Origin: Mariniflexile litorale
Lineage (GTDB): Bacteria; Bacteroidota; Bacteroidia; Flavobacteriales; Flavobacteriaceae
DNA: 64,000 nucleotides
NCBI RefSeq assembly: GCF_031128465.2
Contig: NZ_CP155618.1
Location: 567,501 to 631,500 of the forward strand
Direction of reading: 5' to 3'
Each line of letters begins with the position of its first letter. Position 1 is the first letter of the stretch. The notes under the pieces are model-generated. The model had not been told where the DNA came from. It searched no databases and saw only the letters and a list, made by a program, of their open reading frames with translations. The translations under genes were made by a program, and so were the position numbers. Of the stretch, positions 1 through 64,000 are shown piece by piece.

Positions 1-1924
1 TGATTCCTTTTGAATTTAATACCATTTCACCTTTCCAAACAAAAGTTTCATTAGTTATAATATTTTTTAAGTTTTTTCCTTTCAACCCAATTTCATCATA
101 ACGTTTTAAATCGATTGTTATCGGACTGTCGTTTTTGTTTATTATAACAGCAACTGTTTCTCCTTCAATAATTCTAAACAGTAAGTAAGTACCCATAAAT
201 GGCGCAAAGTGGATGGTTTTTCCGCTGTGAATGGCTTTGCTATTTTTACGATAATTCAATAACTGTTTAACAAAACCTTGCATATCCTTTTGCTCATCAT
301 TTAAGCTTTTACCAGTAAATGCATTTACAGTATCTCCTTCCCAACCACCAGGAAAATCGGTACGAATCAATCCATGATCACCTGGGTTAACCGAATCGTT
401 CATTAAAATTTCGGTCCCGTAATATATTTGAGGAATTCGAGGTAATGCTAACATATAACCCAAGGTTATTTTTGTATTCACCACATCTTCCTTCAATTGG
501 GTAAAAATACGACTCATATCGTGGTTGTCGGGGAAAATCATAATATCTTTAGGTGAAGCGTAGTGAAAATCGTTCGCCAACCCTTCATACATTTTAATCA
601 AACCGGTGTCCCAACTTTCGTATTCATTCAATCCATTTACTATTTGACCTTGCATAGCAAAATCCATAGGTGATTTTAAATTAGATTTATATCCATCTCT
701 ATTGTTAGCTCCATTTTGCCAATACCCAATAATTAAAGGGTTATAACTCCATTCTTCGCCAACAATACTAAAATTAGGATACTGCTCCATAATAGCTCCC
801 GCCCACTGACTCATAAACTCTTTATCGGAATATGGATACGTATCTTGACGAATACCACTCAAACCAGCCGTTTCAATCCACCAAATACTATTTTGGATTA
901 GGTATTTTGCCATAAAGGGATTGCGTTGATTTAAATCTGGCATTCCAGACACAAACCAACCATTGCTCATTTCTTCTTTATCTTTTTTAGACGAATAAAT
1001 ATCTTGGTTACTGGTACGTCTGTGATTGGTTGTAATGGTTGCTTGATTGTTCCATGAATCTTTATTTTCTTCGTAGTTTTCTTGGTAATTCACCCAATTT
1101 TTAAAGGGTAAATCCTTCATCCACCAATGTTCTAATCCGCAATGGTTAGCCACTTGATCCATAATAAGCTTTATCCCTTTGTCTTTGGTTTGATGTGCTA
1201 ACTCCAGATAGTCTCCTAAAGTTCCAAAACGAGAATCAATTTCATAAAAATCCGTCATAGCATACCCATGATATGAACCACTTGGCATATTGTTGGTCAA
1301 CAACGGGCACGGCCAAATGGCCGTAAAACCCATACTTTCGATATAATCCAAATGATTAATCATCCCGCGAATATCTCCACCATGTCGCGCGTAGTTATTG
1401 GTTCTATCAATCGTTTTTTCAAGTAAATTTTGGTTAATGTCGTTTGAAGAATCGCCATTAGAAAATCGATCTGGTGTGATGAGATAAATTACATCGGAGC
1501 TATCAAAACCGATATAGTCTTCTGCAGGTTTCTTCCTTGATTTCAATTCATAAGTTTGTATTTTTTTAACACCGTTTTCAAATTTAAAAACAATATTTAA
1601 TTTTCCTGCTTTGGCCGTTTTATCAATATATAAATCTATAAACAAGTAGTTTTCACTATCGGTCTTATGTACTTTTTTAATTGACACTCCTGCATAATCT
1701 ATTTCGGGGAAAGCATTAATAATGTTTGGATGCTTTACCAATAACTGCAATTCACTGTTTTTAAATCCTACCCACCAATTTGAGGGCTCAATTCGTTCAA
1801 TATCGTTGTGTTCCTCTACTACACTATTTATATGAGCTGTAATAGTGTTTTCTGTTTTTATATAGGTTAACGGCATATTTAAAACCGTTAACCAAATAAT
1901 AAATATACTACTTACTTTAACCAT
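1..1924 (-). CDS. susA: SusA-like GH13 neopullulanase / cyclomaltodextrinase (3' end cut by window edge)
   Basis: Hydrolyses alpha-1,4 (and possibly alpha-1,6) bonds of maltooligosaccharides, probably in the periplasm after SusC import. I translated 641 codons from the ATG at 1924 with no stop before base 1; the C-terminal beta-domain is nearly finished, so only a few residues should be missing. Seen: an N-terminal cyclomaltodextrinase-type domain with IERIEPSNWWVGF, then a GH13 barrel. The catalytic triad is present: D361 in GIRQDTYPY, E390 in IVGEEW and D469 in FPDNHD. The N-terminus MVKVSSIFIIWLTVLNMP resembles a signal peptide. It lies 70 bp downstream of the GH97 gene on the same strand, matching the susA-susB order of starch loci. 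Family assignment is firm; the exact specificity is inferred. Confidence 0.9.
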   Translation of the reverse strand, partial: MVKVSSIFIIWLTVLNMPLTYIKTENTITAHINSVVEEHNDIERIEPSNWWVGFKNSELQLLVKHPNIINAFPEIDYAGVSIKKVHKTDSENYLFIDLYIDKTAKAGKLNIVFKFENGVKKIQTYELKSRKKPAEDYIGFDSSDVIYLITPDRFSNGDSSNDINQNLLEKTIDRTNNYARHGGDIRGMINHLDYIESMGFTAIWPCPLLTNNMPSGSYHGYAMTDFYEIDSRFGTLGDYLELAHQTKDKGIKLIMDQVANHCGLEHWWMKDLPFKNWVNYQENYEENKDSWNNQATITTNHRRTSNQDIYSSKKDKEEMSNGWFVSGMPDLNQRNPFMAKYLIQNSIWWIETAGLSGIRQDTYPYSDKEFMSQWAGAIMEQYPNFSIVGEEWSYNPLIIGYWQNGANNRDGYKSNLKSPMDFAMQGQIVNGLNEYESWDTGLIKMYEGLANDFHYASPKDIMIFPDNHDMSRIFTQLKEDVVNTKITLGYMLALPRIPQIYYGTEILMNDSVNPGDHGLIRTDFPGGWEGDTVNAFTGKSLNDEQKDMQGFVKQLLNYRKNSKAIHSGKTIHFAPFMGTYLLFRIIEGETVAVIINKNDSPITIDLKRYDEIGLKGKNLKNIITNETFVWKGEMVLNSKGI

Positions 1925-1994
1925 TTTTTATTCATTTTGAATGAAACTTAACAAATACATGCAACTTTTAATAAAACCTCTAAAAAAACATATC

Positions 1995-4133
<2,139 letters not shown>

Positions 4134-4146
4134 TTAGAACGCTCGA

Positions 4147-6456
4147 TTAATTTAAAGTTTGTAATTGTTTCATTTGAAGCACTAAAGATTTATTGTTCAC
4201 AAAAATTTCTAGGGAATCACCATTTATTAATTCAAAATTTGTTTGATTTTGGGTAACGCTTACCTTTAAAATTTGGTTTCTAAAATTTATTTTAAATGAA
4301 TAACCTTTCCATTGTTTTGGTATTTTAGGCGTAAATGATAAGGTATTATTTTTAACACGCATGCCTCCAAAACCTTCAACAATACTCATCCAAGTTCCTG
4401 CCATAGACGTCGTGTGCAAACCTTCGTGAACTTCGTGATTATAATCGTCTAAATCTAAACGCGATGTTCTTAAATAAAACGTATAGGCCTGTTCCATTCT
4501 ATCCAACTTAGCCGCTTGAATGCTGTGTACACAAGGTGATAACGAACTTTCATGAACTGTAAATGGTTCGTAAAAATCAAAATGACGTTCTAATTCTTCT
4601 GTAGAAAAATGATCTTCAAAAAAGTAGAATCCCTGTAAAGTATCGGCTTGTTTTATGTATGGAGAACGCAAAATCCTATCCCAACTCCATTTTTGGTTGA
4701 TAGGACGTTGCGATCTATCTAAGTTAGCCACCGTAATTAATTCTTTATCTAAGAAACCGTCTTGTTGTAAATAAACTTGATGCTTTTCTGAATATGGAAA
4801 ATACATATTCTCTGCCACAGCTTTCCATTTTTCTAATTCATTTTCAGATACACTTACCTTATTCATTATTCGGGTATAATCTGAAAGATATTCTGCTTCA
4901 ACTTTACTAATATTTTCTAAAGCATAATTAATACACCATTGTGCTAAATAGTTGGTATAAAAATTATTATTGACGTTGTTTTCATATTCATTGGGTCCTG
5001 TAACCCCTAAAACAACATACTTGTTTTTGTTTGTTGAAAAGGTAGCCCGTTGCTGCCAAAAACGTGCTATTCCTATTAAAACCTCTAACCCTTTTTCGGG
5101 TATATAACTATAATCGCCAGTGTAACGATGATAGTTATAAATAGCAAAGGCTATGGCACCATTTCTATGAATTTCTTCAAAAGTAATTTCCCATTCATTA
5201 TGGCATTCTTCACCATTCATGGTTACCATAGGATATAAAGCTGCTCCATTTATAAAACCTAATTTTTTAGCATTTTCAATGGCTTTTTCTAAATGGTTAT
5301 AACGGTATTCTAATAAAGTTTTTGCAACTTGTTGGTTTTTTGTTGCCATGTAAAACGGAATACAATATGCTTCGGTATCCCAATAAGTGCTACCTCCATA
5401 TTTTTCGCCTGTAAAACCTTTGGGGCCAATATTTAACCGAGAATCTTTACCTAAATAGGTTTGATTTAATTGGAATATATTAAAACGAATCCCTTGTTGT
5501 GCTTTCACATCACCTTGAATGGTAATATCTGCCATATCCCAAATGGTTGCCCAAGCGTTTTTTTGTTTTTCTAACAAGGCATTAAACCCTAAACTCATAG
5601 CTGTCTTTAATATGCTCTGCGCTTCTGAAATTAACTCATTTCTATTGTGATTTCTATCTACTATATAACCTCCAAACTTGTGTATGGTATAAGTTTCGTT
5701 TGCTTTTACTTGCTGTTTATAACTAAAATAGATAGATGTTTCGCTAGTTTTAACAATTGGTTGTAAAGCAATTTCCTTTTTATTTAAAAATAATTGAGAC
5801 TCCATAAACGTACACGTGTGGAAATCTGTTTTCATGGTTTTAGCCTGAATAAATGCTTGCTTACCTTCATGATTTACATCTAAAGTATCCCAAAACTTAT
5901 CATCCCAATTTGTATCTTTATTAGTAACACCACTATTTAAATAAGGTTGAAATATAATTTCGGCATTTGTATTTACAGGTTTTACATGATACTGAATGAC
6001 TCCAAGCTCATCTAAATCTAAACTTAAAAAGCGTTTAACTTCCACCTGAACCTTTGTGTTGTTTTGCAGCGTTGCATTAAAACTTCTAGACAACCAACCT
6101 TCTTTCATGTTCAGTTCTCTTTTAAAATCTTCTACTTTTTTACACGCATATAAATCGAGTTGTTCTCCATTTATAATAACATCTATCCCAATCCAACTTG
6201 GTGCATTAAGTACTTTGGCAAAATATTCTGGATAACCATTTTTCCACCAGCCCACTCTAGTCTTATCTGGGTAATAAACGCCAGCTATATAACTGCCTTG
6301 AAAGGTATGTCCCGAATATTGCTCTTCAAAATTAGCACGTTGCCCCATGGCACCATTACCAATACTGAAAAGGCTCTCTGAAGACTCTACGCGAGAAGCA
6401 TCAAATCCTTCTTCTATGATTGACCAATTATTTGGTATGATATAATCTTGATTCAT
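4147..6456 (-). CDS. mapA: GH65 maltose phosphorylase
   Basis: Phosphorolyses maltose to glucose and beta-D-glucose-1-phosphate in the cytoplasm, saving ATP. It has 769 residues, the usual size for the family, and no signal peptide. Hallmarks: N-terminal ESLFSIGNGAMGQR, the catalytic block NEWEITFEEIHRNG at about 421-434 that contains the general-acid Glu, TGPNEYENNVNNN, and the phosphate-region segment HEGLHTTSMAGTW near the C-terminus. The neighbouring pgmB (16 bp upstream) supplies the enzyme that consumes beta-G1P, and the MFS gene supplies maltose. Maltose is favoured over trehalose, kojibiose or nigerose because of the starch context; sequence alone does not fully exclude these. Confidence 0.92.
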   Translation of the reverse strand: MNQDYIIPNNWSIIEEGFDASRVESSESLFSIGNGAMGQRANFEEQYSGHTFQGSYIAGVYYPDKTRVGWWKNGYPEYFAKVLNAPSWIGIDVIINGEQLDLYACKKVEDFKRELNMKEGWLSRSFNATLQNNTKVQVEVKRFLSLDLDELGVIQYHVKPVNTNAEIIFQPYLNSGVTNKDTNWDDKFWDTLDVNHEGKQAFIQAKTMKTDFHTCTFMESQLFLNKKEIALQPIVKTSETSIYFSYKQQVKANETYTIHKFGGYIVDRNHNRNELISEAQSILKTAMSLGFNALLEKQKNAWATIWDMADITIQGDVKAQQGIRFNIFQLNQTYLGKDSRLNIGPKGFTGEKYGGSTYWDTEAYCIPFYMATKNQQVAKTLLEYRYNHLEKAIENAKKLGFINGAALYPMVTMNGEECHNEWEITFEEIHRNGAIAFAIYNYHRYTGDYSYIPEKGLEVLIGIARFWQQRATFSTNKNKYVVLGVTGPNEYENNVNNNFYTNYLAQWCINYALENISKVEAEYLSDYTRIMNKVSVSENELEKWKAVAENMYFPYSEKHQVYLQQDGFLDKELITVANLDRSQRPINQKWSWDRILRSPYIKQADTLQGFYFFEDHFSTEELERHFDFYEPFTVHESSLSPCVHSIQAAKLDRMEQAYTFYLRTSRLDLDDYNHEVHEGLHTTSMAGTWMSIVEGFGGMRVKNNTLSFTPKIPKQWKGYSFKINFRNQILKVSVTQNQTNFELINGDSLEIFVNNKSLVLQMKQLQTLN

Positions 6457-6472
6457 TATTAATGATCTTTTT

Positions 6473-7126
6473 TTAGATGATAAATTTTCTGAAGAAATCT
6501 TCAGGTATTTCTGTTAAACTATTAAAGTTGAAGTTGGCCTCTTTTAAGATTTCTTTGTCTCCAATTCCGACCGAAGTCATATGGGCTGCATGGGCTGCCT
6601 CAACACCTGCAATGGCGTCTTCAAAAACAATACAGTTTTTGGGAGACATATTTAGTTTTTTTGCACCTATTAAAAACACTTCGGGATCTGGCTTTGCTTT
6701 TGAAACCGAGTTACCATCTACAATGCCATAAAAACGATGGTATAAGCCCACTTGGTTTAAAATCAATTCGGCATTTTTACTTGCCGAACCCAATACATAT
6801 TTTACACCTAACCGATCTAGACTATTTAATAATTTTTCTGCACCAGGAAGGATTTCATCGGCATTCATTTTTTTTATATAACTAAGATACTCTTCGTTTT
6901 TACTCAGTAATATCTCTTGCTTTTTTGGTTCGGATAATTGAACTTTTCCAATGTTTAACAAAATTTCTAAAGACCTCACACGACTCACACCTTTTAACAA
7001 CTCGTTATGTGCTTCGGTAAACTCAAAGTTCAAATTGTCTGCAAGGTTTTTCCAAGCCAAATAATGGTATTTTGCGGTATCTACAATAACACCGTCTAAA
7101 TCGAATATAACTCCTATTGTACTCAT
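6473..7126 (-). CDS. pgmB: Beta-phosphoglucomutase (HAD superfamily)
   Basis: Interconverts beta-glucose-1-phosphate and glucose-6-phosphate, feeding the GH65 product into glycolysis. It is a 217-residue cytoplasmic HAD protein. Motif I is FDLDGVIVDT with nucleophile D9 and acid/base D11; motif II is GSASKNAE; motif III has the lysine in KAKPDPEVFL; motif IV is FEDAIAGVEAAHAAHM. The cap domain carries the conserved GVSRVRSLEILL, which typifies beta-PGM over phosphoglycolate phosphatases. It begins 3 bp after the MFS stop and ends 16 bp before GH65, so the three are co-transcribed. Confidence 0.94.
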   Translation of the reverse strand: MSTIGVIFDLDGVIVDTAKYHYLAWKNLADNLNFEFTEAHNELLKGVSRVRSLEILLNIGKVQLSEPKKQEILLSKNEEYLSYIKKMNADEILPGAEKLLNSLDRLGVKYVLGSASKNAELILNQVGLYHRFYGIVDGNSVSKAKPDPEVFLIGAKKLNMSPKNCIVFEDAIAGVEAAHAAHMTSVGIGDKEILKEANFNFNSLTEIPEDFFRKFII

Positions 7127-7129
7127 TAA

Positions 7130-8488
7130 TTATGATTTTACTACATCGTCAATATCTTTTACTTTAGACACCAACATCGCAGCGATTAAAAAACTAACAC
7201 CACTAGTGAGTAGTGCGAAAATGGCTTGATTGCCATAGGCGTATTTCACAAGCGGACCTCCTATTAACGCATTGATTATTTGAGGGATGACTATGAAGAA
7301 GTTAAAAATACCCATGTACACACCCATTTTTTTAGGAGTGATAGACCCCGCTAAAATAGCATAAGGCATGGCTAGAATACTGGCCCAAGCCATACCAACA
7401 CCTACCATAGAAACTATAAGCCAGTATTTATCTGGCATAATGTATATAGAAAGCAAACCTAAACCTCCAATAAACAAAGATGTTGCATGGGTACGTTTTC
7501 TTCCTATTTTTTTAGCGATATATGGTAATGCAAACGCATAAAAAGCAGACACTAAATTGTAAACCCCAAACAAAATACCTATCCAGTCGCCTGCATCTTG
7601 ATACATTTCACTACCGTTATCAGTGTATGGTAAACCGTAAATATGTTGTGCAATGGCGGGCGTAGCAAATACCCACATCCCAAAAAGTCCAAACCAAGAA
7701 AAGAATTGCACCCAACTTAGTTGACGCATGGTTGTTGGCATTTTTTTGAAGTCTTCAAAAATATCTAATAAACTCGATTTTTCTTGCACATCAGTTTCAG
7801 ATGTTTCAGCATGTACCTGATCTTCTTCAAAGCTTGCTAATTCGGTAGGTGAATATTCTTTGGTACCCAACATGGTTATCAAAATTGAAACAATCAAAAT
7901 AACCGCGCCAATAATAAAAGAAAGAATCAAATTAGTAGGCACCGTACCCAACGAGGTTTCATTAGAAACATCAAACCAATTATGTAAAGCATAAGGTAAC
8001 CACGAACCAAGAACTGCACCAAAACCTATTAACGCAGTCTGTACGCTAAATCCTAAAGTACGTTGGTCTGTTCTAAGATTATCGCCTACTAAAGCACGGA
8101 AAGGTTCCATGGCAATATTGAAGGAGGCATCCATAATCATGAGCATTCCTGCACCTACCCAAAGTGCGGGTAAAAAGGCAATAAACATATTGGCTTGTGG
8201 CATTAAAACCAAACCTATGGATGCTAAAATGGCACCTACTAAAAAGTACGGTTTTCTTCGGCCAAAGCGTCCCCAAGTTTTATCGCTGTAATAGCCTATT
8301 ATAGGCTGAACAATTAAGCCCATAAGGGGGGCAATTATCCAAAACCATGATAGTTCGTGAACATCGGCGCCAAAAATTTGAAGGATTCTACTTGCGTTGG
8401 CATTTTGTAGGGCGAAACCCATTTGAATTCCTAAGAAACCGAAACTCATGTTCCATATTTCCCAGAAACTTAACTTACGCTTTTCCAT
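7130..8488 (-). CDS. MFS / GPH-type maltose (oligosaccharide) transporter
   Basis: Inner-membrane carrier expected to import maltose or short maltooligosaccharides by cation symport. It has 452 residues and about 12 hydrophobic segments. After the second segment comes GYYSDKTWGRFGRRKPYF, the loop signature of the SLC45/GPH-like sugar carriers (D-x-x-x-G-R-x-G-R-R). A hydrophilic, acidic central loop (about residues 213-240) separates the halves. There is no ABC or PTS gene in the locus, so this is the only visible route across the inner membrane. First gene of the catabolic operon; 132 bp separate it from the LacI-type gene. Substrate is inferred from context. Confidence 0.88.
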   Translation of the reverse strand: MEKRKLSFWEIWNMSFGFLGIQMGFALQNANASRILQIFGADVHELSWFWIIAPLMGLIVQPIIGYYSDKTWGRFGRRKPYFLVGAILASIGLVLMPQANMFIAFLPALWVGAGMLMIMDASFNIAMEPFRALVGDNLRTDQRTLGFSVQTALIGFGAVLGSWLPYALHNWFDVSNETSLGTVPTNLILSFIIGAVILIVSILITMLGTKEYSPTELASFEEDQVHAETSETDVQEKSSLLDIFEDFKKMPTTMRQLSWVQFFSWFGLFGMWVFATPAIAQHIYGLPYTDNGSEMYQDAGDWIGILFGVYNLVSAFYAFALPYIAKKIGRKRTHATSLFIGGLGLLSIYIMPDKYWLIVSMVGVGMAWASILAMPYAILAGSITPKKMGVYMGIFNFFIVIPQIINALIGGPLVKYAYGNQAIFALLTSGVSFLIAAMLVSKVKDIDDVVKS

Positions 8489-8513
8489 TAAATAGTATGT
8501 TAAATTAATACTA

Positions 8514-8541
8514 TTTGATAAGCGACTAATTACTTATCAAA
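8514..8541. promoter_or_regulatory. 9-bp inverted repeat upstream of the MFS gene
   Basis: TTTGATAAG at 8514-8522 and CTTATCAAA at 8533-8541 form a perfect inverted repeat around a 10-base spacer, 25 bp upstream of the transporter start. It could be an operator or an mRNA hairpin in the leader. It does not match the palindrome found upstream of susC, so it is unlikely to be bound by the same LacI-type protein. No function is established. Confidence 0.35.
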
Positions 8542-8620
8542 ACTTAAATGAGGAGTGAAAATATAAGTTTTGATTTCGGGTCAAAGATATAAAAGAATTT
8601 CTATATTCCTAATAAAAAAA

Positions 8621-9694
8621 TTATTTAGTAGAGTCTCTTTCAATTAGTTCTGTTTCAATAATAACCGTTTTAAAATGCTCATTACGCTCATTTTCCCCAA
8701 TGTATTCAACACTTTCTTCATCTTCTAGTTCTAATCTCTCAATCAATAAATCGGCTGCTTTTTCACCCATTTTTTGACCATGTTGGCTTACGGTTGTTAA
8801 GCTTGGGGTCGCGTGTTTTGATAGTACACCATCTGTAAATCCAATAACTTGAATATCATCTGGAATGCTAAAACCGAGTTTACGGGCTACTTTCATCGCT
8901 GTTACCGCATACAACTCATTAACGGCAAAAACACCATCTATTTTTTTGTTGCTTTTAAAGAACTTTTCGATTTCGTTTTCTAATACATCCAAATGTCCTT
9001 CAACATCTAAACTATCATCAATTTTTAAAATTAAATTGGCATCTGCATTTATTTTACCATCTTCTAAAGCTTCTAAATAGCCTTGTGTTCTAAGTCTTCC
9101 AACACTCACATAATCCATAGTAGTAATAAGTGCAATATTTTTACAACCTGTAGATAGGAGTTTGTTTACTGCTTTTAAAGAGCCTTTAAAATCGTCAACA
9201 ATAACTTTATCACAATCTACTTCATTCACCACTCTGTCAAACAAAACAATGGGCATCCCTTGATTAATAGTGGCGTTAAAATGATGGTAATCTTGCTTGA
9301 GTAATGTTTCTTTGGAAATAGATAAAATAAACCCATCAATACTACCATTTGCCAGCATTTCCATGTTGATAATTTCTTTGGTGAACGATTCGTTTGATAG
9401 CCCGACAATCACATTATAGCCACGTTTATTAGCAACCAATTCTATACCTCTAATAACTGTTGAAAAAAAATGGTGTACTATTTCTGGAATAATAATTCCA
9501 ATGGTTTTTGTTTTTCTGTTTTTTAAGCTTAAAGCAATATTATTGGGTCTATAATTATAAAGTTTTGCAAATGCCTGAATTTTTTGAGTAGTATCTTCGC
9601 TAATCTCTTTACTTCCACTTAAAGCTTTAGAAACCGTTGAAATAGATACATCTAACTCCCTCGCAATTTGTTTTAAGGTTATTTTTCGTTTCAT
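8621..9694 (-). CDS. LacI-family transcriptional regulator of the starch locus
   Basis: DNA-binding sensor of maltose or a derivative. It has 357 residues. The N-terminal helix-turn-helix and hinge are typical: LKQIARELDVSISTVSKALSG at residues 6-26 followed by the YRPN hinge motif. The rest is a periplasmic-binding-protein fold (TIGIIIPEIVHHFFS and onward, with VIGFTDG and TTVSQHG near the C-terminus). It sits directly before the transporter, divergent from susC, with a perfect LacI-type palindrome in the gap between. Role as MalR-type regulator of both arms is inferred; whether it activates or represses cannot be told from sequence. Confidence 0.9.
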   Translation of the reverse strand: MKRKITLKQIARELDVSISTVSKALSGSKEISEDTTQKIQAFAKLYNYRPNNIALSLKNRKTKTIGIIIPEIVHHFFSTVIRGIELVANKRGYNVIVGLSNESFTKEIINMEMLANGSIDGFILSISKETLLKQDYHHFNATINQGMPIVLFDRVVNEVDCDKVIVDDFKGSLKAVNKLLSTGCKNIALITTMDYVSVGRLRTQGYLEALEDGKINADANLILKIDDSLDVEGHLDVLENEIEKFFKSNKKIDGVFAVNELYAVTAMKVARKLGFSIPDDIQVIGFTDGVLSKHATPSLTTVSQHGQKMGEKAADLLIERLELEDEESVEYIGENERNEHFKTVIIETELIERDSTK

Positions 9695-10022
9695 TATATA
9701 AATTAATCCTATAGGAATGGTTTAAATATAATAATCTTTATCTACAACTACAAAAAGTTTAAAATTCAAACCGTCCTCAGATAATGCCGAATTCCCACTT
9801 CTGAGTTTCGTACATAATAACATCTCAAACACATTCATGATTTTATTTTTTTTAAACATTTAATAAAAAAATATCATTTTAATGAAAAGTTGTCAACACG
9901 AAAACGTTTTCGTTGAGAATTTCGTAATTATGAATTATTTATTTACACAAATTTTATCTAGTTTTAACATCGAGAAGTGAAAATATAACGAGACTAATTA
10001 ACAGATTAATTTAACAAAACAT
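9695..10022. other. Divergent regulatory region between the LacI-type gene and susC (328 bp)
   Basis: Very AT-rich, non-coding on both strands. It holds the 16-bp palindrome described separately at 9898-9913 and must hold the susC promoter and the promoter of the minus-strand regulator. The susC leader is about 110 bp long after the palindrome. I could not place a convincing Bacteroidota -7/-33 promoter pair by eye. Confidence 0.6.
9898..9913. promoter_or_regulatory. LacI-type operator (perfect 16-bp palindrome)
   Basis: ACGAAAACGTTTTCGT is its own reverse complement and has the central CG step typical of LacI/GalR-family operators. It lies 109 bp upstream of the susC start and about 200 bp upstream of the divergent LacI-type gene, so it is positioned to control the plus-strand susCD operon. 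I did not find a second perfect copy elsewhere in the window. Confidence 0.75.
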
Positions 10023-13000
10023 ATGAAAAAAACTATTAATAGTTTGCTGTGTTTCCTGTTTTTCGCCCCTGCTTTTATGTATGGACAAAACACCATAACA
10101 GGAACAGTAACAGAACAATCAACTTTAATTCCGCTCGCAGGAGTTAATGTTGTTATTAAAAATACGATGACAGGAGCGGCTACAGATTTTGATGGAAACT
10201 ATCAAATTGAAGTAAAAAAAGGAGATGTTATAGTTTTCTCTTATGTTGGCTATCAATCTAAAGAAATAACGTATAACGGTAAGGCTATCATAAACGTGCA
10301 GATGGTCGATGACGCTGCTCAACTGGATCAGGTAGTCATTATTGGTTACGGTGTTCAGAAAAAAAGTAAAGTTCTTGGAAGTGCTGTAAGAGTAAATGGG
10401 GATGACTTAAGAGATAACCCTGTTTCTTCTATTGATGCAGCGTTGCAAGGAAAAGCATCTGGGGTACAGGTAATTCAAGGTTCTGGATTAGCGGGTTCCT
10501 CTAATGTGGTGAGAATTAGAGGAATTTCTTCAATCTCTGCAGGTGGTGATCCCTTATATGTTGTAGACGGGATACCTATTACACAAGATTATTTTTTGCA
10601 AGGAGATTCTAACGGACAAAACAATAACCCATTAGCGTCTTTAAACCAAAATGATATTGAAAGCATCGAGGTTTTAAAAGATGCAGCAGCAGCCGGAATC
10701 TATGGATCTCGTGGAGCAAATGGGGTTATTTTAATAAAAACAAAAAGAGGTAAAGAAGGTTTGAAATTCTCATATACTGGAAGTGTTACAGTTTCTAAAC
10801 CTACCTTCACACCTAAAATATTAGATAATAAGCAATTACTTCAAGTATATCAAGAAGCATGGGAAAATGACGGCAATATTGGATTAGTACCATTACCAAG
10901 AAATATTTCATGGGAAGATGCATTAAATACAAATACAGACTGGATTGATTTAGTAACTAAAACAGGGATATCTAACAAACATAGTTTTTCTGTAAATTAT
11001 GGAACTGAAAAACTAAAAACGTATTTTAACATATCCTATGATGATACAGAATCTTTTATTAAAAATGATGAATATAAGAGATTAAGTGGACGCTTTAATT
11101 TAGATTATCAACTACTTAAAAATCTAAAAATCGGCCTTAATACATCGTTAACTAAAGGTAGTTACGATAAGGTTAATATTAACGATACTTGGAGAAACGC
11201 ACAAAGTTTTTCTTTGCCATTTTACTCACCTTATTTAGCCAGTGGAGATATTGATAATTCATTTGCAAACCCATTAGTAGAATTACAATATAGAGATAGA
11301 AGATCGGAAGAAATGAGATCCATAAATTCTATTGCTATAGATTATCAGCCTATTGAAAACTTATACCTTAGAGGAACAGGATCTTTAGACTATATGGATT
11401 TTAGAGATTATTATTGGCAATCTTTAGAGGTTGGAAGAATTAGTGGTACACCAGAAGCAGAACAAAATACCTTTGCATCTGAAACTCCATTCTTTGTTAC
11501 AAATTATAATACCAATTTTACAGCTTCATATCTTTTGGATGTTAACGACAAAAACTCTTTTAACTTCTTACTTGGTACGGAGTATCAACGTAGTGAAAAG
11601 TTGCTTTATAAATTTGGGAATGCTGAAGGTTACATAAACAGTCCTGTGCCACTTTACCAATCGGATGCGCCAGATTACACCAGAGAAAGTACTGGTAAAT
11701 CAGCCTTTTCTTTTGCCTCTTATTTTGGTAGAATTAGTTATTCTTTTAATGACGCATTGGATTTAATGGCACTGGCTCGGGTAGATGGTTCCTCCCGTTT
11801 TGGAGAAAATAACCGCTATGGATTTTTCCCAACAGCCTCTGCGGCTTATAATTTTTCTAAACATGGTTTTATAGCGAATAGCAACACGGTTAGTTTATTA
11901 AAAGTTAAAACATCTTATGGTATAACAGGTAATTCTGAAATTGGAAATGACTCCAGATTCGGAGCTTATAGTATTCCAAATTCTGGCACTGATTATTTAG
12001 GAAATCCATATAAATCTATTATTAGATTGGATAACCCAGACTTAAAATGGGAAACAGCTCAAACCGTAGATTTTGGGATTGAATTAAATCTTTTCAAAAA
12101 CCGTATAGAAACAGAATTATCTGGATATTATAAAAAATCTAAAGATGTATTGTTGGATTTATTTCAAATTCCATCTTCAGGATTTGGTGAAAGTTTATGG
12201 TTAAATGCTGCCGAAATTGAAAACAAGGGTCTTGAATTTACGTGGACTTCTAAAAATATTGTAGGAGACGATTTTTCTTGGACAACTACATTTAACATTG
12301 CACACAATGCTAATAAATTAATTAGCCTAGGTGGTGTAAGTCCAGATTTATTAGAAGGCGGATTTAATGATACCCGTGTTATTGAAGGACAACCTATTGG
12401 TACAAATTATTTGGTTCGTTTTGCAAGGGTAGATCCTACTGATGGATTGCCCATATTTTTAGATAAGGCAGGTAATGAAACCAAAACCTTCGATTTAGCG
12501 AACAGAGTATCCGCGGGTTCTGTTATTCCAGATGCTACAGGTGGGTTTGGTAATAAATTCAAGTTCAAAAACTGGGGCTTAGATACCGATTTTGTATTTA
12601 CCATTGGAGGTAATATTTATGACAGTTTTGCCAAAAGAGCTTTAGGGACATTTATTGATGGTGATAATTCATCAAACGTGAGAACTGATATATATGACAG
12701 ATGGAGAAACCCTGGGGATGTTACAGAACAACCTAGACTTTTTTACGATAACAACGAAGTAAGTGGCCTTTCTGGTGTATGGCAATATAATCACACGGGG
12801 TATTTATATGATGCTTCTTATTTAAGATTAAGAAATGTAACACTTAATTATACATTACCAGCCGAGTTTTTAAAAGGTACAGGCATAAGCTCATTAAAAT
12901 TTGCTTTAACTGGATCAAACTTATTTACTTGGACTAAGTTTCCTGGTGGTGATCCTGAAATTGCAAGAGATTTCCAGTTTCAAAGGGATAGAAATTTATC

Positions 13001-13070
13001 GCCAAATGTATCGTATTTAAGTATTCCACAGGCGAAATCATTCACATTTAACATTAATGCAACTTTTTAA
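10023..13070 (+). CDS. susC: SusC-like TonB-dependent outer-membrane transporter for maltooligosaccharides
   Basis: Imports starch oligosaccharides across the outer membrane using TonB energy. It has 1015 residues: signal peptide (about 1-21, ends MYGQ), a carboxypeptidase-regulatory-like domain at about 24-105 (ITGTVTEQSTLIPLAGVNV), a plug at about 110-235 with the SusC hallmark DAAAAGIYGSRGANGVI, then a 22-strand barrel ending in an aromatic residue (NINATF). First gene of the plus-strand operon; its stop is followed at once by susD. Starch specificity is inferred from the neighbouring amylase, GH97 and SusE/F-like genes. Confidence 0.95.
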   Translation: MKKTINSLLCFLFFAPAFMYGQNTITGTVTEQSTLIPLAGVNVVIKNTMTGAATDFDGNYQIEVKKGDVIVFSYVGYQSKEITYNGKAIINVQMVDDAAQLDQVVIIGYGVQKKSKVLGSAVRVNGDDLRDNPVSSIDAALQGKASGVQVIQGSGLAGSSNVVRIRGISSISAGGDPLYVVDGIPITQDYFLQGDSNGQNNNPLASLNQNDIESIEVLKDAAAAGIYGSRGANGVILIKTKRGKEGLKFSYTGSVTVSKPTFTPKILDNKQLLQVYQEAWENDGNIGLVPLPRNISWEDALNTNTDWIDLVTKTGISNKHSFSVNYGTEKLKTYFNISYDDTESFIKNDEYKRLSGRFNLDYQLLKNLKIGLNTSLTKGSYDKVNINDTWRNAQSFSLPFYSPYLASGDIDNSFANPLVELQYRDRRSEEMRSINSIAIDYQPIENLYLRGTGSLDYMDFRDYYWQSLEVGRISGTPEAEQNTFASETPFFVTNYNTNFTASYLLDVNDKNSFNFLLGTEYQRSEKLLYKFGNAEGYINSPVPLYQSDAPDYTRESTGKSAFSFASYFGRISYSFNDALDLMALARVDGSSRFGENNRYGFFPTASAAYNFSKHGFIANSNTVSLLKVKTSYGITGNSEIGNDSRFGAYSIPNSGTDYLGNPYKSIIRLDNPDLKWETAQTVDFGIELNLFKNRIETELSGYYKKSKDVLLDLFQIPSSGFGESLWLNAAEIENKGLEFTWTSKNIVGDDFSWTTTFNIAHNANKLISLGGVSPDLLEGGFNDTRVIEGQPIGTNYLVRFARVDPTDGLPIFLDKAGNETKTFDLANRVSAGSVIPDATGGFGNKFKFKNWGLDTDFVFTIGGNIYDSFAKRALGTFIDGDNSSNVRTDIYDRWRNPGDVTEQPRLFYDNNEVSGLSGVWQYNHTGYLYDASYLRLRNVTLNYTLPAEFLKGTGISSLKFALTGSNLFTWTKFPGGDPEIARDFQFQRDRNLSPNVSYLSIPQAKSFTFNINATF

Positions 13071-13080
13071 AATGGAAACG

Positions 13081-14526
13081 ATGAAAATGAATTTAAAATT
13101 AATACTAGCGTTGTTTTTCTCTATATCATTATTTGTTTCTTGTGATTTAGAAGAACTTCCTGAAAATGTAGACATAGTTGGCCCTACAAATCTAGCCGAT
13201 TTAGAAGCGTTATTAAACGCAGGATATAACGAATTAGGTTGGCCTTTAGGCGGAAATGCTCAACTTTACGCCGAAATTAATGGTGATAACATAGATGGCC
13301 CTGTTGGAATAAACTCCGATGAAACCGAAATTTATAATAGAAGTACATCATTCTTTAATAATACCATTCGAGATAATATGTACCGTGGTTTTTACCGCAT
13401 TGTTTTAGATGCCAATGTTGTATTAGGACAGATTGAAAATAATTTGGACGCTTTAGGTTTGTCTGCTACCGATGCTAGAGTGAAAGAAATGAAAGGAGAA
13501 GCGCTTCTTTTAAGAAGTATAGCACTATTTGAAGTTTCGAGATTTATGTCGCACTCCCCTGGTTATAGCGCCGATAATTCGCATTTAGGTATTCAATATA
13601 TCGTTTCGGTAGACAATTCTATTGGTCAGAAAAGAGGCACTGTAGCTGAAAATTATGCGAGCCTAATTAGTGATTTGAAAGAGGCTGAAAGCTTATTAAA
13701 TACTACTAACTCAAAAAACCAGAATTATGCTAATAAATCTGCAGCAGAAGCTTATTTAGCTAAAGTGTTTTTTCAAGCAGGATTTGGACCTGATATTGAC
13801 GCGGCTGGATCCAATTATGAACAAGCTTTTAGTTATGCAAACAGTGCACTAACAAGCACCTCTGCCGTTTTTGATGTTAATTTGTATCAAGGTGGTGCTA
13901 CAGGTACAGAACGTTTTGCAGGAAATTTGGTTGATAATAACAATACGGAATCTCCAAATGTTGAAACAATTTTCGGAATCGTTTCAGAATCTACTGCAAA
14001 TAGCAAAGGGGGCACTTTTGGTAGGTATCGTTCGGATTTAGCAGTTTCTAATACGACTATTAGAATTATGCAAGATTTATATAATGCTATTCCTTCAACA
14101 GACAAAAGAAAAGCACTGCTTGAACAAACAGATGGTGAATATTTCTTAAATAAATTTAATAAAGGAATTTTACATGTTCCATTGGCTCATTATACAGAAT
14201 TACTTTTAATTAGAGCAGAAGCCGCTGCAGAAACCAGTAGTCTTCCTCAAGCTGAAACTGATATTAATTTAATTTTAAATAGAGCGGGGCTTTCAACTAT
14301 TTCTGGACTTTCAAAAGCACAATTAATAACTTTAATAAGAGATCAAAGACGCATCGAATTACTTGGTGAAGGAAACAGAGTTAACGACTTAAAAAGAATT
14401 GGTGTTAGTGAAACTTCACTTACTATAAGAAATGCACCCTGGAATTGTAATGGTATGTTATTTCAATTTCCAGCAACTGAAGTATTTACAGGATTTATTC
14501 AAAACCCAACTGGTGGTTGTAACTAA
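13081..14526 (+). CDS. susD: SusD-like starch-binding outer-membrane lipoprotein
   Basis: Surface lid of the SusC channel that binds glycan. About 480 residues. The reading frame is open from an ATG at 13057 that overlaps susC, with other ATGs at 13072 and 13081; I chose 13081 because it gives a clean lipoprotein signal, MKMNLKLILALFFSISLFVSC, and a short 10-bp gap after the susC stop. The TPR-like SusD fold is evident: an N-terminal SusD segment (LADLEALLNAGYNELGW), helical repeats, and the C-terminal block LLLIRAEAAAE, LILNRAGLSTISG and RIELLGEGNRVNDLKR. Always paired with the preceding susC. Confidence 0.93.
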   Translation: MKMNLKLILALFFSISLFVSCDLEELPENVDIVGPTNLADLEALLNAGYNELGWPLGGNAQLYAEINGDNIDGPVGINSDETEIYNRSTSFFNNTIRDNMYRGFYRIVLDANVVLGQIENNLDALGLSATDARVKEMKGEALLLRSIALFEVSRFMSHSPGYSADNSHLGIQYIVSVDNSIGQKRGTVAENYASLISDLKEAESLLNTTNSKNQNYANKSAAEAYLAKVFFQAGFGPDIDAAGSNYEQAFSYANSALTSTSAVFDVNLYQGGATGTERFAGNLVDNNNTESPNVETIFGIVSESTANSKGGTFGRYRSDLAVSNTTIRIMQDLYNAIPSTDKRKALLEQTDGEYFLNKFNKGILHVPLAHYTELLLIRAEAAAETSSLPQAETDINLILNRAGLSTISGLSKAQLITLIRDQRRIELLGEGNRVNDLKRIGVSETSLTIRNAPWNCNGMLFQFPATEVFTGFIQNPTGGCN

Positions 14527-14538
14527 AAAAATAACATT

Positions 14539-15084
14539 ATGAAAATAATTAAATACAGCTTTTTAATAAGTTTATTAGTCATGTTCACCCAATGCAGTCC
14601 AGATAATGAAGGCACTTTTGGTGATACTGTAGATAGAAGTGAGCAAATAATGGGTACTTGGGTTATAGAAAGTGCAAGTCAAGTTGACTTAGATGCTGAA
14701 AAGAAAAGTTTTCCAGATTTTGCCACCAAAATAGATATTACCAATGCTATTGCTGGTATGCCATTTTCTGATTTTACTTTGAAAATAGATAATAGTTCTT
14801 TAACAACTACTATTGGAAATTCTCCAATGATGTATGTGATAACTGAAGGTACAGGAACTTGGGCTTGGATTACTAGTGATGCGATTAATCTAGTAAATCA
14901 ACAATTAGGAATGAATGCATCCTCTGGAATAGAAACCCAAATTAATGGTGAAAATGTTACTTTTTATATTCGAACTTATTCTGAGATTTCTGGAGATGCA
15001 CCTAAATTATCATTGAATTATGAAAGGTTCGATTCCGATAACAACCCTGTTACCCGATACGAATACATATTAGCTAAACAATAA
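14539..15084 (+). CDS. Small lipoprotein, lipocalin-like (DUF5004-type, tentative)
   Basis: A 181-residue protein with a lipoprotein signal (lipobox at C19, MFTQC). The segment QIMGTWVIESASQVDL near the start is the kind of opening seen in lipocalin-like Bacteroidota lipoproteins, and the remainder alternates short beta-strand-like stretches. I do not recognise an enzyme motif. It starts 12 bp after susD and is followed 10 bp later by another exported protein, so it is an operon member, probably a surface or periplasmic accessory to starch binding. Function unknown. Confidence 0.7.
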   Translation: MKIIKYSFLISLLVMFTQCSPDNEGTFGDTVDRSEQIMGTWVIESASQVDLDAEKKSFPDFATKIDITNAIAGMPFSDFTLKIDNSSLTTTIGNSPMMYVITEGTGTWAWITSDAINLVNQQLGMNASSGIETQINGENVTFYIRTYSEISGDAPKLSLNYERFDSDNNPVTRYEYILAKQ

Positions 15085-15094
15085 AAACTGAATT

Positions 15095-15886
15095 ATGAAA
15101 AATATATTTTTTAGTATTTTCTTCCTATCCATAGTAACTGTTCAAGCCCAAAACCCCGTAATTACAGGAAATCCTGCAAGTTATACGGTTATTGATGAAA
15201 ACATTGAAATTATTTTCAATGTGGCAGGGGCAAAAGATAATGGTGGCAATTCATTAGAAGGCAAAGATTTATACATCTGGAGTTTTTCTAGTGCTGGCGA
15301 TTCCAAAATAAATGGTTCTTGGACGAGTATAAAGGCAGCAGCGAAGTTAACTAAAGTAAGCAACACGGAGTATCGACTTAAATTTCCTATTGTAGATGGT
15401 GCTAATACCTATAAAACTTTAGCAGAATTATATGGTGCCGAGGCTGCTCCAGGATCTATAACATCTATTGGATATTTATTAAGAGATCAAGCTCCAACGT
15501 TTCAAACAGGAGATTTAACAATCCCTTTTGCACCGTTTAAATTTATCGCAGACGAGGTAAGAACCTTCCCGTCTCAAGCAACCACTAAAGATGTTGTGAC
15601 CATGCGTTTTAATAAAAACTTTACGGGTTTATCTAACCCAGCCATGACGGGTGCCCAAAATATAAGTGTACATATTGAGGCCATTGCAACCCCATCCATG
15701 GCAATTGAAATGTCAACGACTTTTAGTGGCTTGTACTACCAAGCATCCATAATACCTGCGGCTAGTTTTTCTAGCTTATATAATTCAGGAACTTTAGTAG
15801 AGTTGGAGTATTATTTTTTTGATGCCGATAATCCAACAATAAAATCTGCAAAAGGAACCATTCGTTTAAGAGCAGCTAGTCATTAA
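15095..15886 (+). CDS. Exported protein with the same type of domain as the amylase N-terminus
   Basis: A 263-residue protein with a signal peptide ending near VTVQAQ and no lipobox, so probably periplasmic or secreted. Residues about 20-150 resemble residues about 19-150 of the alpha-amylase encoded at 18032: both have an opening beta-strand pair, a DLYIWS/DIYAHTG turn, a conserved W, the pattern KLT-(K/R)-x-x-x-N-x-Y-(R/Q)-L, and a final GYLLRD/IVFRN segment before a D-(L/I)-x-IP strand. The second half looks like another beta-sandwich. I infer a carbohydrate-binding accessory; no catalytic signature is visible. Confidence 0.65.
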   Translation: MKNIFFSIFFLSIVTVQAQNPVITGNPASYTVIDENIEIIFNVAGAKDNGGNSLEGKDLYIWSFSSAGDSKINGSWTSIKAAAKLTKVSNTEYRLKFPIVDGANTYKTLAELYGAEAAPGSITSIGYLLRDQAPTFQTGDLTIPFAPFKFIADEVRTFPSQATTKDVVTMRFNKNFTGLSNPAMTGAQNISVHIEAIATPSMAIEMSTTFSGLYYQASIIPAASFSSLYNSGTLVELEYYFFDADNPTIKSAKGTIRLRAASH

Positions 15887-15901
15887 AATCATATAAATAT
15901 T

Positions 15902-17866
15902 ATGAAAAATATACTTTACAAAATATCAATAATTCTTCTAGTATTTTCTGTATCCTGTACAGAGGATGTAGAATTTAGCTCGGATACTGAAGCTTTAAAT
16001 GATTTTAGTATAGCTGAAGGTAGCGCTTCAAATTATGTATTAAATTCTGGAACTCCAGAAAACACCATTGAACTTAATTGGAATAAAGCCATACCTGGAG
16101 TTTCAAAAACACCCACTTATAAAGTTTTATTCTTTAAAGCAGGTTTAGAGACTCCTGAATTTGTGAGTTTTCCATCGAATAATGATGGCAAAGACAACAT
16201 GCTAACCATAACCTTTGCAAATATTGATGAAGCATTAAGTGCTGCCGGTTATGAGGCTGGAGAAACTGCCGAATTACAATGGCAGGTGGTGGCAACAAAT
16301 GGAGATGTAGAGGTTTCAACAAGTAAGAATAATATTGAATTTGTTAGATTCTCAACCAATGGAATTAAAAACTTCAATTTATTGTTACCTAGCAATAACA
16401 AAGTTATTAAAGCAGATATTTATGGTGAACCAAATGGAGAAGTTACTTTTTCATGGGAAGCAGCTGCAACAACCACTGGAAGCGGAACTATAGTTTATAC
16501 CTTATTGTTTGATGAATTAGGAGGCAACTTTTCAGATCCTTTAAAATCATTTCCTATAGCTTCAGGAACTTCTTTTACAATGACTAATACTCAAATAGGT
16601 GAAGAATTTGCAGATGCCAAGCATGTGATATGGACTGTTAATGCTAAAATTAGTGATGATGTTTCAGAATTAAAGGCTGAAAAACAATTTTTAAATTGGG
16701 ATGTCTTTGTTATCAATGAATTATACTTAGTAGGAAGCCATAATGGTTGGAATAACGCCACAGCCCATGCTTTTAAGAGTAATGGAAAGGGCGGTTTTGA
16801 ATTGCAAATAGACCTATCTGCTAATGATGAGTTTAAGTTTCTACCTACTTTAGGGACTTATGATGGCGATTGGGGTGAAGACCCTAGTAATCCGGGTAAA
16901 TTAATCCAAAATGGAGAACAAAATTTAAAAGTTTTAAATACATCAACCTATATCATTACTGTAGATTTTCCAACGCTTTCAATAACAGTTAAAGAATTTA
17001 CAGCACCAGATAACTTATTTATGGTTGGCTCTATTAATGGATGGAATAATGCTACGGCACTTCCATTTTATAATGATGGTAATGGTGTGTTCTCGCTTAC
17101 TTATACTTTTAGTGTTAATGACGAATTTAAATTCTTACCAACACTCGGTACCTACGATGGTGATTGGGGAGAAGACCCTGATAATGCTGGAGGCTTAATT
17201 CAAGATGGAGAACAAAATATTAAAATAACTACCGCTGGAAAATATGTGGTGATTGTTGATTTTAATAAGCAGACCATAAAAGTAACAGCGATAAATAATT
17301 TATATTCCGTAGGATCTCAAAATAGTTGGAATAATGCTGATGCTACGCAAAAGTTTAATACAACAGGGAACGGCGTATTTGTAAGAGTTCAAACCTTTGA
17401 AGCGGGTGCAGAATTTAAACTATTACCAGAATCTGGCACTTATGATGGCGATTGGGGTAAAGATCCTGATAATGCAGGGAAATTGGTTCAAGATGGTGAA
17501 AGTAATATTCCCGTTGCAGTAGCGGGCACTTATATGATTAATGTCGATTTTAATACGTTGTCTTACACGGTTACTCAAATACCAGACAACCTATTTTTAG
17601 TGGGTTCTCCTGTTGGATGGAACGCTAGTAATGCTATTTCTTTTACTAAGTTGTCTCAAGGGGTTTTTGAACTTTCAACGGCATTAACAGCATCCGATGA
17701 ATTTAAGTTTTTACCTACTTTGGGGGCTTTTGATAATGATTGGGGAGCAAGTAAAAAATACAATGATATGATTATAAGAGATGATGAAAACAACATAGCG
17801 TCTCCTGGAACTGGAACATACACCATAACTGTAAATTTTAACAAAGGAACTTACATTATAAATTAA
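15902..17866 (+). CDS. susE: SusE/SusF-like starch-binding lipoprotein with four tandem CBM-type repeats
   Basis: Outer-membrane lipoprotein (lipobox at C19, FSVSC) that would hold starch at the cell surface. It has 654 residues: a SusE-type N-domain (about 20-150), a fibronectin-like domain (about 155-265), then four repeats of about 95 residues at 273-366, 370-462, 466-559 and 562-654. Each repeat opens with (L/F)x-VGSxxxWN and carries a (D/E)FK(F/L)LP..G-(T/A)-(Y/F)-D-x-DWG core, giving two conserved tryptophans per repeat as expected for starch stacking. Bacteroides SusE has two and SusF three such domains, so four is an expanded version. SusE versus SusF naming is arbitrary here. Confidence 0.88.
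   Translation: MKNILYKISIILLVFSVSCTEDVEFSSDTEALNDFSIAEGSASNYVLNSGTPENTIELNWNKAIPGVSKTPTYKVLFFKAGLETPEFVSFPSNNDGKDNMLTITFANIDEALSAAGYEAGETAELQWQVVATNGDVEVSTSKNNIEFVRFSTNGIKNFNLLLPSNNKVIKADIYGEPNGEVTFSWEAAATTTGSGTIVYTLLFDELGGNFSDPLKSFPIASGTSFTMTNTQIGEEFADAKHVIWTVNAKISDDVSELKAEKQFLNWDVFVINELYLVGSHNGWNNATAHAFKSNGKGGFELQIDLSANDEFKFLPTLGTYDGDWGEDPSNPGKLIQNGEQNLKVLNTSTYIITVDFPTLSITVKEFTAPDNLFMVGSINGWNNATALPFYNDGNGVFSLTYTFSVNDEFKFLPTLGTYDGDWGEDPDNAGGLIQDGEQNIKITTAGKYVVIVDFNKQTIKVTAINNLYSVGSQNSWNNADATQKFNTTGNGVFVRVQTFEAGAEFKLLPESGTYDGDWGKDPDNAGKLVQDGESNIPVAVAGTYMINVDFNTLSYTVTQIPDNLFLVGSPVGWNASNAISFTKLSQGVFELSTALTASDEFKFLPTLGAFDNDWGASKKYNDMIIRDDENNIASPGTGTYTITVNFNKGTYIIN
16718..17863 (+). repeat. Four tandem ~285-bp coding repeats (starch-binding modules)
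   Basis: Repeat starts fall at about 16718, 17009, 17297 and 17585. The protein core of repeats 1 and 2 is nearly identical (FKFLPTLGTYDGDWGEDP) while the codons differ at most third positions, so the duplication is not recent and the protein sequence has been kept by selection. Confidence 0.85.
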
Positions 17867-17881
17867 GTTTAATAATTTCCT

Positions 17882-18012
17882 GAGGCTGTCTGAAAAGTAC
17901 CATTCTGTGTCATATTGAGCCTGTCGAAATATTTAAACGTATTGATAATCCATATCCGTTTCGACAAGCTCAACCTGAAAAAGTAAATAAAATACACTTT
18001 TAAGACAGCCTC
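17882..18012. repeat. Nested inverted-repeat element between the SusE/F-like gene and the amylase gene
   Basis: The outer arms GAGGCTGTCT (17882-17891) and AGACAGCCTC (18003-18012) are a perfect 10-bp inverted repeat. Inside them, TTGAGCCTGTCGAAAT (17915-17930) is nearly the reverse complement of TTTCGACAAGCTCAA (17959-17973). The whole 131 bp could fold as a long stem and fills the only large gap in the operon. It looks like a small dispersed palindromic (MITE- or REP-like) element and could lower or separate expression of the amylase from upstream genes. No coding potential. Confidence 0.7.
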
Positions 18013-18031
18013 TTTTTCAAAAATTTAGATT

Positions 18032-20803
18032 ATGAAAAAACTTTTTTACTTATTTTTTTTAACCTTTGCATCGTTAGCGTATTCGCAGGTAACAACAACA
18101 TCACCTGCAATACCAACAAGCACAGGTATCATAACCATTACTTTTAATGCCGAAGGAACAGAGTTAGCAGGTTACACAGGCGACATCTATGCACATACAG
18201 GGATTCTTACATCTGCATCAACTAGTAATACTGACTGGAAACATACTATAGGTAGCTGGGGCAATAACACGACACAACCAAAGTTAACCCGTATGGGTAC
18301 AAATACTTACCAACTAATTATAGCGCCAGACATATCAACTTTTTACAGCTCAACCACAGGAGAAGTTATTACCGATATTGCTATTGTGTTTAGAAATAGT
18401 GCTGGAAATGCTCAATCTAGACCCGATATTTTCATTCCTATATATGCCGAAGGCTTAAACGTAACTATTACGAACCCAACAAACCAAGCTGTATATAATT
18501 TAAACGACGCTATTACCATAAATGCAGAATCAAGCATTCATGCCAATTTAGAACTAAAAGTTAATAATACGTCTATACAAACAGCTTCAAATGCAACGTC
18601 TATTTCAACGGCGTATACATTTACTTCAACAGGAAATTATACTATTGAAGCCATTGCAGTGCAAAACAACGAAACCAAACAAGAAACTATTTCTGCTTAT
18701 GTAAAAACAAACACTCAAAATCAAATCATGCCTGCAGGTTTAAAAAAAGGCTATAATAACCATGGTGACGGCAGCGTTACTTTTGTTTTAGAAGCGCCTT
18801 TTAAAACCGATATCTTTTTAGTTGGAGATTTTAATAACTGGACACTTAACGAAACCTACCAAATGAAAAAAGACGGAAATAATTTTTGGTTAACAGTAAC
18901 AGGTTTGGATCCTAATACAGAATATGCCTATCAATATGCTATTGATTATAATTTAAAAATAGCTGACCCTTATTCTAAAAAAGTTCTTGATCCAAATAAC
19001 GATCAATACATTACGTCTACCACCTACCCTAATTTAATGGCATACCCAACAGGAAAAACAACAGGTATTGTGTCCTCTTTTAAAATTAATGAAGCCATAT
19101 ATAATTGGCAAAACACCGCGTTTACGAGACCCAATAAAGAAAACATCGTTATCTATGAAATGTTACTAAGAGATTTTACAGAAAATAATACTTACCAAGA
19201 GGCGATAACACATCTCGATTATTTACAAAATTTAGGGGTTACAGCTATTGAACTTATGCCTATAAACGAATTTGAAGGTAATGACAGTTGGGGTTACAAC
19301 CCATCATTCTACATGGCTTTAGACAAAGCATATGGAACCAGTAACGATTTAAAAGAATTTGTAGATGAGTGCCATAAACGGGGTATTGCCGTAATTACAG
19401 ATGTTGTTTTTAATCACTCATTCAGCCAATCACCATTACTACAAATGTATTGGGACGCAACAAATAATCAACCTGCGGCAAATAACCCCTATTACAATCA
19501 AAGTCATAATTTAGTTGATAATACCAACGCACATTGGGGTTATGATTTCAATCATGAATCTAATTACACTGTTAATTTTTTTAATGATGTGTTAAGTTTT
19601 TGGATGGATGAATATCACATTGATGGTTTCCGTTTCGATTTTACCAAAGGATTTTCAAACACCCTTTATTACGGATCGGACAATTGGGCAAGCACCTACG
19701 ATGCCAATAGAATAGCCAATTTAAAAGCATATGCAGACCATATTTGGAATAAAGACCCCGGGAATGAAGCCTATGTCATTTTTGAGCATTTATCCGATAA
19801 TTCTGAAGAAATAGAATTAGCTAATTATGGCATCATGCTTTGGGGTAATCTAAATCATAGTTTCAATCAAAATACTATGGGATATGCTTCAGAAGCCGAT
19901 GTTTCTTGGTTGTCGTATAAAAATAGAGGTTGGAATAATCCACATATCGTTGGCTATATGGAAAGTCATGATGAAGAACGTTTAATGGTTAAAAATTTAG
20001 CTTATGGTAATTTAAATGGCGTCTATAATGTAAAAAGCTTAAGCACTGCATTAGATCGACAAGAAGCTGCTACTGTTATTTTTTATGGCATCCCTGGTCC
20101 TAAAATGATATGGCAATTTGGAGAACTTGGTTACGATAAAAGTATTAACTGTGCAGACGATATTGCTGATGGTAGCTGTAGACTGGAACGAAAACCTGTG
20201 GCATGGACACTGGGCTATGATTCTCAAACTGAGCGTCAAGATTTATATAATGTAACAGCAAAGATGACGGCACTAAAAAAGCAATTTCCATCCACCTTTA
20301 ATACAGATGATTTTAGTTTTAGTTTAAACAGTCTAGTAAAACGCATTAACTTGAATGATAATGTGGGGCGTTTAGATGTTGTTATTGTAGCTAATTTTGA
20401 TGTTACAACGCAATCGGTGAATCCAAATTTCCCAGCTACGGGTAATTGGTACGACACATTTTCTGAAACAACGTTAAGCGTTACCAACCCAACAGCCTTA
20501 TTAAGCTTACAGCCTGGAGAATACCGATTATACTCACAAAATCAAAATTTAAGCACAAAAAAGATAGTGACTTCAGAAGTTATTAAAATGTATCCAAATC
20601 CGTCCAATACTAGTTTTTCACTCAATAAAAACTGTAATCAGGTGGTTGTTTACAATCTCACTGGAAAACAAGTAAAACAATTTGAAGGTCCTTTTTTAAA
20701 AGGAACGCCCTTTGATATCTCTAACCTATCTCAAGGAATTTATTTAATGAAGGTTATAAATAAATCGGGGGAATCAAACGTTATGAAACTTTTGAAGTTA
20801 TAA
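18032..20803 (+). CDS. Secreted multidomain GH13 alpha-amylase with T9SS sorting domain
   Basis: Endo-acting starch hydrolase at or outside the cell surface, the functional counterpart of SusG. It has 923 residues: signal peptide, an N-terminal beta-domain (about 19-150), an Ig-like segment (about 150-235), a CBM48-like E-set domain around DIFLVGDFNNW (about 250-340), the GH13 barrel (about 360-770) and a T9SS type A sorting domain (about 845-923, MYPNPSN to NVMKLLKL). Catalytic residues are D536 in GFRFDF, E585 in FEHLSD and D647 in ESHDEER, with DVVFNHS as region I. Unlike SusG it has no lipobox, so T9SS export replaces lipoprotein anchoring. Last gene of the operon. Confidence 0.93.
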   Translation: MKKLFYLFFLTFASLAYSQVTTTSPAIPTSTGIITITFNAEGTELAGYTGDIYAHTGILTSASTSNTDWKHTIGSWGNNTTQPKLTRMGTNTYQLIIAPDISTFYSSTTGEVITDIAIVFRNSAGNAQSRPDIFIPIYAEGLNVTITNPTNQAVYNLNDAITINAESSIHANLELKVNNTSIQTASNATSISTAYTFTSTGNYTIEAIAVQNNETKQETISAYVKTNTQNQIMPAGLKKGYNNHGDGSVTFVLEAPFKTDIFLVGDFNNWTLNETYQMKKDGNNFWLTVTGLDPNTEYAYQYAIDYNLKIADPYSKKVLDPNNDQYITSTTYPNLMAYPTGKTTGIVSSFKINEAIYNWQNTAFTRPNKENIVIYEMLLRDFTENNTYQEAITHLDYLQNLGVTAIELMPINEFEGNDSWGYNPSFYMALDKAYGTSNDLKEFVDECHKRGIAVITDVVFNHSFSQSPLLQMYWDATNNQPAANNPYYNQSHNLVDNTNAHWGYDFNHESNYTVNFFNDVLSFWMDEYHIDGFRFDFTKGFSNTLYYGSDNWASTYDANRIANLKAYADHIWNKDPGNEAYVIFEHLSDNSEEIELANYGIMLWGNLNHSFNQNTMGYASEADVSWLSYKNRGWNNPHIVGYMESHDEERLMVKNLAYGNLNGVYNVKSLSTALDRQEAATVIFYGIPGPKMIWQFGELGYDKSINCADDIADGSCRLERKPVAWTLGYDSQTERQDLYNVTAKMTALKKQFPSTFNTDDFSFSLNSLVKRINLNDNVGRLDVVIVANFDVTTQSVNPNFPATGNWYDTFSETTLSVTNPTALLSLQPGEYRLYSQNQNLSTKKIVTSEVIKMYPNPSNTSFSLNKNCNQVVVYNLTGKQVKQFEGPFLKGTPFDISNLSQGIYLMKVINKSGESNVMKLLKL

Positions 20804-20841
20804 ACTAACAAATCACCTCATTATAGAAGTTTATAAATTTT

Positions 20842-20895
20842 AAAACTAACTCCATGAAATTTAAAAAATTAAAGTTTCATGGAGTTAGTTTTTTT
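20842..20895 (+). terminator. Rho-independent terminator after the amylase gene
   Basis: AAAACTAACTCCATGAAA (20842-20859) pairs perfectly with TTTCATGGAGTTAGTTTT (20875-20892), an 18-bp stem with a 15-base loop followed by a run of T. It lies 38 bp after the amylase stop and between two convergent genes, so it may serve both strands, though the T-tract favours plus. Confidence 0.85.
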
Positions 20896-20974
20896 ATTAT
20901 TATTTAGATAGACTTTGTTCTTTGGAAAAACCATGGAAAGTTTATTTCGTTGAAGAGATGTACTCTTGTGATAT

Positions 20975-22576
20975 TTATAAAATATATTGATGCGCTATTT
21001 TTGTAAATTCATCAATTTGATGTTGTTCCCATGAAGCATCTTTATCTAATTCTTTTGTCAACATTTTTGCTACCATTGGAATTATTTCTAAGGTTGCTCG
21101 CGCATCTAAAAACAAAGTTCGAACCCGTCTAGCCAAAATATCTTCAACGGTTCTTGCCATTTCATATCGAATCGCCCAAATAACTTCTGCTTTGGTATAG
21201 GGCAAACGTGAATGTAATACTTCACCTAATTCAGGAGATGTTACAATTAAATTTTGAATGGCTTCTTGGTCGCTTCCGTAAATATATTGATGCTGGGTTT
21301 TATCATTAAATTCTGTAGCTCCATGAATTTTTACATTTTTTGTTTTACAGGGTACATTTTGTAATTTCCTTATTGAGATAGCTTTATTTATAGTATCCTG
21401 AGCCATTCTTCTGTATGTAGTCCATTTACCGCCCGTAATGGTTATTAGTTCAGAATTTGAAACAATAATTTTATGGCTTCTTGAAATTTCCTTTGTTTTC
21501 TCAGACTTATCTTTTGGTGCCGCTAATGGGCGTAATCCTGCAAAAATGCTTAACACATCGGCTTTACTAACTTTCTTAGTTAGATAATTATTTGCAGTTG
21601 TCATGATAAAATCGACTTCTTTATCTAAAGCTTTAGGTTCTAAACTGTGACTATCAAGTAAGGTATCCGTTGTACCTATTACTACTTTATTATGCCAGGG
21701 CACTAAAAACAACACCCTACCATCATTGGTTTTTGGAATCATGATAGCATCGTTCCCAGGTAAAAAAGATTTATCTAAAACCAAATGAATCCCTTGACTT
21801 GGACGTACAATGTTTTTTGATTTTGAATTATCCATTTTCAAAATTTCATCGGTAAAAACACCTGTGGCGTTTATAACGACTTTGGCATTTAAAGAATAGA
21901 CAACTTTAGTCTCCGTATTTTCAGCAATAACACCACTTACTAAGCCATTATCATTTTTTAATAATTGGTTTACTTTGAAATGATTTAAAACTGTGGCGCC
22001 TTGTTCTATAGCCGTTTGGGCCATATTTATGGCCAATCTGGAATCATCAAATTGCCCATCATGGTATACGACTCCTCCTTTAAGATTTCCTTTTTTAAGA
22101 GTGCTTAGTCGCGAAAGAGTTTCGTTTTTGTTAATTCGTATTGATTTTCCAAAACTTAATTTACCTGCCAAAGCATCATACACTTTAAGTCCAATAGTAT
22201 ATTTAAGCGTATCCCACCATGTGTAGTTTGGAATTATAAAAGACTGATTACTTACTAAATGTGAAGCATTTTTCAATAACAATCCCCTTTCATGTAAAGC
22301 CTCCTTAACTAAATCAATATTGCCTTGTGCTAAATAACGCACTCCCCCATGAAGTAGTTTAGTGCTTCGGCTCGAGGTTCCTTTTGCGAAATCCACTTGT
22401 TCTAACAAAAGTGTTTTAAACCCACGCGTAACACTGTCTAAAGCAACACCTAATCCTGTGGCGCCACCACCAATAATTATAACATCCCAGTTAGAGTTTT
22501 CCTCTATTTGTTTTATTAATGTTGCTCTTTTAAATATATTTTTTTCTTTCAATTGATTTTTTTGATAGTATATCAC
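20975..22576 (-). CDS. glpD: Glycerol-3-phosphate dehydrogenase (FAD, aerobic type)
   Basis: Membrane-associated flavoenzyme oxidising sn-glycerol-3-phosphate to dihydroxyacetone phosphate and passing electrons to quinone. It has 533 residues. The Rossmann FAD site is DVIIIGGGATGLGVALDSV at about 30-48; downstream are the family segments GTSSRSTKLLHGGVRYLAQG, VINATGVFTDE, GRVLFLVPW and TGGKWTTYRRMA. The C-terminal helical domain carries WAIRYEMARTVEDILARR. It stands alone between the two PULs, convergent with the amylase, with no glpF or glpK beside it, and appears unrelated to either locus. Confidence 0.94.
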   Translation of the reverse strand: MIYYQKNQLKEKNIFKRATLIKQIEENSNWDVIIIGGGATGLGVALDSVTRGFKTLLLEQVDFAKGTSSRSTKLLHGGVRYLAQGNIDLVKEALHERGLLLKNASHLVSNQSFIIPNYTWWDTLKYTIGLKVYDALAGKLSFGKSIRINKNETLSRLSTLKKGNLKGGVVYHDGQFDDSRLAINMAQTAIEQGATVLNHFKVNQLLKNDNGLVSGVIAENTETKVVYSLNAKVVINATGVFTDEILKMDNSKSKNIVRPSQGIHLVLDKSFLPGNDAIMIPKTNDGRVLFLVPWHNKVVIGTTDTLLDSHSLEPKALDKEVDFIMTTANNYLTKKVSKADVLSIFAGLRPLAAPKDKSEKTKEISRSHKIIVSNSELITITGGKWTTYRRMAQDTINKAISIRKLQNVPCKTKNVKIHGATEFNDKTQHQYIYGSDQEAIQNLIVTSPELGEVLHSRLPYTKAEVIWAIRYEMARTVEDILARRVRTLFLDARATLEIIPMVAKMLTKELDKDASWEQHQIDEFTKIAHQYIL

Positions 22577-22791
22577 TGAAGCATATCAGCATTTAGGGTA
22601 AAGATAATCGTTTTTGTATTACCTGATTTAATCATTCTTTTTTTGAAATGTATCAGCAGTTTCACAAAAGGACTTATCTACCAACCCAATCTCAGGTATT
22701 ATTTCAACACGTCATCGTTTTCGCATGACTAATTTTTTATCTGAGATTTCTATAAGAAAGCCTGTTTTACCTTTCCATGTTTCTATTTTAT

Positions 22792-25700
22792 TTATTTAAA
22801 AAACTTGAAAACTTGAGATTTATTATTTTCAGCAGAAACTATATGCATGATGTAAAGACCACTAGATAACTCAGAAACATTGATTGAATTCATGCCATTT
22901 TCGATAACTCCTGCTTTTGCAAGAACCATATTTCCTAATATATTATAAATCTTTAAACTAGAAATTTTAATATGAGTATCTAGGTACAATATATCTTTTA
23001 CAGGATTAGGATACGTTTTAATTCCTAGGGTTGTCTCTAATTTGTCATCCAAGATTCGTAAACTTGTCTTGTCTATTTTTAAGGTATTCCATACCCAATT
23101 CACATCACTTCCACCATTATCTCCTATTTTAATCACTAATTTTTGATTTTCAACAGTTACATCAAATTCATTGGTGATATAATTTCCTAAAGTGCTTGAA
23201 AAATCGGTTGCTACATTGGCCCCATTTGCAAATAAATTCATTTTATCATGACTGAATTGACTATCCCCATGCGTTGTTGTTATATGATATATACCATTTT
23301 CTAAAAACACTTGAAATTCTTTATCTACAGAAGCTAACACAAAATCTAAGTCTGGATTTGTAATAGAGCTACCTCTATCTCGTGATAGAATACTACTAGT
23401 ATCTACCCATCCGTAAGATTCGTTTAATTGAGTAGTTTCATCAATTCTTATAGCATCTGCCATTACAGGAGATGTAAGAGTTCCAAAATCGAATGTTACC
23501 TTGTTTGCTAGAGGAACTATCGCATTTACATTTATAATACAAGAATCTACTAAATTACCATTATACATACTAGCATACATAGTTGTTGAACCAGTAGATT
23601 TTGCCGTAACTAGACCATTAGCATCTACTGTAGCAATAGTATCATCATCAGAATACCATGTGATGTCCTCTGGATTGGCTTCTACAGGAGATGTTGAATA
23701 ATGTAATTGCGTATCATCTACTTCATATAATAATACATTCTCTTCTAATATATTCAAACCATTAACTATTAGCTCCTTGGTATCAATCAATAAACTATTA
23801 ATTACCCAAAGATTACCATTCCCGTTAGAATTACTAATTTCCAAGTTTAATATACCATTGCTTATATCTACATCAAAAGTGTAGGTTTTCCATTCACCCA
23901 TATTAGATGTTCCACTACTTACAACCTCAACACCATTAGCCTTTATAGTTTGTCCACTAAGCGCTACGGTATTTGTTCCTTGAACAACAGTGACTTCATA
24001 AGTACCATTGAACAATTTAGCCTTAAATATTGCTGAACTGGTTCCGCTAACATAATCTGTTTCTGCATTATTAGTCTGAGAGTCATCTACTGATAACAAT
24101 CCTGAAACATCTTCAAATCCAAAATTAGTATTATCCATAGAGGTGTTTGTTACTCTAATAGCATTTGCATCTAACGCCGAATTTTGTGTGCCAAAATCAT
24201 AATATTTCAATTCATCATTAGGGCTGTAATACATGATGGATGTATGATAGTTTTGATAAGTAATATATTTGCCTCGCATCCACATAACATCAAACAAACC
24301 TGGTTGATGGTTTCTTGGAACCACTGGTCTTACATTAACAATATCAGCTGGTGTATTTTCTGTAATTGCTGTGGTATTCCATGATGCTCCTTCATCTGGT
24401 GTTTGATATTTATAAATTTCAAACACATCGTTTACTTGTTTTGACAAATAAACTGTTGAGACATCATTAGGGTCTAAACTCATTCCTCCTGAGTAATTGG
24501 GTTCTGGTTCACTACCGCCTGAAGGCGTTTGTGGGAACCATTTTCCGCTATTCACAATATGATGATTGTTCCATTGTGAACCATCAAATTTAGCATAATA
24601 GTAATGGTGGTTATAATCATCTGGAAAAGCTGCATATAAAATCACCGGATTTTCATTTTCATCGAGAGCAATATCCCAAGTCCAACCTTTTCCGCTTGAT
24701 GCATTATAAACAATTTCTGGCTCGCCAGCATCAATATCTAAAGCCGAAGCTGTTCCTGTATAATCTTTGATAAAAGTACCATCAGCTTTATAAAATTTAT
24801 TATCCTTAAAATAAACATAATAAATTTTATTGGAAGCTTCTTGTCTAGGATGTCCAGTCGTAAAAGTAATGTGTACCCCTTCTTGACTATCTTGAGTATA
24901 TCTTACATAAGGTCTTTTTTGAGCTGCATCTCTTTTTATTAATGTTTGAGGAGCCCCCCAACTTAACCCACCATCATTTGAAATAGCGATGCTTGGATGC
25001 CAAGAACTTCCATCTCTGTAAAACATGTAAATATCACTCCCTATTTGATAGGGATTTGCATACGTAACTGAAGTTCCAAATGTGGCTTCTGCTCCAAAAG
25101 AAGTAATATCTTCCGGGTTTTCTGAAACAATAACACGCATAGGTCCAAAGAAATGGCCTGAATAACTCACCATAATGCGCCCATCGTCTCTAACTAAAAA
25201 CGTAGGATTGTTGTGATCGTCTATTTGAAAATCATCTTTAACTGTTGTTTGTATGATCTCTCCTGTTGCATGATTGTAACTTGCAACTTGTATTTTACCA
25301 TCGCTAGTGATCCAACCTGTATAGGTTTGCTCTTTTATTCCTTTGTGATATAAGGCCCTTGGGTCCTGAAACCAACACCAAGTCCCATCTGTGGTAAATG
25401 TTTTAACCCCTCTTGCTAAGTAAGGCGTTGGTGGTATCACTATGGCTGTTTCTTCTAAATTTAATTCAGCCAGACCAATAAGCCCACCTTGAGAACCACT
25501 AATTCCATTGGTTTGTTTTAATTGAATATAATAGTCACCATGTGATGGTACTTCGAAATAAATATCAAACGGATAATACCTGGTTTTTGTTGATGTAGAA
25601 TAACTTTTGGTTACCAAAATATTGCCTCCTACTGGTGCATCTGATATAGAAAACTCATAAGTAGGTGAACCCGCATTGTTAATCCACTCATAATACCCAG

Positions 25701-26073
25701 AAAAACTATATGCTTTTCCTGCTTCTAAACTTATTCCTATTTGCCCGGTTTCAACCCCAGCATGTGTAGGTAAACCTAATGACATGGTTGAACCAATATA
25801 ACTTCCTTCCCAACGATATAGAAACTCCCTACCTGTAAAAGTCCCTCCGTTATCAATTGAAACATTGGTTACATCGCGATACCTAACGCCACCACCATTA
25901 GCAGTTCCCCAATCTGTTCCACCTGTTGAGGCTGCAAAACCCCATTTATTAGCCTCTGTTCCTAATCCTATTCTTCCAAGCGCGTCCCAATCAGGTATTA
26001 AATTTTGTGCATCTACAGTACTCATTGCAAACAATAACATTGTAGCAAAAAGTAATCTTGTAATTTTTTTCAT
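22792..26073 (-). CDS. T9SS-secreted BNR_4 beta-propeller protein (candidate polysaccharide lyase or GH145-like)
   Basis: A 1093-residue exported protein. Domains: signal peptide; an unassigned beta-module (about 24-210) shared with the neighbouring GH128 protein; a seven-bladed-type BNR_4 propeller (about 215-620) with WCWFQDPRALY, DDHNNPTF and DGRIMVSYSGH; a galactose-binding-like module opening YYDFGTQ (about 620-760); a Big_2 Ig-like domain (about 765-853); a second FDFG galactose-binding-like module (about 857-1003); and a T9SS sorting domain (about 1010-1093, KTYPNPV). BNR_4 proteins include PL24/PL25 ulvan lyases, PL42 Rha-GlcA lyases and GH145 rhamnosidases; the choice cannot be made by eye. 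A candidate HTCS operator lies 67 bp upstream. Confidence 0.75.
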   Translation of the reverse strand: MKKITRLLFATMLLFAMSTVDAQNLIPDWDALGRIGLGTEANKWGFAASTGGTDWGTANGGGVRYRDVTNVSIDNGGTFTGREFLYRWEGSYIGSTMSLGLPTHAGVETGQIGISLEAGKAYSFSGYYEWINNAGSPTYEFSISDAPVGGNILVTKSYSTSTKTRYYPFDIYFEVPSHGDYYIQLKQTNGISGSQGGLIGLAELNLEETAIVIPPTPYLARGVKTFTTDGTWCWFQDPRALYHKGIKEQTYTGWITSDGKIQVASYNHATGEIIQTTVKDDFQIDDHNNPTFLVRDDGRIMVSYSGHFFGPMRVIVSENPEDITSFGAEATFGTSVTYANPYQIGSDIYMFYRDGSSWHPSIAISNDGGLSWGAPQTLIKRDAAQKRPYVRYTQDSQEGVHITFTTGHPRQEASNKIYYVYFKDNKFYKADGTFIKDYTGTASALDIDAGEPEIVYNASSGKGWTWDIALDENENPVILYAAFPDDYNHHYYYAKFDGSQWNNHHIVNSGKWFPQTPSGGSEPEPNYSGGMSLDPNDVSTVYLSKQVNDVFEIYKYQTPDEGASWNTTAITENTPADIVNVRPVVPRNHQPGLFDVMWMRGKYITYQNYHTSIMYYSPNDELKYYDFGTQNSALDANAIRVTNTSMDNTNFGFEDVSGLLSVDDSQTNNAETDYVSGTSSAIFKAKLFNGTYEVTVVQGTNTVALSGQTIKANGVEVVSSGTSNMGEWKTYTFDVDISNGILNLEISNSNGNGNLWVINSLLIDTKELIVNGLNILEENVLLYEVDDTQLHYSTSPVEANPEDITWYSDDDTIATVDANGLVTAKSTGSTTMYASMYNGNLVDSCIINVNAIVPLANKVTFDFGTLTSPVMADAIRIDETTQLNESYGWVDTSSILSRDRGSSITNPDLDFVLASVDKEFQVFLENGIYHITTTHGDSQFSHDKMNLFANGANVATDFSSTLGNYITNEFDVTVENQKLVIKIGDNGGSDVNWVWNTLKIDKTSLRILDDKLETTLGIKTYPNPVKDILYLDTHIKISSLKIYNILGNMVLAKAGVIENGMNSINVSELSSGLYIMHIVSAENNKSQVFKFFK

Positions 26074-26140
26074 GTCTTAAATAATTTTAGTTAACATTGG
26101 ATTAATGCTATAAAATTCGTTATAGACTTAAATACAAACG

Positions 26141-26179
26141 GGTTGTAAATCAGCAAAAAAAAGGGTATAAAACAGCCAT
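26141..26179 (-). promoter_or_regulatory. Candidate HTCS operator, copy A (upstream of the BNR_4 T9SS gene)
   Basis: Read on plus, half-sites GGTTGTAAA (26141-26149) and GGGTATAAA (26163-26171) form a direct repeat with a 22-bp period, two helical turns, followed by ACAGCCAT (26172-26179). The 13-bp spacer is TCAGCAAAAAAAA. The same layout occurs at 31227 and 62103. It is 67 bp from the start codon. Between it and the gene lies TTTG, 15 bases, CGAATTTTA on the coding strand, a possible promoter shared with copy B. Confidence 0.7.
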
Positions 26180-26295
26180 ATTACACTAATAACCAATTAA
26201 ATGAGTTTTTAAAAACGTGTAAACTATGCTTATTATCAATTCTTTAGTATAGGTTATATACGTGATTTGTTAAAAAACACCCTTTTAATCAAAAA

Positions 26296-26330
26296 AAATG
26301 CGCCAACTTAACTAATAAGTTACCGCATTT
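26296..26330 (-). terminator. Terminator of the GH128 gene
   Basis: AAATGCGCCAACTTA (26296-26310) and TAAGTTACCGCATTT (26316-26330) pair as a 15-base stem with a two-base internal mismatch and a five-base loop. On the minus strand the stem is followed by a run of eight T (26291-26298 overlaps the arm end). It lies 28 bp past the GH128 stop, so the BNR_4 gene to the left is a separate transcript. Confidence 0.8.
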
Positions 26331-26358
26331 AATAAAATAAGGTTATGTTAATATAAAG

Positions 26359-29300
26359 TTACTTTACCAGTACCTTAACCGAGGTTGTTTCATTTATACT
26401 TTCATCTAACTGCACAACATAAATACCTGATGGATAGACACCTATATTTGTAACACCTCTTGATGCCATTTTTCCTTCAGACACTAACTGCCCTGCGACA
26501 GTATAAAGTCTATAATCGACATCCTCACTACCATTATGAACAGCATTTAACGCGTTATTTACAGAATAAAATATATATTCTGATTTCGAAGATAGTACCG
26601 TTTCTTCAACATCAAGCGTGGAATTCATCATTGTATTTATCTCACTAACACTTAAAGCTCTATTGTATATTCTAAACTCATCCATCGCTGCATTTAAATA
26701 AGGATCTGAAGACCATTGAGATTTAATAAGATAATTTGCTGTTGTTTTTCCCATTCCCGAAGGTTTAAGCGTTACAGGACCACTAGCTATTTCAGAACCA
26801 TCGGCATAAATTTTACCAGTATCTCCTTCTTGAACTAAAACGATATGTACCCATTCGCTAGTTGGTAATATATAATCTGCTATCAATTCACTTGAAGCAC
26901 CCCCATAGGTAATTTTGTATTTCATTCTATTATTAGTGTATGGTACAAAAGCCATCCAGCTCCCGGTATTGAAGCCAAAATCGAATATTCTTGAATTATT
27001 GGCTACGTTATTTATTTTTACCCAAGCTGAAATAGTAAAATCATTTAACTCTTCAACAATACCGTCTCTAAGATGAATGTACGAACTAGAAGTTCCATTA
27101 AAACTAGCCGCAGTACCTATGTTACCACTCGAAGTCCAACTAGCAGAACTGGCTAATGCACCTATATAATTACCCCATTGATCGTGAGCCACAGTACCTG
27201 TATTTTCTTCAAAATCATAATAAGCATGCTGGCCCAGCTTAGGGTTAGACATCAATACTTCAGACTCTGCTCCTTCTCCAGCTGTATTAAAAGTAGAAAT
27301 TTTATAATAGTAGGTCGTACCATTTACTGCTGTTAAGTCTGTATAATGAGTCGTATCTAAATCCAATGTAGCTATCGTCGTGAATGGTCCAGACGCTGAG
27401 GTTGATCGTTTTATATAAAACTGAGCATCATACATGAAATCCCATTCAAGTTTCACTTGAGCATCACCAGAACCTAACAAAATATTAGAAACTTGAATAG
27501 GTACGATTAACTCTAAAGTATTAACTTGTATTGATGAAGAATCCTCACTTTCTCCTCCTGAATTCGACGCAGAAACTTTGTAGTAATAAGTTGTATTGTC
27601 TGTTAATCCTGAATCTTCATAAGTAGTATTCACTAAATTAGTTGCAACTGTTTCATAAACGCCATTTACAGTAGTCGCTCTTTTAACATCATAGCCTTCA
27701 GCAGTGCTAACTGCAGACCATGTTAAATTAATTATTGAAGAAGACACTGCCTCTCCTGTTAAATCTGCAGGAGCATCTGGTGTTACAGCTTGTTGAAAAA
27801 TTAGTATTTCTGAATAAGCTGATTCAATATCATCTTTACCAACCACTTTCATTCTGTATTCAGCAGTCGTGTGTATAACATCAGTTGTACTTAATGTCGT
27901 ATAATCGGTTGTTTCGTAAAAAACCGAAAATTCTGTTTCGCCACTCAATCGTCTTTCTAAAATATATTTATTAACTAAATCGTTATTGTTACCTGTCCAT
28001 TTAATTTCTACACTATCATAAGTTGAAGATAACTTATCGCTTAAACTCTCCACTAAAGGTTTCCAAGTAGGTATATATTCTCTATTCGGGTTATACGCTT
28101 TTTTCGAAGCATTATTTGCATAATATTCACCTGCGGGGGTAAGCACCGTATAATCACTGCCTGAACTAGAAATTATTGGAGCCGTTTCAAGCCACTTATA
28201 ATTTTCAAAATCGGGGTTTCTTGTTCTAAAATCGTCATTTATAGTAAGAATCATTGCTCGTGCATCTTGCACCCAATTGTATATAGAATAACGCTCTACA
28301 TAATCTGCGTTATCTAAAACATTTAATACCGCTACTAAATCATTTTTATGTTTTGTAGCATTGGCATCTGTAATGATGCTAGGACCATCTGGAAATGAAT
28401 TTCCTGTCCAGTTTGCACCTATGTTCCATTCTGTTATCCAAATAGGTCTTTTATATCTATTATAAATATTTTGTAAATCGTTTGCCCATTGTGTGGCCGA
28501 TTTATACCAATAGCAGTGCAATGCCATATAATCAACACGGTAATTTTTAGCTTCAACTTCGGTCATGAAATTACCCAACCAAACATTAAATGGATCGGAT
28601 GTAGAAGGTGAACCCAGCCTTAAACCAGACTCCATAAAAGCAGGCCAATTACTTATGGCTGTTTCAACTGTCATATTCGATTGGTCTGGACGATCTGGTT
28701 CATTATACCCTAAAAAGTGGGTGTAACCAGCTTTGGTGTTAGCAGGCCCAAAACTTGGCCAATATAAATTATGTCTTATAGGCACATATTCTACATCTGG
28801 AGTCGTATGAGCTCCGGTGTCCCAATTATAACGCCACGTACTGTTTGTAGCTGCTGTCGCATCGGCAGCAGTACCGCTACCAGCCCATCCTTTTTTAGTA
28901 ACTTCATTCCATCTCATGGTTCTAATAAACGATGTAGTACCATTTAAATAGGCTGGTAAAACAGGTATTTCTAAATCTGCTTCTTGTGCAACAAATACTC
29001 TACTGTATCCTGTGCCGTTTGCATTAGATGCAAAAGTTGCCATATAGCCTTTTTTTAATTTAAATGATTTGATATTATTATCAAACATACCTAAATCCTG
29101 ATGTGGGGTTACAATTTCATATTGCTGCGAAGTACCTGTATAATTTTCTTCAGTAAAAACTTCTAAGGGCGTATAATTGCTTTCGTGAGGAAGAATAACC
29201 GTTCCTGTACCAAAATTTGATATTACAACATTTACGTCATTTTGAGCCTGAACTCCATTAACTGTAATTAAGTTAAGAAAAGAACTCATGACCACACTAG

Positions 29301-31092
29301 GCTTTACATGTTCAAAATACAAACGTGCATTAGAAGACATGATATCTACTGTGGAATTAACTAAAGGATTGAAAGCATTATTTAAATAGAATGATGCTGC
29401 ACCATTCAACTCTAATTTTGATTTTGCATAAACATTGGCATATATATCACTACTTATATCTAAAACTTCTAACGACGGTGCATTTACTTCTGCTGGCGCA
29501 TAAGCAAGATCTTCATACGTTACCGAATTAACCACCATGTCTACAATTCCATTAATATAATTTTTTCCAATAACAATTTTAGAAGGCACAAATTCTTTCA
29601 CCCCCAATTTCCCAATACCAAACAGTGCAGCATCACCTGTTAAGGTTATGTAATATGTGCCATCGGTAATTGGACTAAACAACAATTCACCCTCCCTTAA
29701 ACTATTGACATTTCCAGTTGTAAATGATTTTGTTTCGATAGGATTTGTTCCATCTTGTGAAGCTGAAATAGCAACATTTATTTCTGCTCCAGATGTGGCT
29801 CCACTTAGCAACTCATATATCCAAGAAAATTTATAACCTTTATCAGCTATAAGATCAACAGGAAAAGAATAGGTAGACGTTTCATATGCTACAGAATCCC
29901 AGCCTACATATAATAATCGCCCAACAAAATTAGAATTATCTGACTCATAGGTGTGTCCAGACGTAACATCTGTATAACGAATACCTAAACCAGAGTTTGA
30001 TACACCCCATGGCAAACTGCCATATGTATTACTCCAACCATAGGTGTTTGGAGAGCCTGAATGATTATCAACTAGACCATCCCAATTATTAATTTGGTTT
30101 GTAGATTTAAGATTTAATTCTCCAATGCCGAAAAGAGCCCAATCTCCTGTTATCGTTAAATAGTGAATACCTTCCGTTTGAGATACGAAAGAAAGAGCAC
30201 CTTCTTTTAGTTTATAGGAGGTTCCGCTAATAAATGTCTTAGACTCTATAGGGTTTGAACCATCTACATTTGATGAAATTGCAACATTCATTTTAGCACC
30301 TGAAGCAGCATTAGCTATATATTCATATATCCAAGAAAACTCGTATTGATATCCTTTTTCTAAATTAACAGGAAAACTATATGTAGATGTAGAATAGCTA
30401 TTACCGTCCCAACGCATATACATTAAGCGTCCTTGGTATACTGCTCCTCCATTTTCAAAAGTATGACCAGAAGTAACATCCATATACCTCACACCACTTC
30501 CCGCATTGGCCGTATTGAATGTAACAGATGGATTAACCCATCCATAATCTGTAGGTCTACCCGAATTATTGCTAGCAACTCCTGCCCAAGTTGCTAAAAA
30601 ATTATCCGTACCGTAATTTAATACTGGCGTAGTTTCAGTCCCTCCTTCTAAAGCTATAAGAGGTTTTGATGAGATATAATGACCATCTTGATAAATATGA
30701 GCCACTCCGTCTTTAACAGCATAGCGGTATGTTTGCTCTTGCGCATTATTAACAGTACTACTTAAATTTTCAATTGCAGATAAAAGACTGGTACTATTAA
30801 AACTGGTTTTATCTAACGATGTTCTTAAACCTGTACCAAAATCATTAGTAAACTCCACATCTAAACCTCTTCCTGCTGCCTCATTAATTTGAGCATTAAC
30901 TTCTAAGGTAAATTCATTTTTGTTTGATAAGGGTAAAACTATAACATCCACATTGGAACTATTTGTAAAGGTTTTAATTCCGCTTAAAGAGGTGTTTAAA
31001 TTTGCTTTAATGGGCAAACCTGGATCCTGAGCATGTGTTTGAAACACAAAAACTGTAAAGATTAGTAATAATAAAAAGCTGTTTTTTTTCAT
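26359..31092 (-). CDS. Large T9SS-secreted GH128 glycosidase (endo-beta-1,3-glucanase family)
   Basis: A 1577-residue exported protein. After the signal peptide and a beta-rich opening come two copies of the unassigned module (about 162-327 and 332-500), a beta/gamma-crystallin-like stretch (about 640-705, VFTEENYTGTSQQYE), the GH128 barrel (about 720-1015), three fibronectin type III domains (about 1020-1282), a LamG/concanavalin-like domain (about 1285-1480) and a T9SS sorting domain (about 1495-1577). Putative acid/base is E798 in GYNEPD and nucleophile E888 in WITEWN, the GH128 pattern. Known members cleave beta-1,3-glucans; in this PUL the target may be another beta-1,3-linked backbone. 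Own promoter region with operator copy B and own terminator. Confidence 0.83.
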   Translation of the reverse strand: MKKNSFLLLLIFTVFVFQTHAQDPGLPIKANLNTSLSGIKTFTNSSNVDVIVLPLSNKNEFTLEVNAQINEAAGRGLDVEFTNDFGTGLRTSLDKTSFNSTSLLSAIENLSSTVNNAQEQTYRYAVKDGVAHIYQDGHYISSKPLIALEGGTETTPVLNYGTDNFLATWAGVASNNSGRPTDYGWVNPSVTFNTANAGSGVRYMDVTSGHTFENGGAVYQGRLMYMRWDGNSYSTSTYSFPVNLEKGYQYEFSWIYEYIANAASGAKMNVAISSNVDGSNPIESKTFISGTSYKLKEGALSFVSQTEGIHYLTITGDWALFGIGELNLKSTNQINNWDGLVDNHSGSPNTYGWSNTYGSLPWGVSNSGLGIRYTDVTSGHTYESDNSNFVGRLLYVGWDSVAYETSTYSFPVDLIADKGYKFSWIYELLSGATSGAEINVAISASQDGTNPIETKSFTTGNVNSLREGELLFSPITDGTYYITLTGDAALFGIGKLGVKEFVPSKIVIGKNYINGIVDMVVNSVTYEDLAYAPAEVNAPSLEVLDISSDIYANVYAKSKLELNGAASFYLNNAFNPLVNSTVDIMSSNARLYFEHVKPSVVMSSFLNLITVNGVQAQNDVNVVISNFGTGTVILPHESNYTPLEVFTEENYTGTSQQYEIVTPHQDLGMFDNNIKSFKLKKGYMATFASNANGTGYSRVFVAQEADLEIPVLPAYLNGTTSFIRTMRWNEVTKKGWAGSGTAADATAATNSTWRYNWDTGAHTTPDVEYVPIRHNLYWPSFGPANTKAGYTHFLGYNEPDRPDQSNMTVETAISNWPAFMESGLRLGSPSTSDPFNVWLGNFMTEVEAKNYRVDYMALHCYWYKSATQWANDLQNIYNRYKRPIWITEWNIGANWTGNSFPDGPSIITDANATKHKNDLVAVLNVLDNADYVERYSIYNWVQDARAMILTINDDFRTRNPDFENYKWLETAPIISSSGSDYTVLTPAGEYYANNASKKAYNPNREYIPTWKPLVESLSDKLSSTYDSVEIKWTGNNNDLVNKYILERRLSGETEFSVFYETTDYTTLSTTDVIHTTAEYRMKVVGKDDIESAYSEILIFQQAVTPDAPADLTGEAVSSSIINLTWSAVSTAEGYDVKRATTVNGVYETVATNLVNTTYEDSGLTDNTTYYYKVSASNSGGESEDSSSIQVNTLELIVPIQVSNILLGSGDAQVKLEWDFMYDAQFYIKRSTSASGPFTTIATLDLDTTHYTDLTAVNGTTYYYKISTFNTAGEGAESEVLMSNPKLGQHAYYDFEENTGTVAHDQWGNYIGALASSASWTSSGNIGTAASFNGTSSSYIHLRDGIVEELNDFTISAWVKINNVANNSRIFDFGFNTGSWMAFVPYTNNRMKYKITYGGASSELIADYILPTSEWVHIVLVQEGDTGKIYADGSEIASGPVTLKPSGMGKTTANYLIKSQWSSDPYLNAAMDEFRIYNRALSVSEINTMMNSTLDVEETVLSSKSEYIFYSVNNALNAVHNGSEDVDYRLYTVAGQLVSEGKMASRGVTNIGVYPSGIYVVQLDESINETTSVKVLVK

Positions 31093-31516
31093 TTTAATAA
31101 TTAGTTTAGTTTGTTTTATTGGTTTTAGTTGGTGTACTTCTTTAGATACTTGGCATTTACAATATATTTATGGGCTTTTTTCTAAATAAACATTACTAAA
31201 ATTCGATAAAATCGACTAAAGCAAAGGGGTATAATTCGGTAAAAAAAAGGGTACAAAACAACCATTTACCAAAACAATAGCTGTAATGGATTCTATAATG
31301 GCTAAAATTGAAGTAATAAAGACTGATTGAACAAATTCAATCAATAAAACACACTGCTATAATTTTAATCTTTAAGCAGAAAAAAACATGCAGGCATTTG
31401 AAGGTATGTTAATCATTATTTTTATACAAGTATTTAATTTATAACAAAATAGGATCAAACAGGATATACACATTAATTTTCTTAATATGTATTAAAGAAT
31501 ACATTCTCTTAAATAA
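31093..31516. other. 424-bp non-coding gap with operator copy B
   Basis: Strongly AT-rich. Holds operator copy B (31227-31265) and the promoter of the GH128 gene. Near the DUF4861 stop a weak 7-bp hairpin (ATGTATT 31487-31493 with AATACAT 31498-31504) could end that transcript, but it lacks a T-run of note. I see no open reading frame worth calling. Confidence 0.6.
31227..31265 (-). promoter_or_regulatory. Candidate HTCS operator, copy B (upstream of the GH128 gene)
   Basis: On plus, GGGTATAAT (31227-31235) and GGGTACAAA (31249-31257) repeat directly with a 22-bp period and end in ACAACCAT (31258-31265); spacer TCGGTAAAAAAAA. It is 134 bp upstream of the GH128 start. As in copy A, the coding strand next shows TTTG, then 16 bases, then CGAATTTTA (31197-31205 on plus). 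Confidence 0.72.
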
Positions 31517-32716
31517 CTAATTATTAGAATTTAATATTTTTATTGTTAATGGTGTGTTTATTTTTTTTGAAAACAGAGCTAAATAATTATTCCATGCTTC
31601 TTTAGACTTGAATTGTCCACTTTTTTCCCAACCAAAACCAGCATAGTATGTAACTTTATTATTGGTTACTTTTAGATGTGCATATAAATTACTTTCATCT
31701 ACTTTATTTGTATTATAGTTTTGATAACCCACCATATTACTTTTGGGAGCAACAATACCTTGGCCCAATTCCGAATCTCCAAAGGGTTCCCAATAACTTA
31801 TCCAACCATTTTCAATAGAAGTATTAATCTCACCATCTTTTTTATGCAAAGTTAATCCCGCTGAAATAGTATCAGCCCCTTTTATTTCGATAGTGAATTT
31901 TGAAAGGTTACTTCCATAATCCAATGAAATATATTTCTTCTCTGAAATTAAAGTTCCATTGGCATCCCAATTCTCATATTCTAAAACAAAACTAGTTCTT
32001 ATTGAGCCGTTTGTTATCGTTTTCCAGCTAGTAAAGTTTCTTGAAAAATAATAAGTTGAATCTTTCTTAACAGCCACCCCACCTACACCACGACTTACTC
32101 CTACATGGAAATTATCTAATCCTTCGCCAGTATCTTCATGGTACGAGCCTTTCCCAGAGGTTGTTTTTTCATACCACTTGTTTATTATTGGGTATTCTAC
32201 GCGTTTTAACCAAGCGTCTATACCACTAGATAATGTGCCTCCACGAATGTTTTCTTCAACCATTTTTTGTGCTGTGGGCCCATATGTTCTAAAAGCGACT
32301 CGGTTGTTTTCCCATGCATAATCGTCTGTTCGTTCAGGAACAAAACGTGAATAACAACGTAAATGCTCAGTATCTTTAGTTTGTTTTTTTTTAATTATTA
32401 TTTCAAAAACACGTTCTGAGTTTGGTTTCATCTCGGGTTGAAATAAAATTTGATCTACTTCTCCATCTTCATCAACATCAATTACCTGTGAAACAATTTC
32501 CTGTTTAGTAACTATATCTACTATAGCATAACGATTATTTACTTTTAATTCTTTAAGTTCAAATAGGTTCAAATCTATTTCTACAGTTTCAAATGAACGA
32601 TTTATGTTTAAACTGTTTTTTACAACGAAGGTATTTTTTGCTGATTCAGGTTCAGGAATACTTAGATATAAAAAAGCACCTATTAGTATACTTAGCAATT
32701 TTGAGTGAAACATCAT
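31517..32716 (-). CDS. DUF4861 domain exported protein
   Basis: A 399-residue protein with an N-terminal signal-like segment (MMFHSKLLSILIGAFLYLSI). The body matches my recollection of DUF4861: VPERTDDYAWENNRVAFRTYG at about 128-148, then a block rich in G and conserved H/D (GSYHEDTGEGLDNFHVGVSRG), a galactose-mutarotase-like sequence style. DUF4861 genes recur in PULs for uronic-acid-containing glycans but I know of no assigned reaction. It lies 154 bp downstream of the haloperoxidase-fusion gene; no clear operator of its own, so it is probably the last gene of the long operon. Function unknown. Confidence 0.72.
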   Translation of the reverse strand: MMFHSKLLSILIGAFLYLSIPEPESAKNTFVVKNSLNINRSFETVEIDLNLFELKELKVNNRYAIVDIVTKQEIVSQVIDVDEDGEVDQILFQPEMKPNSERVFEIIIKKKQTKDTEHLRCYSRFVPERTDDYAWENNRVAFRTYGPTAQKMVEENIRGGTLSSGIDAWLKRVEYPIINKWYEKTTSGKGSYHEDTGEGLDNFHVGVSRGVGGVAVKKDSTYYFSRNFTSWKTITNGSIRTSFVLEYENWDANGTLISEKKYISLDYGSNLSKFTIEIKGADTISAGLTLHKKDGEINTSIENGWISYWEPFGDSELGQGIVAPKSNMVGYQNYNTNKVDESNLYAHLKVTNNKVTYYAGFGWEKSGQFKSKEAWNNYLALFSKKINTPLTIKILNSNN

Positions 32717-32870
32717 TTTTAAATTTCTTTTATAAGATTTAGCAATTGTTACTGAAACACCAGAATAAAATTAAATAACATGGGTATTATACAAAACAAC
32801 ACCTGTATTACTTTTTTTTGTTAAATTATAATTTAAAATATGCATAATGGTGTTTGATGGAATATAATGA

Positions 32871-35800
32871 CTAAAATACTATTAACTTTTTTGATTCGCT
32901 ATTAATTTTAAGAATATAGATACCTGTTGATAATGTTTCCGACAAACTTAATCTGGTAATACTAGTATTCTTATCAAACTGTTTGGATGGTACTTGCAAC
33001 AGTCTTCCATTCATATCATATATATAAATACTATCGCTTTCCAAAGTATTAGTAACAAACAATTGGTTAGAAGTGGTGTTTAAAGGATTTGGATACACCT
33101 TTATTTTTGATAGCGAAGCAGTTAGGTTTTCATATTCTAAACCATTGAAATAAGTCGTTCCATATTTAAATGCCTTTTTCCCTATTTTCTCTCCAATGAT
33201 TCTACCCGGAATATCGTCGATTGGAGGGTGTATGCCTCCCCAAATTCTTGATAAACTGCATTGATCGGAAGCATCTCGATACGTTGCCCATTGCAACTTA
33301 ACATCCACAGAAGGCCCTGCCTCAAATACTAAAAACGCGTTCTTTTTTGCTAAAAACTCACCCATACCTCCTGGAAAATAAGCATCACCTGTTAATAAGG
33401 TCATCACTTCTGCCGCAGCTCTAGAATATGTGGAATGGCCAGAAACATAACCCGCAAATGGTGGCGTTACAAAACTTGGACGCTGATAAGGCCACCATGT
33501 TTCTGCTAAAATCCATCCAACACCTGCTTCATCCACTTCGGGATCATCAATAAAATCGTGTCCTTTCCAAGAGTACAATTTTATTTTACCTAGATTTTCA
33601 TTTTCATTCCCTATTAATGGGTCGCCTTCCTCTATCATTTCTATAAAACCTTCTTTTAAGGGGATGCCTTCTGTATTATAATTGGATTTTGTAGGATCAG
33701 AACTCTGCCCTCTTTCGCACATATAACGAATGGCTGAAATAGGTCTTATGTAATCATACCACCCTTTTATGCCCCAAGCCGATATAGCCGAATCATGCAT
33801 CGCGCCTCCAAGAATAAAATAAGCTTTAACATCCCATTCTAAATCATCTAAAACCAATCCTTGACCATTAAACTTCTTTTGAAGTAATTCATGATCGTTA
33901 ACATAATTTAATATTGTAAACCAATGCCCTGGTGGTGTTTCTGAGTCTGGACCGTCTGCCCAAAACTCTGCCAACACCCGCGTATAATCCCCTCTAGGCA
34001 CTAACTGCTCTTCATAACTGCTTTTTGTGTATGGGTTTACAACATAGCCCATACCTATATCTCCTCCTTCAATTTCATTATAAAAATTTTTATAATCGTA
34101 ATATTTTTGTGGGAATTGGCTAGTTGAAATATTTCCAATTGAGTTCGGGGAAATGTCCCATAGCACACCATCTCTTGGATCTAAATGAGATCCCCATTTT
34201 GAGACTAATGAAAAGGTCCATTTATAATCATCGTCTGAAATAATCGGTGGAGCTCCAGGATCGTGGTAAACATGATAATCATTTCCAGATCGATTAAAAG
34301 TTGTTTTATCAACATCTTCAAGTGAAAACGGATGCAAATGACCCCATTCGGGTCCCAAAAAAGCAGGCGTATCACCTTCTATAACATTTCCACTTTGATC
34401 TATAAATGTATTGAAACTTAAAGGTTGCCACCTATTAGGATTCATAGATAGCATACTTTCTGGATTTGACAAATTCAGAGCCGTATTTACAGGTGAATAA
34501 TAACTGTTTTTATATAAATTCACTTCGTTAGCCCCATCTTCTAAACCATAATTTATAATTTGATTGGCGATATAATTCCCTAAGGCTATAGCATTTCCAG
34601 TGCTATAATCTTCTTCTACATTTGAAGCATCGTAGCCTAACTCACTCATCGTACCATCTATGATGCCTTGTGATAATTCTGGATTTGGAGCATTTTTAAA
34701 TCTGTGGGACAACAACCGATACATCGCATAACTTATTGTTTTTTTTCTAGCTTCAGTTTTATCTTCATTTGCTGTAAATTCGGTGAAATCACTTGTAAAC
34801 TCATGAAGCGTATTCCCTATGAGGTAGGGTTGCGCAACGGCATCATAAATAGCCCAAGCATCATACATGGCAATACTTGCATGAAACAAATTACGGGCAT
34901 GAACAGTGGGTCTAGCATAGTCTTTCCTGATTAAAGACAATAGTGTTTCATTCCATATTCTTGCTAGAGATTCAGTTTTCGGTAATGGTATTGGCGTAGT
35001 TTCATCATTTAAACTAACCGCTAGTGCTACTTTTATACTTACGCAAGTACCATTTGATTCTATTAACGATATTTCCCCTTGATCGGCATCGTTCCATTGT
35101 ACTCTTACTGAACTATCACCTTGTTCAATTATTATACCTCCTTCAACCTCCCAATATAAACTAGACCCCTCTTTTAATGGATAGTTATAAAATTCTACGC
35201 TGTTTTTTAAAGCATTGATATTTCCCGATATATCGACTGTTTGCAAATAATTACAGTCTCCTGTACTTATAGTTGCATTGGGGTTATAATTACATGAATT
35301 AGGATCTGTACAGCCGTATATTTTTTTACTAGCTCCAGTTTCTATAACCTCATAACCTATGCCTTCTTTTACTAATATTGTGGTATCAGACATCAGATTA
35401 TTATAAGTTTCTACAATGCCTGAGGGCCAAATAATCTTAAGTTCTAAAACTTGAACATCATTACCTAAACCAAAATGAATGGGTTTTAAACTTTGAGACA
35501 AAAAACCTTTACCTGTATAATATCTATGTAAAGAACCTCCCGTTGTTTTTATAGATACTTTGGTTCCAATAGCATCTCTATTGGAGGTTGTACCTTCTAA
35601 TTTCACTTTAAACCAATGTAGATTATCATTAGATTCTATAAAATCATTTACTTTATTTTCATAAAAAAATGGAGACCTATCACCATTCGTTACAAAAATA
35701 TCTAAATCGCCATCGTTATCGAAATCAAAAACGGCTTCAGCCACACTCAATGTAAGTGCTCCTAAACCTGTTTTATTAGAACTATCAACAAAACGAACCC

Positions 35801-36896
35801 TGCCATTATTCGATAAATTCTCAAAATAAACATTGTTTTGTTTAGAGCTACCTCCAAATTCAAAACCATTTAAAATAAACAAATCTTCATCTCTATCTAA
35901 ATCAAAATCTGAGAAATTCACATCCCAAGACCAATAGGTATTAGACACTCCTAATGTTTCTGCTTGTTCTGTATATTTAACGCCACCATTGTTTGAATAA
36001 AGCACATTTGCTGAAATTGATGTTACAAAAAAATCAAAGAGACCATCATTATTATAGTCTCCTATAGCTATTCCCATATCATCCTTAGAATGGCCAAGAC
36101 CGTAATTAGCAGCTTCCTCAGTAAAACTAACACCATTATTATTTATAAAAAGGTCGTTTGTTTCAGATGCAAAATCATTTGCTATGTATAAATCTAACCA
36201 GCCATCATTATTAAAATCAAAAGGAACACTTTGGTATGAATGTTTATTCACAACACTTTGAAATATATCGCTCACATTTACGAAAGTGCCATTTCCATTG
36301 TTTTTATACAAACGATTTCCTCCACATTCAGTTTCCCAATCGGATATATAGATATCTAAAAAACCATCATTATTATAATCAAACCAAGTGACTCCATTAT
36401 TTACACATCCACCATATTGCTGAAAACCAGCATCAGATGTCACATCTTTAAAAGTGCCATCGGCTTCATTATGAAATAGCGAAATTTTACTGGTATTGGT
36501 TAAGAATAAATCTGGAAACCCATCATTATCATAGTCACCCCAAAAAGCTCCAAATTTAAAGCCACTTAGAGCACTTGTTGCGTCTGTCAATTCGGTGATG
36601 GAAAATAAATTGATTAATCCTGAAGCATTTGTTACATCTGTAAATGTTCCATTATTATTATTTGTGAACAATTTACTGTGTGTGGTTTCTTTAGAATCTT
36701 CATCTTGTGCTTTAGCTACCACAAAAATATCTAAATCGCCATCTTGATCGTAATCGGCAACTGAAACTCCATTATTATCTTCTAGGGTATTCAACCCTAC
36801 AAACGACTCAACACGTTCAAAGGTTTGGGCTTGCAAAATATTAGCTTGTAAAAAGCAAAGCAATACCGTTAAATAAATGCCATGGAGTCTATTCAT
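32871..36896 (-). CDS. Fusion of FG-GAP/ASPIC-UnbV propeller with vanadium-dependent haloperoxidase domain, T9SS-secreted
   Basis: A 1341-residue exported protein. Domains: signal peptide; VCBS/FG-GAP propeller with repeated DxDxDGxxD-type calcium loops such as DYDQDGDLDIF and DYNNDGFLDIY (about 25-430); ASPIC/UnbV (about 437-505, RDAIGTKVSI); a short TDPNSCNYNPNA segment; a PKD-like stretch; a PAP2/vanadium haloperoxidase domain (about 640-1250); a T9SS sorting domain (about 1265-1341). All three vanadate-site motifs are present: KxxxxxxRP at K1044-P1052 (KGWYDYIRP), SGH at 1152-1154 and SRxxxGxH at S1216-H1223. Known homologues oxidise halides with hydrogen peroxide or act as phosphatases; which applies is unknown. 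The gene follows the DUF2264 gene by 41 bp. Confidence 0.85.
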   Translation of the reverse strand: MNRLHGIYLTVLLCFLQANILQAQTFERVESFVGLNTLEDNNGVSVADYDQDGDLDIFVVAKAQDEDSKETTHSKLFTNNNNGTFTDVTNASGLINLFSITELTDATSALSGFKFGAFWGDYDNDGFPDLFLTNTSKISLFHNEADGTFKDVTSDAGFQQYGGCVNNGVTWFDYNNDGFLDIYISDWETECGGNRLYKNNGNGTFVNVSDIFQSVVNKHSYQSVPFDFNNDGWLDLYIANDFASETNDLFINNNGVSFTEEAANYGLGHSKDDMGIAIGDYNNDGLFDFFVTSISANVLYSNNGGVKYTEQAETLGVSNTYWSWDVNFSDFDLDRDEDLFILNGFEFGGSSKQNNVYFENLSNNGRVRFVDSSNKTGLGALTLSVAEAVFDFDNDGDLDIFVTNGDRSPFFYENKVNDFIESNDNLHWFKVKLEGTTSNRDAIGTKVSIKTTGGSLHRYYTGKGFLSQSLKPIHFGLGNDVQVLELKIIWPSGIVETYNNLMSDTTILVKEGIGYEVIETGASKKIYGCTDPNSCNYNPNATISTGDCNYLQTVDISGNINALKNSVEFYNYPLKEGSSLYWEVEGGIIIEQGDSSVRVQWNDADQGEISLIESNGTCVSIKVALAVSLNDETTPIPLPKTESLARIWNETLLSLIRKDYARPTVHARNLFHASIAMYDAWAIYDAVAQPYLIGNTLHEFTSDFTEFTANEDKTEARKKTISYAMYRLLSHRFKNAPNPELSQGIIDGTMSELGYDASNVEEDYSTGNAIALGNYIANQIINYGLEDGANEVNLYKNSYYSPVNTALNLSNPESMLSMNPNRWQPLSFNTFIDQSGNVIEGDTPAFLGPEWGHLHPFSLEDVDKTTFNRSGNDYHVYHDPGAPPIISDDDYKWTFSLVSKWGSHLDPRDGVLWDISPNSIGNISTSQFPQKYYDYKNFYNEIEGGDIGMGYVVNPYTKSSYEEQLVPRGDYTRVLAEFWADGPDSETPPGHWFTILNYVNDHELLQKKFNGQGLVLDDLEWDVKAYFILGGAMHDSAISAWGIKGWYDYIRPISAIRYMCERGQSSDPTKSNYNTEGIPLKEGFIEMIEEGDPLIGNENENLGKIKLYSWKGHDFIDDPEVDEAGVGWILAETWWPYQRPSFVTPPFAGYVSGHSTYSRAAAEVMTLLTGDAYFPGGMGEFLAKKNAFLVFEAGPSVDVKLQWATYRDASDQCSLSRIWGGIHPPIDDIPGRIIGEKIGKKAFKYGTTYFNGLEYENLTASLSKIKVYPNPLNTTSNQLFVTNTLESDSIYIYDMNGRLLQVPSKQFDKNTSITRLSLSETLSTGIYILKINSESKKLIVF

Positions 36897-36937
36897 TTTT
36901 ATTTAATAGATAACGCATTCAAAAATTTTGTCGGTTT

Positions 36938-38971
36938 TTAAAATTGAATACTTTTTTCTGTATTTCCTTCAATTTTAATGACAACTGTATTATCACCTAA
37001 ATTTGTAATTTTTCTAATGGGCAACAACTCTTTCTTTGTCCAGGTTTCTCCCGATTTTTTCCAAAGCATTAAGGTTGCATAAATGCTTGAATTTTCTTTT
37101 TTAGAAGTTTTATTATGCATCAGATTTATTACTGAACTCTCGTTACTTTCTGGGTGTAATCCTTCTGTATTTAAAACTTCTATATTGTTCCACCCTAAAA
37201 GGGGTACCATCGCTAATTGATAGTTACCATTATCTATAATTGTTACATCATATCCTTTAACTTTCTTAGTAGTGGTTACAATCTCTTTATCTAACTTAGG
37301 CAATGCATAATGTCCTAATCGCATAGATATCGGTTGATTGCTGTTATTTTTATCAACTCTCAAAATGCCATTAGCTAAAGGCACATCAGCTAAACTGAAT
37401 TTAATATTTTCATTGGTTTCTAAAACAACATCTCTGTAATAAATACCATTTTCAAACTTTTTAAAAGTATATAGTCTAAAGGCTTCCCATTCATCTTTTT
37501 TGTTTTTAATAACATAATTCATGGCTACTTCTCCATTTTCGCCATCAGCTTGCCATGGGAAAGCACTATTATAAGAAAGTCTGTTATAATTTTCTGTGGA
37601 ACGAAATTTTTGCCAATCGTCCTTTACTTTTTCATGACACCAAGCGCGCAACTCGGCTGCTCCAATATTTGGATAATCTGTAATTAAAACTTCCGATTCA
37701 CCTTGAAACTTATTATAAACCTGATTTTTCTGTAACTCTTTTTCCCAAGCACCATTATTCTCTTTTGCGGTCCAAAAAGGGCTATCGTCTGGCACTAACA
37801 AACCAAAAAATGCTTTTCCCATCCAATACACACTTCCTCTACAACTATAATTTTGTACTGTAGGCTCAAAAGGTCCATAAAACCCTAGTGTTGGCACCTG
37901 ATCCTTCATAAAATCGGGGTGTGTAAAAAATTGTTTTATAACACCCGATGAAATTCTGCGCATCCACCCATAATTTACGTGAGCATCGTTTTGAAAACCC
38001 ATTAATGGAAATGGCACAATAGATCCTGTTCTATAACTAATACTTCGTCCGTACATAATCATTTCGCCATTTTCACTGAACATGTATGGGTAATTATCTT
38101 TTAATCCATTAAAATTCTCTTTAAATTTTTCTGCTATTTCAGGATAGTATTTATCTCCAAAATATTGAGACCACACCATCCCATACATCTGAAAAGCCCA
38201 CATGCTATAGTAATCGTAGGCAGGACTGTCGTTATACCAACCATTTCCTCTATAATGTGTTAATGATTTTTCTAAATATTCGACTAACAATGTCTCATTA
38301 ACCTCATAACCATGCTCTTTAAAAAAACTTAACACAAAAATGTTAAAAAATTTCCAGTTAGAATCTACCGTTGGGCCATCGCCATAACTTAGCATAACCC
38401 TGGCTAATTCATCTTTTTGAGTTTGAGGTAAAGGTTCCCATAATACCTCTGGGTTTACCAGTAAAGACAGAGCCAAGGCTCCAAACTCCACTAAATTCTG
38501 ACTAGGACCTCCATTCTTAGCTCTAGGGACTATATATGAAGGGCTGTTTGGGTTAATTAATTGACTTATTTGATACCGGTAATAATCTGCAACTTTCATG
38601 TTGTTAATAACCAAATTTGGATGCTCCTTTAAAATTGGAGAAGCTACAAACAACGTTCTGCAAAGTCCTTCTAATTTTTCGGTAGGCACTCTTCTTTCAT
38701 CATGGGGATAACTTTTCCCAGGTTGCTTTGGAAACTTCATGGGATCATCCAATGTATGGATATAACTAAAAGCGCCTTCTAACAAATACATGGCGGCATC
38801 TTTCCAATGCTGTTTTGTCATACCTGTTTTTGGACTTAAATCATAATTTGGATTTACGATTTGAAATATCCCTGTAGCTCTCTCTTTATTTTGCGAAAAA
38901 ACAGAAGCAAAACTTATTATAAAAAAACAGAAGAATAGCTTTAAATTTTTCATACCCATATCATTTTTCAT
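36938..38971 (-). CDS. DUF2264 protein (possible GH154-type beta-glucuronidase)
   Basis: A 677-residue exported protein. ATGs at 38971 and 38953 are both in frame; the second gives a cleaner signal peptide (MKNLKLFFCFFIISFASVFSQ). The N-terminal two thirds show the DUF2264 helical-barrel pattern, with LEGLCRTLFVASPIL, NLVEFGALALSLLV, DGPTVDSNWKFFNIFVL and GNGWYNDSPAYDYYSMWAFQ; the rest is beta-rich. From memory this Pfam family overlaps CAZy GH154, whose studied member removes glucuronic acid from arabinogalactan; I could not check that. Ends 41 bp before the haloperoxidase fusion and starts 14 bp after GH43, so it is an operon member. Confidence 0.75.
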   Translation of the reverse strand: MKNDMGMKNLKLFFCFFIISFASVFSQNKERATGIFQIVNPNYDLSPKTGMTKQHWKDAAMYLLEGAFSYIHTLDDPMKFPKQPGKSYPHDERRVPTEKLEGLCRTLFVASPILKEHPNLVINNMKVADYYRYQISQLINPNSPSYIVPRAKNGGPSQNLVEFGALALSLLVNPEVLWEPLPQTQKDELARVMLSYGDGPTVDSNWKFFNIFVLSFFKEHGYEVNETLLVEYLEKSLTHYRGNGWYNDSPAYDYYSMWAFQMYGMVWSQYFGDKYYPEIAEKFKENFNGLKDNYPYMFSENGEMIMYGRSISYRTGSIVPFPLMGFQNDAHVNYGWMRRISSGVIKQFFTHPDFMKDQVPTLGFYGPFEPTVQNYSCRGSVYWMGKAFFGLLVPDDSPFWTAKENNGAWEKELQKNQVYNKFQGESEVLITDYPNIGAAELRAWCHEKVKDDWQKFRSTENYNRLSYNSAFPWQADGENGEVAMNYVIKNKKDEWEAFRLYTFKKFENGIYYRDVVLETNENIKFSLADVPLANGILRVDKNNSNQPISMRLGHYALPKLDKEIVTTTKKVKGYDVTIIDNGNYQLAMVPLLGWNNIEVLNTEGLHPESNESSVINLMHNKTSKKENSSIYATLMLWKKSGETWTKKELLPIRKITNLGDNTVVIKIEGNTEKSIQF

Positions 38972-38985
38972 CTTTTTTTGAAAGA

Positions 38986-39969
38986 TTAATCTATTATTGT
39001 AATAACAACACCTCCATTGGGTGTTATCTTATCTATCACTGCACTGCTATTAAAATTCAAACTATCAATAGCTAATTCTCTAAATAATTCATCTTTATTA
39101 TCTGTAATTCTATGATAAAGCATGTACAGTTGTCCTGCTTCTTTAAATACGGTATGATGACCAGGACCTAGTGTGGTTTTGTCTTTTGAAGTGGTTAATA
39201 TTGGACTTTCAACACCTTCTACCCAAGGCCCATATGGTGTATCTCCAACCGCATATCTTACTTTATATGTTTCTGTTGTACATTTTCCATCAGAATACAT
39301 TAAATAGTATTTATTATTGTTCTTAACCATTATGGGGGCTTCAAAATAATTTGGAGGTGTTATGTCTTTAATTTCTTCCTCATTAAAGCTAACCATATCA
39401 TCAGCTAACTTCACTACAAAACAATGCCCATTTACCCAGTTTAATCCAGAGCCCCAATATAAATATGCTTGTCCATCATCGTCTATAAAAGCTTCGGCAT
39501 CAATCATATGATATTTTGGAAACATATTTCCTTTTATTAATGGTGTATTGTCTGATTTTGCGTTTTTCCATGGTCCCAAAGGATGTTCGCTTACACCTAC
39601 CCAAACTTCACTTCCTACAGAAACATACATGTAAAACTTACCGTTTTTAGCTTGAATAACTGATGGCGCCCAGACTTTACTTCCATTTGAGGTAGGGCTT
39701 GTACAAATCGTTTTTGTTGGCCAGTCAATAACTTTTTGTTCCCAGTTTTTAAAATCGGTAGATTCCATTACTGCTAAATCCTCTCCTCCCCAAGGGTCTT
39801 TAGTGGCATATATATAAAACTTTCCTTGGTATTTTACAATAGAAGGATCTGCATAGTCTCCTTTAACCACAGGATTGCTAATCGTTACTTTTGTTTTTTT
39901 ATGACAATTAAATAAGGTTATTGCTATAAAAAAAACTAATGCAAATTGAATATACTTTTTTTGACGCAT
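38986..39969 (-). CDS. GH43 family glycosidase lipoprotein
   Basis: A 327-residue lipoprotein (lipobox TLFNC, C22) with a single five-bladed GH43 propeller. The expected acidic triad is visible: the base Asp in VKGDYADPSIV, the pKa-tuning Asp in HMIDAEAFIDDDG and the acid Glu in PNYFEAPIM. GH43 enzymes are mostly arabinofuranosidases, xylosidases or galactanases; the subfamily cannot be fixed by eye. Lies 16 bp after the double-GH43 gene. Confidence 0.87.
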   Translation of the reverse strand: MRQKKYIQFALVFFIAITLFNCHKKTKVTISNPVVKGDYADPSIVKYQGKFYIYATKDPWGGEDLAVMESTDFKNWEQKVIDWPTKTICTSPTSNGSKVWAPSVIQAKNGKFYMYVSVGSEVWVGVSEHPLGPWKNAKSDNTPLIKGNMFPKYHMIDAEAFIDDDGQAYLYWGSGLNWVNGHCFVVKLADDMVSFNEEEIKDITPPNYFEAPIMVKNNNKYYLMYSDGKCTTETYKVRYAVGDTPYGPWVEGVESPILTTSKDKTTLGPGHHTVFKEAGQLYMLYHRITDNKDELFRELAIDSLNFNSSAVIDKITPNGGVVITIID

Positions 39970-39985
39970 GTATTTTTTATGTTTT

Positions 39986-42151
39986 TTATTTTGAAGTATG
40001 AATTCCTGATACCGTTGGTATTACAGGCTTAATACTACCATCTGCATTAAACTCTAATTTATCAATACAAACTTCTCTATTAAATCCAGCGGCATCACCC
40101 ATGGTAATTCCATTCGGACGATTAAAACGGTGATAAACAATATGCCAAATATCAGTTCCTGGGGTTTGAATAACACAATTATGACCCGTTCCATAAATAC
40201 CATCTTCTGGTTTTTTTTCTATAACTATGTTATTTTCAGGAATGTTTAAAGGTCCTGTTGGAGCATTTGATGTTGCATATCTCACTCTGTAATTTGGACT
40301 TCTTGTATCGTCTTCAGACCACATAAAATAATACGTTCCATTTCTATAAAATACTTCGGTTCCTTCTCTGTAAGTGCTATCTGGTTTTAAAAGAACTAAG
40401 GTGTTTTCTTTAATAGATACCATATCGTCATTTAGCTCCACGCATGCCATATAACCATTACCCCAATATAAATAACTTTTTCCAGACACAGGATCTGTGA
40501 ATATATCTGGATCAATTTCTTGTCCGCCTTTAGCACCTTCTGGTCTTTCTGCTACTAAGGGTTTCCCTGAATCTACAAAAGGTCCTGTTGGATTGTCTGA
40601 AACAGCCACCCCTATTTTTTGAGCTGCAGTAAAGTAATAAAAGAACTTATAGGTACCGTTTATTTTCTTTTCAATAGCTGCTGGTGCCCAGGCATGTCTA
40701 TTAGCCCAACTAACATCCTTTTTTAAATCTAAAATAACGCCTTCGTCTGTCCAATTTACTAAATCGGGTGATGAAAAGGTTTTAAAATAAGTTCCAGACC
40801 AACCTGTAAACCCATCACTGGTTGGATAGATATAATATTTGTTTGTTTTATGAGAATAAATAATTTCTGGATCTGCATAAAAACCATTTAAAACTGGATT
40901 GTTATCTACTTTTACTGTTACCTGATATGTTTTTTGGGTTCCTCCTGATGTAATAGTATAGTCTACTGCGCCTTTAGAAAAATCTTGAGCACCCGAAGTT
41001 AATATATCCACCCACGACACTGTTTTTATTTTTAAATCTAAATTTTTGATATCTGTACCTAATTTTACAGGAATGTAAATAGTATTGTTTTCATCATTAA
41101 TAACCATATTATTTTTTTTGATGTCTTCTGAATCAAATCCTAATAAAGAACTCTTACCTAAAGCGCCCCATTTTTGAATCAAAGATTGCGTTTCTTCTTC
41201 TGTAATGCGCATAATCGTTCCATGTCTTGGATGAAAATTCATAGATACTTCATCATCTATAATAGAAAAATTTTGCAAATCTTTTGTTTTGGTAAATTGA
41301 TATTTTCCGGATGAATACATATCGTACATTAAAATATATTCATCAGAATCAATTAACTTAAAAATACCCGAACCTTCAACAGCGGCATCAGTTTGATCGT
41401 AAAATCCATCTTGTTCAACATACCCTTCTGTTAATTTGTCAGAAATTGCTTTTTTAATTCCACCTCCATGACTTTCGTTTTTGAAAAACAAATGATATTT
41501 TCCATCATTATAAACAATATCACCATCAATACAAGCACTATTAGAAGGGCTAAAATACAATTGTTTTGGAGCTGCTTCTAAACCCGTAAAATCTTTATTC
41601 GCATATGCATAATAAATAATATCGGGACCTTGCTTTCCTAACATAGACCAATAAATCATATATTTATTAGTGTCTTTATCATAAATAGTTTGAGGCGCCC
41701 ACACCCGTTTTACATCACCATATTCTTCTGGATATGTTTCTGGAATATTTATAATTGTTGATGACCAATTTATTAAATCTGTAGACTTCATTAAAATCAT
41801 GGCATAATTACTCCATCCTTGTTGGGAAACATACAAATCTGTTACAACCATGTAAAATGTTTTTCCATCAGCAGCTCTTAAAATATGAGGATCTCTTACA
41901 CCTCCGGAAGAACTTATTTCTTTTGAGCTAATTATAGGCTGATTATTATTTAACGCTTGAAAATTATAACCATCGCCACTTATAGCATAACGAATAGATT
42001 CTTCTCCAGGACCGTTACCTATAAAATAGGTAAATAGGTAATTTGTGTAATTCCCTTCGTTAGCTACATTAGAAACTGTTTTACAATTAAATAAGGTTGT
42101 TATTGCTAAACAAACACCTAACAGGCTGTAACTTAATTTTAGTTTTTTCAT
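39986..42151 (-). CDS. Tandem GH43 protein: two glycosidase propellers in one lipoprotein
   Basis: About 721 residues from the ATG at 42151, chosen over 42172 because MKKLKLSYSLLGVCLAITTLFNC is a clean lipoprotein signal. First GH43-like propeller (about 35-335) with GGVRDPHIL, CIDGDIVYNDG and AAVEGSGIF; an Ig-like linker (about 340-410); a second GH43 propeller (about 415-690) with GFYADPEII, EIDPDIFTD and YREGTEVF. Both have a plausible D-D-E triad, so both may be active, perhaps on different linkages. Cap domains are otherwise short. Neighbours on both sides are glycosidases of the same operon. Confidence 0.85.
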   Translation of the reverse strand: MKKLKLSYSLLGVCLAITTLFNCKTVSNVANEGNYTNYLFTYFIGNGPGEESIRYAISGDGYNFQALNNNQPIISSKEISSSGGVRDPHILRAADGKTFYMVVTDLYVSQQGWSNYAMILMKSTDLINWSSTIINIPETYPEEYGDVKRVWAPQTIYDKDTNKYMIYWSMLGKQGPDIIYYAYANKDFTGLEAAPKQLYFSPSNSACIDGDIVYNDGKYHLFFKNESHGGGIKKAISDKLTEGYVEQDGFYDQTDAAVEGSGIFKLIDSDEYILMYDMYSSGKYQFTKTKDLQNFSIIDDEVSMNFHPRHGTIMRITEEETQSLIQKWGALGKSSLLGFDSEDIKKNNMVINDENNTIYIPVKLGTDIKNLDLKIKTVSWVDILTSGAQDFSKGAVDYTITSGGTQKTYQVTVKVDNNPVLNGFYADPEIIYSHKTNKYYIYPTSDGFTGWSGTYFKTFSSPDLVNWTDEGVILDLKKDVSWANRHAWAPAAIEKKINGTYKFFYYFTAAQKIGVAVSDNPTGPFVDSGKPLVAERPEGAKGGQEIDPDIFTDPVSGKSYLYWGNGYMACVELNDDMVSIKENTLVLLKPDSTYREGTEVFYRNGTYYFMWSEDDTRSPNYRVRYATSNAPTGPLNIPENNIVIEKKPEDGIYGTGHNCVIQTPGTDIWHIVYHRFNRPNGITMGDAAGFNREVCIDKLEFNADGSIKPVIPTVSGIHTSK

Positions 42152-42312
42152 TTTAAAAATTGTACTTATCAATATTATATAATTCTTTTATTCTTAAAAA
42201 CAAAAACGTTTGCTTTTAAAGTGTCTAAACAACACTTTTCAAATATAAAGCTATTATTACTAATATTAAATGAACTTATCACTTTTAACTTTAGCTTATG
42301 TGTTTTCCTATA

Positions 42313-44739
42313 TTATTTTAACTCTAAAGTAACCTCAGCGGACTTTAACCAAGGACTAGTAAATTCTATATTTATAGACGCTCCTGAATTTCCATTTGCT
42401 TCAATATAAGCCAATATCCCCCCATGAAAAACACGTTGTTTATTATCGGTATAATCCGTCATATCCGTATTATTACCAGCTTCAAGCCCCAATAATCTAC
42501 CAGAACCTTTTATTCTACATGTAATTTCGTTATCGGCTAGTTTTACGGGTATTCCATCTTCATCTACAATTTCTACTCGTACTTGGGCCACCCCTCTATT
42601 TTTATCTATAAGCTTGTTTTCTAATTTAACTTTTATAGCTTCAGGACGTTTGGATGATGATATTTTGTATCGGCTAATCGCTTCATTTTTATCATTTAGT
42701 CCTACTGCTTCTAAGGTTCCTGATTGATATGGAATATCCCAAGATATAATGCCTGTTTTTTCATCATATGCTTTAGCTTCTCCTACAAGGTTTCCATTGA
42801 GTTCAAGTCGTGCTTTTGATGCATTGGTGTAACAAACAACACGAATGTTTTGTGCGTCATCATAATTCCATAATGACCATGCATCTTTTGATAATCCACC
42901 TCTATCGCTATGACGTATCGGGTAGGTTCCAAAATAAATCATTGGTTTTTGAGACCAAAGAGACTGCCTAAAATAGCCTCTTGGTTTTATATTACCCGAA
43001 AAATCTACCAATCCAGAATAAAACCCTCTAGAAGGCCATCGTCCCGATTCACCTAAATAATCAATTCCAGTCCATAAAAACTGCCCAAAAATATGATCGT
43101 TATTTTTTACAGCTAACCACGCTTCCATATCGTGCCTGTTTTCACTTCCATAAATAACCCGGTTTGGGTATTTTTCATGGTCGGTTTGGTATTTACTTTC
43201 TGTGTAATTATAACCTGTAATATCTAAAGCACTTGGATATGCTGTTTCATTAGACATGGCTACACCTGCTAATCCTGCCGTTGTTGGACGTGATTTATCA
43301 TACTTTTTAACTGCTGCAACCAATCGTTTTGCAATAGCACCTAAACGCATGGCATCTGGTGCCTCTTTTTTATAACCGCCATATACTGCTTGAGAAAAAC
43401 CTGTATCGCCACCTCCATCTAATACGGGATGTGAATACGGATCGTTTGGATAGTCGACCTCATTGCCAATACTCCATGCAAAAACAGACATGTGGTTTCT
43501 ATCCCGACGTACTAAATCTTCCATATCTTTTTCCGCCCAATCGGCAAAAATATCATAACTCCCTTCAAATCCAGGGGCACCTGAATTCCAGCCTTCTAAC
43601 CATTTCCGTTTAGGAAATTCCCATTCATCGTAAGCTTCGTTTAAAACCAACAAACCTAATTCGTCACATAAATTATAAAAATCTGGTGCTTGTGGATTAT
43701 GACTGGTACGTATGGCATTTACTCCAATGTCTTTCAATGTTTGCAATCTGGTTTTCCAAACTTCGCGAGGTACTGCTGAACCTAACACTCCTGCATCATG
43801 GTGTAAACAAACACCTTTTAGTTTCATCCAGGTATCATTAAGCGCAAACCCATTATTAGCATCAAAAGTAAATTTACGAAAGCCTGTTTGAGTTCGTGTT
43901 TCATCAATAACTTCATTTCCTTTAAAAACAGTCGTTTTAAGTTGATAAAGGTTGGGCGTTTCAATACTCCACAATTTAGGTTTTTTAACTTTAAGGTTGG
44001 TTGTAATTTTATTAGATGCTTTTGAAGCTACATCTATTTTACTTGTACTTTTAACTACTAATTTTCCGTTACTACCAAACAACTCATTTACAACCGTTAA
44101 AACTTCTTTAGAACTAGAATCATTTTCCAATTCAACTTCTATATTTAATATTCCTAAGTTCTTTTTAACTTCTGGATAGGCATATACGCCCCACTCAGAA
44201 ATATGGACTGGGTTTGAGTAAATCAACCACACATTTCGATATATACCAGACCCTGAATACCAACGAGAATCAGCACTTTTACTATGATCTACTCTAACTG
44301 CAATAATATTAGTTTCGCCATAATTAATATAAGGAGTGGCATCAAATGAAAAGGAGATGTATCCATTAGGACGCTTCCCTAACGATTGCCCATTAATAAA
44401 TACTTCACTTCTATTATAGATCCCTTCAAAATACAGGTATACTTTTTCTCCTTTTTTATTTGAAGGGACATCTAATGTTTTTCTATACCAAGCAATTCCT
44501 CCAGGCAAATACCCTGTGGCACTGGCTAAAGTAGGGCTCAATTGAGCTTCTATACTCCAATCGTGCGGAATGTTTACAGACTTCCATTTTTCATCATTGT
44601 ATGTACTTGACTTAAAATTTTGGTTATCTTGAAGCATGAACTTCCAATCTTCATTGATTTTTTTTGAATTTCCGAAAGATATCTGCCCTAAAACAGATAA
44701 ATGAGAAAGGACTAAAATTACAAATAGACTTCTTTTCAT
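42313..44739 (-). CDS. GH2 glycosidase (beta-galactosidase / beta-glucuronidase group)
   Basis: About 808 residues from the ATG at 44739 (MKRSLFVILVLSHLSVLGQ is the signal peptide; an upstream in-frame ATG at 44751 adds four residues). GH2 domain order: jelly-roll sugar-binding domain (GIAWYRKTLDV, YLYFEGIYNRSEVFING), Ig-like domain, TIM barrel with NAIRTSHNPQAPDFY, then C-terminal DUF4982-like and Ig domains (ASKARLELNGNLVGEA). Acid/base is E427 in WSIGNEVD and nucleophile E533 in YGSENRHD. Periplasmic. Substrate could be beta-galactoside or beta-glucuronide; the operon argues for galactan side chains. Confidence 0.87.
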   Translation of the reverse strand: MKRSLFVILVLSHLSVLGQISFGNSKKINEDWKFMLQDNQNFKSSTYNDEKWKSVNIPHDWSIEAQLSPTLASATGYLPGGIAWYRKTLDVPSNKKGEKVYLYFEGIYNRSEVFINGQSLGKRPNGYISFSFDATPYINYGETNIIAVRVDHSKSADSRWYSGSGIYRNVWLIYSNPVHISEWGVYAYPEVKKNLGILNIEVELENDSSSKEVLTVVNELFGSNGKLVVKSTSKIDVASKASNKITTNLKVKKPKLWSIETPNLYQLKTTVFKGNEVIDETRTQTGFRKFTFDANNGFALNDTWMKLKGVCLHHDAGVLGSAVPREVWKTRLQTLKDIGVNAIRTSHNPQAPDFYNLCDELGLLVLNEAYDEWEFPKRKWLEGWNSGAPGFEGSYDIFADWAEKDMEDLVRRDRNHMSVFAWSIGNEVDYPNDPYSHPVLDGGGDTGFSQAVYGGYKKEAPDAMRLGAIAKRLVAAVKKYDKSRPTTAGLAGVAMSNETAYPSALDITGYNYTESKYQTDHEKYPNRVIYGSENRHDMEAWLAVKNNDHIFGQFLWTGIDYLGESGRWPSRGFYSGLVDFSGNIKPRGYFRQSLWSQKPMIYFGTYPIRHSDRGGLSKDAWSLWNYDDAQNIRVVCYTNASKARLELNGNLVGEAKAYDEKTGIISWDIPYQSGTLEAVGLNDKNEAISRYKISSSKRPEAIKVKLENKLIDKNRGVAQVRVEIVDEDGIPVKLADNEITCRIKGSGRLLGLEAGNNTDMTDYTDNKQRVFHGGILAYIEANGNSGASINIEFTSPWLKSAEVTLELK

Positions 44740-44845
44740 TATTAAAAACATATCGATGGTTAATTAGTTATTTTACAGAATGCCTACGGGCTTTTTAAAA
44801 GCTATATGACCTATTCCTGCTCACATTTTATTAATTATTTCTCTT

Positions 44846-46012
44846 TTAAAACGTATTTAAATCCCACTTATCTTGCCATTTTAATACTGGTTTTCCATTC
44901 ATCATATTTATTGGAAGCCATACATAGGTGCCATCAATAGGATTTCTGGGTTGCCACCTATCAGCCATAAAAATAAAGGCATCTTCTTTTCCTTGAACTG
45001 GTAAAATAAAAGTGCTTTGTGAACGAAATGTAAGATGCGCCTCTTTTCCAATACTCGGGTTACCTAAAGGCTGCCATGGCCCCCAAATGGATGTTGATTT
45101 AAACGAACGGGCTTCATTAGGATCCCAGCCTGTACATCCTGAAGTTATCATATAATAAATCCCATCCTGTTTAAAAATTGCGGGAGCTTCATTATGACCA
45201 GTGGGTGCTACGGATATCCATTTATCTGTAAAATCTAAATAATCATCTGTAAGTTCTGATATGTGAAGTGTCAAATTTTCTTCTGAGGCGTGTATGTGAT
45301 ATGCTTTTTCATCGCTATCTACAAATACAGTCATATCTCTTGACATCTGCCCTTTTTCAAAATCTCTTTGTATTAGCATACCGTTTTTTACAGAGGCTAT
45401 CCATTCGGCTGACCAATCTTTTAATTCCTTTTTATTCCAGGTTCTTAACTTCTTCTGCTGGTAAGTGAAATTTAATGGCCATACTCCTTTATTGGGTCTA
45501 AATGATTTTTTAAACTCAAAAGGTCCTGTTGGAGTATCGCTTGTAGCTACAGCTGTTCTTGCTGCATTATAGCCTTGGTTTTTTAGTTCTAAATGAAACC
45601 ATAAAACAAACTTGCCTGTTTTTTTATTATATACCACTTTTGGACGTTCTATAACACAGCCCTTAGTTATTTCTGAATTAGGATCTTTATCTACTTTTAA
45701 AACGATGCCTTCGTTTTTCCAATTATACAAATCTTTAGAAGTATAACAGCTTACTCCTTTTAACGAAGTATTTCCGCTTCTACCAGATGCTTTATATTCT
45801 CCATACCAATAATAAACACCATTATAATAAAGAACACCTCCTCCATGAGCATTAATGTGTATCCCGTTTGTATCTGTCCATTTACTGCCAGGAACAAAAG
45901 ATTTATGCTTATTATTATTTTTATAATTTAAACTAGATAACAAAAAAAAAGCAACACCTAAAAGACTAAATATTAAAACAATTAAGGTGGTTGACTTGCT
46001 CTTTAATTTCAT
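44846..46012 (-). CDS. GH43 enzyme resembling exo-beta-1,3-galactanases
   Basis: About 388 residues from the ATG at 46012, preferred to 46048 because it gives a hydrophobic N-terminal signal/anchor (STTLIVLIFSLLGVAFFLLSSL). The propeller starts with DTNGIHINAHGGGVLYYNGVYYWYGEY; from memory a conserved AHGGG next to YYWYGE marks the GH43_24/GH43_34 branch, which includes exo-beta-1,3-galactanases that lack the usual base Asp. Other conserved parts: VIERPKVVYN, SRDMTVFVDSDEKAY and GHNEAPAIF with the candidate acid Glu. Subfamily assignment is tentative. Supports a beta-1,3-galactan backbone as substrate. Confidence 0.8.
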   Translation of the reverse strand: MKLKSKSTTLIVLIFSLLGVAFFLLSSLNYKNNNKHKSFVPGSKWTDTNGIHINAHGGGVLYYNGVYYWYGEYKASGRSGNTSLKGVSCYTSKDLYNWKNEGIVLKVDKDPNSEITKGCVIERPKVVYNKKTGKFVLWFHLELKNQGYNAARTAVATSDTPTGPFEFKKSFRPNKGVWPLNFTYQQKKLRTWNKKELKDWSAEWIASVKNGMLIQRDFEKGQMSRDMTVFVDSDEKAYHIHASEENLTLHISELTDDYLDFTDKWISVAPTGHNEAPAIFKQDGIYYMITSGCTGWDPNEARSFKSTSIWGPWQPLGNPSIGKEAHLTFRSQSTFILPVQGKEDAFIFMADRWQPRNPIDGTYVWLPINMMNGKPVLKWQDKWDLNTF

Positions 46013-46080
46013 ATTATTTTTTATTTGTACAGCTCCAAGCGATACCATACTTATTTCTAAAACTTTTTTTATAAAATGAG

Positions 46081-47289
46081 TTATTGTTTTTCTAGAAAAC
46101 GATACATTTCACATGAAGCTAATAAAAATGCTCCCACACCAAAATCTGCAGTAGAATTTCTATTGACAACTTGCCCAGGGATCGCTTTTTCACCAATGGG
46201 CTGTACATAACCTACTGCTCCATTATCTTGAAGCGCCGTGTTTGTTAGGTAATCCCATGATTTTATAGCTACCGGCAAATAGCTGTCTTTATCTAATATA
46301 TCGTTGTTTATCCCCCATAAAAAACCATAAGTAAAAAAGGCTGTTCCACTAGTTTCTGGTCCTGGTGCATGTGCTGGGTCTAAGATACTACGGGTCCAAT
46401 ATCCGTCTTGTTGTTGAGCATCCGCTAATGCTATCGCCATATCTTTAAACCTATTAATGTATTTTTGTTTATACGTTGCATTGTCGGGCATATCTTGGAT
46501 GATTTTTGCATATCCTGCAAAAACCCATCCATCTCCTCTAGCCCAAAAATCTTTTTCACCATTTGCACTTTTATGTTTTGGATACACATATTTAGCATCA
46601 CGATAATATAACTTTGATTCAGCATCATACATGATACTATTTGCATAGGTAAGATATTCTTCTAATTTCTCTAAGTATAACTCATTTCCTGTTAGTTTAT
46701 AAAGTTTAGTCATTACGGGCATTACCATATATAAACCATCTGCCCACCACCAATAATCATTTTTATTCGTACTCATTTGATATTCCATAACTTCGCGGGC
46801 ACGCGCTATTTTAGATCCGTCTTTTTCATCTGAAAAATTATATAGATCAATATAGGTTTGAAAACAAATTTGCCAATCGCCAAACAAAACATATGCATCG
46901 GTTTCCCCATAACTGTATCTCCATTCGGACTTATTTTGAGATTTAGCTCCCATCCATTGGTTTTTATTTGCCCAAGCTAACGAATAATCAAAATAATCCT
47001 CATTATCAGTTACTGTATAAGCATCCATATTCCCTGTATGATATGCTGATACATGCCAAAAAGCATTACCTGGATTAGGATGATTTTCTTGCCAATAGGT
47101 ATTAACTTTGTTGATAATTGAAATAACGTCTTCTTTAGAATCTTCTATTAAGATAGAACCCTCTTCCTCTATTAAGATTTCTTCCTTTAATGGCTCAGTT
47201 TCGCTACTTGAACTAGCACTTCCCAAACATCCGTTGAAAAGCAAACACATTAGAATAATTCTTGAGAAAAACAATACTTTTAAATTCAT
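46081..47289 (-). CDS. GH105 unsaturated uronyl hydrolase lipoprotein
   Basis: Removes delta-4,5-unsaturated uronic acid from lyase products, in the periplasm. It has 402 residues, lipobox at C21 (LFNGC), then the alpha6/alpha6 barrel. Signatures: WRYSYGETDAY, WWWADGLYMVMPVM with the candidate catalytic D184, KDFWARGDGWVFAGYA, and HAPGPETSGTAFFTYGFLWG. The presence of both this and a GH88 means a beta-eliminating lyase must act in the pathway; the BNR_4 proteins are the only candidates in view. The acidic stretch after the lipobox is a spacer, possibly a surface-export tether. Confidence 0.9.
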   Translation of the reverse strand: MNLKVLFFSRIILMCLLFNGCLGSASSSSETEPLKEEILIEEEGSILIEDSKEDVISIINKVNTYWQENHPNPGNAFWHVSAYHTGNMDAYTVTDNEDYFDYSLAWANKNQWMGAKSQNKSEWRYSYGETDAYVLFGDWQICFQTYIDLYNFSDEKDGSKIARAREVMEYQMSTNKNDYWWWADGLYMVMPVMTKLYKLTGNELYLEKLEEYLTYANSIMYDAESKLYYRDAKYVYPKHKSANGEKDFWARGDGWVFAGYAKIIQDMPDNATYKQKYINRFKDMAIALADAQQQDGYWTRSILDPAHAPGPETSGTAFFTYGFLWGINNDILDKDSYLPVAIKSWDYLTNTALQDNGAVGYVQPIGEKAIPGQVVNRNSTADFGVGAFLLASCEMYRFLEKQ

Positions 47290-47388
47290 AGTTTTTTATT
47301 CTGTTTTTTGTATCATTTGCATGATTGTTTTTACAAAATCAATTGATTTACACACAAAATGATATAGTAATACTAACTTATTTATACT

Positions 47389-48261
47389 TTATTTTTTATC
47401 TTTTTTATACACTCTTACATAATCAATAATAAATGGAGCAGGAAAATTGGTGTTTAAAAAATCGCCGCCATTCATGCCTCCAACAGCAAGATTTAATAAT
47501 AAATAATGTGATTGATGGAATGGATTTATATTTTTATTTGTTCCGTTAAATGTATTACTTAAATCGACTTCATTTAACAACTGATTATCTACATATAATT
47601 TAATGGCCTTTTCATCCCAATCCATTCTCCATATATGGAATTCGTTTGCCCAATTGTTATTATTAAAACTTTCAAGCAAATAGGTTTTACTATCCCAAAC
47701 AGGTTTCCATTTCTTATCTCCTTCCCAAGCTATATTGGCTAATATTTTGCCTTTATAAAACTCCATAATATCAATTTCACCATTTGCAGGCCAATTGTGT
47801 TCCACTCCTAAGGTCCAAAACGCTGGCCACAAACCCATTTCAACGGGTATTTTTGCTTTTATTTCAAACCTACCATATTTCCATTCCTGTTTATCTTTTG
47901 TGATTAAACAACTTGAAGTGAGATATATGGAATCCCGATTTTTACGCCAATCAGCAGTGCTTTTTGATATGAAATCGGGATTGGGTTTTGTTTCTTTTTT
48001 TACCTCAATAATTAAAAACCCATCTTTACAAACGGCATTTTCTTTTTGGTACCATTGTGCTTCTTCATTTCGAACAAATCCTGTTTCATAATTCCAGTTA
48101 TTCTTATTAGGCAATCCATCAACGTTAAATTCATCATTCCAAATTAGTTGATACCCTTTAACCTGAGTGGTATTGCTTTTTGATCCCGAACAACTCTTCA
48201 AGAAAAACAAAACAAAAACACTCACGCTATAAAAAACGCTTTTAATCCAAATTTTACTCAT
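47389..48261 (-). CDS. GH16 endo-beta-1,3-glucanase/galactanase-type lipoprotein
   Basis: A 290-residue lipoprotein (lipobox at about C24, FLKSC). It has a single beta-jelly-roll GH16 domain with the catalytic ExDxxE motif EIDIME at E162, D164 and E167, plus WNDEFNVDG near the start and GLWPAFWTLG before the motif. This layout is GH16_3-like, covering laminarinases and beta-1,3-galactanases. With the AHGGG-type GH43 and two GH2 enzymes, backbone cleavage of a beta-1,3-linked glycan is plausible. Ends 99 bp before the GH105 gene. Confidence 0.88.
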   Translation of the reverse strand: MSKIWIKSVFYSVSVFVLFFLKSCSGSKSNTTQVKGYQLIWNDEFNVDGLPNKNNWNYETGFVRNEEAQWYQKENAVCKDGFLIIEVKKETKPNPDFISKSTADWRKNRDSIYLTSSCLITKDKQEWKYGRFEIKAKIPVEMGLWPAFWTLGVEHNWPANGEIDIMEFYKGKILANIAWEGDKKWKPVWDSKTYLLESFNNNNWANEFHIWRMDWDEKAIKLYVDNQLLNEVDLSNTFNGTNKNINPFHQSHYLLLNLAVGGMNGGDFLNTNFPAPFIIDYVRVYKKDKK

Positions 48262-48308
48262 TATTATTATTTACATCCAATTCAATACACAACCTATTTT
48301 CTAAACTT

Positions 48309-52641
<4,333 letters not shown>

Positions 52642-52663
52642 TCTAAAAATAGATGTTAATATT

Positions 52664-54001
52664 TTAATTCTGGTATTGGTTTAAATTTTTAATTTGTAAA
52701 ACACGAACTTCTGAAGCGTTTTTTGAAGCGACACCTTCTCCATCAATCTGGGTTACTTTTTGAGTAAAAAGATGAAGTTTTTTTCTGCTGTTCCATAAGG
52801 CTGTATCATAATTAGGTTCCCATTCTCCAACACTTGTTTCACTTAAATCTTTTATTTCCCATCTTTGGGTTTTATTTAAAATGGTACTAGCCATAGATAC
52901 TTTATTTTGTCTTTCTAAATCACGAAAAAGAATATGAATGCTAGTGTACTTTTTGGAATCGTCAATCAAAATATCTGGACGGGATATTGGAATTTTTTTG
53001 GTTCCACCACCACCTAGAGTAAAAGCCGTTTTTCTAAAACCAGTATTTATTTTTTTCCAACTGTCATCTTCTAGGTAAACTATTTGATACTGTGGAATTT
53101 TATTTTCATTCCAATAGGTTACTATATATGGATTCCCATATTTATCAACAGTCATTGCTGTTTGATTTATGAGATTCTTCTTTTGTGGAATTCTCCAAGC
53201 ATATTCTGCTGAAGCTTGCGTAATGGGCAAGTTATATTTTTCACCTGAAGATTTTTTCCAAGTTTTTCCACCATCTTCAGATTGTGTATAGCATACATCG
53301 TGGTTGGTTTCCACGTCCCAGGTTTCTCTCCAAACCCACGAAATATGGACCACACCTTTGGCATCTACACAAGCTTGCCAATAAGCACTTCGCTTATTTT
53401 CACCATCTATAAGATTGTTTTGTAGTTGTGTCCATTTTTTATGGTTCAAATCATAAGTATTAATTACCAGGTTACCTCTACCTGATTGCCCTGAACGATA
53501 AAAAAACAGTAAGTTTCCATTTGGTAAATTGTAAAATTCGGGATAAGTTATTTTGTCTTCTTGAATACCTGTCATACTCATTTCTTCTTCTAACTCTAAA
53601 CTATAGGGTTGCTTACTTTTGGTATATTTAAGAGATGTGTTGTGATGGTCCCAACTTACATGTAAAAAACCATCCCCATCCACTGCAATACTAATAGTGT
53701 TATGGGCATCTTTTGTATGGCCTTTATAGGGTGTTTTTAAGAGTTTCCATTTTTGGGAATGCAGTGTCCGTTTTCCTAAAATCAAATAACTTTCTTGATC
53801 GTAATAGGCCACAAATTGATATTTCCCCGATGTAGTTAAAGCATTTTTTCTGAATTTTACAGTATTTACAGAATTACTACTCCAACCTTCTCCTATGTAT
53901 GAATACGATATATTTTTACCACAAGACATGGCACAAACAACACCTGTTATTAGTACAACATATCGTTTAAGTAATAGAACTATTTTATTCTTCCTCAACA
54001 T
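52664..54001 (-). CDS. BNR_4 beta-propeller lipoprotein (GH145 / PL24-PL25-PL42-like)
   Basis: A 445-residue lipoprotein (lipobox at about C27, CAMSC) made of one seven-bladed-type propeller with no appended modules. The signature TKDAHNTISIAVDGDGFLHVSWDHH lies near residue 95, split here as DAHNTISI and HVSWDHH; the DAH histidine is the candidate catalytic residue. The family covers ulvan lyases (PL24/PL25), rhamnosyl-glucuronate lyases (PL42) and the GH145 rhamnosidase of arabinogalactan loci. Adjacent GH88 favours a lyase. It is the first enzyme gene after the SusCD block and a hairpin. Shares the HN-x-DG-x-V-S pattern with the larger BNR_4 protein at 22792. Confidence 0.8.
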   Translation of the reverse strand: MLRKNKIVLLLKRYVVLITGVVCAMSCGKNISYSYIGEGWSSNSVNTVKFRKNALTTSGKYQFVAYYDQESYLILGKRTLHSQKWKLLKTPYKGHTKDAHNTISIAVDGDGFLHVSWDHHNTSLKYTKSKQPYSLELEEEMSMTGIQEDKITYPEFYNLPNGNLLFFYRSGQSGRGNLVINTYDLNHKKWTQLQNNLIDGENKRSAYWQACVDAKGVVHISWVWRETWDVETNHDVCYTQSEDGGKTWKKSSGEKYNLPITQASAEYAWRIPQKKNLINQTAMTVDKYGNPYIVTYWNENKIPQYQIVYLEDDSWKKINTGFRKTAFTLGGGGTKKIPISRPDILIDDSKKYTSIHILFRDLERQNKVSMASTILNKTQRWEIKDLSETSVGEWEPNYDTALWNSRKKLHLFTQKVTQIDGEGVASKNASEVRVLQIKNLNQYQN

Positions 54002-54071
54002 TACTGCTTTCCAATGTTTTAATTGGTTACCAATTATTTTTGTTATTAAAGTTCTATCTACTCTTTAAATT

Positions 54072-54110
54072 TTATTAAAAGCACAGCATAAAATGCTGTG
54101 CTTTTAATAA
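54072..54110 (-). terminator. 18-bp perfect hairpin between the SusCD block and the enzyme genes
   Basis: TTATTAAAAGCACAGCAT (54072-54089) pairs with ATGCTGTGCTTTTAATAA (54093-54110) around a three-base loop. It lies 22 bp past the stop of the last surface lipoprotein and about 70 bp before the BNR_4 start. It lacks a clean T-run beyond the arm, so it may be a partial terminator or an mRNA-stabilising processing point that keeps susCD transcript levels above enzyme levels. Confidence 0.65.
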
Positions 54111-54132
54111 ATAAATGACCACTATTTTTATT

Positions 54133-55374
54133 TTATAATTTCTCCAAAGAGAAGGATTCTATCACACAAAACCTACTTTGACCTTGTGTTGTGGAGATCC
54201 CAAAAGAAATTGTTTTAGTTTCTGTAAGTGTAAACATAATTTCAAACATATCCGGAGTCATTGTTTTCTCAAACCTTACAAACCCAAGGGTTGTTGGGTC
54301 TGTCTCTAACACCCCAGCATTTGAATCTGGAAGATCAGTCCCTTCTGCTACTGCTAGATAGACAAAATCTTCAGGAATGGTGTACCCACTATCGATACCT
54401 CCATTTTTAGCTCTTGGGCTACATTTAAATTTGTAGTTACCTGCTTCCAATGTAAGTGTTTGATATACTTTCCCATTCGTAATACTTGGAGACCCCCAAC
54501 CACTTTCTATGTTGAAAACACCCGTACTATTTGAGTCCCAGCCACCATAACCACCATGATTTTTAGCCGCATCATTAGTTGTCCAATCTGTTAAATTACC
54601 CCATCTTCCCGATTTATCCGAGCTAACAAAAGGTATCTCCCTATTCAACACATATACAAGCTCTACATCATCAACCGTTACATACTCTACATAAAAAGTA
54701 TCTATAGCTGTTTCATTGGGCAAAAATGTTGTACGATATTTAAATGAAGACGCTTTTTTGTAGTATGGTAGTGCACTTGGATCTGCTAAAGGAATCGTTG
54801 TAACATGTTCCTCATCATTAACATCTGTATACACATATTGAGTCCCCACTACACCCGTTGACAAATCGATATTACCATACTCTACCTTCAAGGTTGAATT
54901 TGCATCTCCTTTGTATACACTACTAGATAAATAAGGTCTATTATATAAAGACGCTTGATAATTATCGCCAAAAACAGATCCTATACTCGAGACTGCTATT
55001 GATATATTACCTAAAGCATCATAAGTACGAACCTCGAAACTATAAATATTTTCAGCTAAATTTTCAATAAAAACATCTAACGTGTCTACACCTTGTGTTC
55101 TTACTACTGGCACGACTATAGAATCTGAGCCGCTATTCCAAAATATTCTACATTCTGTTATTTTTGGATCGGAAATAAAAAGCCCTTTAACATTTACTCT
55201 ATTTCTACCTGAAAAAATATGCAAGGAGTCTATTTTTCCTGTATAAGATATTTCTCCATCTTTAAGAAACTCTTTATAGCCTTCGTCCATAGTAGAACAG
55301 GCACCAAAGCTTGTTGCTAGTGCTACTACTACAATAAATTGCAAATAATATTTTTTTAATATATATTTCATCAT
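54133..55374 (-). CDS. Surface glycan-binding lipoprotein candidate (DUF4998/DUF5013-like)
   Basis: About 413 residues from the ATG at 55374, chosen because longer in-frame starts overlap the upstream gene and spoil the signal; lipobox FGAC. The N-terminal half (MDEGYKEFLKDGEISYTGKI, then short Ig-like strands) is DUF4998-like; the C-terminal half (SDKSGRWGNLTDWTTNDA, and a jelly-roll-like end with TLTETKTISFGIS) is DUF5013-like. Such proteins in third or fourth position after SusD are commonly surface glycan-binding proteins. No catalytic motif. Last gene before the hairpin. Confidence 0.75.
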   Translation of the reverse strand: MMKYILKKYYLQFIVVVALATSFGACSTMDEGYKEFLKDGEISYTGKIDSLHIFSGRNRVNVKGLFISDPKITECRIFWNSGSDSIVVPVVRTQGVDTLDVFIENLAENIYSFEVRTYDALGNISIAVSSIGSVFGDNYQASLYNRPYLSSSVYKGDANSTLKVEYGNIDLSTGVVGTQYVYTDVNDEEHVTTIPLADPSALPYYKKASSFKYRTTFLPNETAIDTFYVEYVTVDDVELVYVLNREIPFVSSDKSGRWGNLTDWTTNDAAKNHGGYGGWDSNSTGVFNIESGWGSPSITNGKVYQTLTLEAGNYKFKCSPRAKNGGIDSGYTIPEDFVYLAVAEGTDLPDSNAGVLETDPTTLGFVRFEKTMTPDMFEIMFTLTETKTISFGISTTQGQSRFCVIESFSLEKL

Positions 55375-55399
55375 ACTGTTTTTTAATGTTAACATAAAA

Positions 55400-56599
55400 C
55401 TAATTTGTGTTACCGTAAACTTGAATTTCACCTATGGACATAGATCCTGTTGCTCCCCAGTTTTTAAGAGACTTAATTCTTAAATAACGAACTTTTGGCG
55501 CTGTAGGTTCAAATTCCCAGCTAAAGCCTGCATTAGCTGTTTGATAATCCTCATCTGTTTGTTGTCCAAAAGGCAAGCCAGATGGCTTAACAGCATTGTA
55601 TGCCCCCAGTTTAATCCATGTTTGATCAAGAGAACCATCTGGGTTTGGTGTTTCTGATCCCCAAACTTCAAATTCCTTTAAGTTTCCTTTATAGTAATAA
55701 CTTCTACCATTAAAATACTCAGGATAATCCCAAATAACAATCCGACTCATTTTAGCCAGTACCCCCGTATCTATAGTTACCGTGTGTGGCCCTGCTACAC
55801 TTCCATCTGTTAAAAAAACTTTTGGCCAATTCATGATCTCACCATCCCACATACCTGTTTCAATCGCTGTTGAATGCGTTTTGGTATCACCAGGTAAACG
55901 ATAGGGTTTATAACCTGATTTTGGTAAAGGTGTTTCTAATAGAGGTGTTATGGTTGTATATAAAGTATCTGTAGTATTTAACCATCTATCTCTAACTGTA
56001 AAGGCAAAATCATGCGGTTCAATAGTAAATGGTCTTATCGTTTTTTTAATTATATCTGTTGAAGTATATATACTTTTATCATTAATAACCCAATCCCCTT
56101 GATCGTTTTTTTCCATAAGTAATATTGAAAGATCGTAACGCAAGTTGTTAGTAGCTTTTATAGAAACTCCTCCAAATGTCGTTTCAATCAACAAACTTCT
56201 AAAAACATCCCATGCAGGAGATTCTTTAGGATTTACTGTAACTATTGTAGGCTCTGAAATGGCTTCACTTCTATTTACAGCATACAATTTAACGGTTTGC
56301 TCTTCTTCATTAAGAAACCCTTCTACTAAAAGTGAATTGTTATAGTAAGACGATTTAACTTCCATTTTACGACCAGTTGCAAGTGTATATTCTGCTTTTA
56401 CATATAGTAAATCTTGATCCTTTGGTAACGTGTAGGTTAGTTTAGACTTCCCTGGAAGATTTTCCACCATTACATTTTCTACAGGGTCTGGAGCAATCTT
56501 ATTATTTTCTATAGGTTCTAACTTGTTTTCGTCGCAACTAATAATTAATGAAGCAATTATGATTACGAAAACGCTTGTTTTTAACATTTTATATTTCAT
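55400..56599 (-). CDS. Surface lipoprotein candidate with DUF4959, DUF5126 and F5/8-type C-terminal domain
   Basis: A 399-residue lipoprotein (lipobox at about C22, LIISC). The opening DPVENVMVENLPGKSKLTY is typical of DUF4959, followed by an Ig-like domain (about 130-220) and a discoidin/F5-8C-like domain (about 225-399) with MSRIVIWDYPEYFNGRSYYY and a final RYLRIKSLKNWG and IGEIQVYG. F5/8C domains bind carbohydrate. Gene order SusC-SusD-this-next is a common surface module of Bacteroidota PULs. Role as glycan-capture protein is inferred. Confidence 0.78.
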   Translation of the reverse strand: MKYKMLKTSVFVIIIASLIISCDENKLEPIENNKIAPDPVENVMVENLPGKSKLTYTLPKDQDLLYVKAEYTLATGRKMEVKSSYYNNSLLVEGFLNEEEQTVKLYAVNRSEAISEPTIVTVNPKESPAWDVFRSLLIETTFGGVSIKATNNLRYDLSILLMEKNDQGDWVINDKSIYTSTDIIKKTIRPFTIEPHDFAFTVRDRWLNTTDTLYTTITPLLETPLPKSGYKPYRLPGDTKTHSTAIETGMWDGEIMNWPKVFLTDGSVAGPHTVTIDTGVLAKMSRIVIWDYPEYFNGRSYYYKGNLKEFEVWGSETPNPDGSLDQTWIKLGAYNAVKPSGLPFGQQTDEDYQTANAGFSWEFEPTAPKVRYLRIKSLKNWGATGSMSIGEIQVYGNTN

Positions 56600-56621
56600 G
56601 TCTTTTTTTTTAGTTGTTAAA

Positions 56622-58592
56622 TTACCATCCTAAATTTTGTACCAAATTAGGGTTTTGAATCATGGCACTCTCTGGTATTGGCCAAAAATAATCTCTTGGA
56701 GACACAAATATTTGTTGATATACTGATCTTGTTTGATAGTACCCCAAATCATCGGTTCCTTTTATATTCCAACCTGTTATAGGTGCGTTTAAAACAGAGG
56801 CTGCTGTTTTCCATCTTTTTAAATCCCAAAAACGTTGGCCTTCGAAAGCAAGTTCTATCAATCGCTCTTGCTGAATTATGTCTCGCAATCCAGTTTTAGA
56901 ATTTGGTTTTGTTGCATTTAAAGAGAAATTAGCCCACGAGTCTTCCACTCCTTGTAATCCAGCTCTCTCTCTAATCATATCTATATAATTATACACTTCT
57001 GGTGATGGCCCTTCTGCCTCGTTTAAAGCTTCTGCATACATTAAATATAAATCTGCTAAACGAATTTCTGGCCATGCATAATCTTTATATGTGGCACCTC
57101 CTTCTGTATTTGTTACTTGATTCCAATCTACTAATTTTTTTATAAAATAACCTGTTTCATTTGTATGAAAGGCGTGCGATGCTCCTGCATAATCTCCAAA
57201 TTTACCTTGAACATACCATACGTTTCCTTCATCGGATTTTGAAGGGCTATCGTATTTATACCAAATACCACCATCAAAACTTAAATCGGCATAAAAACGT
57301 GGTTCTCTATCAAAATTTAATCTGGCTGTTTTAAAACCTTCTTTGATATTAAAACGCTCTGCATTGGTTGCCGTACGCAACTCTTTTTCATTTGAAAAGT
57401 CTAATGTCTTGTCCTCATTAATGGGCACACCATTTTTAGAGTAAAACATTCGAGCTATTTTAAGTGGTGGTGAAAGAATTTTTCTAGCATCGTTATGATT
57501 GTGATTTGTAGCTAATGGAGGCATCGCTAATCGTTGTATTTCAGATGCTTTACTATTCGGATTTGCCCAAACAATCTCGGAATTCCATCTCTCACATACT
57601 GCTTGACGAATGCTCATTTGTGTCATTGTAGTAGGTGAAAGTGAAAAAGATGATGTTGGAAACACATATAAACTTTTACCATTTACTTCAGCCGACTGAA
57701 TGGCTTCAAGGGATGCATCTGCTGCTAGCTTCCATTTGTTTTCGTCATAATTAGAGTTAAACAATAATGTACCATCATTATTTTTTAAAGTAGCAAAATC
57801 TGCATTTCCATTAAATAATGGACTAGCCGCAATTAATAGTGTTTTTGCTTTTATACTTAATGCAATTGTTTTAGAAATTCTTCCTGCTTCTGTGGTTCTT
57901 ACTAGTTGATCTTCTTCAGGCAACTTTTCTACGGCTTTGTCTAATAAATCGACTATATATGTAACACAATCATCTACAGGTTGTCTTCTAACATTAATTT
58001 CATCTTCTGGTGCATCAATAGCACTGTTTTCTACTATGATAGGAATAGGCCCATACATTCTTAATAAATAATAATGGTAATAGGCTTTTAAAAACTCGAC
58101 TTCTCCAATCCAACGTTTTCTTTCTGAAGATTCAATATCTGGAACTTTACTAAGATCGTTAAGGTTTTCTAAAAAGATATTACAATGGCGTATCCCTACA
58201 AATAATCGGTATAAACTTCCTGGACCTCCTCCTGCGGAGCTTCCATCCCACACATTTAAATAAGGATTAGAAATTCTTTGATTCCCTCTTGCTATTTCAA
58301 AAGCATCACTAATTATAGACGTTTGGTAAGGAATCCACATTTCATCTCCAGAAAGCATCGCTATATTATAGTTAATGTCTCCATTTTTTGGTAAATATGA
58401 GTAGCAGGTAAATAAATATTTCTCTGCTTCATTCCTCAGTTTAAAGGCATTTTCTATAGTTGGTAAACTATCTGGAACCACATCAATGAATTCTTCAGAG
58501 CATGACTGCATTAACAACAGCCCTATAAAGAACAAAAATGCCGTATTAATAGATTTTTTTAATCTACCCATCTTTTTATTTTTATGTTTCAT
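56622..58592 (-). CDS. SusD-like lipoprotein of PUL 2
   Basis: A 656-residue SusD/RagB family lipoprotein (lipobox LLLMQSC). An in-frame ATG at 58571 is an alternative start seven codons later. TPR-like helices carry KRWIGEVEFLKAYYHYYLLRMYGPIPII, YAWPEIRLADLYLMYAEALNEA, YIDMIRERAGL and QERLIELAFEGQRFWDLKRW, all hallmark SusD blocks, and the C-terminus ends PNLVQNLGW. Longer than starch SusD, as usual for complex-glycan loci. 38 bp after the SusC stop. Binds the unknown PUL 2 glycan. Confidence 0.94.
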   Translation of the reverse strand: MKHKNKKMGRLKKSINTAFLFFIGLLLMQSCSEEFIDVVPDSLPTIENAFKLRNEAEKYLFTCYSYLPKNGDINYNIAMLSGDEMWIPYQTSIISDAFEIARGNQRISNPYLNVWDGSSAGGGPGSLYRLFVGIRHCNIFLENLNDLSKVPDIESSERKRWIGEVEFLKAYYHYYLLRMYGPIPIIVENSAIDAPEDEINVRRQPVDDCVTYIVDLLDKAVEKLPEEDQLVRTTEAGRISKTIALSIKAKTLLIAASPLFNGNADFATLKNNDGTLLFNSNYDENKWKLAADASLEAIQSAEVNGKSLYVFPTSSFSLSPTTMTQMSIRQAVCERWNSEIVWANPNSKASEIQRLAMPPLATNHNHNDARKILSPPLKIARMFYSKNGVPINEDKTLDFSNEKELRTATNAERFNIKEGFKTARLNFDREPRFYADLSFDGGIWYKYDSPSKSDEGNVWYVQGKFGDYAGASHAFHTNETGYFIKKLVDWNQVTNTEGGATYKDYAWPEIRLADLYLMYAEALNEAEGPSPEVYNYIDMIRERAGLQGVEDSWANFSLNATKPNSKTGLRDIIQQERLIELAFEGQRFWDLKRWKTAASVLNAPITGWNIKGTDDLGYYQTRSVYQQIFVSPRDYFWPIPESAMIQNPNLVQNLGW

Positions 58593-58630
58593 AATTATTA
58601 GTTTTTATTAAGCTTAATGAATGTTTTATA

Positions 58631-61600
58631 TTATAAATTAAGCAATATTCCAAAATTATATGTTGATTGTATTGGATAACCTAAACCATTTCCGCCCATT
58701 TCTGGATCCCATAATTTAAATTTACTAAATACTACTGGATTTGTGGTATTTGCATAAAACCTTAAGCCTGCTATCTTCATTTTTTCTAAAAAGCTTTCTG
58801 GCATATTGTATCCAAATTCAACACTTTTAAGTCTTAAAAAAGCACCATTTTTCATCCACCATGTAGATGTTTTGGTATTATTCTCAACAAGAGTACTACT
58901 TAACCTAGGCCAAAAAGCATAAGCATCTCTATTATCTTCAGACCAGTGATCGTCAGCAATAATTTTTAAAAGCCCATTTTGATCACCTCCTCTAATTACA
59001 AAAGGAGATATACTCGTTTGATTTCTATTAACATCATCGTTTGAATTAATAAAGAAAGAAGAACGCGCCGATCCTTGAAAGAATATACTAAAGTCAAAAT
59101 TTCTATGACCCACAGTTCCTCCAAAACCATATACAATTTCAGGTGAAGTTGGATAACCTATTGGAGCCTGGTCTAAAGCTGTAATAACGCCATCGCCATT
59201 TAAATCTTTATATTTAATATCACCTCCACCATACTCTCCAAACTGCTTTGGTGAATTGGCAGCTTCTAAATCGTCTACAAATAAACGTTCTGCAACATAA
59301 CCAAACGTTTGATTTATAGTTTGACCTTTTCTATATAGATAACTCAACTCTTCCGGATAGTAATTTTCATCATATTGCAAAACTTTGCTAGTCGCATACG
59401 TAAAATTACCCCTTAAATTGGTCCACCAATTATTTCCAAAATTATTATTATAAGTAATGGATGCATCTAGACCTGAACTTTCTGCTTCTCCAAAATTTGT
59501 TTGAGGAATTACTGAAAGTCCCAAAGTAGACCCTATATTAGAACGTTGTTGAAGAATCTCACTTCTATTTTGCTTAAACACATCTGCAACTAATGTAAAG
59601 GCATTGCCTATCTTTAAGTCAAAACCTAAATTTATTTGCGTTGATTTTTCCCAGCTTATTTTTTCATTAGCATATCTGGATATTGAAACACCATTACGGT
59701 AATAATCATTTTGTTCTCCAAAACTAGCACCATAAGAGGCACTATTTAAACTTACTTCAGATAAGTAAAAAAATCGATCTTGGGCTCTACCTATTTGATC
59801 ATTCCCTATCAAACCATAACTAGCTCTAAATTTCATTTCTTTAATGACATCTTTTAATGGCTCAAAAAACTTCTCATTAGAAACAATGTACCCAGCTGCA
59901 ACAGAAGGGAAGAAACCAAATCGATTATTTGGAGCAAATCGTTCAGAACCATTATACCCAAAATTCATTTCTAATAAATATCTTTTATCATATCCATAAG
60001 TAAATCTACCAGAAACCCCCATATTCCTACTTGGTAACGATAGTTGTAACTGTCCAGCATTACCTGTTTCGAAACTAGATAAAAGACCGATCAACAACCC
60101 AGAAACTTCATGCTTTTCAGAAAATGTTCTATTATAATTGAAGGCCGTTTCCATATACATTCTAGAGTCAAGAGATTTATCTCCCTCTGCATAATTTAAA
60201 TATTCTGTTCCTGTTGCTCCAATAGAACCTTCTCTCCCACTATTTATTAGCGTTAAATTAATTTTCTGAGTATCAGGGTTAATGTTACCTGAATAATAAA
60301 ACGGATTGTATTCTCTTGATAATCTGAAAAAGGAATACCTTCTTACATATGCCATGGCACGAGCTGTTAAGCCAGGAGTGATAGAGCTTAAGTCTTGTTT
60401 AAGTTCTAATTGTGTTTGAATAGTAGAAGCCTTACTAACATCATATCCTTTTACCATTTCTGCGTAAGGATTTGTAAGCAAGGTTGTACTTCCATTTCCT
60501 GTTATTGCCCCTCCAAAAAGTGGGTGTTCAATATATGGAAGTAATTCTGATGGATAAACGGCTGGAAAAGCTACTGGATTAGACCAAACGGCTTTATTAA
60601 AAATATTTGTTCCTCCATTAACATAATCACCTTTTAAATTGTAACCCCCTCGAGGTCCAGTGTAATCATCAAATTGCCCGTATAACCTAACAGCTAAATC
60701 GGTAGTAGAAGTCAGTTTTATATCGACGTTACTTCTAAATGAATAGTTTCTTAATTTTATATTACTATTAAAATCGTTTAGCTTGTCTACTTTTAAAACA
60801 CCATTGTCTACATTATAAGTACTAGCTACATAAAAACGGGCTTTTTCGCCACCCCCTCTAAGACTTAAATTATGAGAGCTGTTAACAGTAACATCTTGTA
60901 TTAGCGCATCAATCCAATTATTATTAGGATACAATATTGGGTCATACCCCGCGGCCGTTCTATCAATTTTTGTTTGTGAGTATGGTAATACTGCAATTGG
61001 GTCACGAGTTAAAGCAGCTTCGTTTGCCAAGTTCATATAGGTAACATTATCTGCAAACTGAAAATTTCTTGTATTGGTAGATACCTTCTGTTCTAATCTA
61101 TATCTAAATGTAAGTTTTCCTTCTACACCCGTTTTTGTAGTAATTAAAACCACACCATTTGCACCTCTAGCCCCATATATAGAAGCTGCAGAAGCATCTT
61201 TAAGTACTGAAAAAGCTTCAATATCATCTGGTTGCAAGCGTGCCATATCTGTGGTAGTCGATTCTATACCATCTATTAAAATTAATGGATTTACTTTACC
61301 AGAACCAAATGATCCCAAACCTCTAATAAAGAAATCGGAATTATCAGCACCTGGCTCTCCAGATCGTTGGTAGGCTATCATTCCAGAAATTCTACCAGCC
61401 ATCATGGTTGTTAAATTACTAGATGGCCCTTTAATTTCTTTAGGATTTATAGTTGTAATAGCACTCACAAGACTTGTCTTTTTTTGCGTACCAAAACCTA
61501 CAATCACCACTTCATCCATCGCTTCAATATCTGGCACTAGCTTAATATTAAAGTTTGTTTTTTGTCCGATAGTTATATTCTGTGTACTATACCCCATAAA

Positions 61601-61921
61601 GGATATTACTAGTATTTTACCATTACTTGGAACGGTTAATTCAAAGTTTCCATCAAAATCAGTAGCAGCACCTCTTTGTGTGTCTTTAACTGAAATACTG
61701 ACACCAGGCAATGGAATTCCGTTCTCATCAACTATAATCCCTTTTATTCTTTTTTCTTGAAGTATGTTTTTTACCTCAAAATGTCCTTTATCTATAATAC
61801 TATTTGCTTTTGCTTGATACTGACCTGCAAAAACACTTAAAAAAAGTATTATTAGTTTAACCTTTCGGTCTAAATGAAAATTAGAGAAGTATATCCCCTT
61901 TATCTTATTTAATTTTCTCAT
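58631..61921 (-). CDS. SusC-like TonB-dependent transporter of PUL 2
   Basis: A 1096-residue outer-membrane transporter. The N-terminal signal region is long (hydrophobic core around VKLIILFLSVFAG). A carboxypeptidase-regulatory-like domain follows at about 58-135 (IKGIIVDENGIPLPGVSISV), then a plug with DDIEAFSVLKDASAASIYG and GARGANGVV, and the barrel ending FGILLNL. First gene of the long operon; the 428-bp divergent gap to the HTCS carries operator copy C 181 bp upstream of the ATG. Specificity follows that of the enzymes downstream. Confidence 0.95.
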   Translation of the reverse strand: MRKLNKIKGIYFSNFHLDRKVKLIILFLSVFAGQYQAKANSIIDKGHFEVKNILQEKRIKGIIVDENGIPLPGVSISVKDTQRGAATDFDGNFELTVPSNGKILVISFMGYSTQNITIGQKTNFNIKLVPDIEAMDEVVIVGFGTQKKTSLVSAITTINPKEIKGPSSNLTTMMAGRISGMIAYQRSGEPGADNSDFFIRGLGSFGSGKVNPLILIDGIESTTTDMARLQPDDIEAFSVLKDASAASIYGARGANGVVLITTKTGVEGKLTFRYRLEQKVSTNTRNFQFADNVTYMNLANEAALTRDPIAVLPYSQTKIDRTAAGYDPILYPNNNWIDALIQDVTVNSSHNLSLRGGGEKARFYVASTYNVDNGVLKVDKLNDFNSNIKLRNYSFRSNVDIKLTSTTDLAVRLYGQFDDYTGPRGGYNLKGDYVNGGTNIFNKAVWSNPVAFPAVYPSELLPYIEHPLFGGAITGNGSTTLLTNPYAEMVKGYDVSKASTIQTQLELKQDLSSITPGLTARAMAYVRRYSFFRLSREYNPFYYSGNINPDTQKINLTLINSGREGSIGATGTEYLNYAEGDKSLDSRMYMETAFNYNRTFSEKHEVSGLLIGLLSSFETGNAGQLQLSLPSRNMGVSGRFTYGYDKRYLLEMNFGYNGSERFAPNNRFGFFPSVAAGYIVSNEKFFEPLKDVIKEMKFRASYGLIGNDQIGRAQDRFFYLSEVSLNSASYGASFGEQNDYYRNGVSISRYANEKISWEKSTQINLGFDLKIGNAFTLVADVFKQNRSEILQQRSNIGSTLGLSVIPQTNFGEAESSGLDASITYNNNFGNNWWTNLRGNFTYATSKVLQYDENYYPEELSYLYRKGQTINQTFGYVAERLFVDDLEAANSPKQFGEYGGGDIKYKDLNGDGVITALDQAPIGYPTSPEIVYGFGGTVGHRNFDFSIFFQGSARSSFFINSNDDVNRNQTSISPFVIRGGDQNGLLKIIADDHWSEDNRDAYAFWPRLSSTLVENNTKTSTWWMKNGAFLRLKSVEFGYNMPESFLEKMKIAGLRFYANTTNPVVFSKFKLWDPEMGGNGLGYPIQSTYNFGILLNL

Positions 61922-62349
61922 ATTAAGATTAGTTTTGTTTAATTCTACTTTATTGATTAGCTAATTTACTTGTGTTAGAGTATCAACTCTTCGTTTCAAT
62001 TTAATTGTAGTGTTTTCCTCATATTTTTTTTAGTTTAGTTTTTAGTTTAATAAAATGGTTAAGTTTAGTTTTCAAATTTCATAGAAAACTAAGACAGCAT
62101 TAGGATACAAATCAGCAAAATAAAGGGTACAATACGACCATTTTAAGTAGAAAAGCAAAATATAATCATATTTTGAGTAAATTGCTGAAAAATAGCTGTG
62201 ATATTATCTTTTTAGAATGGGGCTCTTTAAAGGTTTTCAAATAATAAGCATTCCATTATTTGACTTATACTTGATATCCTTTCACCTTCTTTTTGTAAAA
62301 TACAATATCTGTTTTTCACATTAATCAACTTGTCTAAATTTTATTATAC
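61922..62349. other. Divergent regulatory gap between susC-2 and the HTCS gene (428 bp)
   Basis: Non-coding and very AT-rich. Holds operator copy C (62103-62141). On the susC strand a TAGTTTTC (plus 62083-62090), close to the Bacteroidota -7 consensus TAnnTTTG, lies just downstream of the operator with a TTTG inside the proximal half-site 17 bases upstream. The susC leader would then be about 160 bases. No promoter for the HTCS was convincing. Confidence 0.55.
62103..62141 (-). promoter_or_regulatory. Candidate HTCS operator, copy C (upstream of susC-2)
   Basis: On plus, GGATACAAA (62103-62111) and GGGTACAAT (62125-62133) repeat directly with a 22-bp period and end in ACGACCAT (62134-62141); spacer TCAGCAAAATAAA. 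It lies 181 bp upstream of the susC start and 208 bp upstream of the HTCS start, the classic place for an HTCS-bound activator site. Confidence 0.75.
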
Positions 62350-64000
62350 ATGCCAAAAAATCACCTTCTTATTATTTATTTATTTATACTTAATATTTTA
62401 GGAACCTTTTGCTATGCTCAAAATGTCAACTCCAACACCTCTATTAATGAAACTAATAATTTAAAATTTGAGTCTTTTAATGTTGAATCGGGTCTTTCTA
62501 ATAATATTATCACAGGTCTCGCTCAAGATTCTTTAGGTTATATTTGGGTTTCTACAGTCGACGGACTTAACCGGTATAATGGAAATGAATTTTTAACTTT
62601 CAAAAAAGATAATGACTTAGAAAATAGTTTAAACTATAACTTCATTTTAGATATTAAGTTTAACAATAAAGGAAACTTAATGATTGTTACAGGTTTTGGA
62701 CTTAATATTTACAATCCTAAATCTGAATCTTTTGACCTCATCGATCAATCAAAGGCTTTAATAAGTAACAGTTTAAGCTGCCTAGAGTTTGGTAAACAAA
62801 ACGAATTGATATTTGGCGTATATGGTAATGGACTGCAATTTCACAATCCTGACCAACCTCATAAAGGCATAACACTAAGGCATCATAGTAATGATAAAAA
62901 CACGATCTCTTCTAACAATATTTCTGATATAAAATTACAAGGAAAAAACACCGTATGGGTTTCAACTTTCGATAATGGTCTTAATAAAATAGATTATACA
63001 ACTAAAAAGGTTGAACGTATATTATTAGGTAACCATTTAGATCAAGAAATAAATAATATCAGCTGCTTATTTTTAGACAAGGATGATAATTTATGGATTG
63101 GAACAAAAGCAGGAATTATTATTTTAACCAAAGAAAATGAAAAACTACATCTAAGTTCCAATACCAACAAAAACAATAAATTAAGTGATAATGAAATTCT
63201 TTCGTTTGAGGAAGATGATTTTGGTAATGTATGGGTTGGAACTCAAAATGGAGGTCTAAATATTGTAAACCTAAATCTATATAGGTTAAATAAAAAAGCT
63301 ATTAAAACCTATATGCCTAATCAAAATGGCAACGACCTTTTAAGTGCCACCATTTCTGTTATTATGAAAGATAAAGATGGTAGTATGTGGATTGGAACCA
63401 ACCATGGTTTAAACTATGTTAACCCAAAAGAAAATCCTGTTAGATTACTTCAAAAAGAATTTAGCAAAGATCCAAACTCCGTTAGCGACGATAAGATTCG
63501 AGCTCTGGCTGAACGTTTTAATGGAAACATATGGGTAGGTACCGATGGTGGGGGTTTAAATCTTTACAACCCAACACAAGAGAGTTACAAATACTTTAAG
63601 CACATAGAAAATAATCCTTCTAGTCTTTCTAACAACCATGTATCTGCGGTTTTAGAAGATAGTAAAAAACGGGTATGGGTAGGCACTTATAGAGGCGGCC
63701 TAAACCTTCTAGACACACTAAGGGGCACCACTAAAAAATACTTACAGGGTTCTGTAGAAAATGGTTATAAAGTAAACGTAATATTTGAAGATACTCATAA
63801 AAACATCTGGGTTGGCACCAATAGAGGTGGTTTATACCGCTATGTAGAAAGCCATGATGCGTTTAAATATATTTCTATACTTGGAAAAATGGACATTCGC
63901 GATATTACACAAGACGAATATGGGTATTTATGGATGGCTACATATGGGAATGGTATTTTTAAATATAATGAAAAGAAAGCATCTTTTGATTTTTACGATA
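62350..64000 (+). CDS. Hybrid two-component system sensor (HTCS), N-terminal part only
   Basis: I translated about 550 codons from the ATG at 62350 with no stop before the window ends. It has a signal peptide (MPKNHLLIIYLFILNILG to CYAQ), then two-component-regulator propeller (reg_prop) repeats: GLAQDSLGYIWVSTVDGLNRY, DKDDNLWIGTKAGI, EDDFGNVWVGTQNGGLNI, KDKDGSMWIGTNHGLNYV and more, each about 45-50 residues. This is the periplasmic sensor of HTCS regulators, which continue with a membrane segment, histidine kinase, receiver and AraC-type HTH; those parts lie beyond the edge. Divergent from susC-2, so it is the expected regulator of PUL 2, sensing an oligosaccharide product. Confidence 0.92.
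   Translation, partial: MPKNHLLIIYLFILNILGTFCYAQNVNSNTSINETNNLKFESFNVESGLSNNIITGLAQDSLGYIWVSTVDGLNRYNGNEFLTFKKDNDLENSLNYNFILDIKFNNKGNLMIVTGFGLNIYNPKSESFDLIDQSKALISNSLSCLEFGKQNELIFGVYGNGLQFHNPDQPHKGITLRHHSNDKNTISSNNISDIKLQGKNTVWVSTFDNGLNKIDYTTKKVERILLGNHLDQEINNISCLFLDKDDNLWIGTKAGIIILTKENEKLHLSSNTNKNNKLSDNEILSFEEDDFGNVWVGTQNGGLNIVNLNLYRLNKKAIKTYMPNQNGNDLLSATISVIMKDKDGSMWIGTNHGLNYVNPKENPVRLLQKEFSKDPNSVSDDKIRALAERFNGNIWVGTDGGGLNLYNPTQESYKYFKHIENNPSSLSNNHVSAVLEDSKKRVWVGTYRGGLNLLDTLRGTTKKYLQGSVENGYKVNVIFEDTHKNIWVGTNRGGLYRYVESHDAFKYISILGKMDIRDITQDEYGYLWMATYGNGIFKYNEKKASFDFYD

Follow-up and report, generated by a model that had tools for sequence, protein, structure and literature searches.

Gene content of the locus

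The window, a 64,000-nucleotide stretch of the 4.52-Mb Mariniflexile litorale genome (G000), contains a PUL in which an HTCS gene and susC-2 are transcribed divergently, with susD-2 next to susC-2 and a 39-bp element, site A, between the two divergent genes (Table 1). Site A lies 181 bp upstream of susC-2 and 208 bp upstream of the HTCS gene. Beyond susD-2, the same-strand run encodes two DUF proteins, a GH145-like protein (BT3686 family), two GH88-like proteins, and two GH2 proteins, as well as GH16, three GH43, DUF2264, FG-GAP/VCPO-like, and DUF4861 proteins; the susC-2 run is putatively a single transcript. Copies B and C of the element lie 134 bp upstream of a multidomain gene, whose family we take to be GH128, and 67 bp upstream of a BNR_4/T9SS gene, respectively.

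Table 1. Coordinates of features in the window
Feature	Position	Strand	Remark
HTCS gene	62350..64000	+	1376 aa; extends past the window end to ~G000:C1:633980
Site A	62103..62141	+	two 16-bp half-sites, period 22 bp
−7-like box GAAATTTG	62073..62080	-	22 bp from promoter-proximal end of site A
susC-2 (TonB-dependent transporter)	58631..61921	-	first gene behind site A
susD-2	56622..58592	-	
Remaining same-strand gene run behind site A	31517..56599	-	
Site B	31227..31265	+	same 39-bp element
−7-like box GAATTTTA	31197..31204	-	offset 22 from site B
GH128-type (Glyco_hydro_cc) multidomain gene	26359..31092	-	behind site B
Site C	26141..26179	+	same 39-bp element
−7-like box GAATTTTA	26111..26118	-	offset 22 from site C
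BNR_4 / Big_2 / T9SS-tail gene	22792..26073	-	behind site C

The HTCS product was recognized by its full domain set in one polypeptide (Reg_prop repeats, Y_Y_Y, HisKA, HATPase_c, Response_reg, and HTH_18, all above the Pfam cut-offs), by its susC/susD neighbor, and by an S/CHIP motif, present as SHIP in its REC domain. This REC motif has been described for regulated HTCSs, with an inhibitory REC-HTH contact (PMC11253607). The preliminary description placed an HTCS gene beside its copy C; such a gene does adjoin one copy, that at 62103 (gene start, 62350), but the statement is wrong if C is the copy at 26141. The ORFs scanned from 18032 to 42172 (≥100 aa), those near sites B and C included, contained no regulator gene.

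The GH145-like protein scored 626 bits, under the 700-bit BT3686 equivalog cut-off. Arabinogalactan-protein loci have been reported with GH2, GH27, GH43, and GH145 enzymes (PMC8406133), which the window set (GH145-like, GH43, GH2, GH16, and GH88-like) partly resembles; the arabinogalactan PULs of Maribacter are unlike the window PUL in composition (PMC11036162), and the available text of that paper does not contain the word "regulator." Our guess is that the substrate consists, perhaps, of arabinogalactan-type side chains. An odd domain mix for a glycan cluster is found in one 1,341-aa PUL protein (32871-36896), which has FG-GAP/UnbV_ASPIC repeats, a T9SS tail, and a vanadium-chloroperoxidase-like part (DUF6851 and VCPO_2nd). 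Elsewhere in the window, a separate starch/maltose-type locus (1995-20803; GH97, GH65, MFS, LacI, SusC/D/E/F, and alpha-amylase) is without a strong copy of the site.

Anatomy and significance of the 39-bp element

The aligned window copies agree beyond the two GGGTAYAAW blocks by which they had been recognized. The element comprises two 16-bp half-sites, approximately GGGTAYAAAWCRRCMA, at a 22-bp period; the earlier consensus, with a 9-bp half-site, was too short. The ACRRCCAT tail, which occurs as ACGACCAT, ACAACCAT, and ACAGCCAT in the three copies, closes the second half-site, as TCRGYAA closes the first. The tail, the positions of the copies (62103, 31227, and 26141), the 22-bp period, and the common orientation (all on the plus strand, upstream of genes on the minus strand with starts at 61921, 31092, and 26073) were confirmed as first described. 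GGGTAYAAW was exact in four of the six half-sites and inexact in the other two, with mismatches to the earlier pattern numbering zero at 31227, one at 62103 (GGATACAAA), and two at 26141 (GGTTGTAAA).

Used as a search pattern with up to three mismatches, the earlier consensus matched the window three times (1.04 expected; at least three matches in 10 of 100 shuffles). The genome-wide scan proposed in the preliminary description gave 58 matches, compared to 68 for a backwards control, and the pattern was rejected as a genome scanner because it performed at chance level at three mismatches. This result with the short consensus is what an origin of the repeats in chance or AT-rich background would predict, an explanation that is scarcely credible given that it is contradicted by the performance of the full-length matrix against shuffles and by the cross-species recurrence and fixed −7 geometry described below. 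A matrix built from 16 sites of other genomes (E to T) and none from the window genome scored the window sites at 42.8, 39.7, and 38.8 and a fourth site, D (see below), at 42.2, compared to 10.2 for the runner-up place in the rest of the window and 26.9 for the highest maximum in 200 dinucleotide shuffles; the test is not wholly independent, since its 16 sites, like every site outside the window genome, came from models begun with sites A to D. When the DNA upstream of 22 HTCS-clade genes was matched to itself with no motif model, lag 22 was the best of 28 (14.41; runner-up, 12.64). When the comparison covers all 39 bp, spacer and tail included, the window sites are real and beyond chance.

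A fourth site and the extent of the candidate regulon in the genome

Site D (G000:C1:3923943-3923981) was first spotted as a three-mismatch match to the earlier consensus in which the spacer matched too. It lies 46 bp upstream of the listed start of a gene for a 1,171-aa protein, in the same orientation. This protein carries an F5/8 type C domain and a T9SS tail, with weak matches to BNR and fn3, and it also looks like a secreted glycan-active protein. Site D is 3.3 Mb from the PUL along the contig; on a circular chromosome, the opposite path would measure ∼1.2 Mb. A model built from sites A to D (R1) scored these four sites at 41.5 to 49.4 bits in the window genome, the score of D thereby including D itself, and the next match at 14.1 bits. 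R3, a model of 20 sites plus the −7 region, likewise returned only sites A to D at E ≤ 0.01, all four being within its training set. Strong matches were therefore not confined to this PUL, as the preliminary description had considered they might be. Among 10 other genomes there was no orthologue of the site-D gene and just one 36% homologue (in G007), so that the conservation of site D could not be checked.

Ten equal weak R1 matches (12.4 bits) also occurred in the window genome, at G000:C1:648350-665916 and elsewhere; five of them fall within 648 to 666 kb at steps of 3.6 to 5.6 kb, which suggests that a DNA element is repeated downstream of the PUL.

A search for intrinsic terminators between 22500 and 33000 gave three candidates (3.8 in shuffles), none of them in the gaps between units, and the earlier division into three separate transcripts thus rests on the promoters. 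An E. coli-type promoter scan gave 39 sites, fewer than in shuffles (51.3). The window gaps scanned within the susC-2 run held no extra site, for example, before the GH145-like gene; that gene has its own site in G001 (a same-genus genome), in G160, and, weakly, in G355.

Geometry of the −7-like box

Flavobacterial sigma-A promoters have a −7 box, TAnnTTTG, at −12 to −5 (PMC9723704), and a TTTG-type box is likewise found here downstream of each site. Of the 22 sites examined, the best TAnnTTTG-like match of 20 fell at a distance of 21 to 22 bp from the element's promoter-proximal edge, with ties broken towards 22. With one base of jitter allowed, the mean box score observed at nine sites was reached in 0 of 1,000 shuffles of the sequence downstream of the sites; with the jitter removed, offset −21 (4.44), inside the element, came first and offset 22 second (4.11). 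In 12 held-out sites, offset 22 scored 4.83 of 6, compared to a mean of 2.0 (standard deviation, 0.37; maximum, 3.17) for 125 other offsets. In contrast to the published consensus (PMC9723704), the first T is present in only six of the 20 boxes at offset 21 to 22 and is replaced by G, C, or A in the rest; the boxes are mostly NAnnTTTG, and the three window boxes are without the consensus T at −12. With the −7 box set at −12 to −5 (PMC9723704), the element would span approximately −73 to −35. The arrangement points to class II-like activation, in which a protein would replace the −33 element.

Conservation in a same-genus genome

In G001, the three highest R1 scores were 30.1, 25.4, and 20.1 bits (sites E, F, and G), followed by 13.7 bits. 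Site E lies upstream of a run of orthologues of GH2 (75%), susC-2 (73%), and susD-2 (79%). Site F precedes the orthologue of the GH145-like gene (69%), followed by those of GH88 (74%), GH2 (73%), and DUF2264 (77%). Site G occupies the gap separating the HTCS orthologue (70%) from a divergently transcribed susC, which is a different gene from the orthologue of susC-2. Orthologues of several genes of the window PUL, those covered by this comparison, are thus found at three chromosomal places with one site each. The counterparts of the site-C gene (70% orthologue) and the site-B gene (41% homologue) had no site of their own in G001 (best scores, −2.1 and −3.7, respectively); both are on the same strand downstream of site E, within its gene run.

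Site E adjoins a 47%-identical HTCS paralogue, not the 70% orthologue, and for this reason the partner of the element may be an HTCS clade rather than one protein. The window genome, too, has a paralogue of the HTCS encoded at 62350 (G000:C1:377.3 kb; identity, 47% overall and 57% across the HTH), and this protein might read the four sites, or both paralogues might do so and place the PUL under two sensors. The paralogue-type HTCS beside the susC-2 orthologue in G001 fits such an arrangement, as do weaker related sites before the paralogue's own susC (18.5) and a GH128-like gene (19.2). We nevertheless consider it unlikely: the strong sites of the window genome, at 45.8 to 51.2, stand far apart in score from the paralogue's sites, and the HTCS adjacent to site A is the one encoded at 62350. 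The paralogue's candidate operators, at 377 kb and 364 kb (L086:10989 and L093:14008), have a similar first half-site and a diverged second one.

Recurrence in other genera

The HTCS-site-divergent susC layout recurs across species and genera. In Robertkochia solimangrovi (Flavobacteriaceae; HTCS, 60%), a site in the HTCS-susC gap scored 36.8, compared to 10.5 for the next place in the locus; in G035 (HTCS, 56%), the corresponding values were 22.0 and 8.8. Robertkochia was the one useful locus of the contig scan, from which a Clostridia MAG locus (22% identity) was dropped.

A model of nine sites (R2; A to I) was scanned against 397 family genomes, with G001 outside the draw. By our own cut-off for HTCS clade membership (E ≤ 1e-220), 16 of the 397 had a member. 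R2 matched 12 of the 397 at E ≤ 0.003, namely, 7 of the 16 genomes with a clade member and 5 of the 381 without; without the three genomes that had served for training (G000, G035, and G423, the last being Robertkochia by its coordinates), these counts were 4 of 13 and 5 of 381. The nine-site matrix was then applied to 20-kb stretches around matches or HTCS genes in G106, G160, G187, and G355. Sites in the right orientation preceded GH2 orthologues (72 to 75%), GH145-like genes (63 to 66%; weak in G355, 14.8), a GH128 homologue (48%, G160), and susC or HTCS genes. One match, in G216 (25 bits), was rejected as false: it is in an open frame and in the wrong orientation, has no −7 part, and occurs in a genome with no HTCS-clade member. 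Weak matches were also seen in clade genomes at G160:C65, G160:C11:318407, and G355:C22, the last among open frames.

R3 was run on 25 chosen genomes and matched at E ≤ 0.01 in 13 of the 14 clade genomes (the exception being G054) and in 4 of the 11 others. Five of the six clade genomes outside the training set had a match at E ≤ 0.0013, compared to 0.0017 for the best of the 11 others, and five of the seven matches in those six genomes were directly upstream of an HTCS gene. When HTCS-clade loci were scanned, the best place fell within 1.5 kb upstream with a score of at least 15 in 14 of 23 (4 of them training sites); in the other nine, no clear upstream site was found. Conservation was thus found for susC-2/GH2, the GH145-like gene, the HTCS-susC gap, and, in G160, the GH128 homologue; in G001, it did not extend to sites B and C.

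In G106, three tandem half-sites at 22-bp steps (L146:9780-9840) precede the GH2-susC-susD orthologues, with a second, full site ∼230 bp away, also upstream. The same genome has an HTCS-clade gene with two internal stops (L130; G106:C1:4077254-4080307), a probable pseudogene, next to intact sites; another clade member there has no internal stop.

The element could, in principle, belong to a different regulator, such as the AraC-type gene (L021:6000-6560; HTH_18) that lies ∼0.5 kb past the HTCS gene, and the window genome has 37 HTH_18 matches to choose from. The sites recur, however, next to HTCS genes of the clade of the window HTCS across species and genera, and the published HTCS pattern is a direct repeat at ∼21 bp (PMC3878776), which makes this assignment very improbable. 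The 16-bp units at 22 bp found here agree with that form of HTCS operator (direct repeat of two 12- to 16-bp sites ∼21 bp apart). Relatives with the same HTCS family mostly carry the element before matching genes; hence, it is very probably the landing site of this HTCS. The element, its fixed geometry relative to the −7-like box, its recurrence before orthologues, and its link to the HTCS clade were all established computationally.

Discussion

The candidate HTCS regulon proposed in the preliminary description is supported by the models, by conservation, and by the −7 geometry, and it now has four members, with binding inferred. We put the probability at roughly four in five that the 39-bp element is the operator read by the HTCS encoded at 62350, one sensor activating four units. 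Each element would serve as operator for a promoter that depends on an activator. The HTCS would sense a periplasmic glycan fragment as its presumed ligand, phosphorylate its own receiver domain, and release the AraC-type domain at its C terminus. The two 16-bp half-sites would then each be occupied by one of these domains, on one face of the DNA, 22 bp being two helical turns. The promoter-proximal half-site would end 22 bp before the −7 box, at about −35, such that the bound activator would take the place of a −33 element and recruit sigma-A RNA polymerase. In this way, a single sensor may turn on the susC-2 run, the GH128-type gene, the BNR_4 gene, and the unlinked gene for the secreted F5/8-BNR protein.

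We lean, by a narrow balance, towards a broader picture: a rigid promoter module conserved among Flavobacteriaceae genera, in which a pair of 16-bp HTCS half-sites at a 22-bp period is followed 21 to 22 bp downstream by an imperfect −7 box and a −33 element is not obvious; a glycan-utilization regulon that, through this module, can split into unlinked loci and yet remain one regulon; and paralogous HTCSs that share or partition a motif family. The searchable operator-plus-promoter model predicts scattered enzymes for the same glycan without susCD linkage, as exemplified by the 3.92-Mb gene here and by the distribution over three places in G001, and it yields a small promoter set for testing.

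To our knowledge, HTCS operators are known mainly from gut Bacteroides, and no flavobacterial HTCS operator appeared in the titles or abstract openings among the literature matches listed. In the Bacteroides thetaiotaomicron HTCS regulons described by Ravcheev et al. in 2013, the sites are direct repeats of 12, 14, or 16 bp at a mean distance of 21 bp, are inferred to be read by a dimer on one DNA face, and lie before operons of susCD and enzyme genes (PMC3878776). Those regulons and the window regulon both have some targets far from the PUL; the present example differs in its occurrence in Flavobacteriaceae, its half-site of approximately GGGTAYAAAWCRRCMA, its period of 22, and its −7-like box at a fixed 21 to 22 bp (PMC3878776). 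REC-HTH fragments of the HTCSs BT4124 and BT4663 bind susCD promoters, those of bt4114 and bt4662 (PMC11253607), and a fragment of BT0366, the arabinan HTCS of B. thetaiotaomicron, shifts promoter DNA of its own PUL (PMC5061871). BT4124 and BT4663 resemble the window protein, with its SHIP, in being single-chain HTCSs with the conserved S/CHIP motif; their binding was measured, as was that of BT0366 (for another glycan and species), whereas binding by the window HTCS is predicted (PMC11253607, PMC5061871).

The carrageenan regulon of Zobellia galactanivorans comprises a PUL and distal genes, among them a susCD pair, all controlled by the AraC-family regulator cgrA (PMC5698469). Like the window regulon, it is flavobacterial, directed at a glycan, and dispersed. 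In the available text of that report, cgrA is called a transcription factor of the AraC family, with no description of it as an HTCS, and the regulon is defined by RNA-seq and mutants with no operator given (PMC5698469). The control scheme itself is already known from Bacteroides (PMC3878776), and the window regulon is a new, well-supported example of it.
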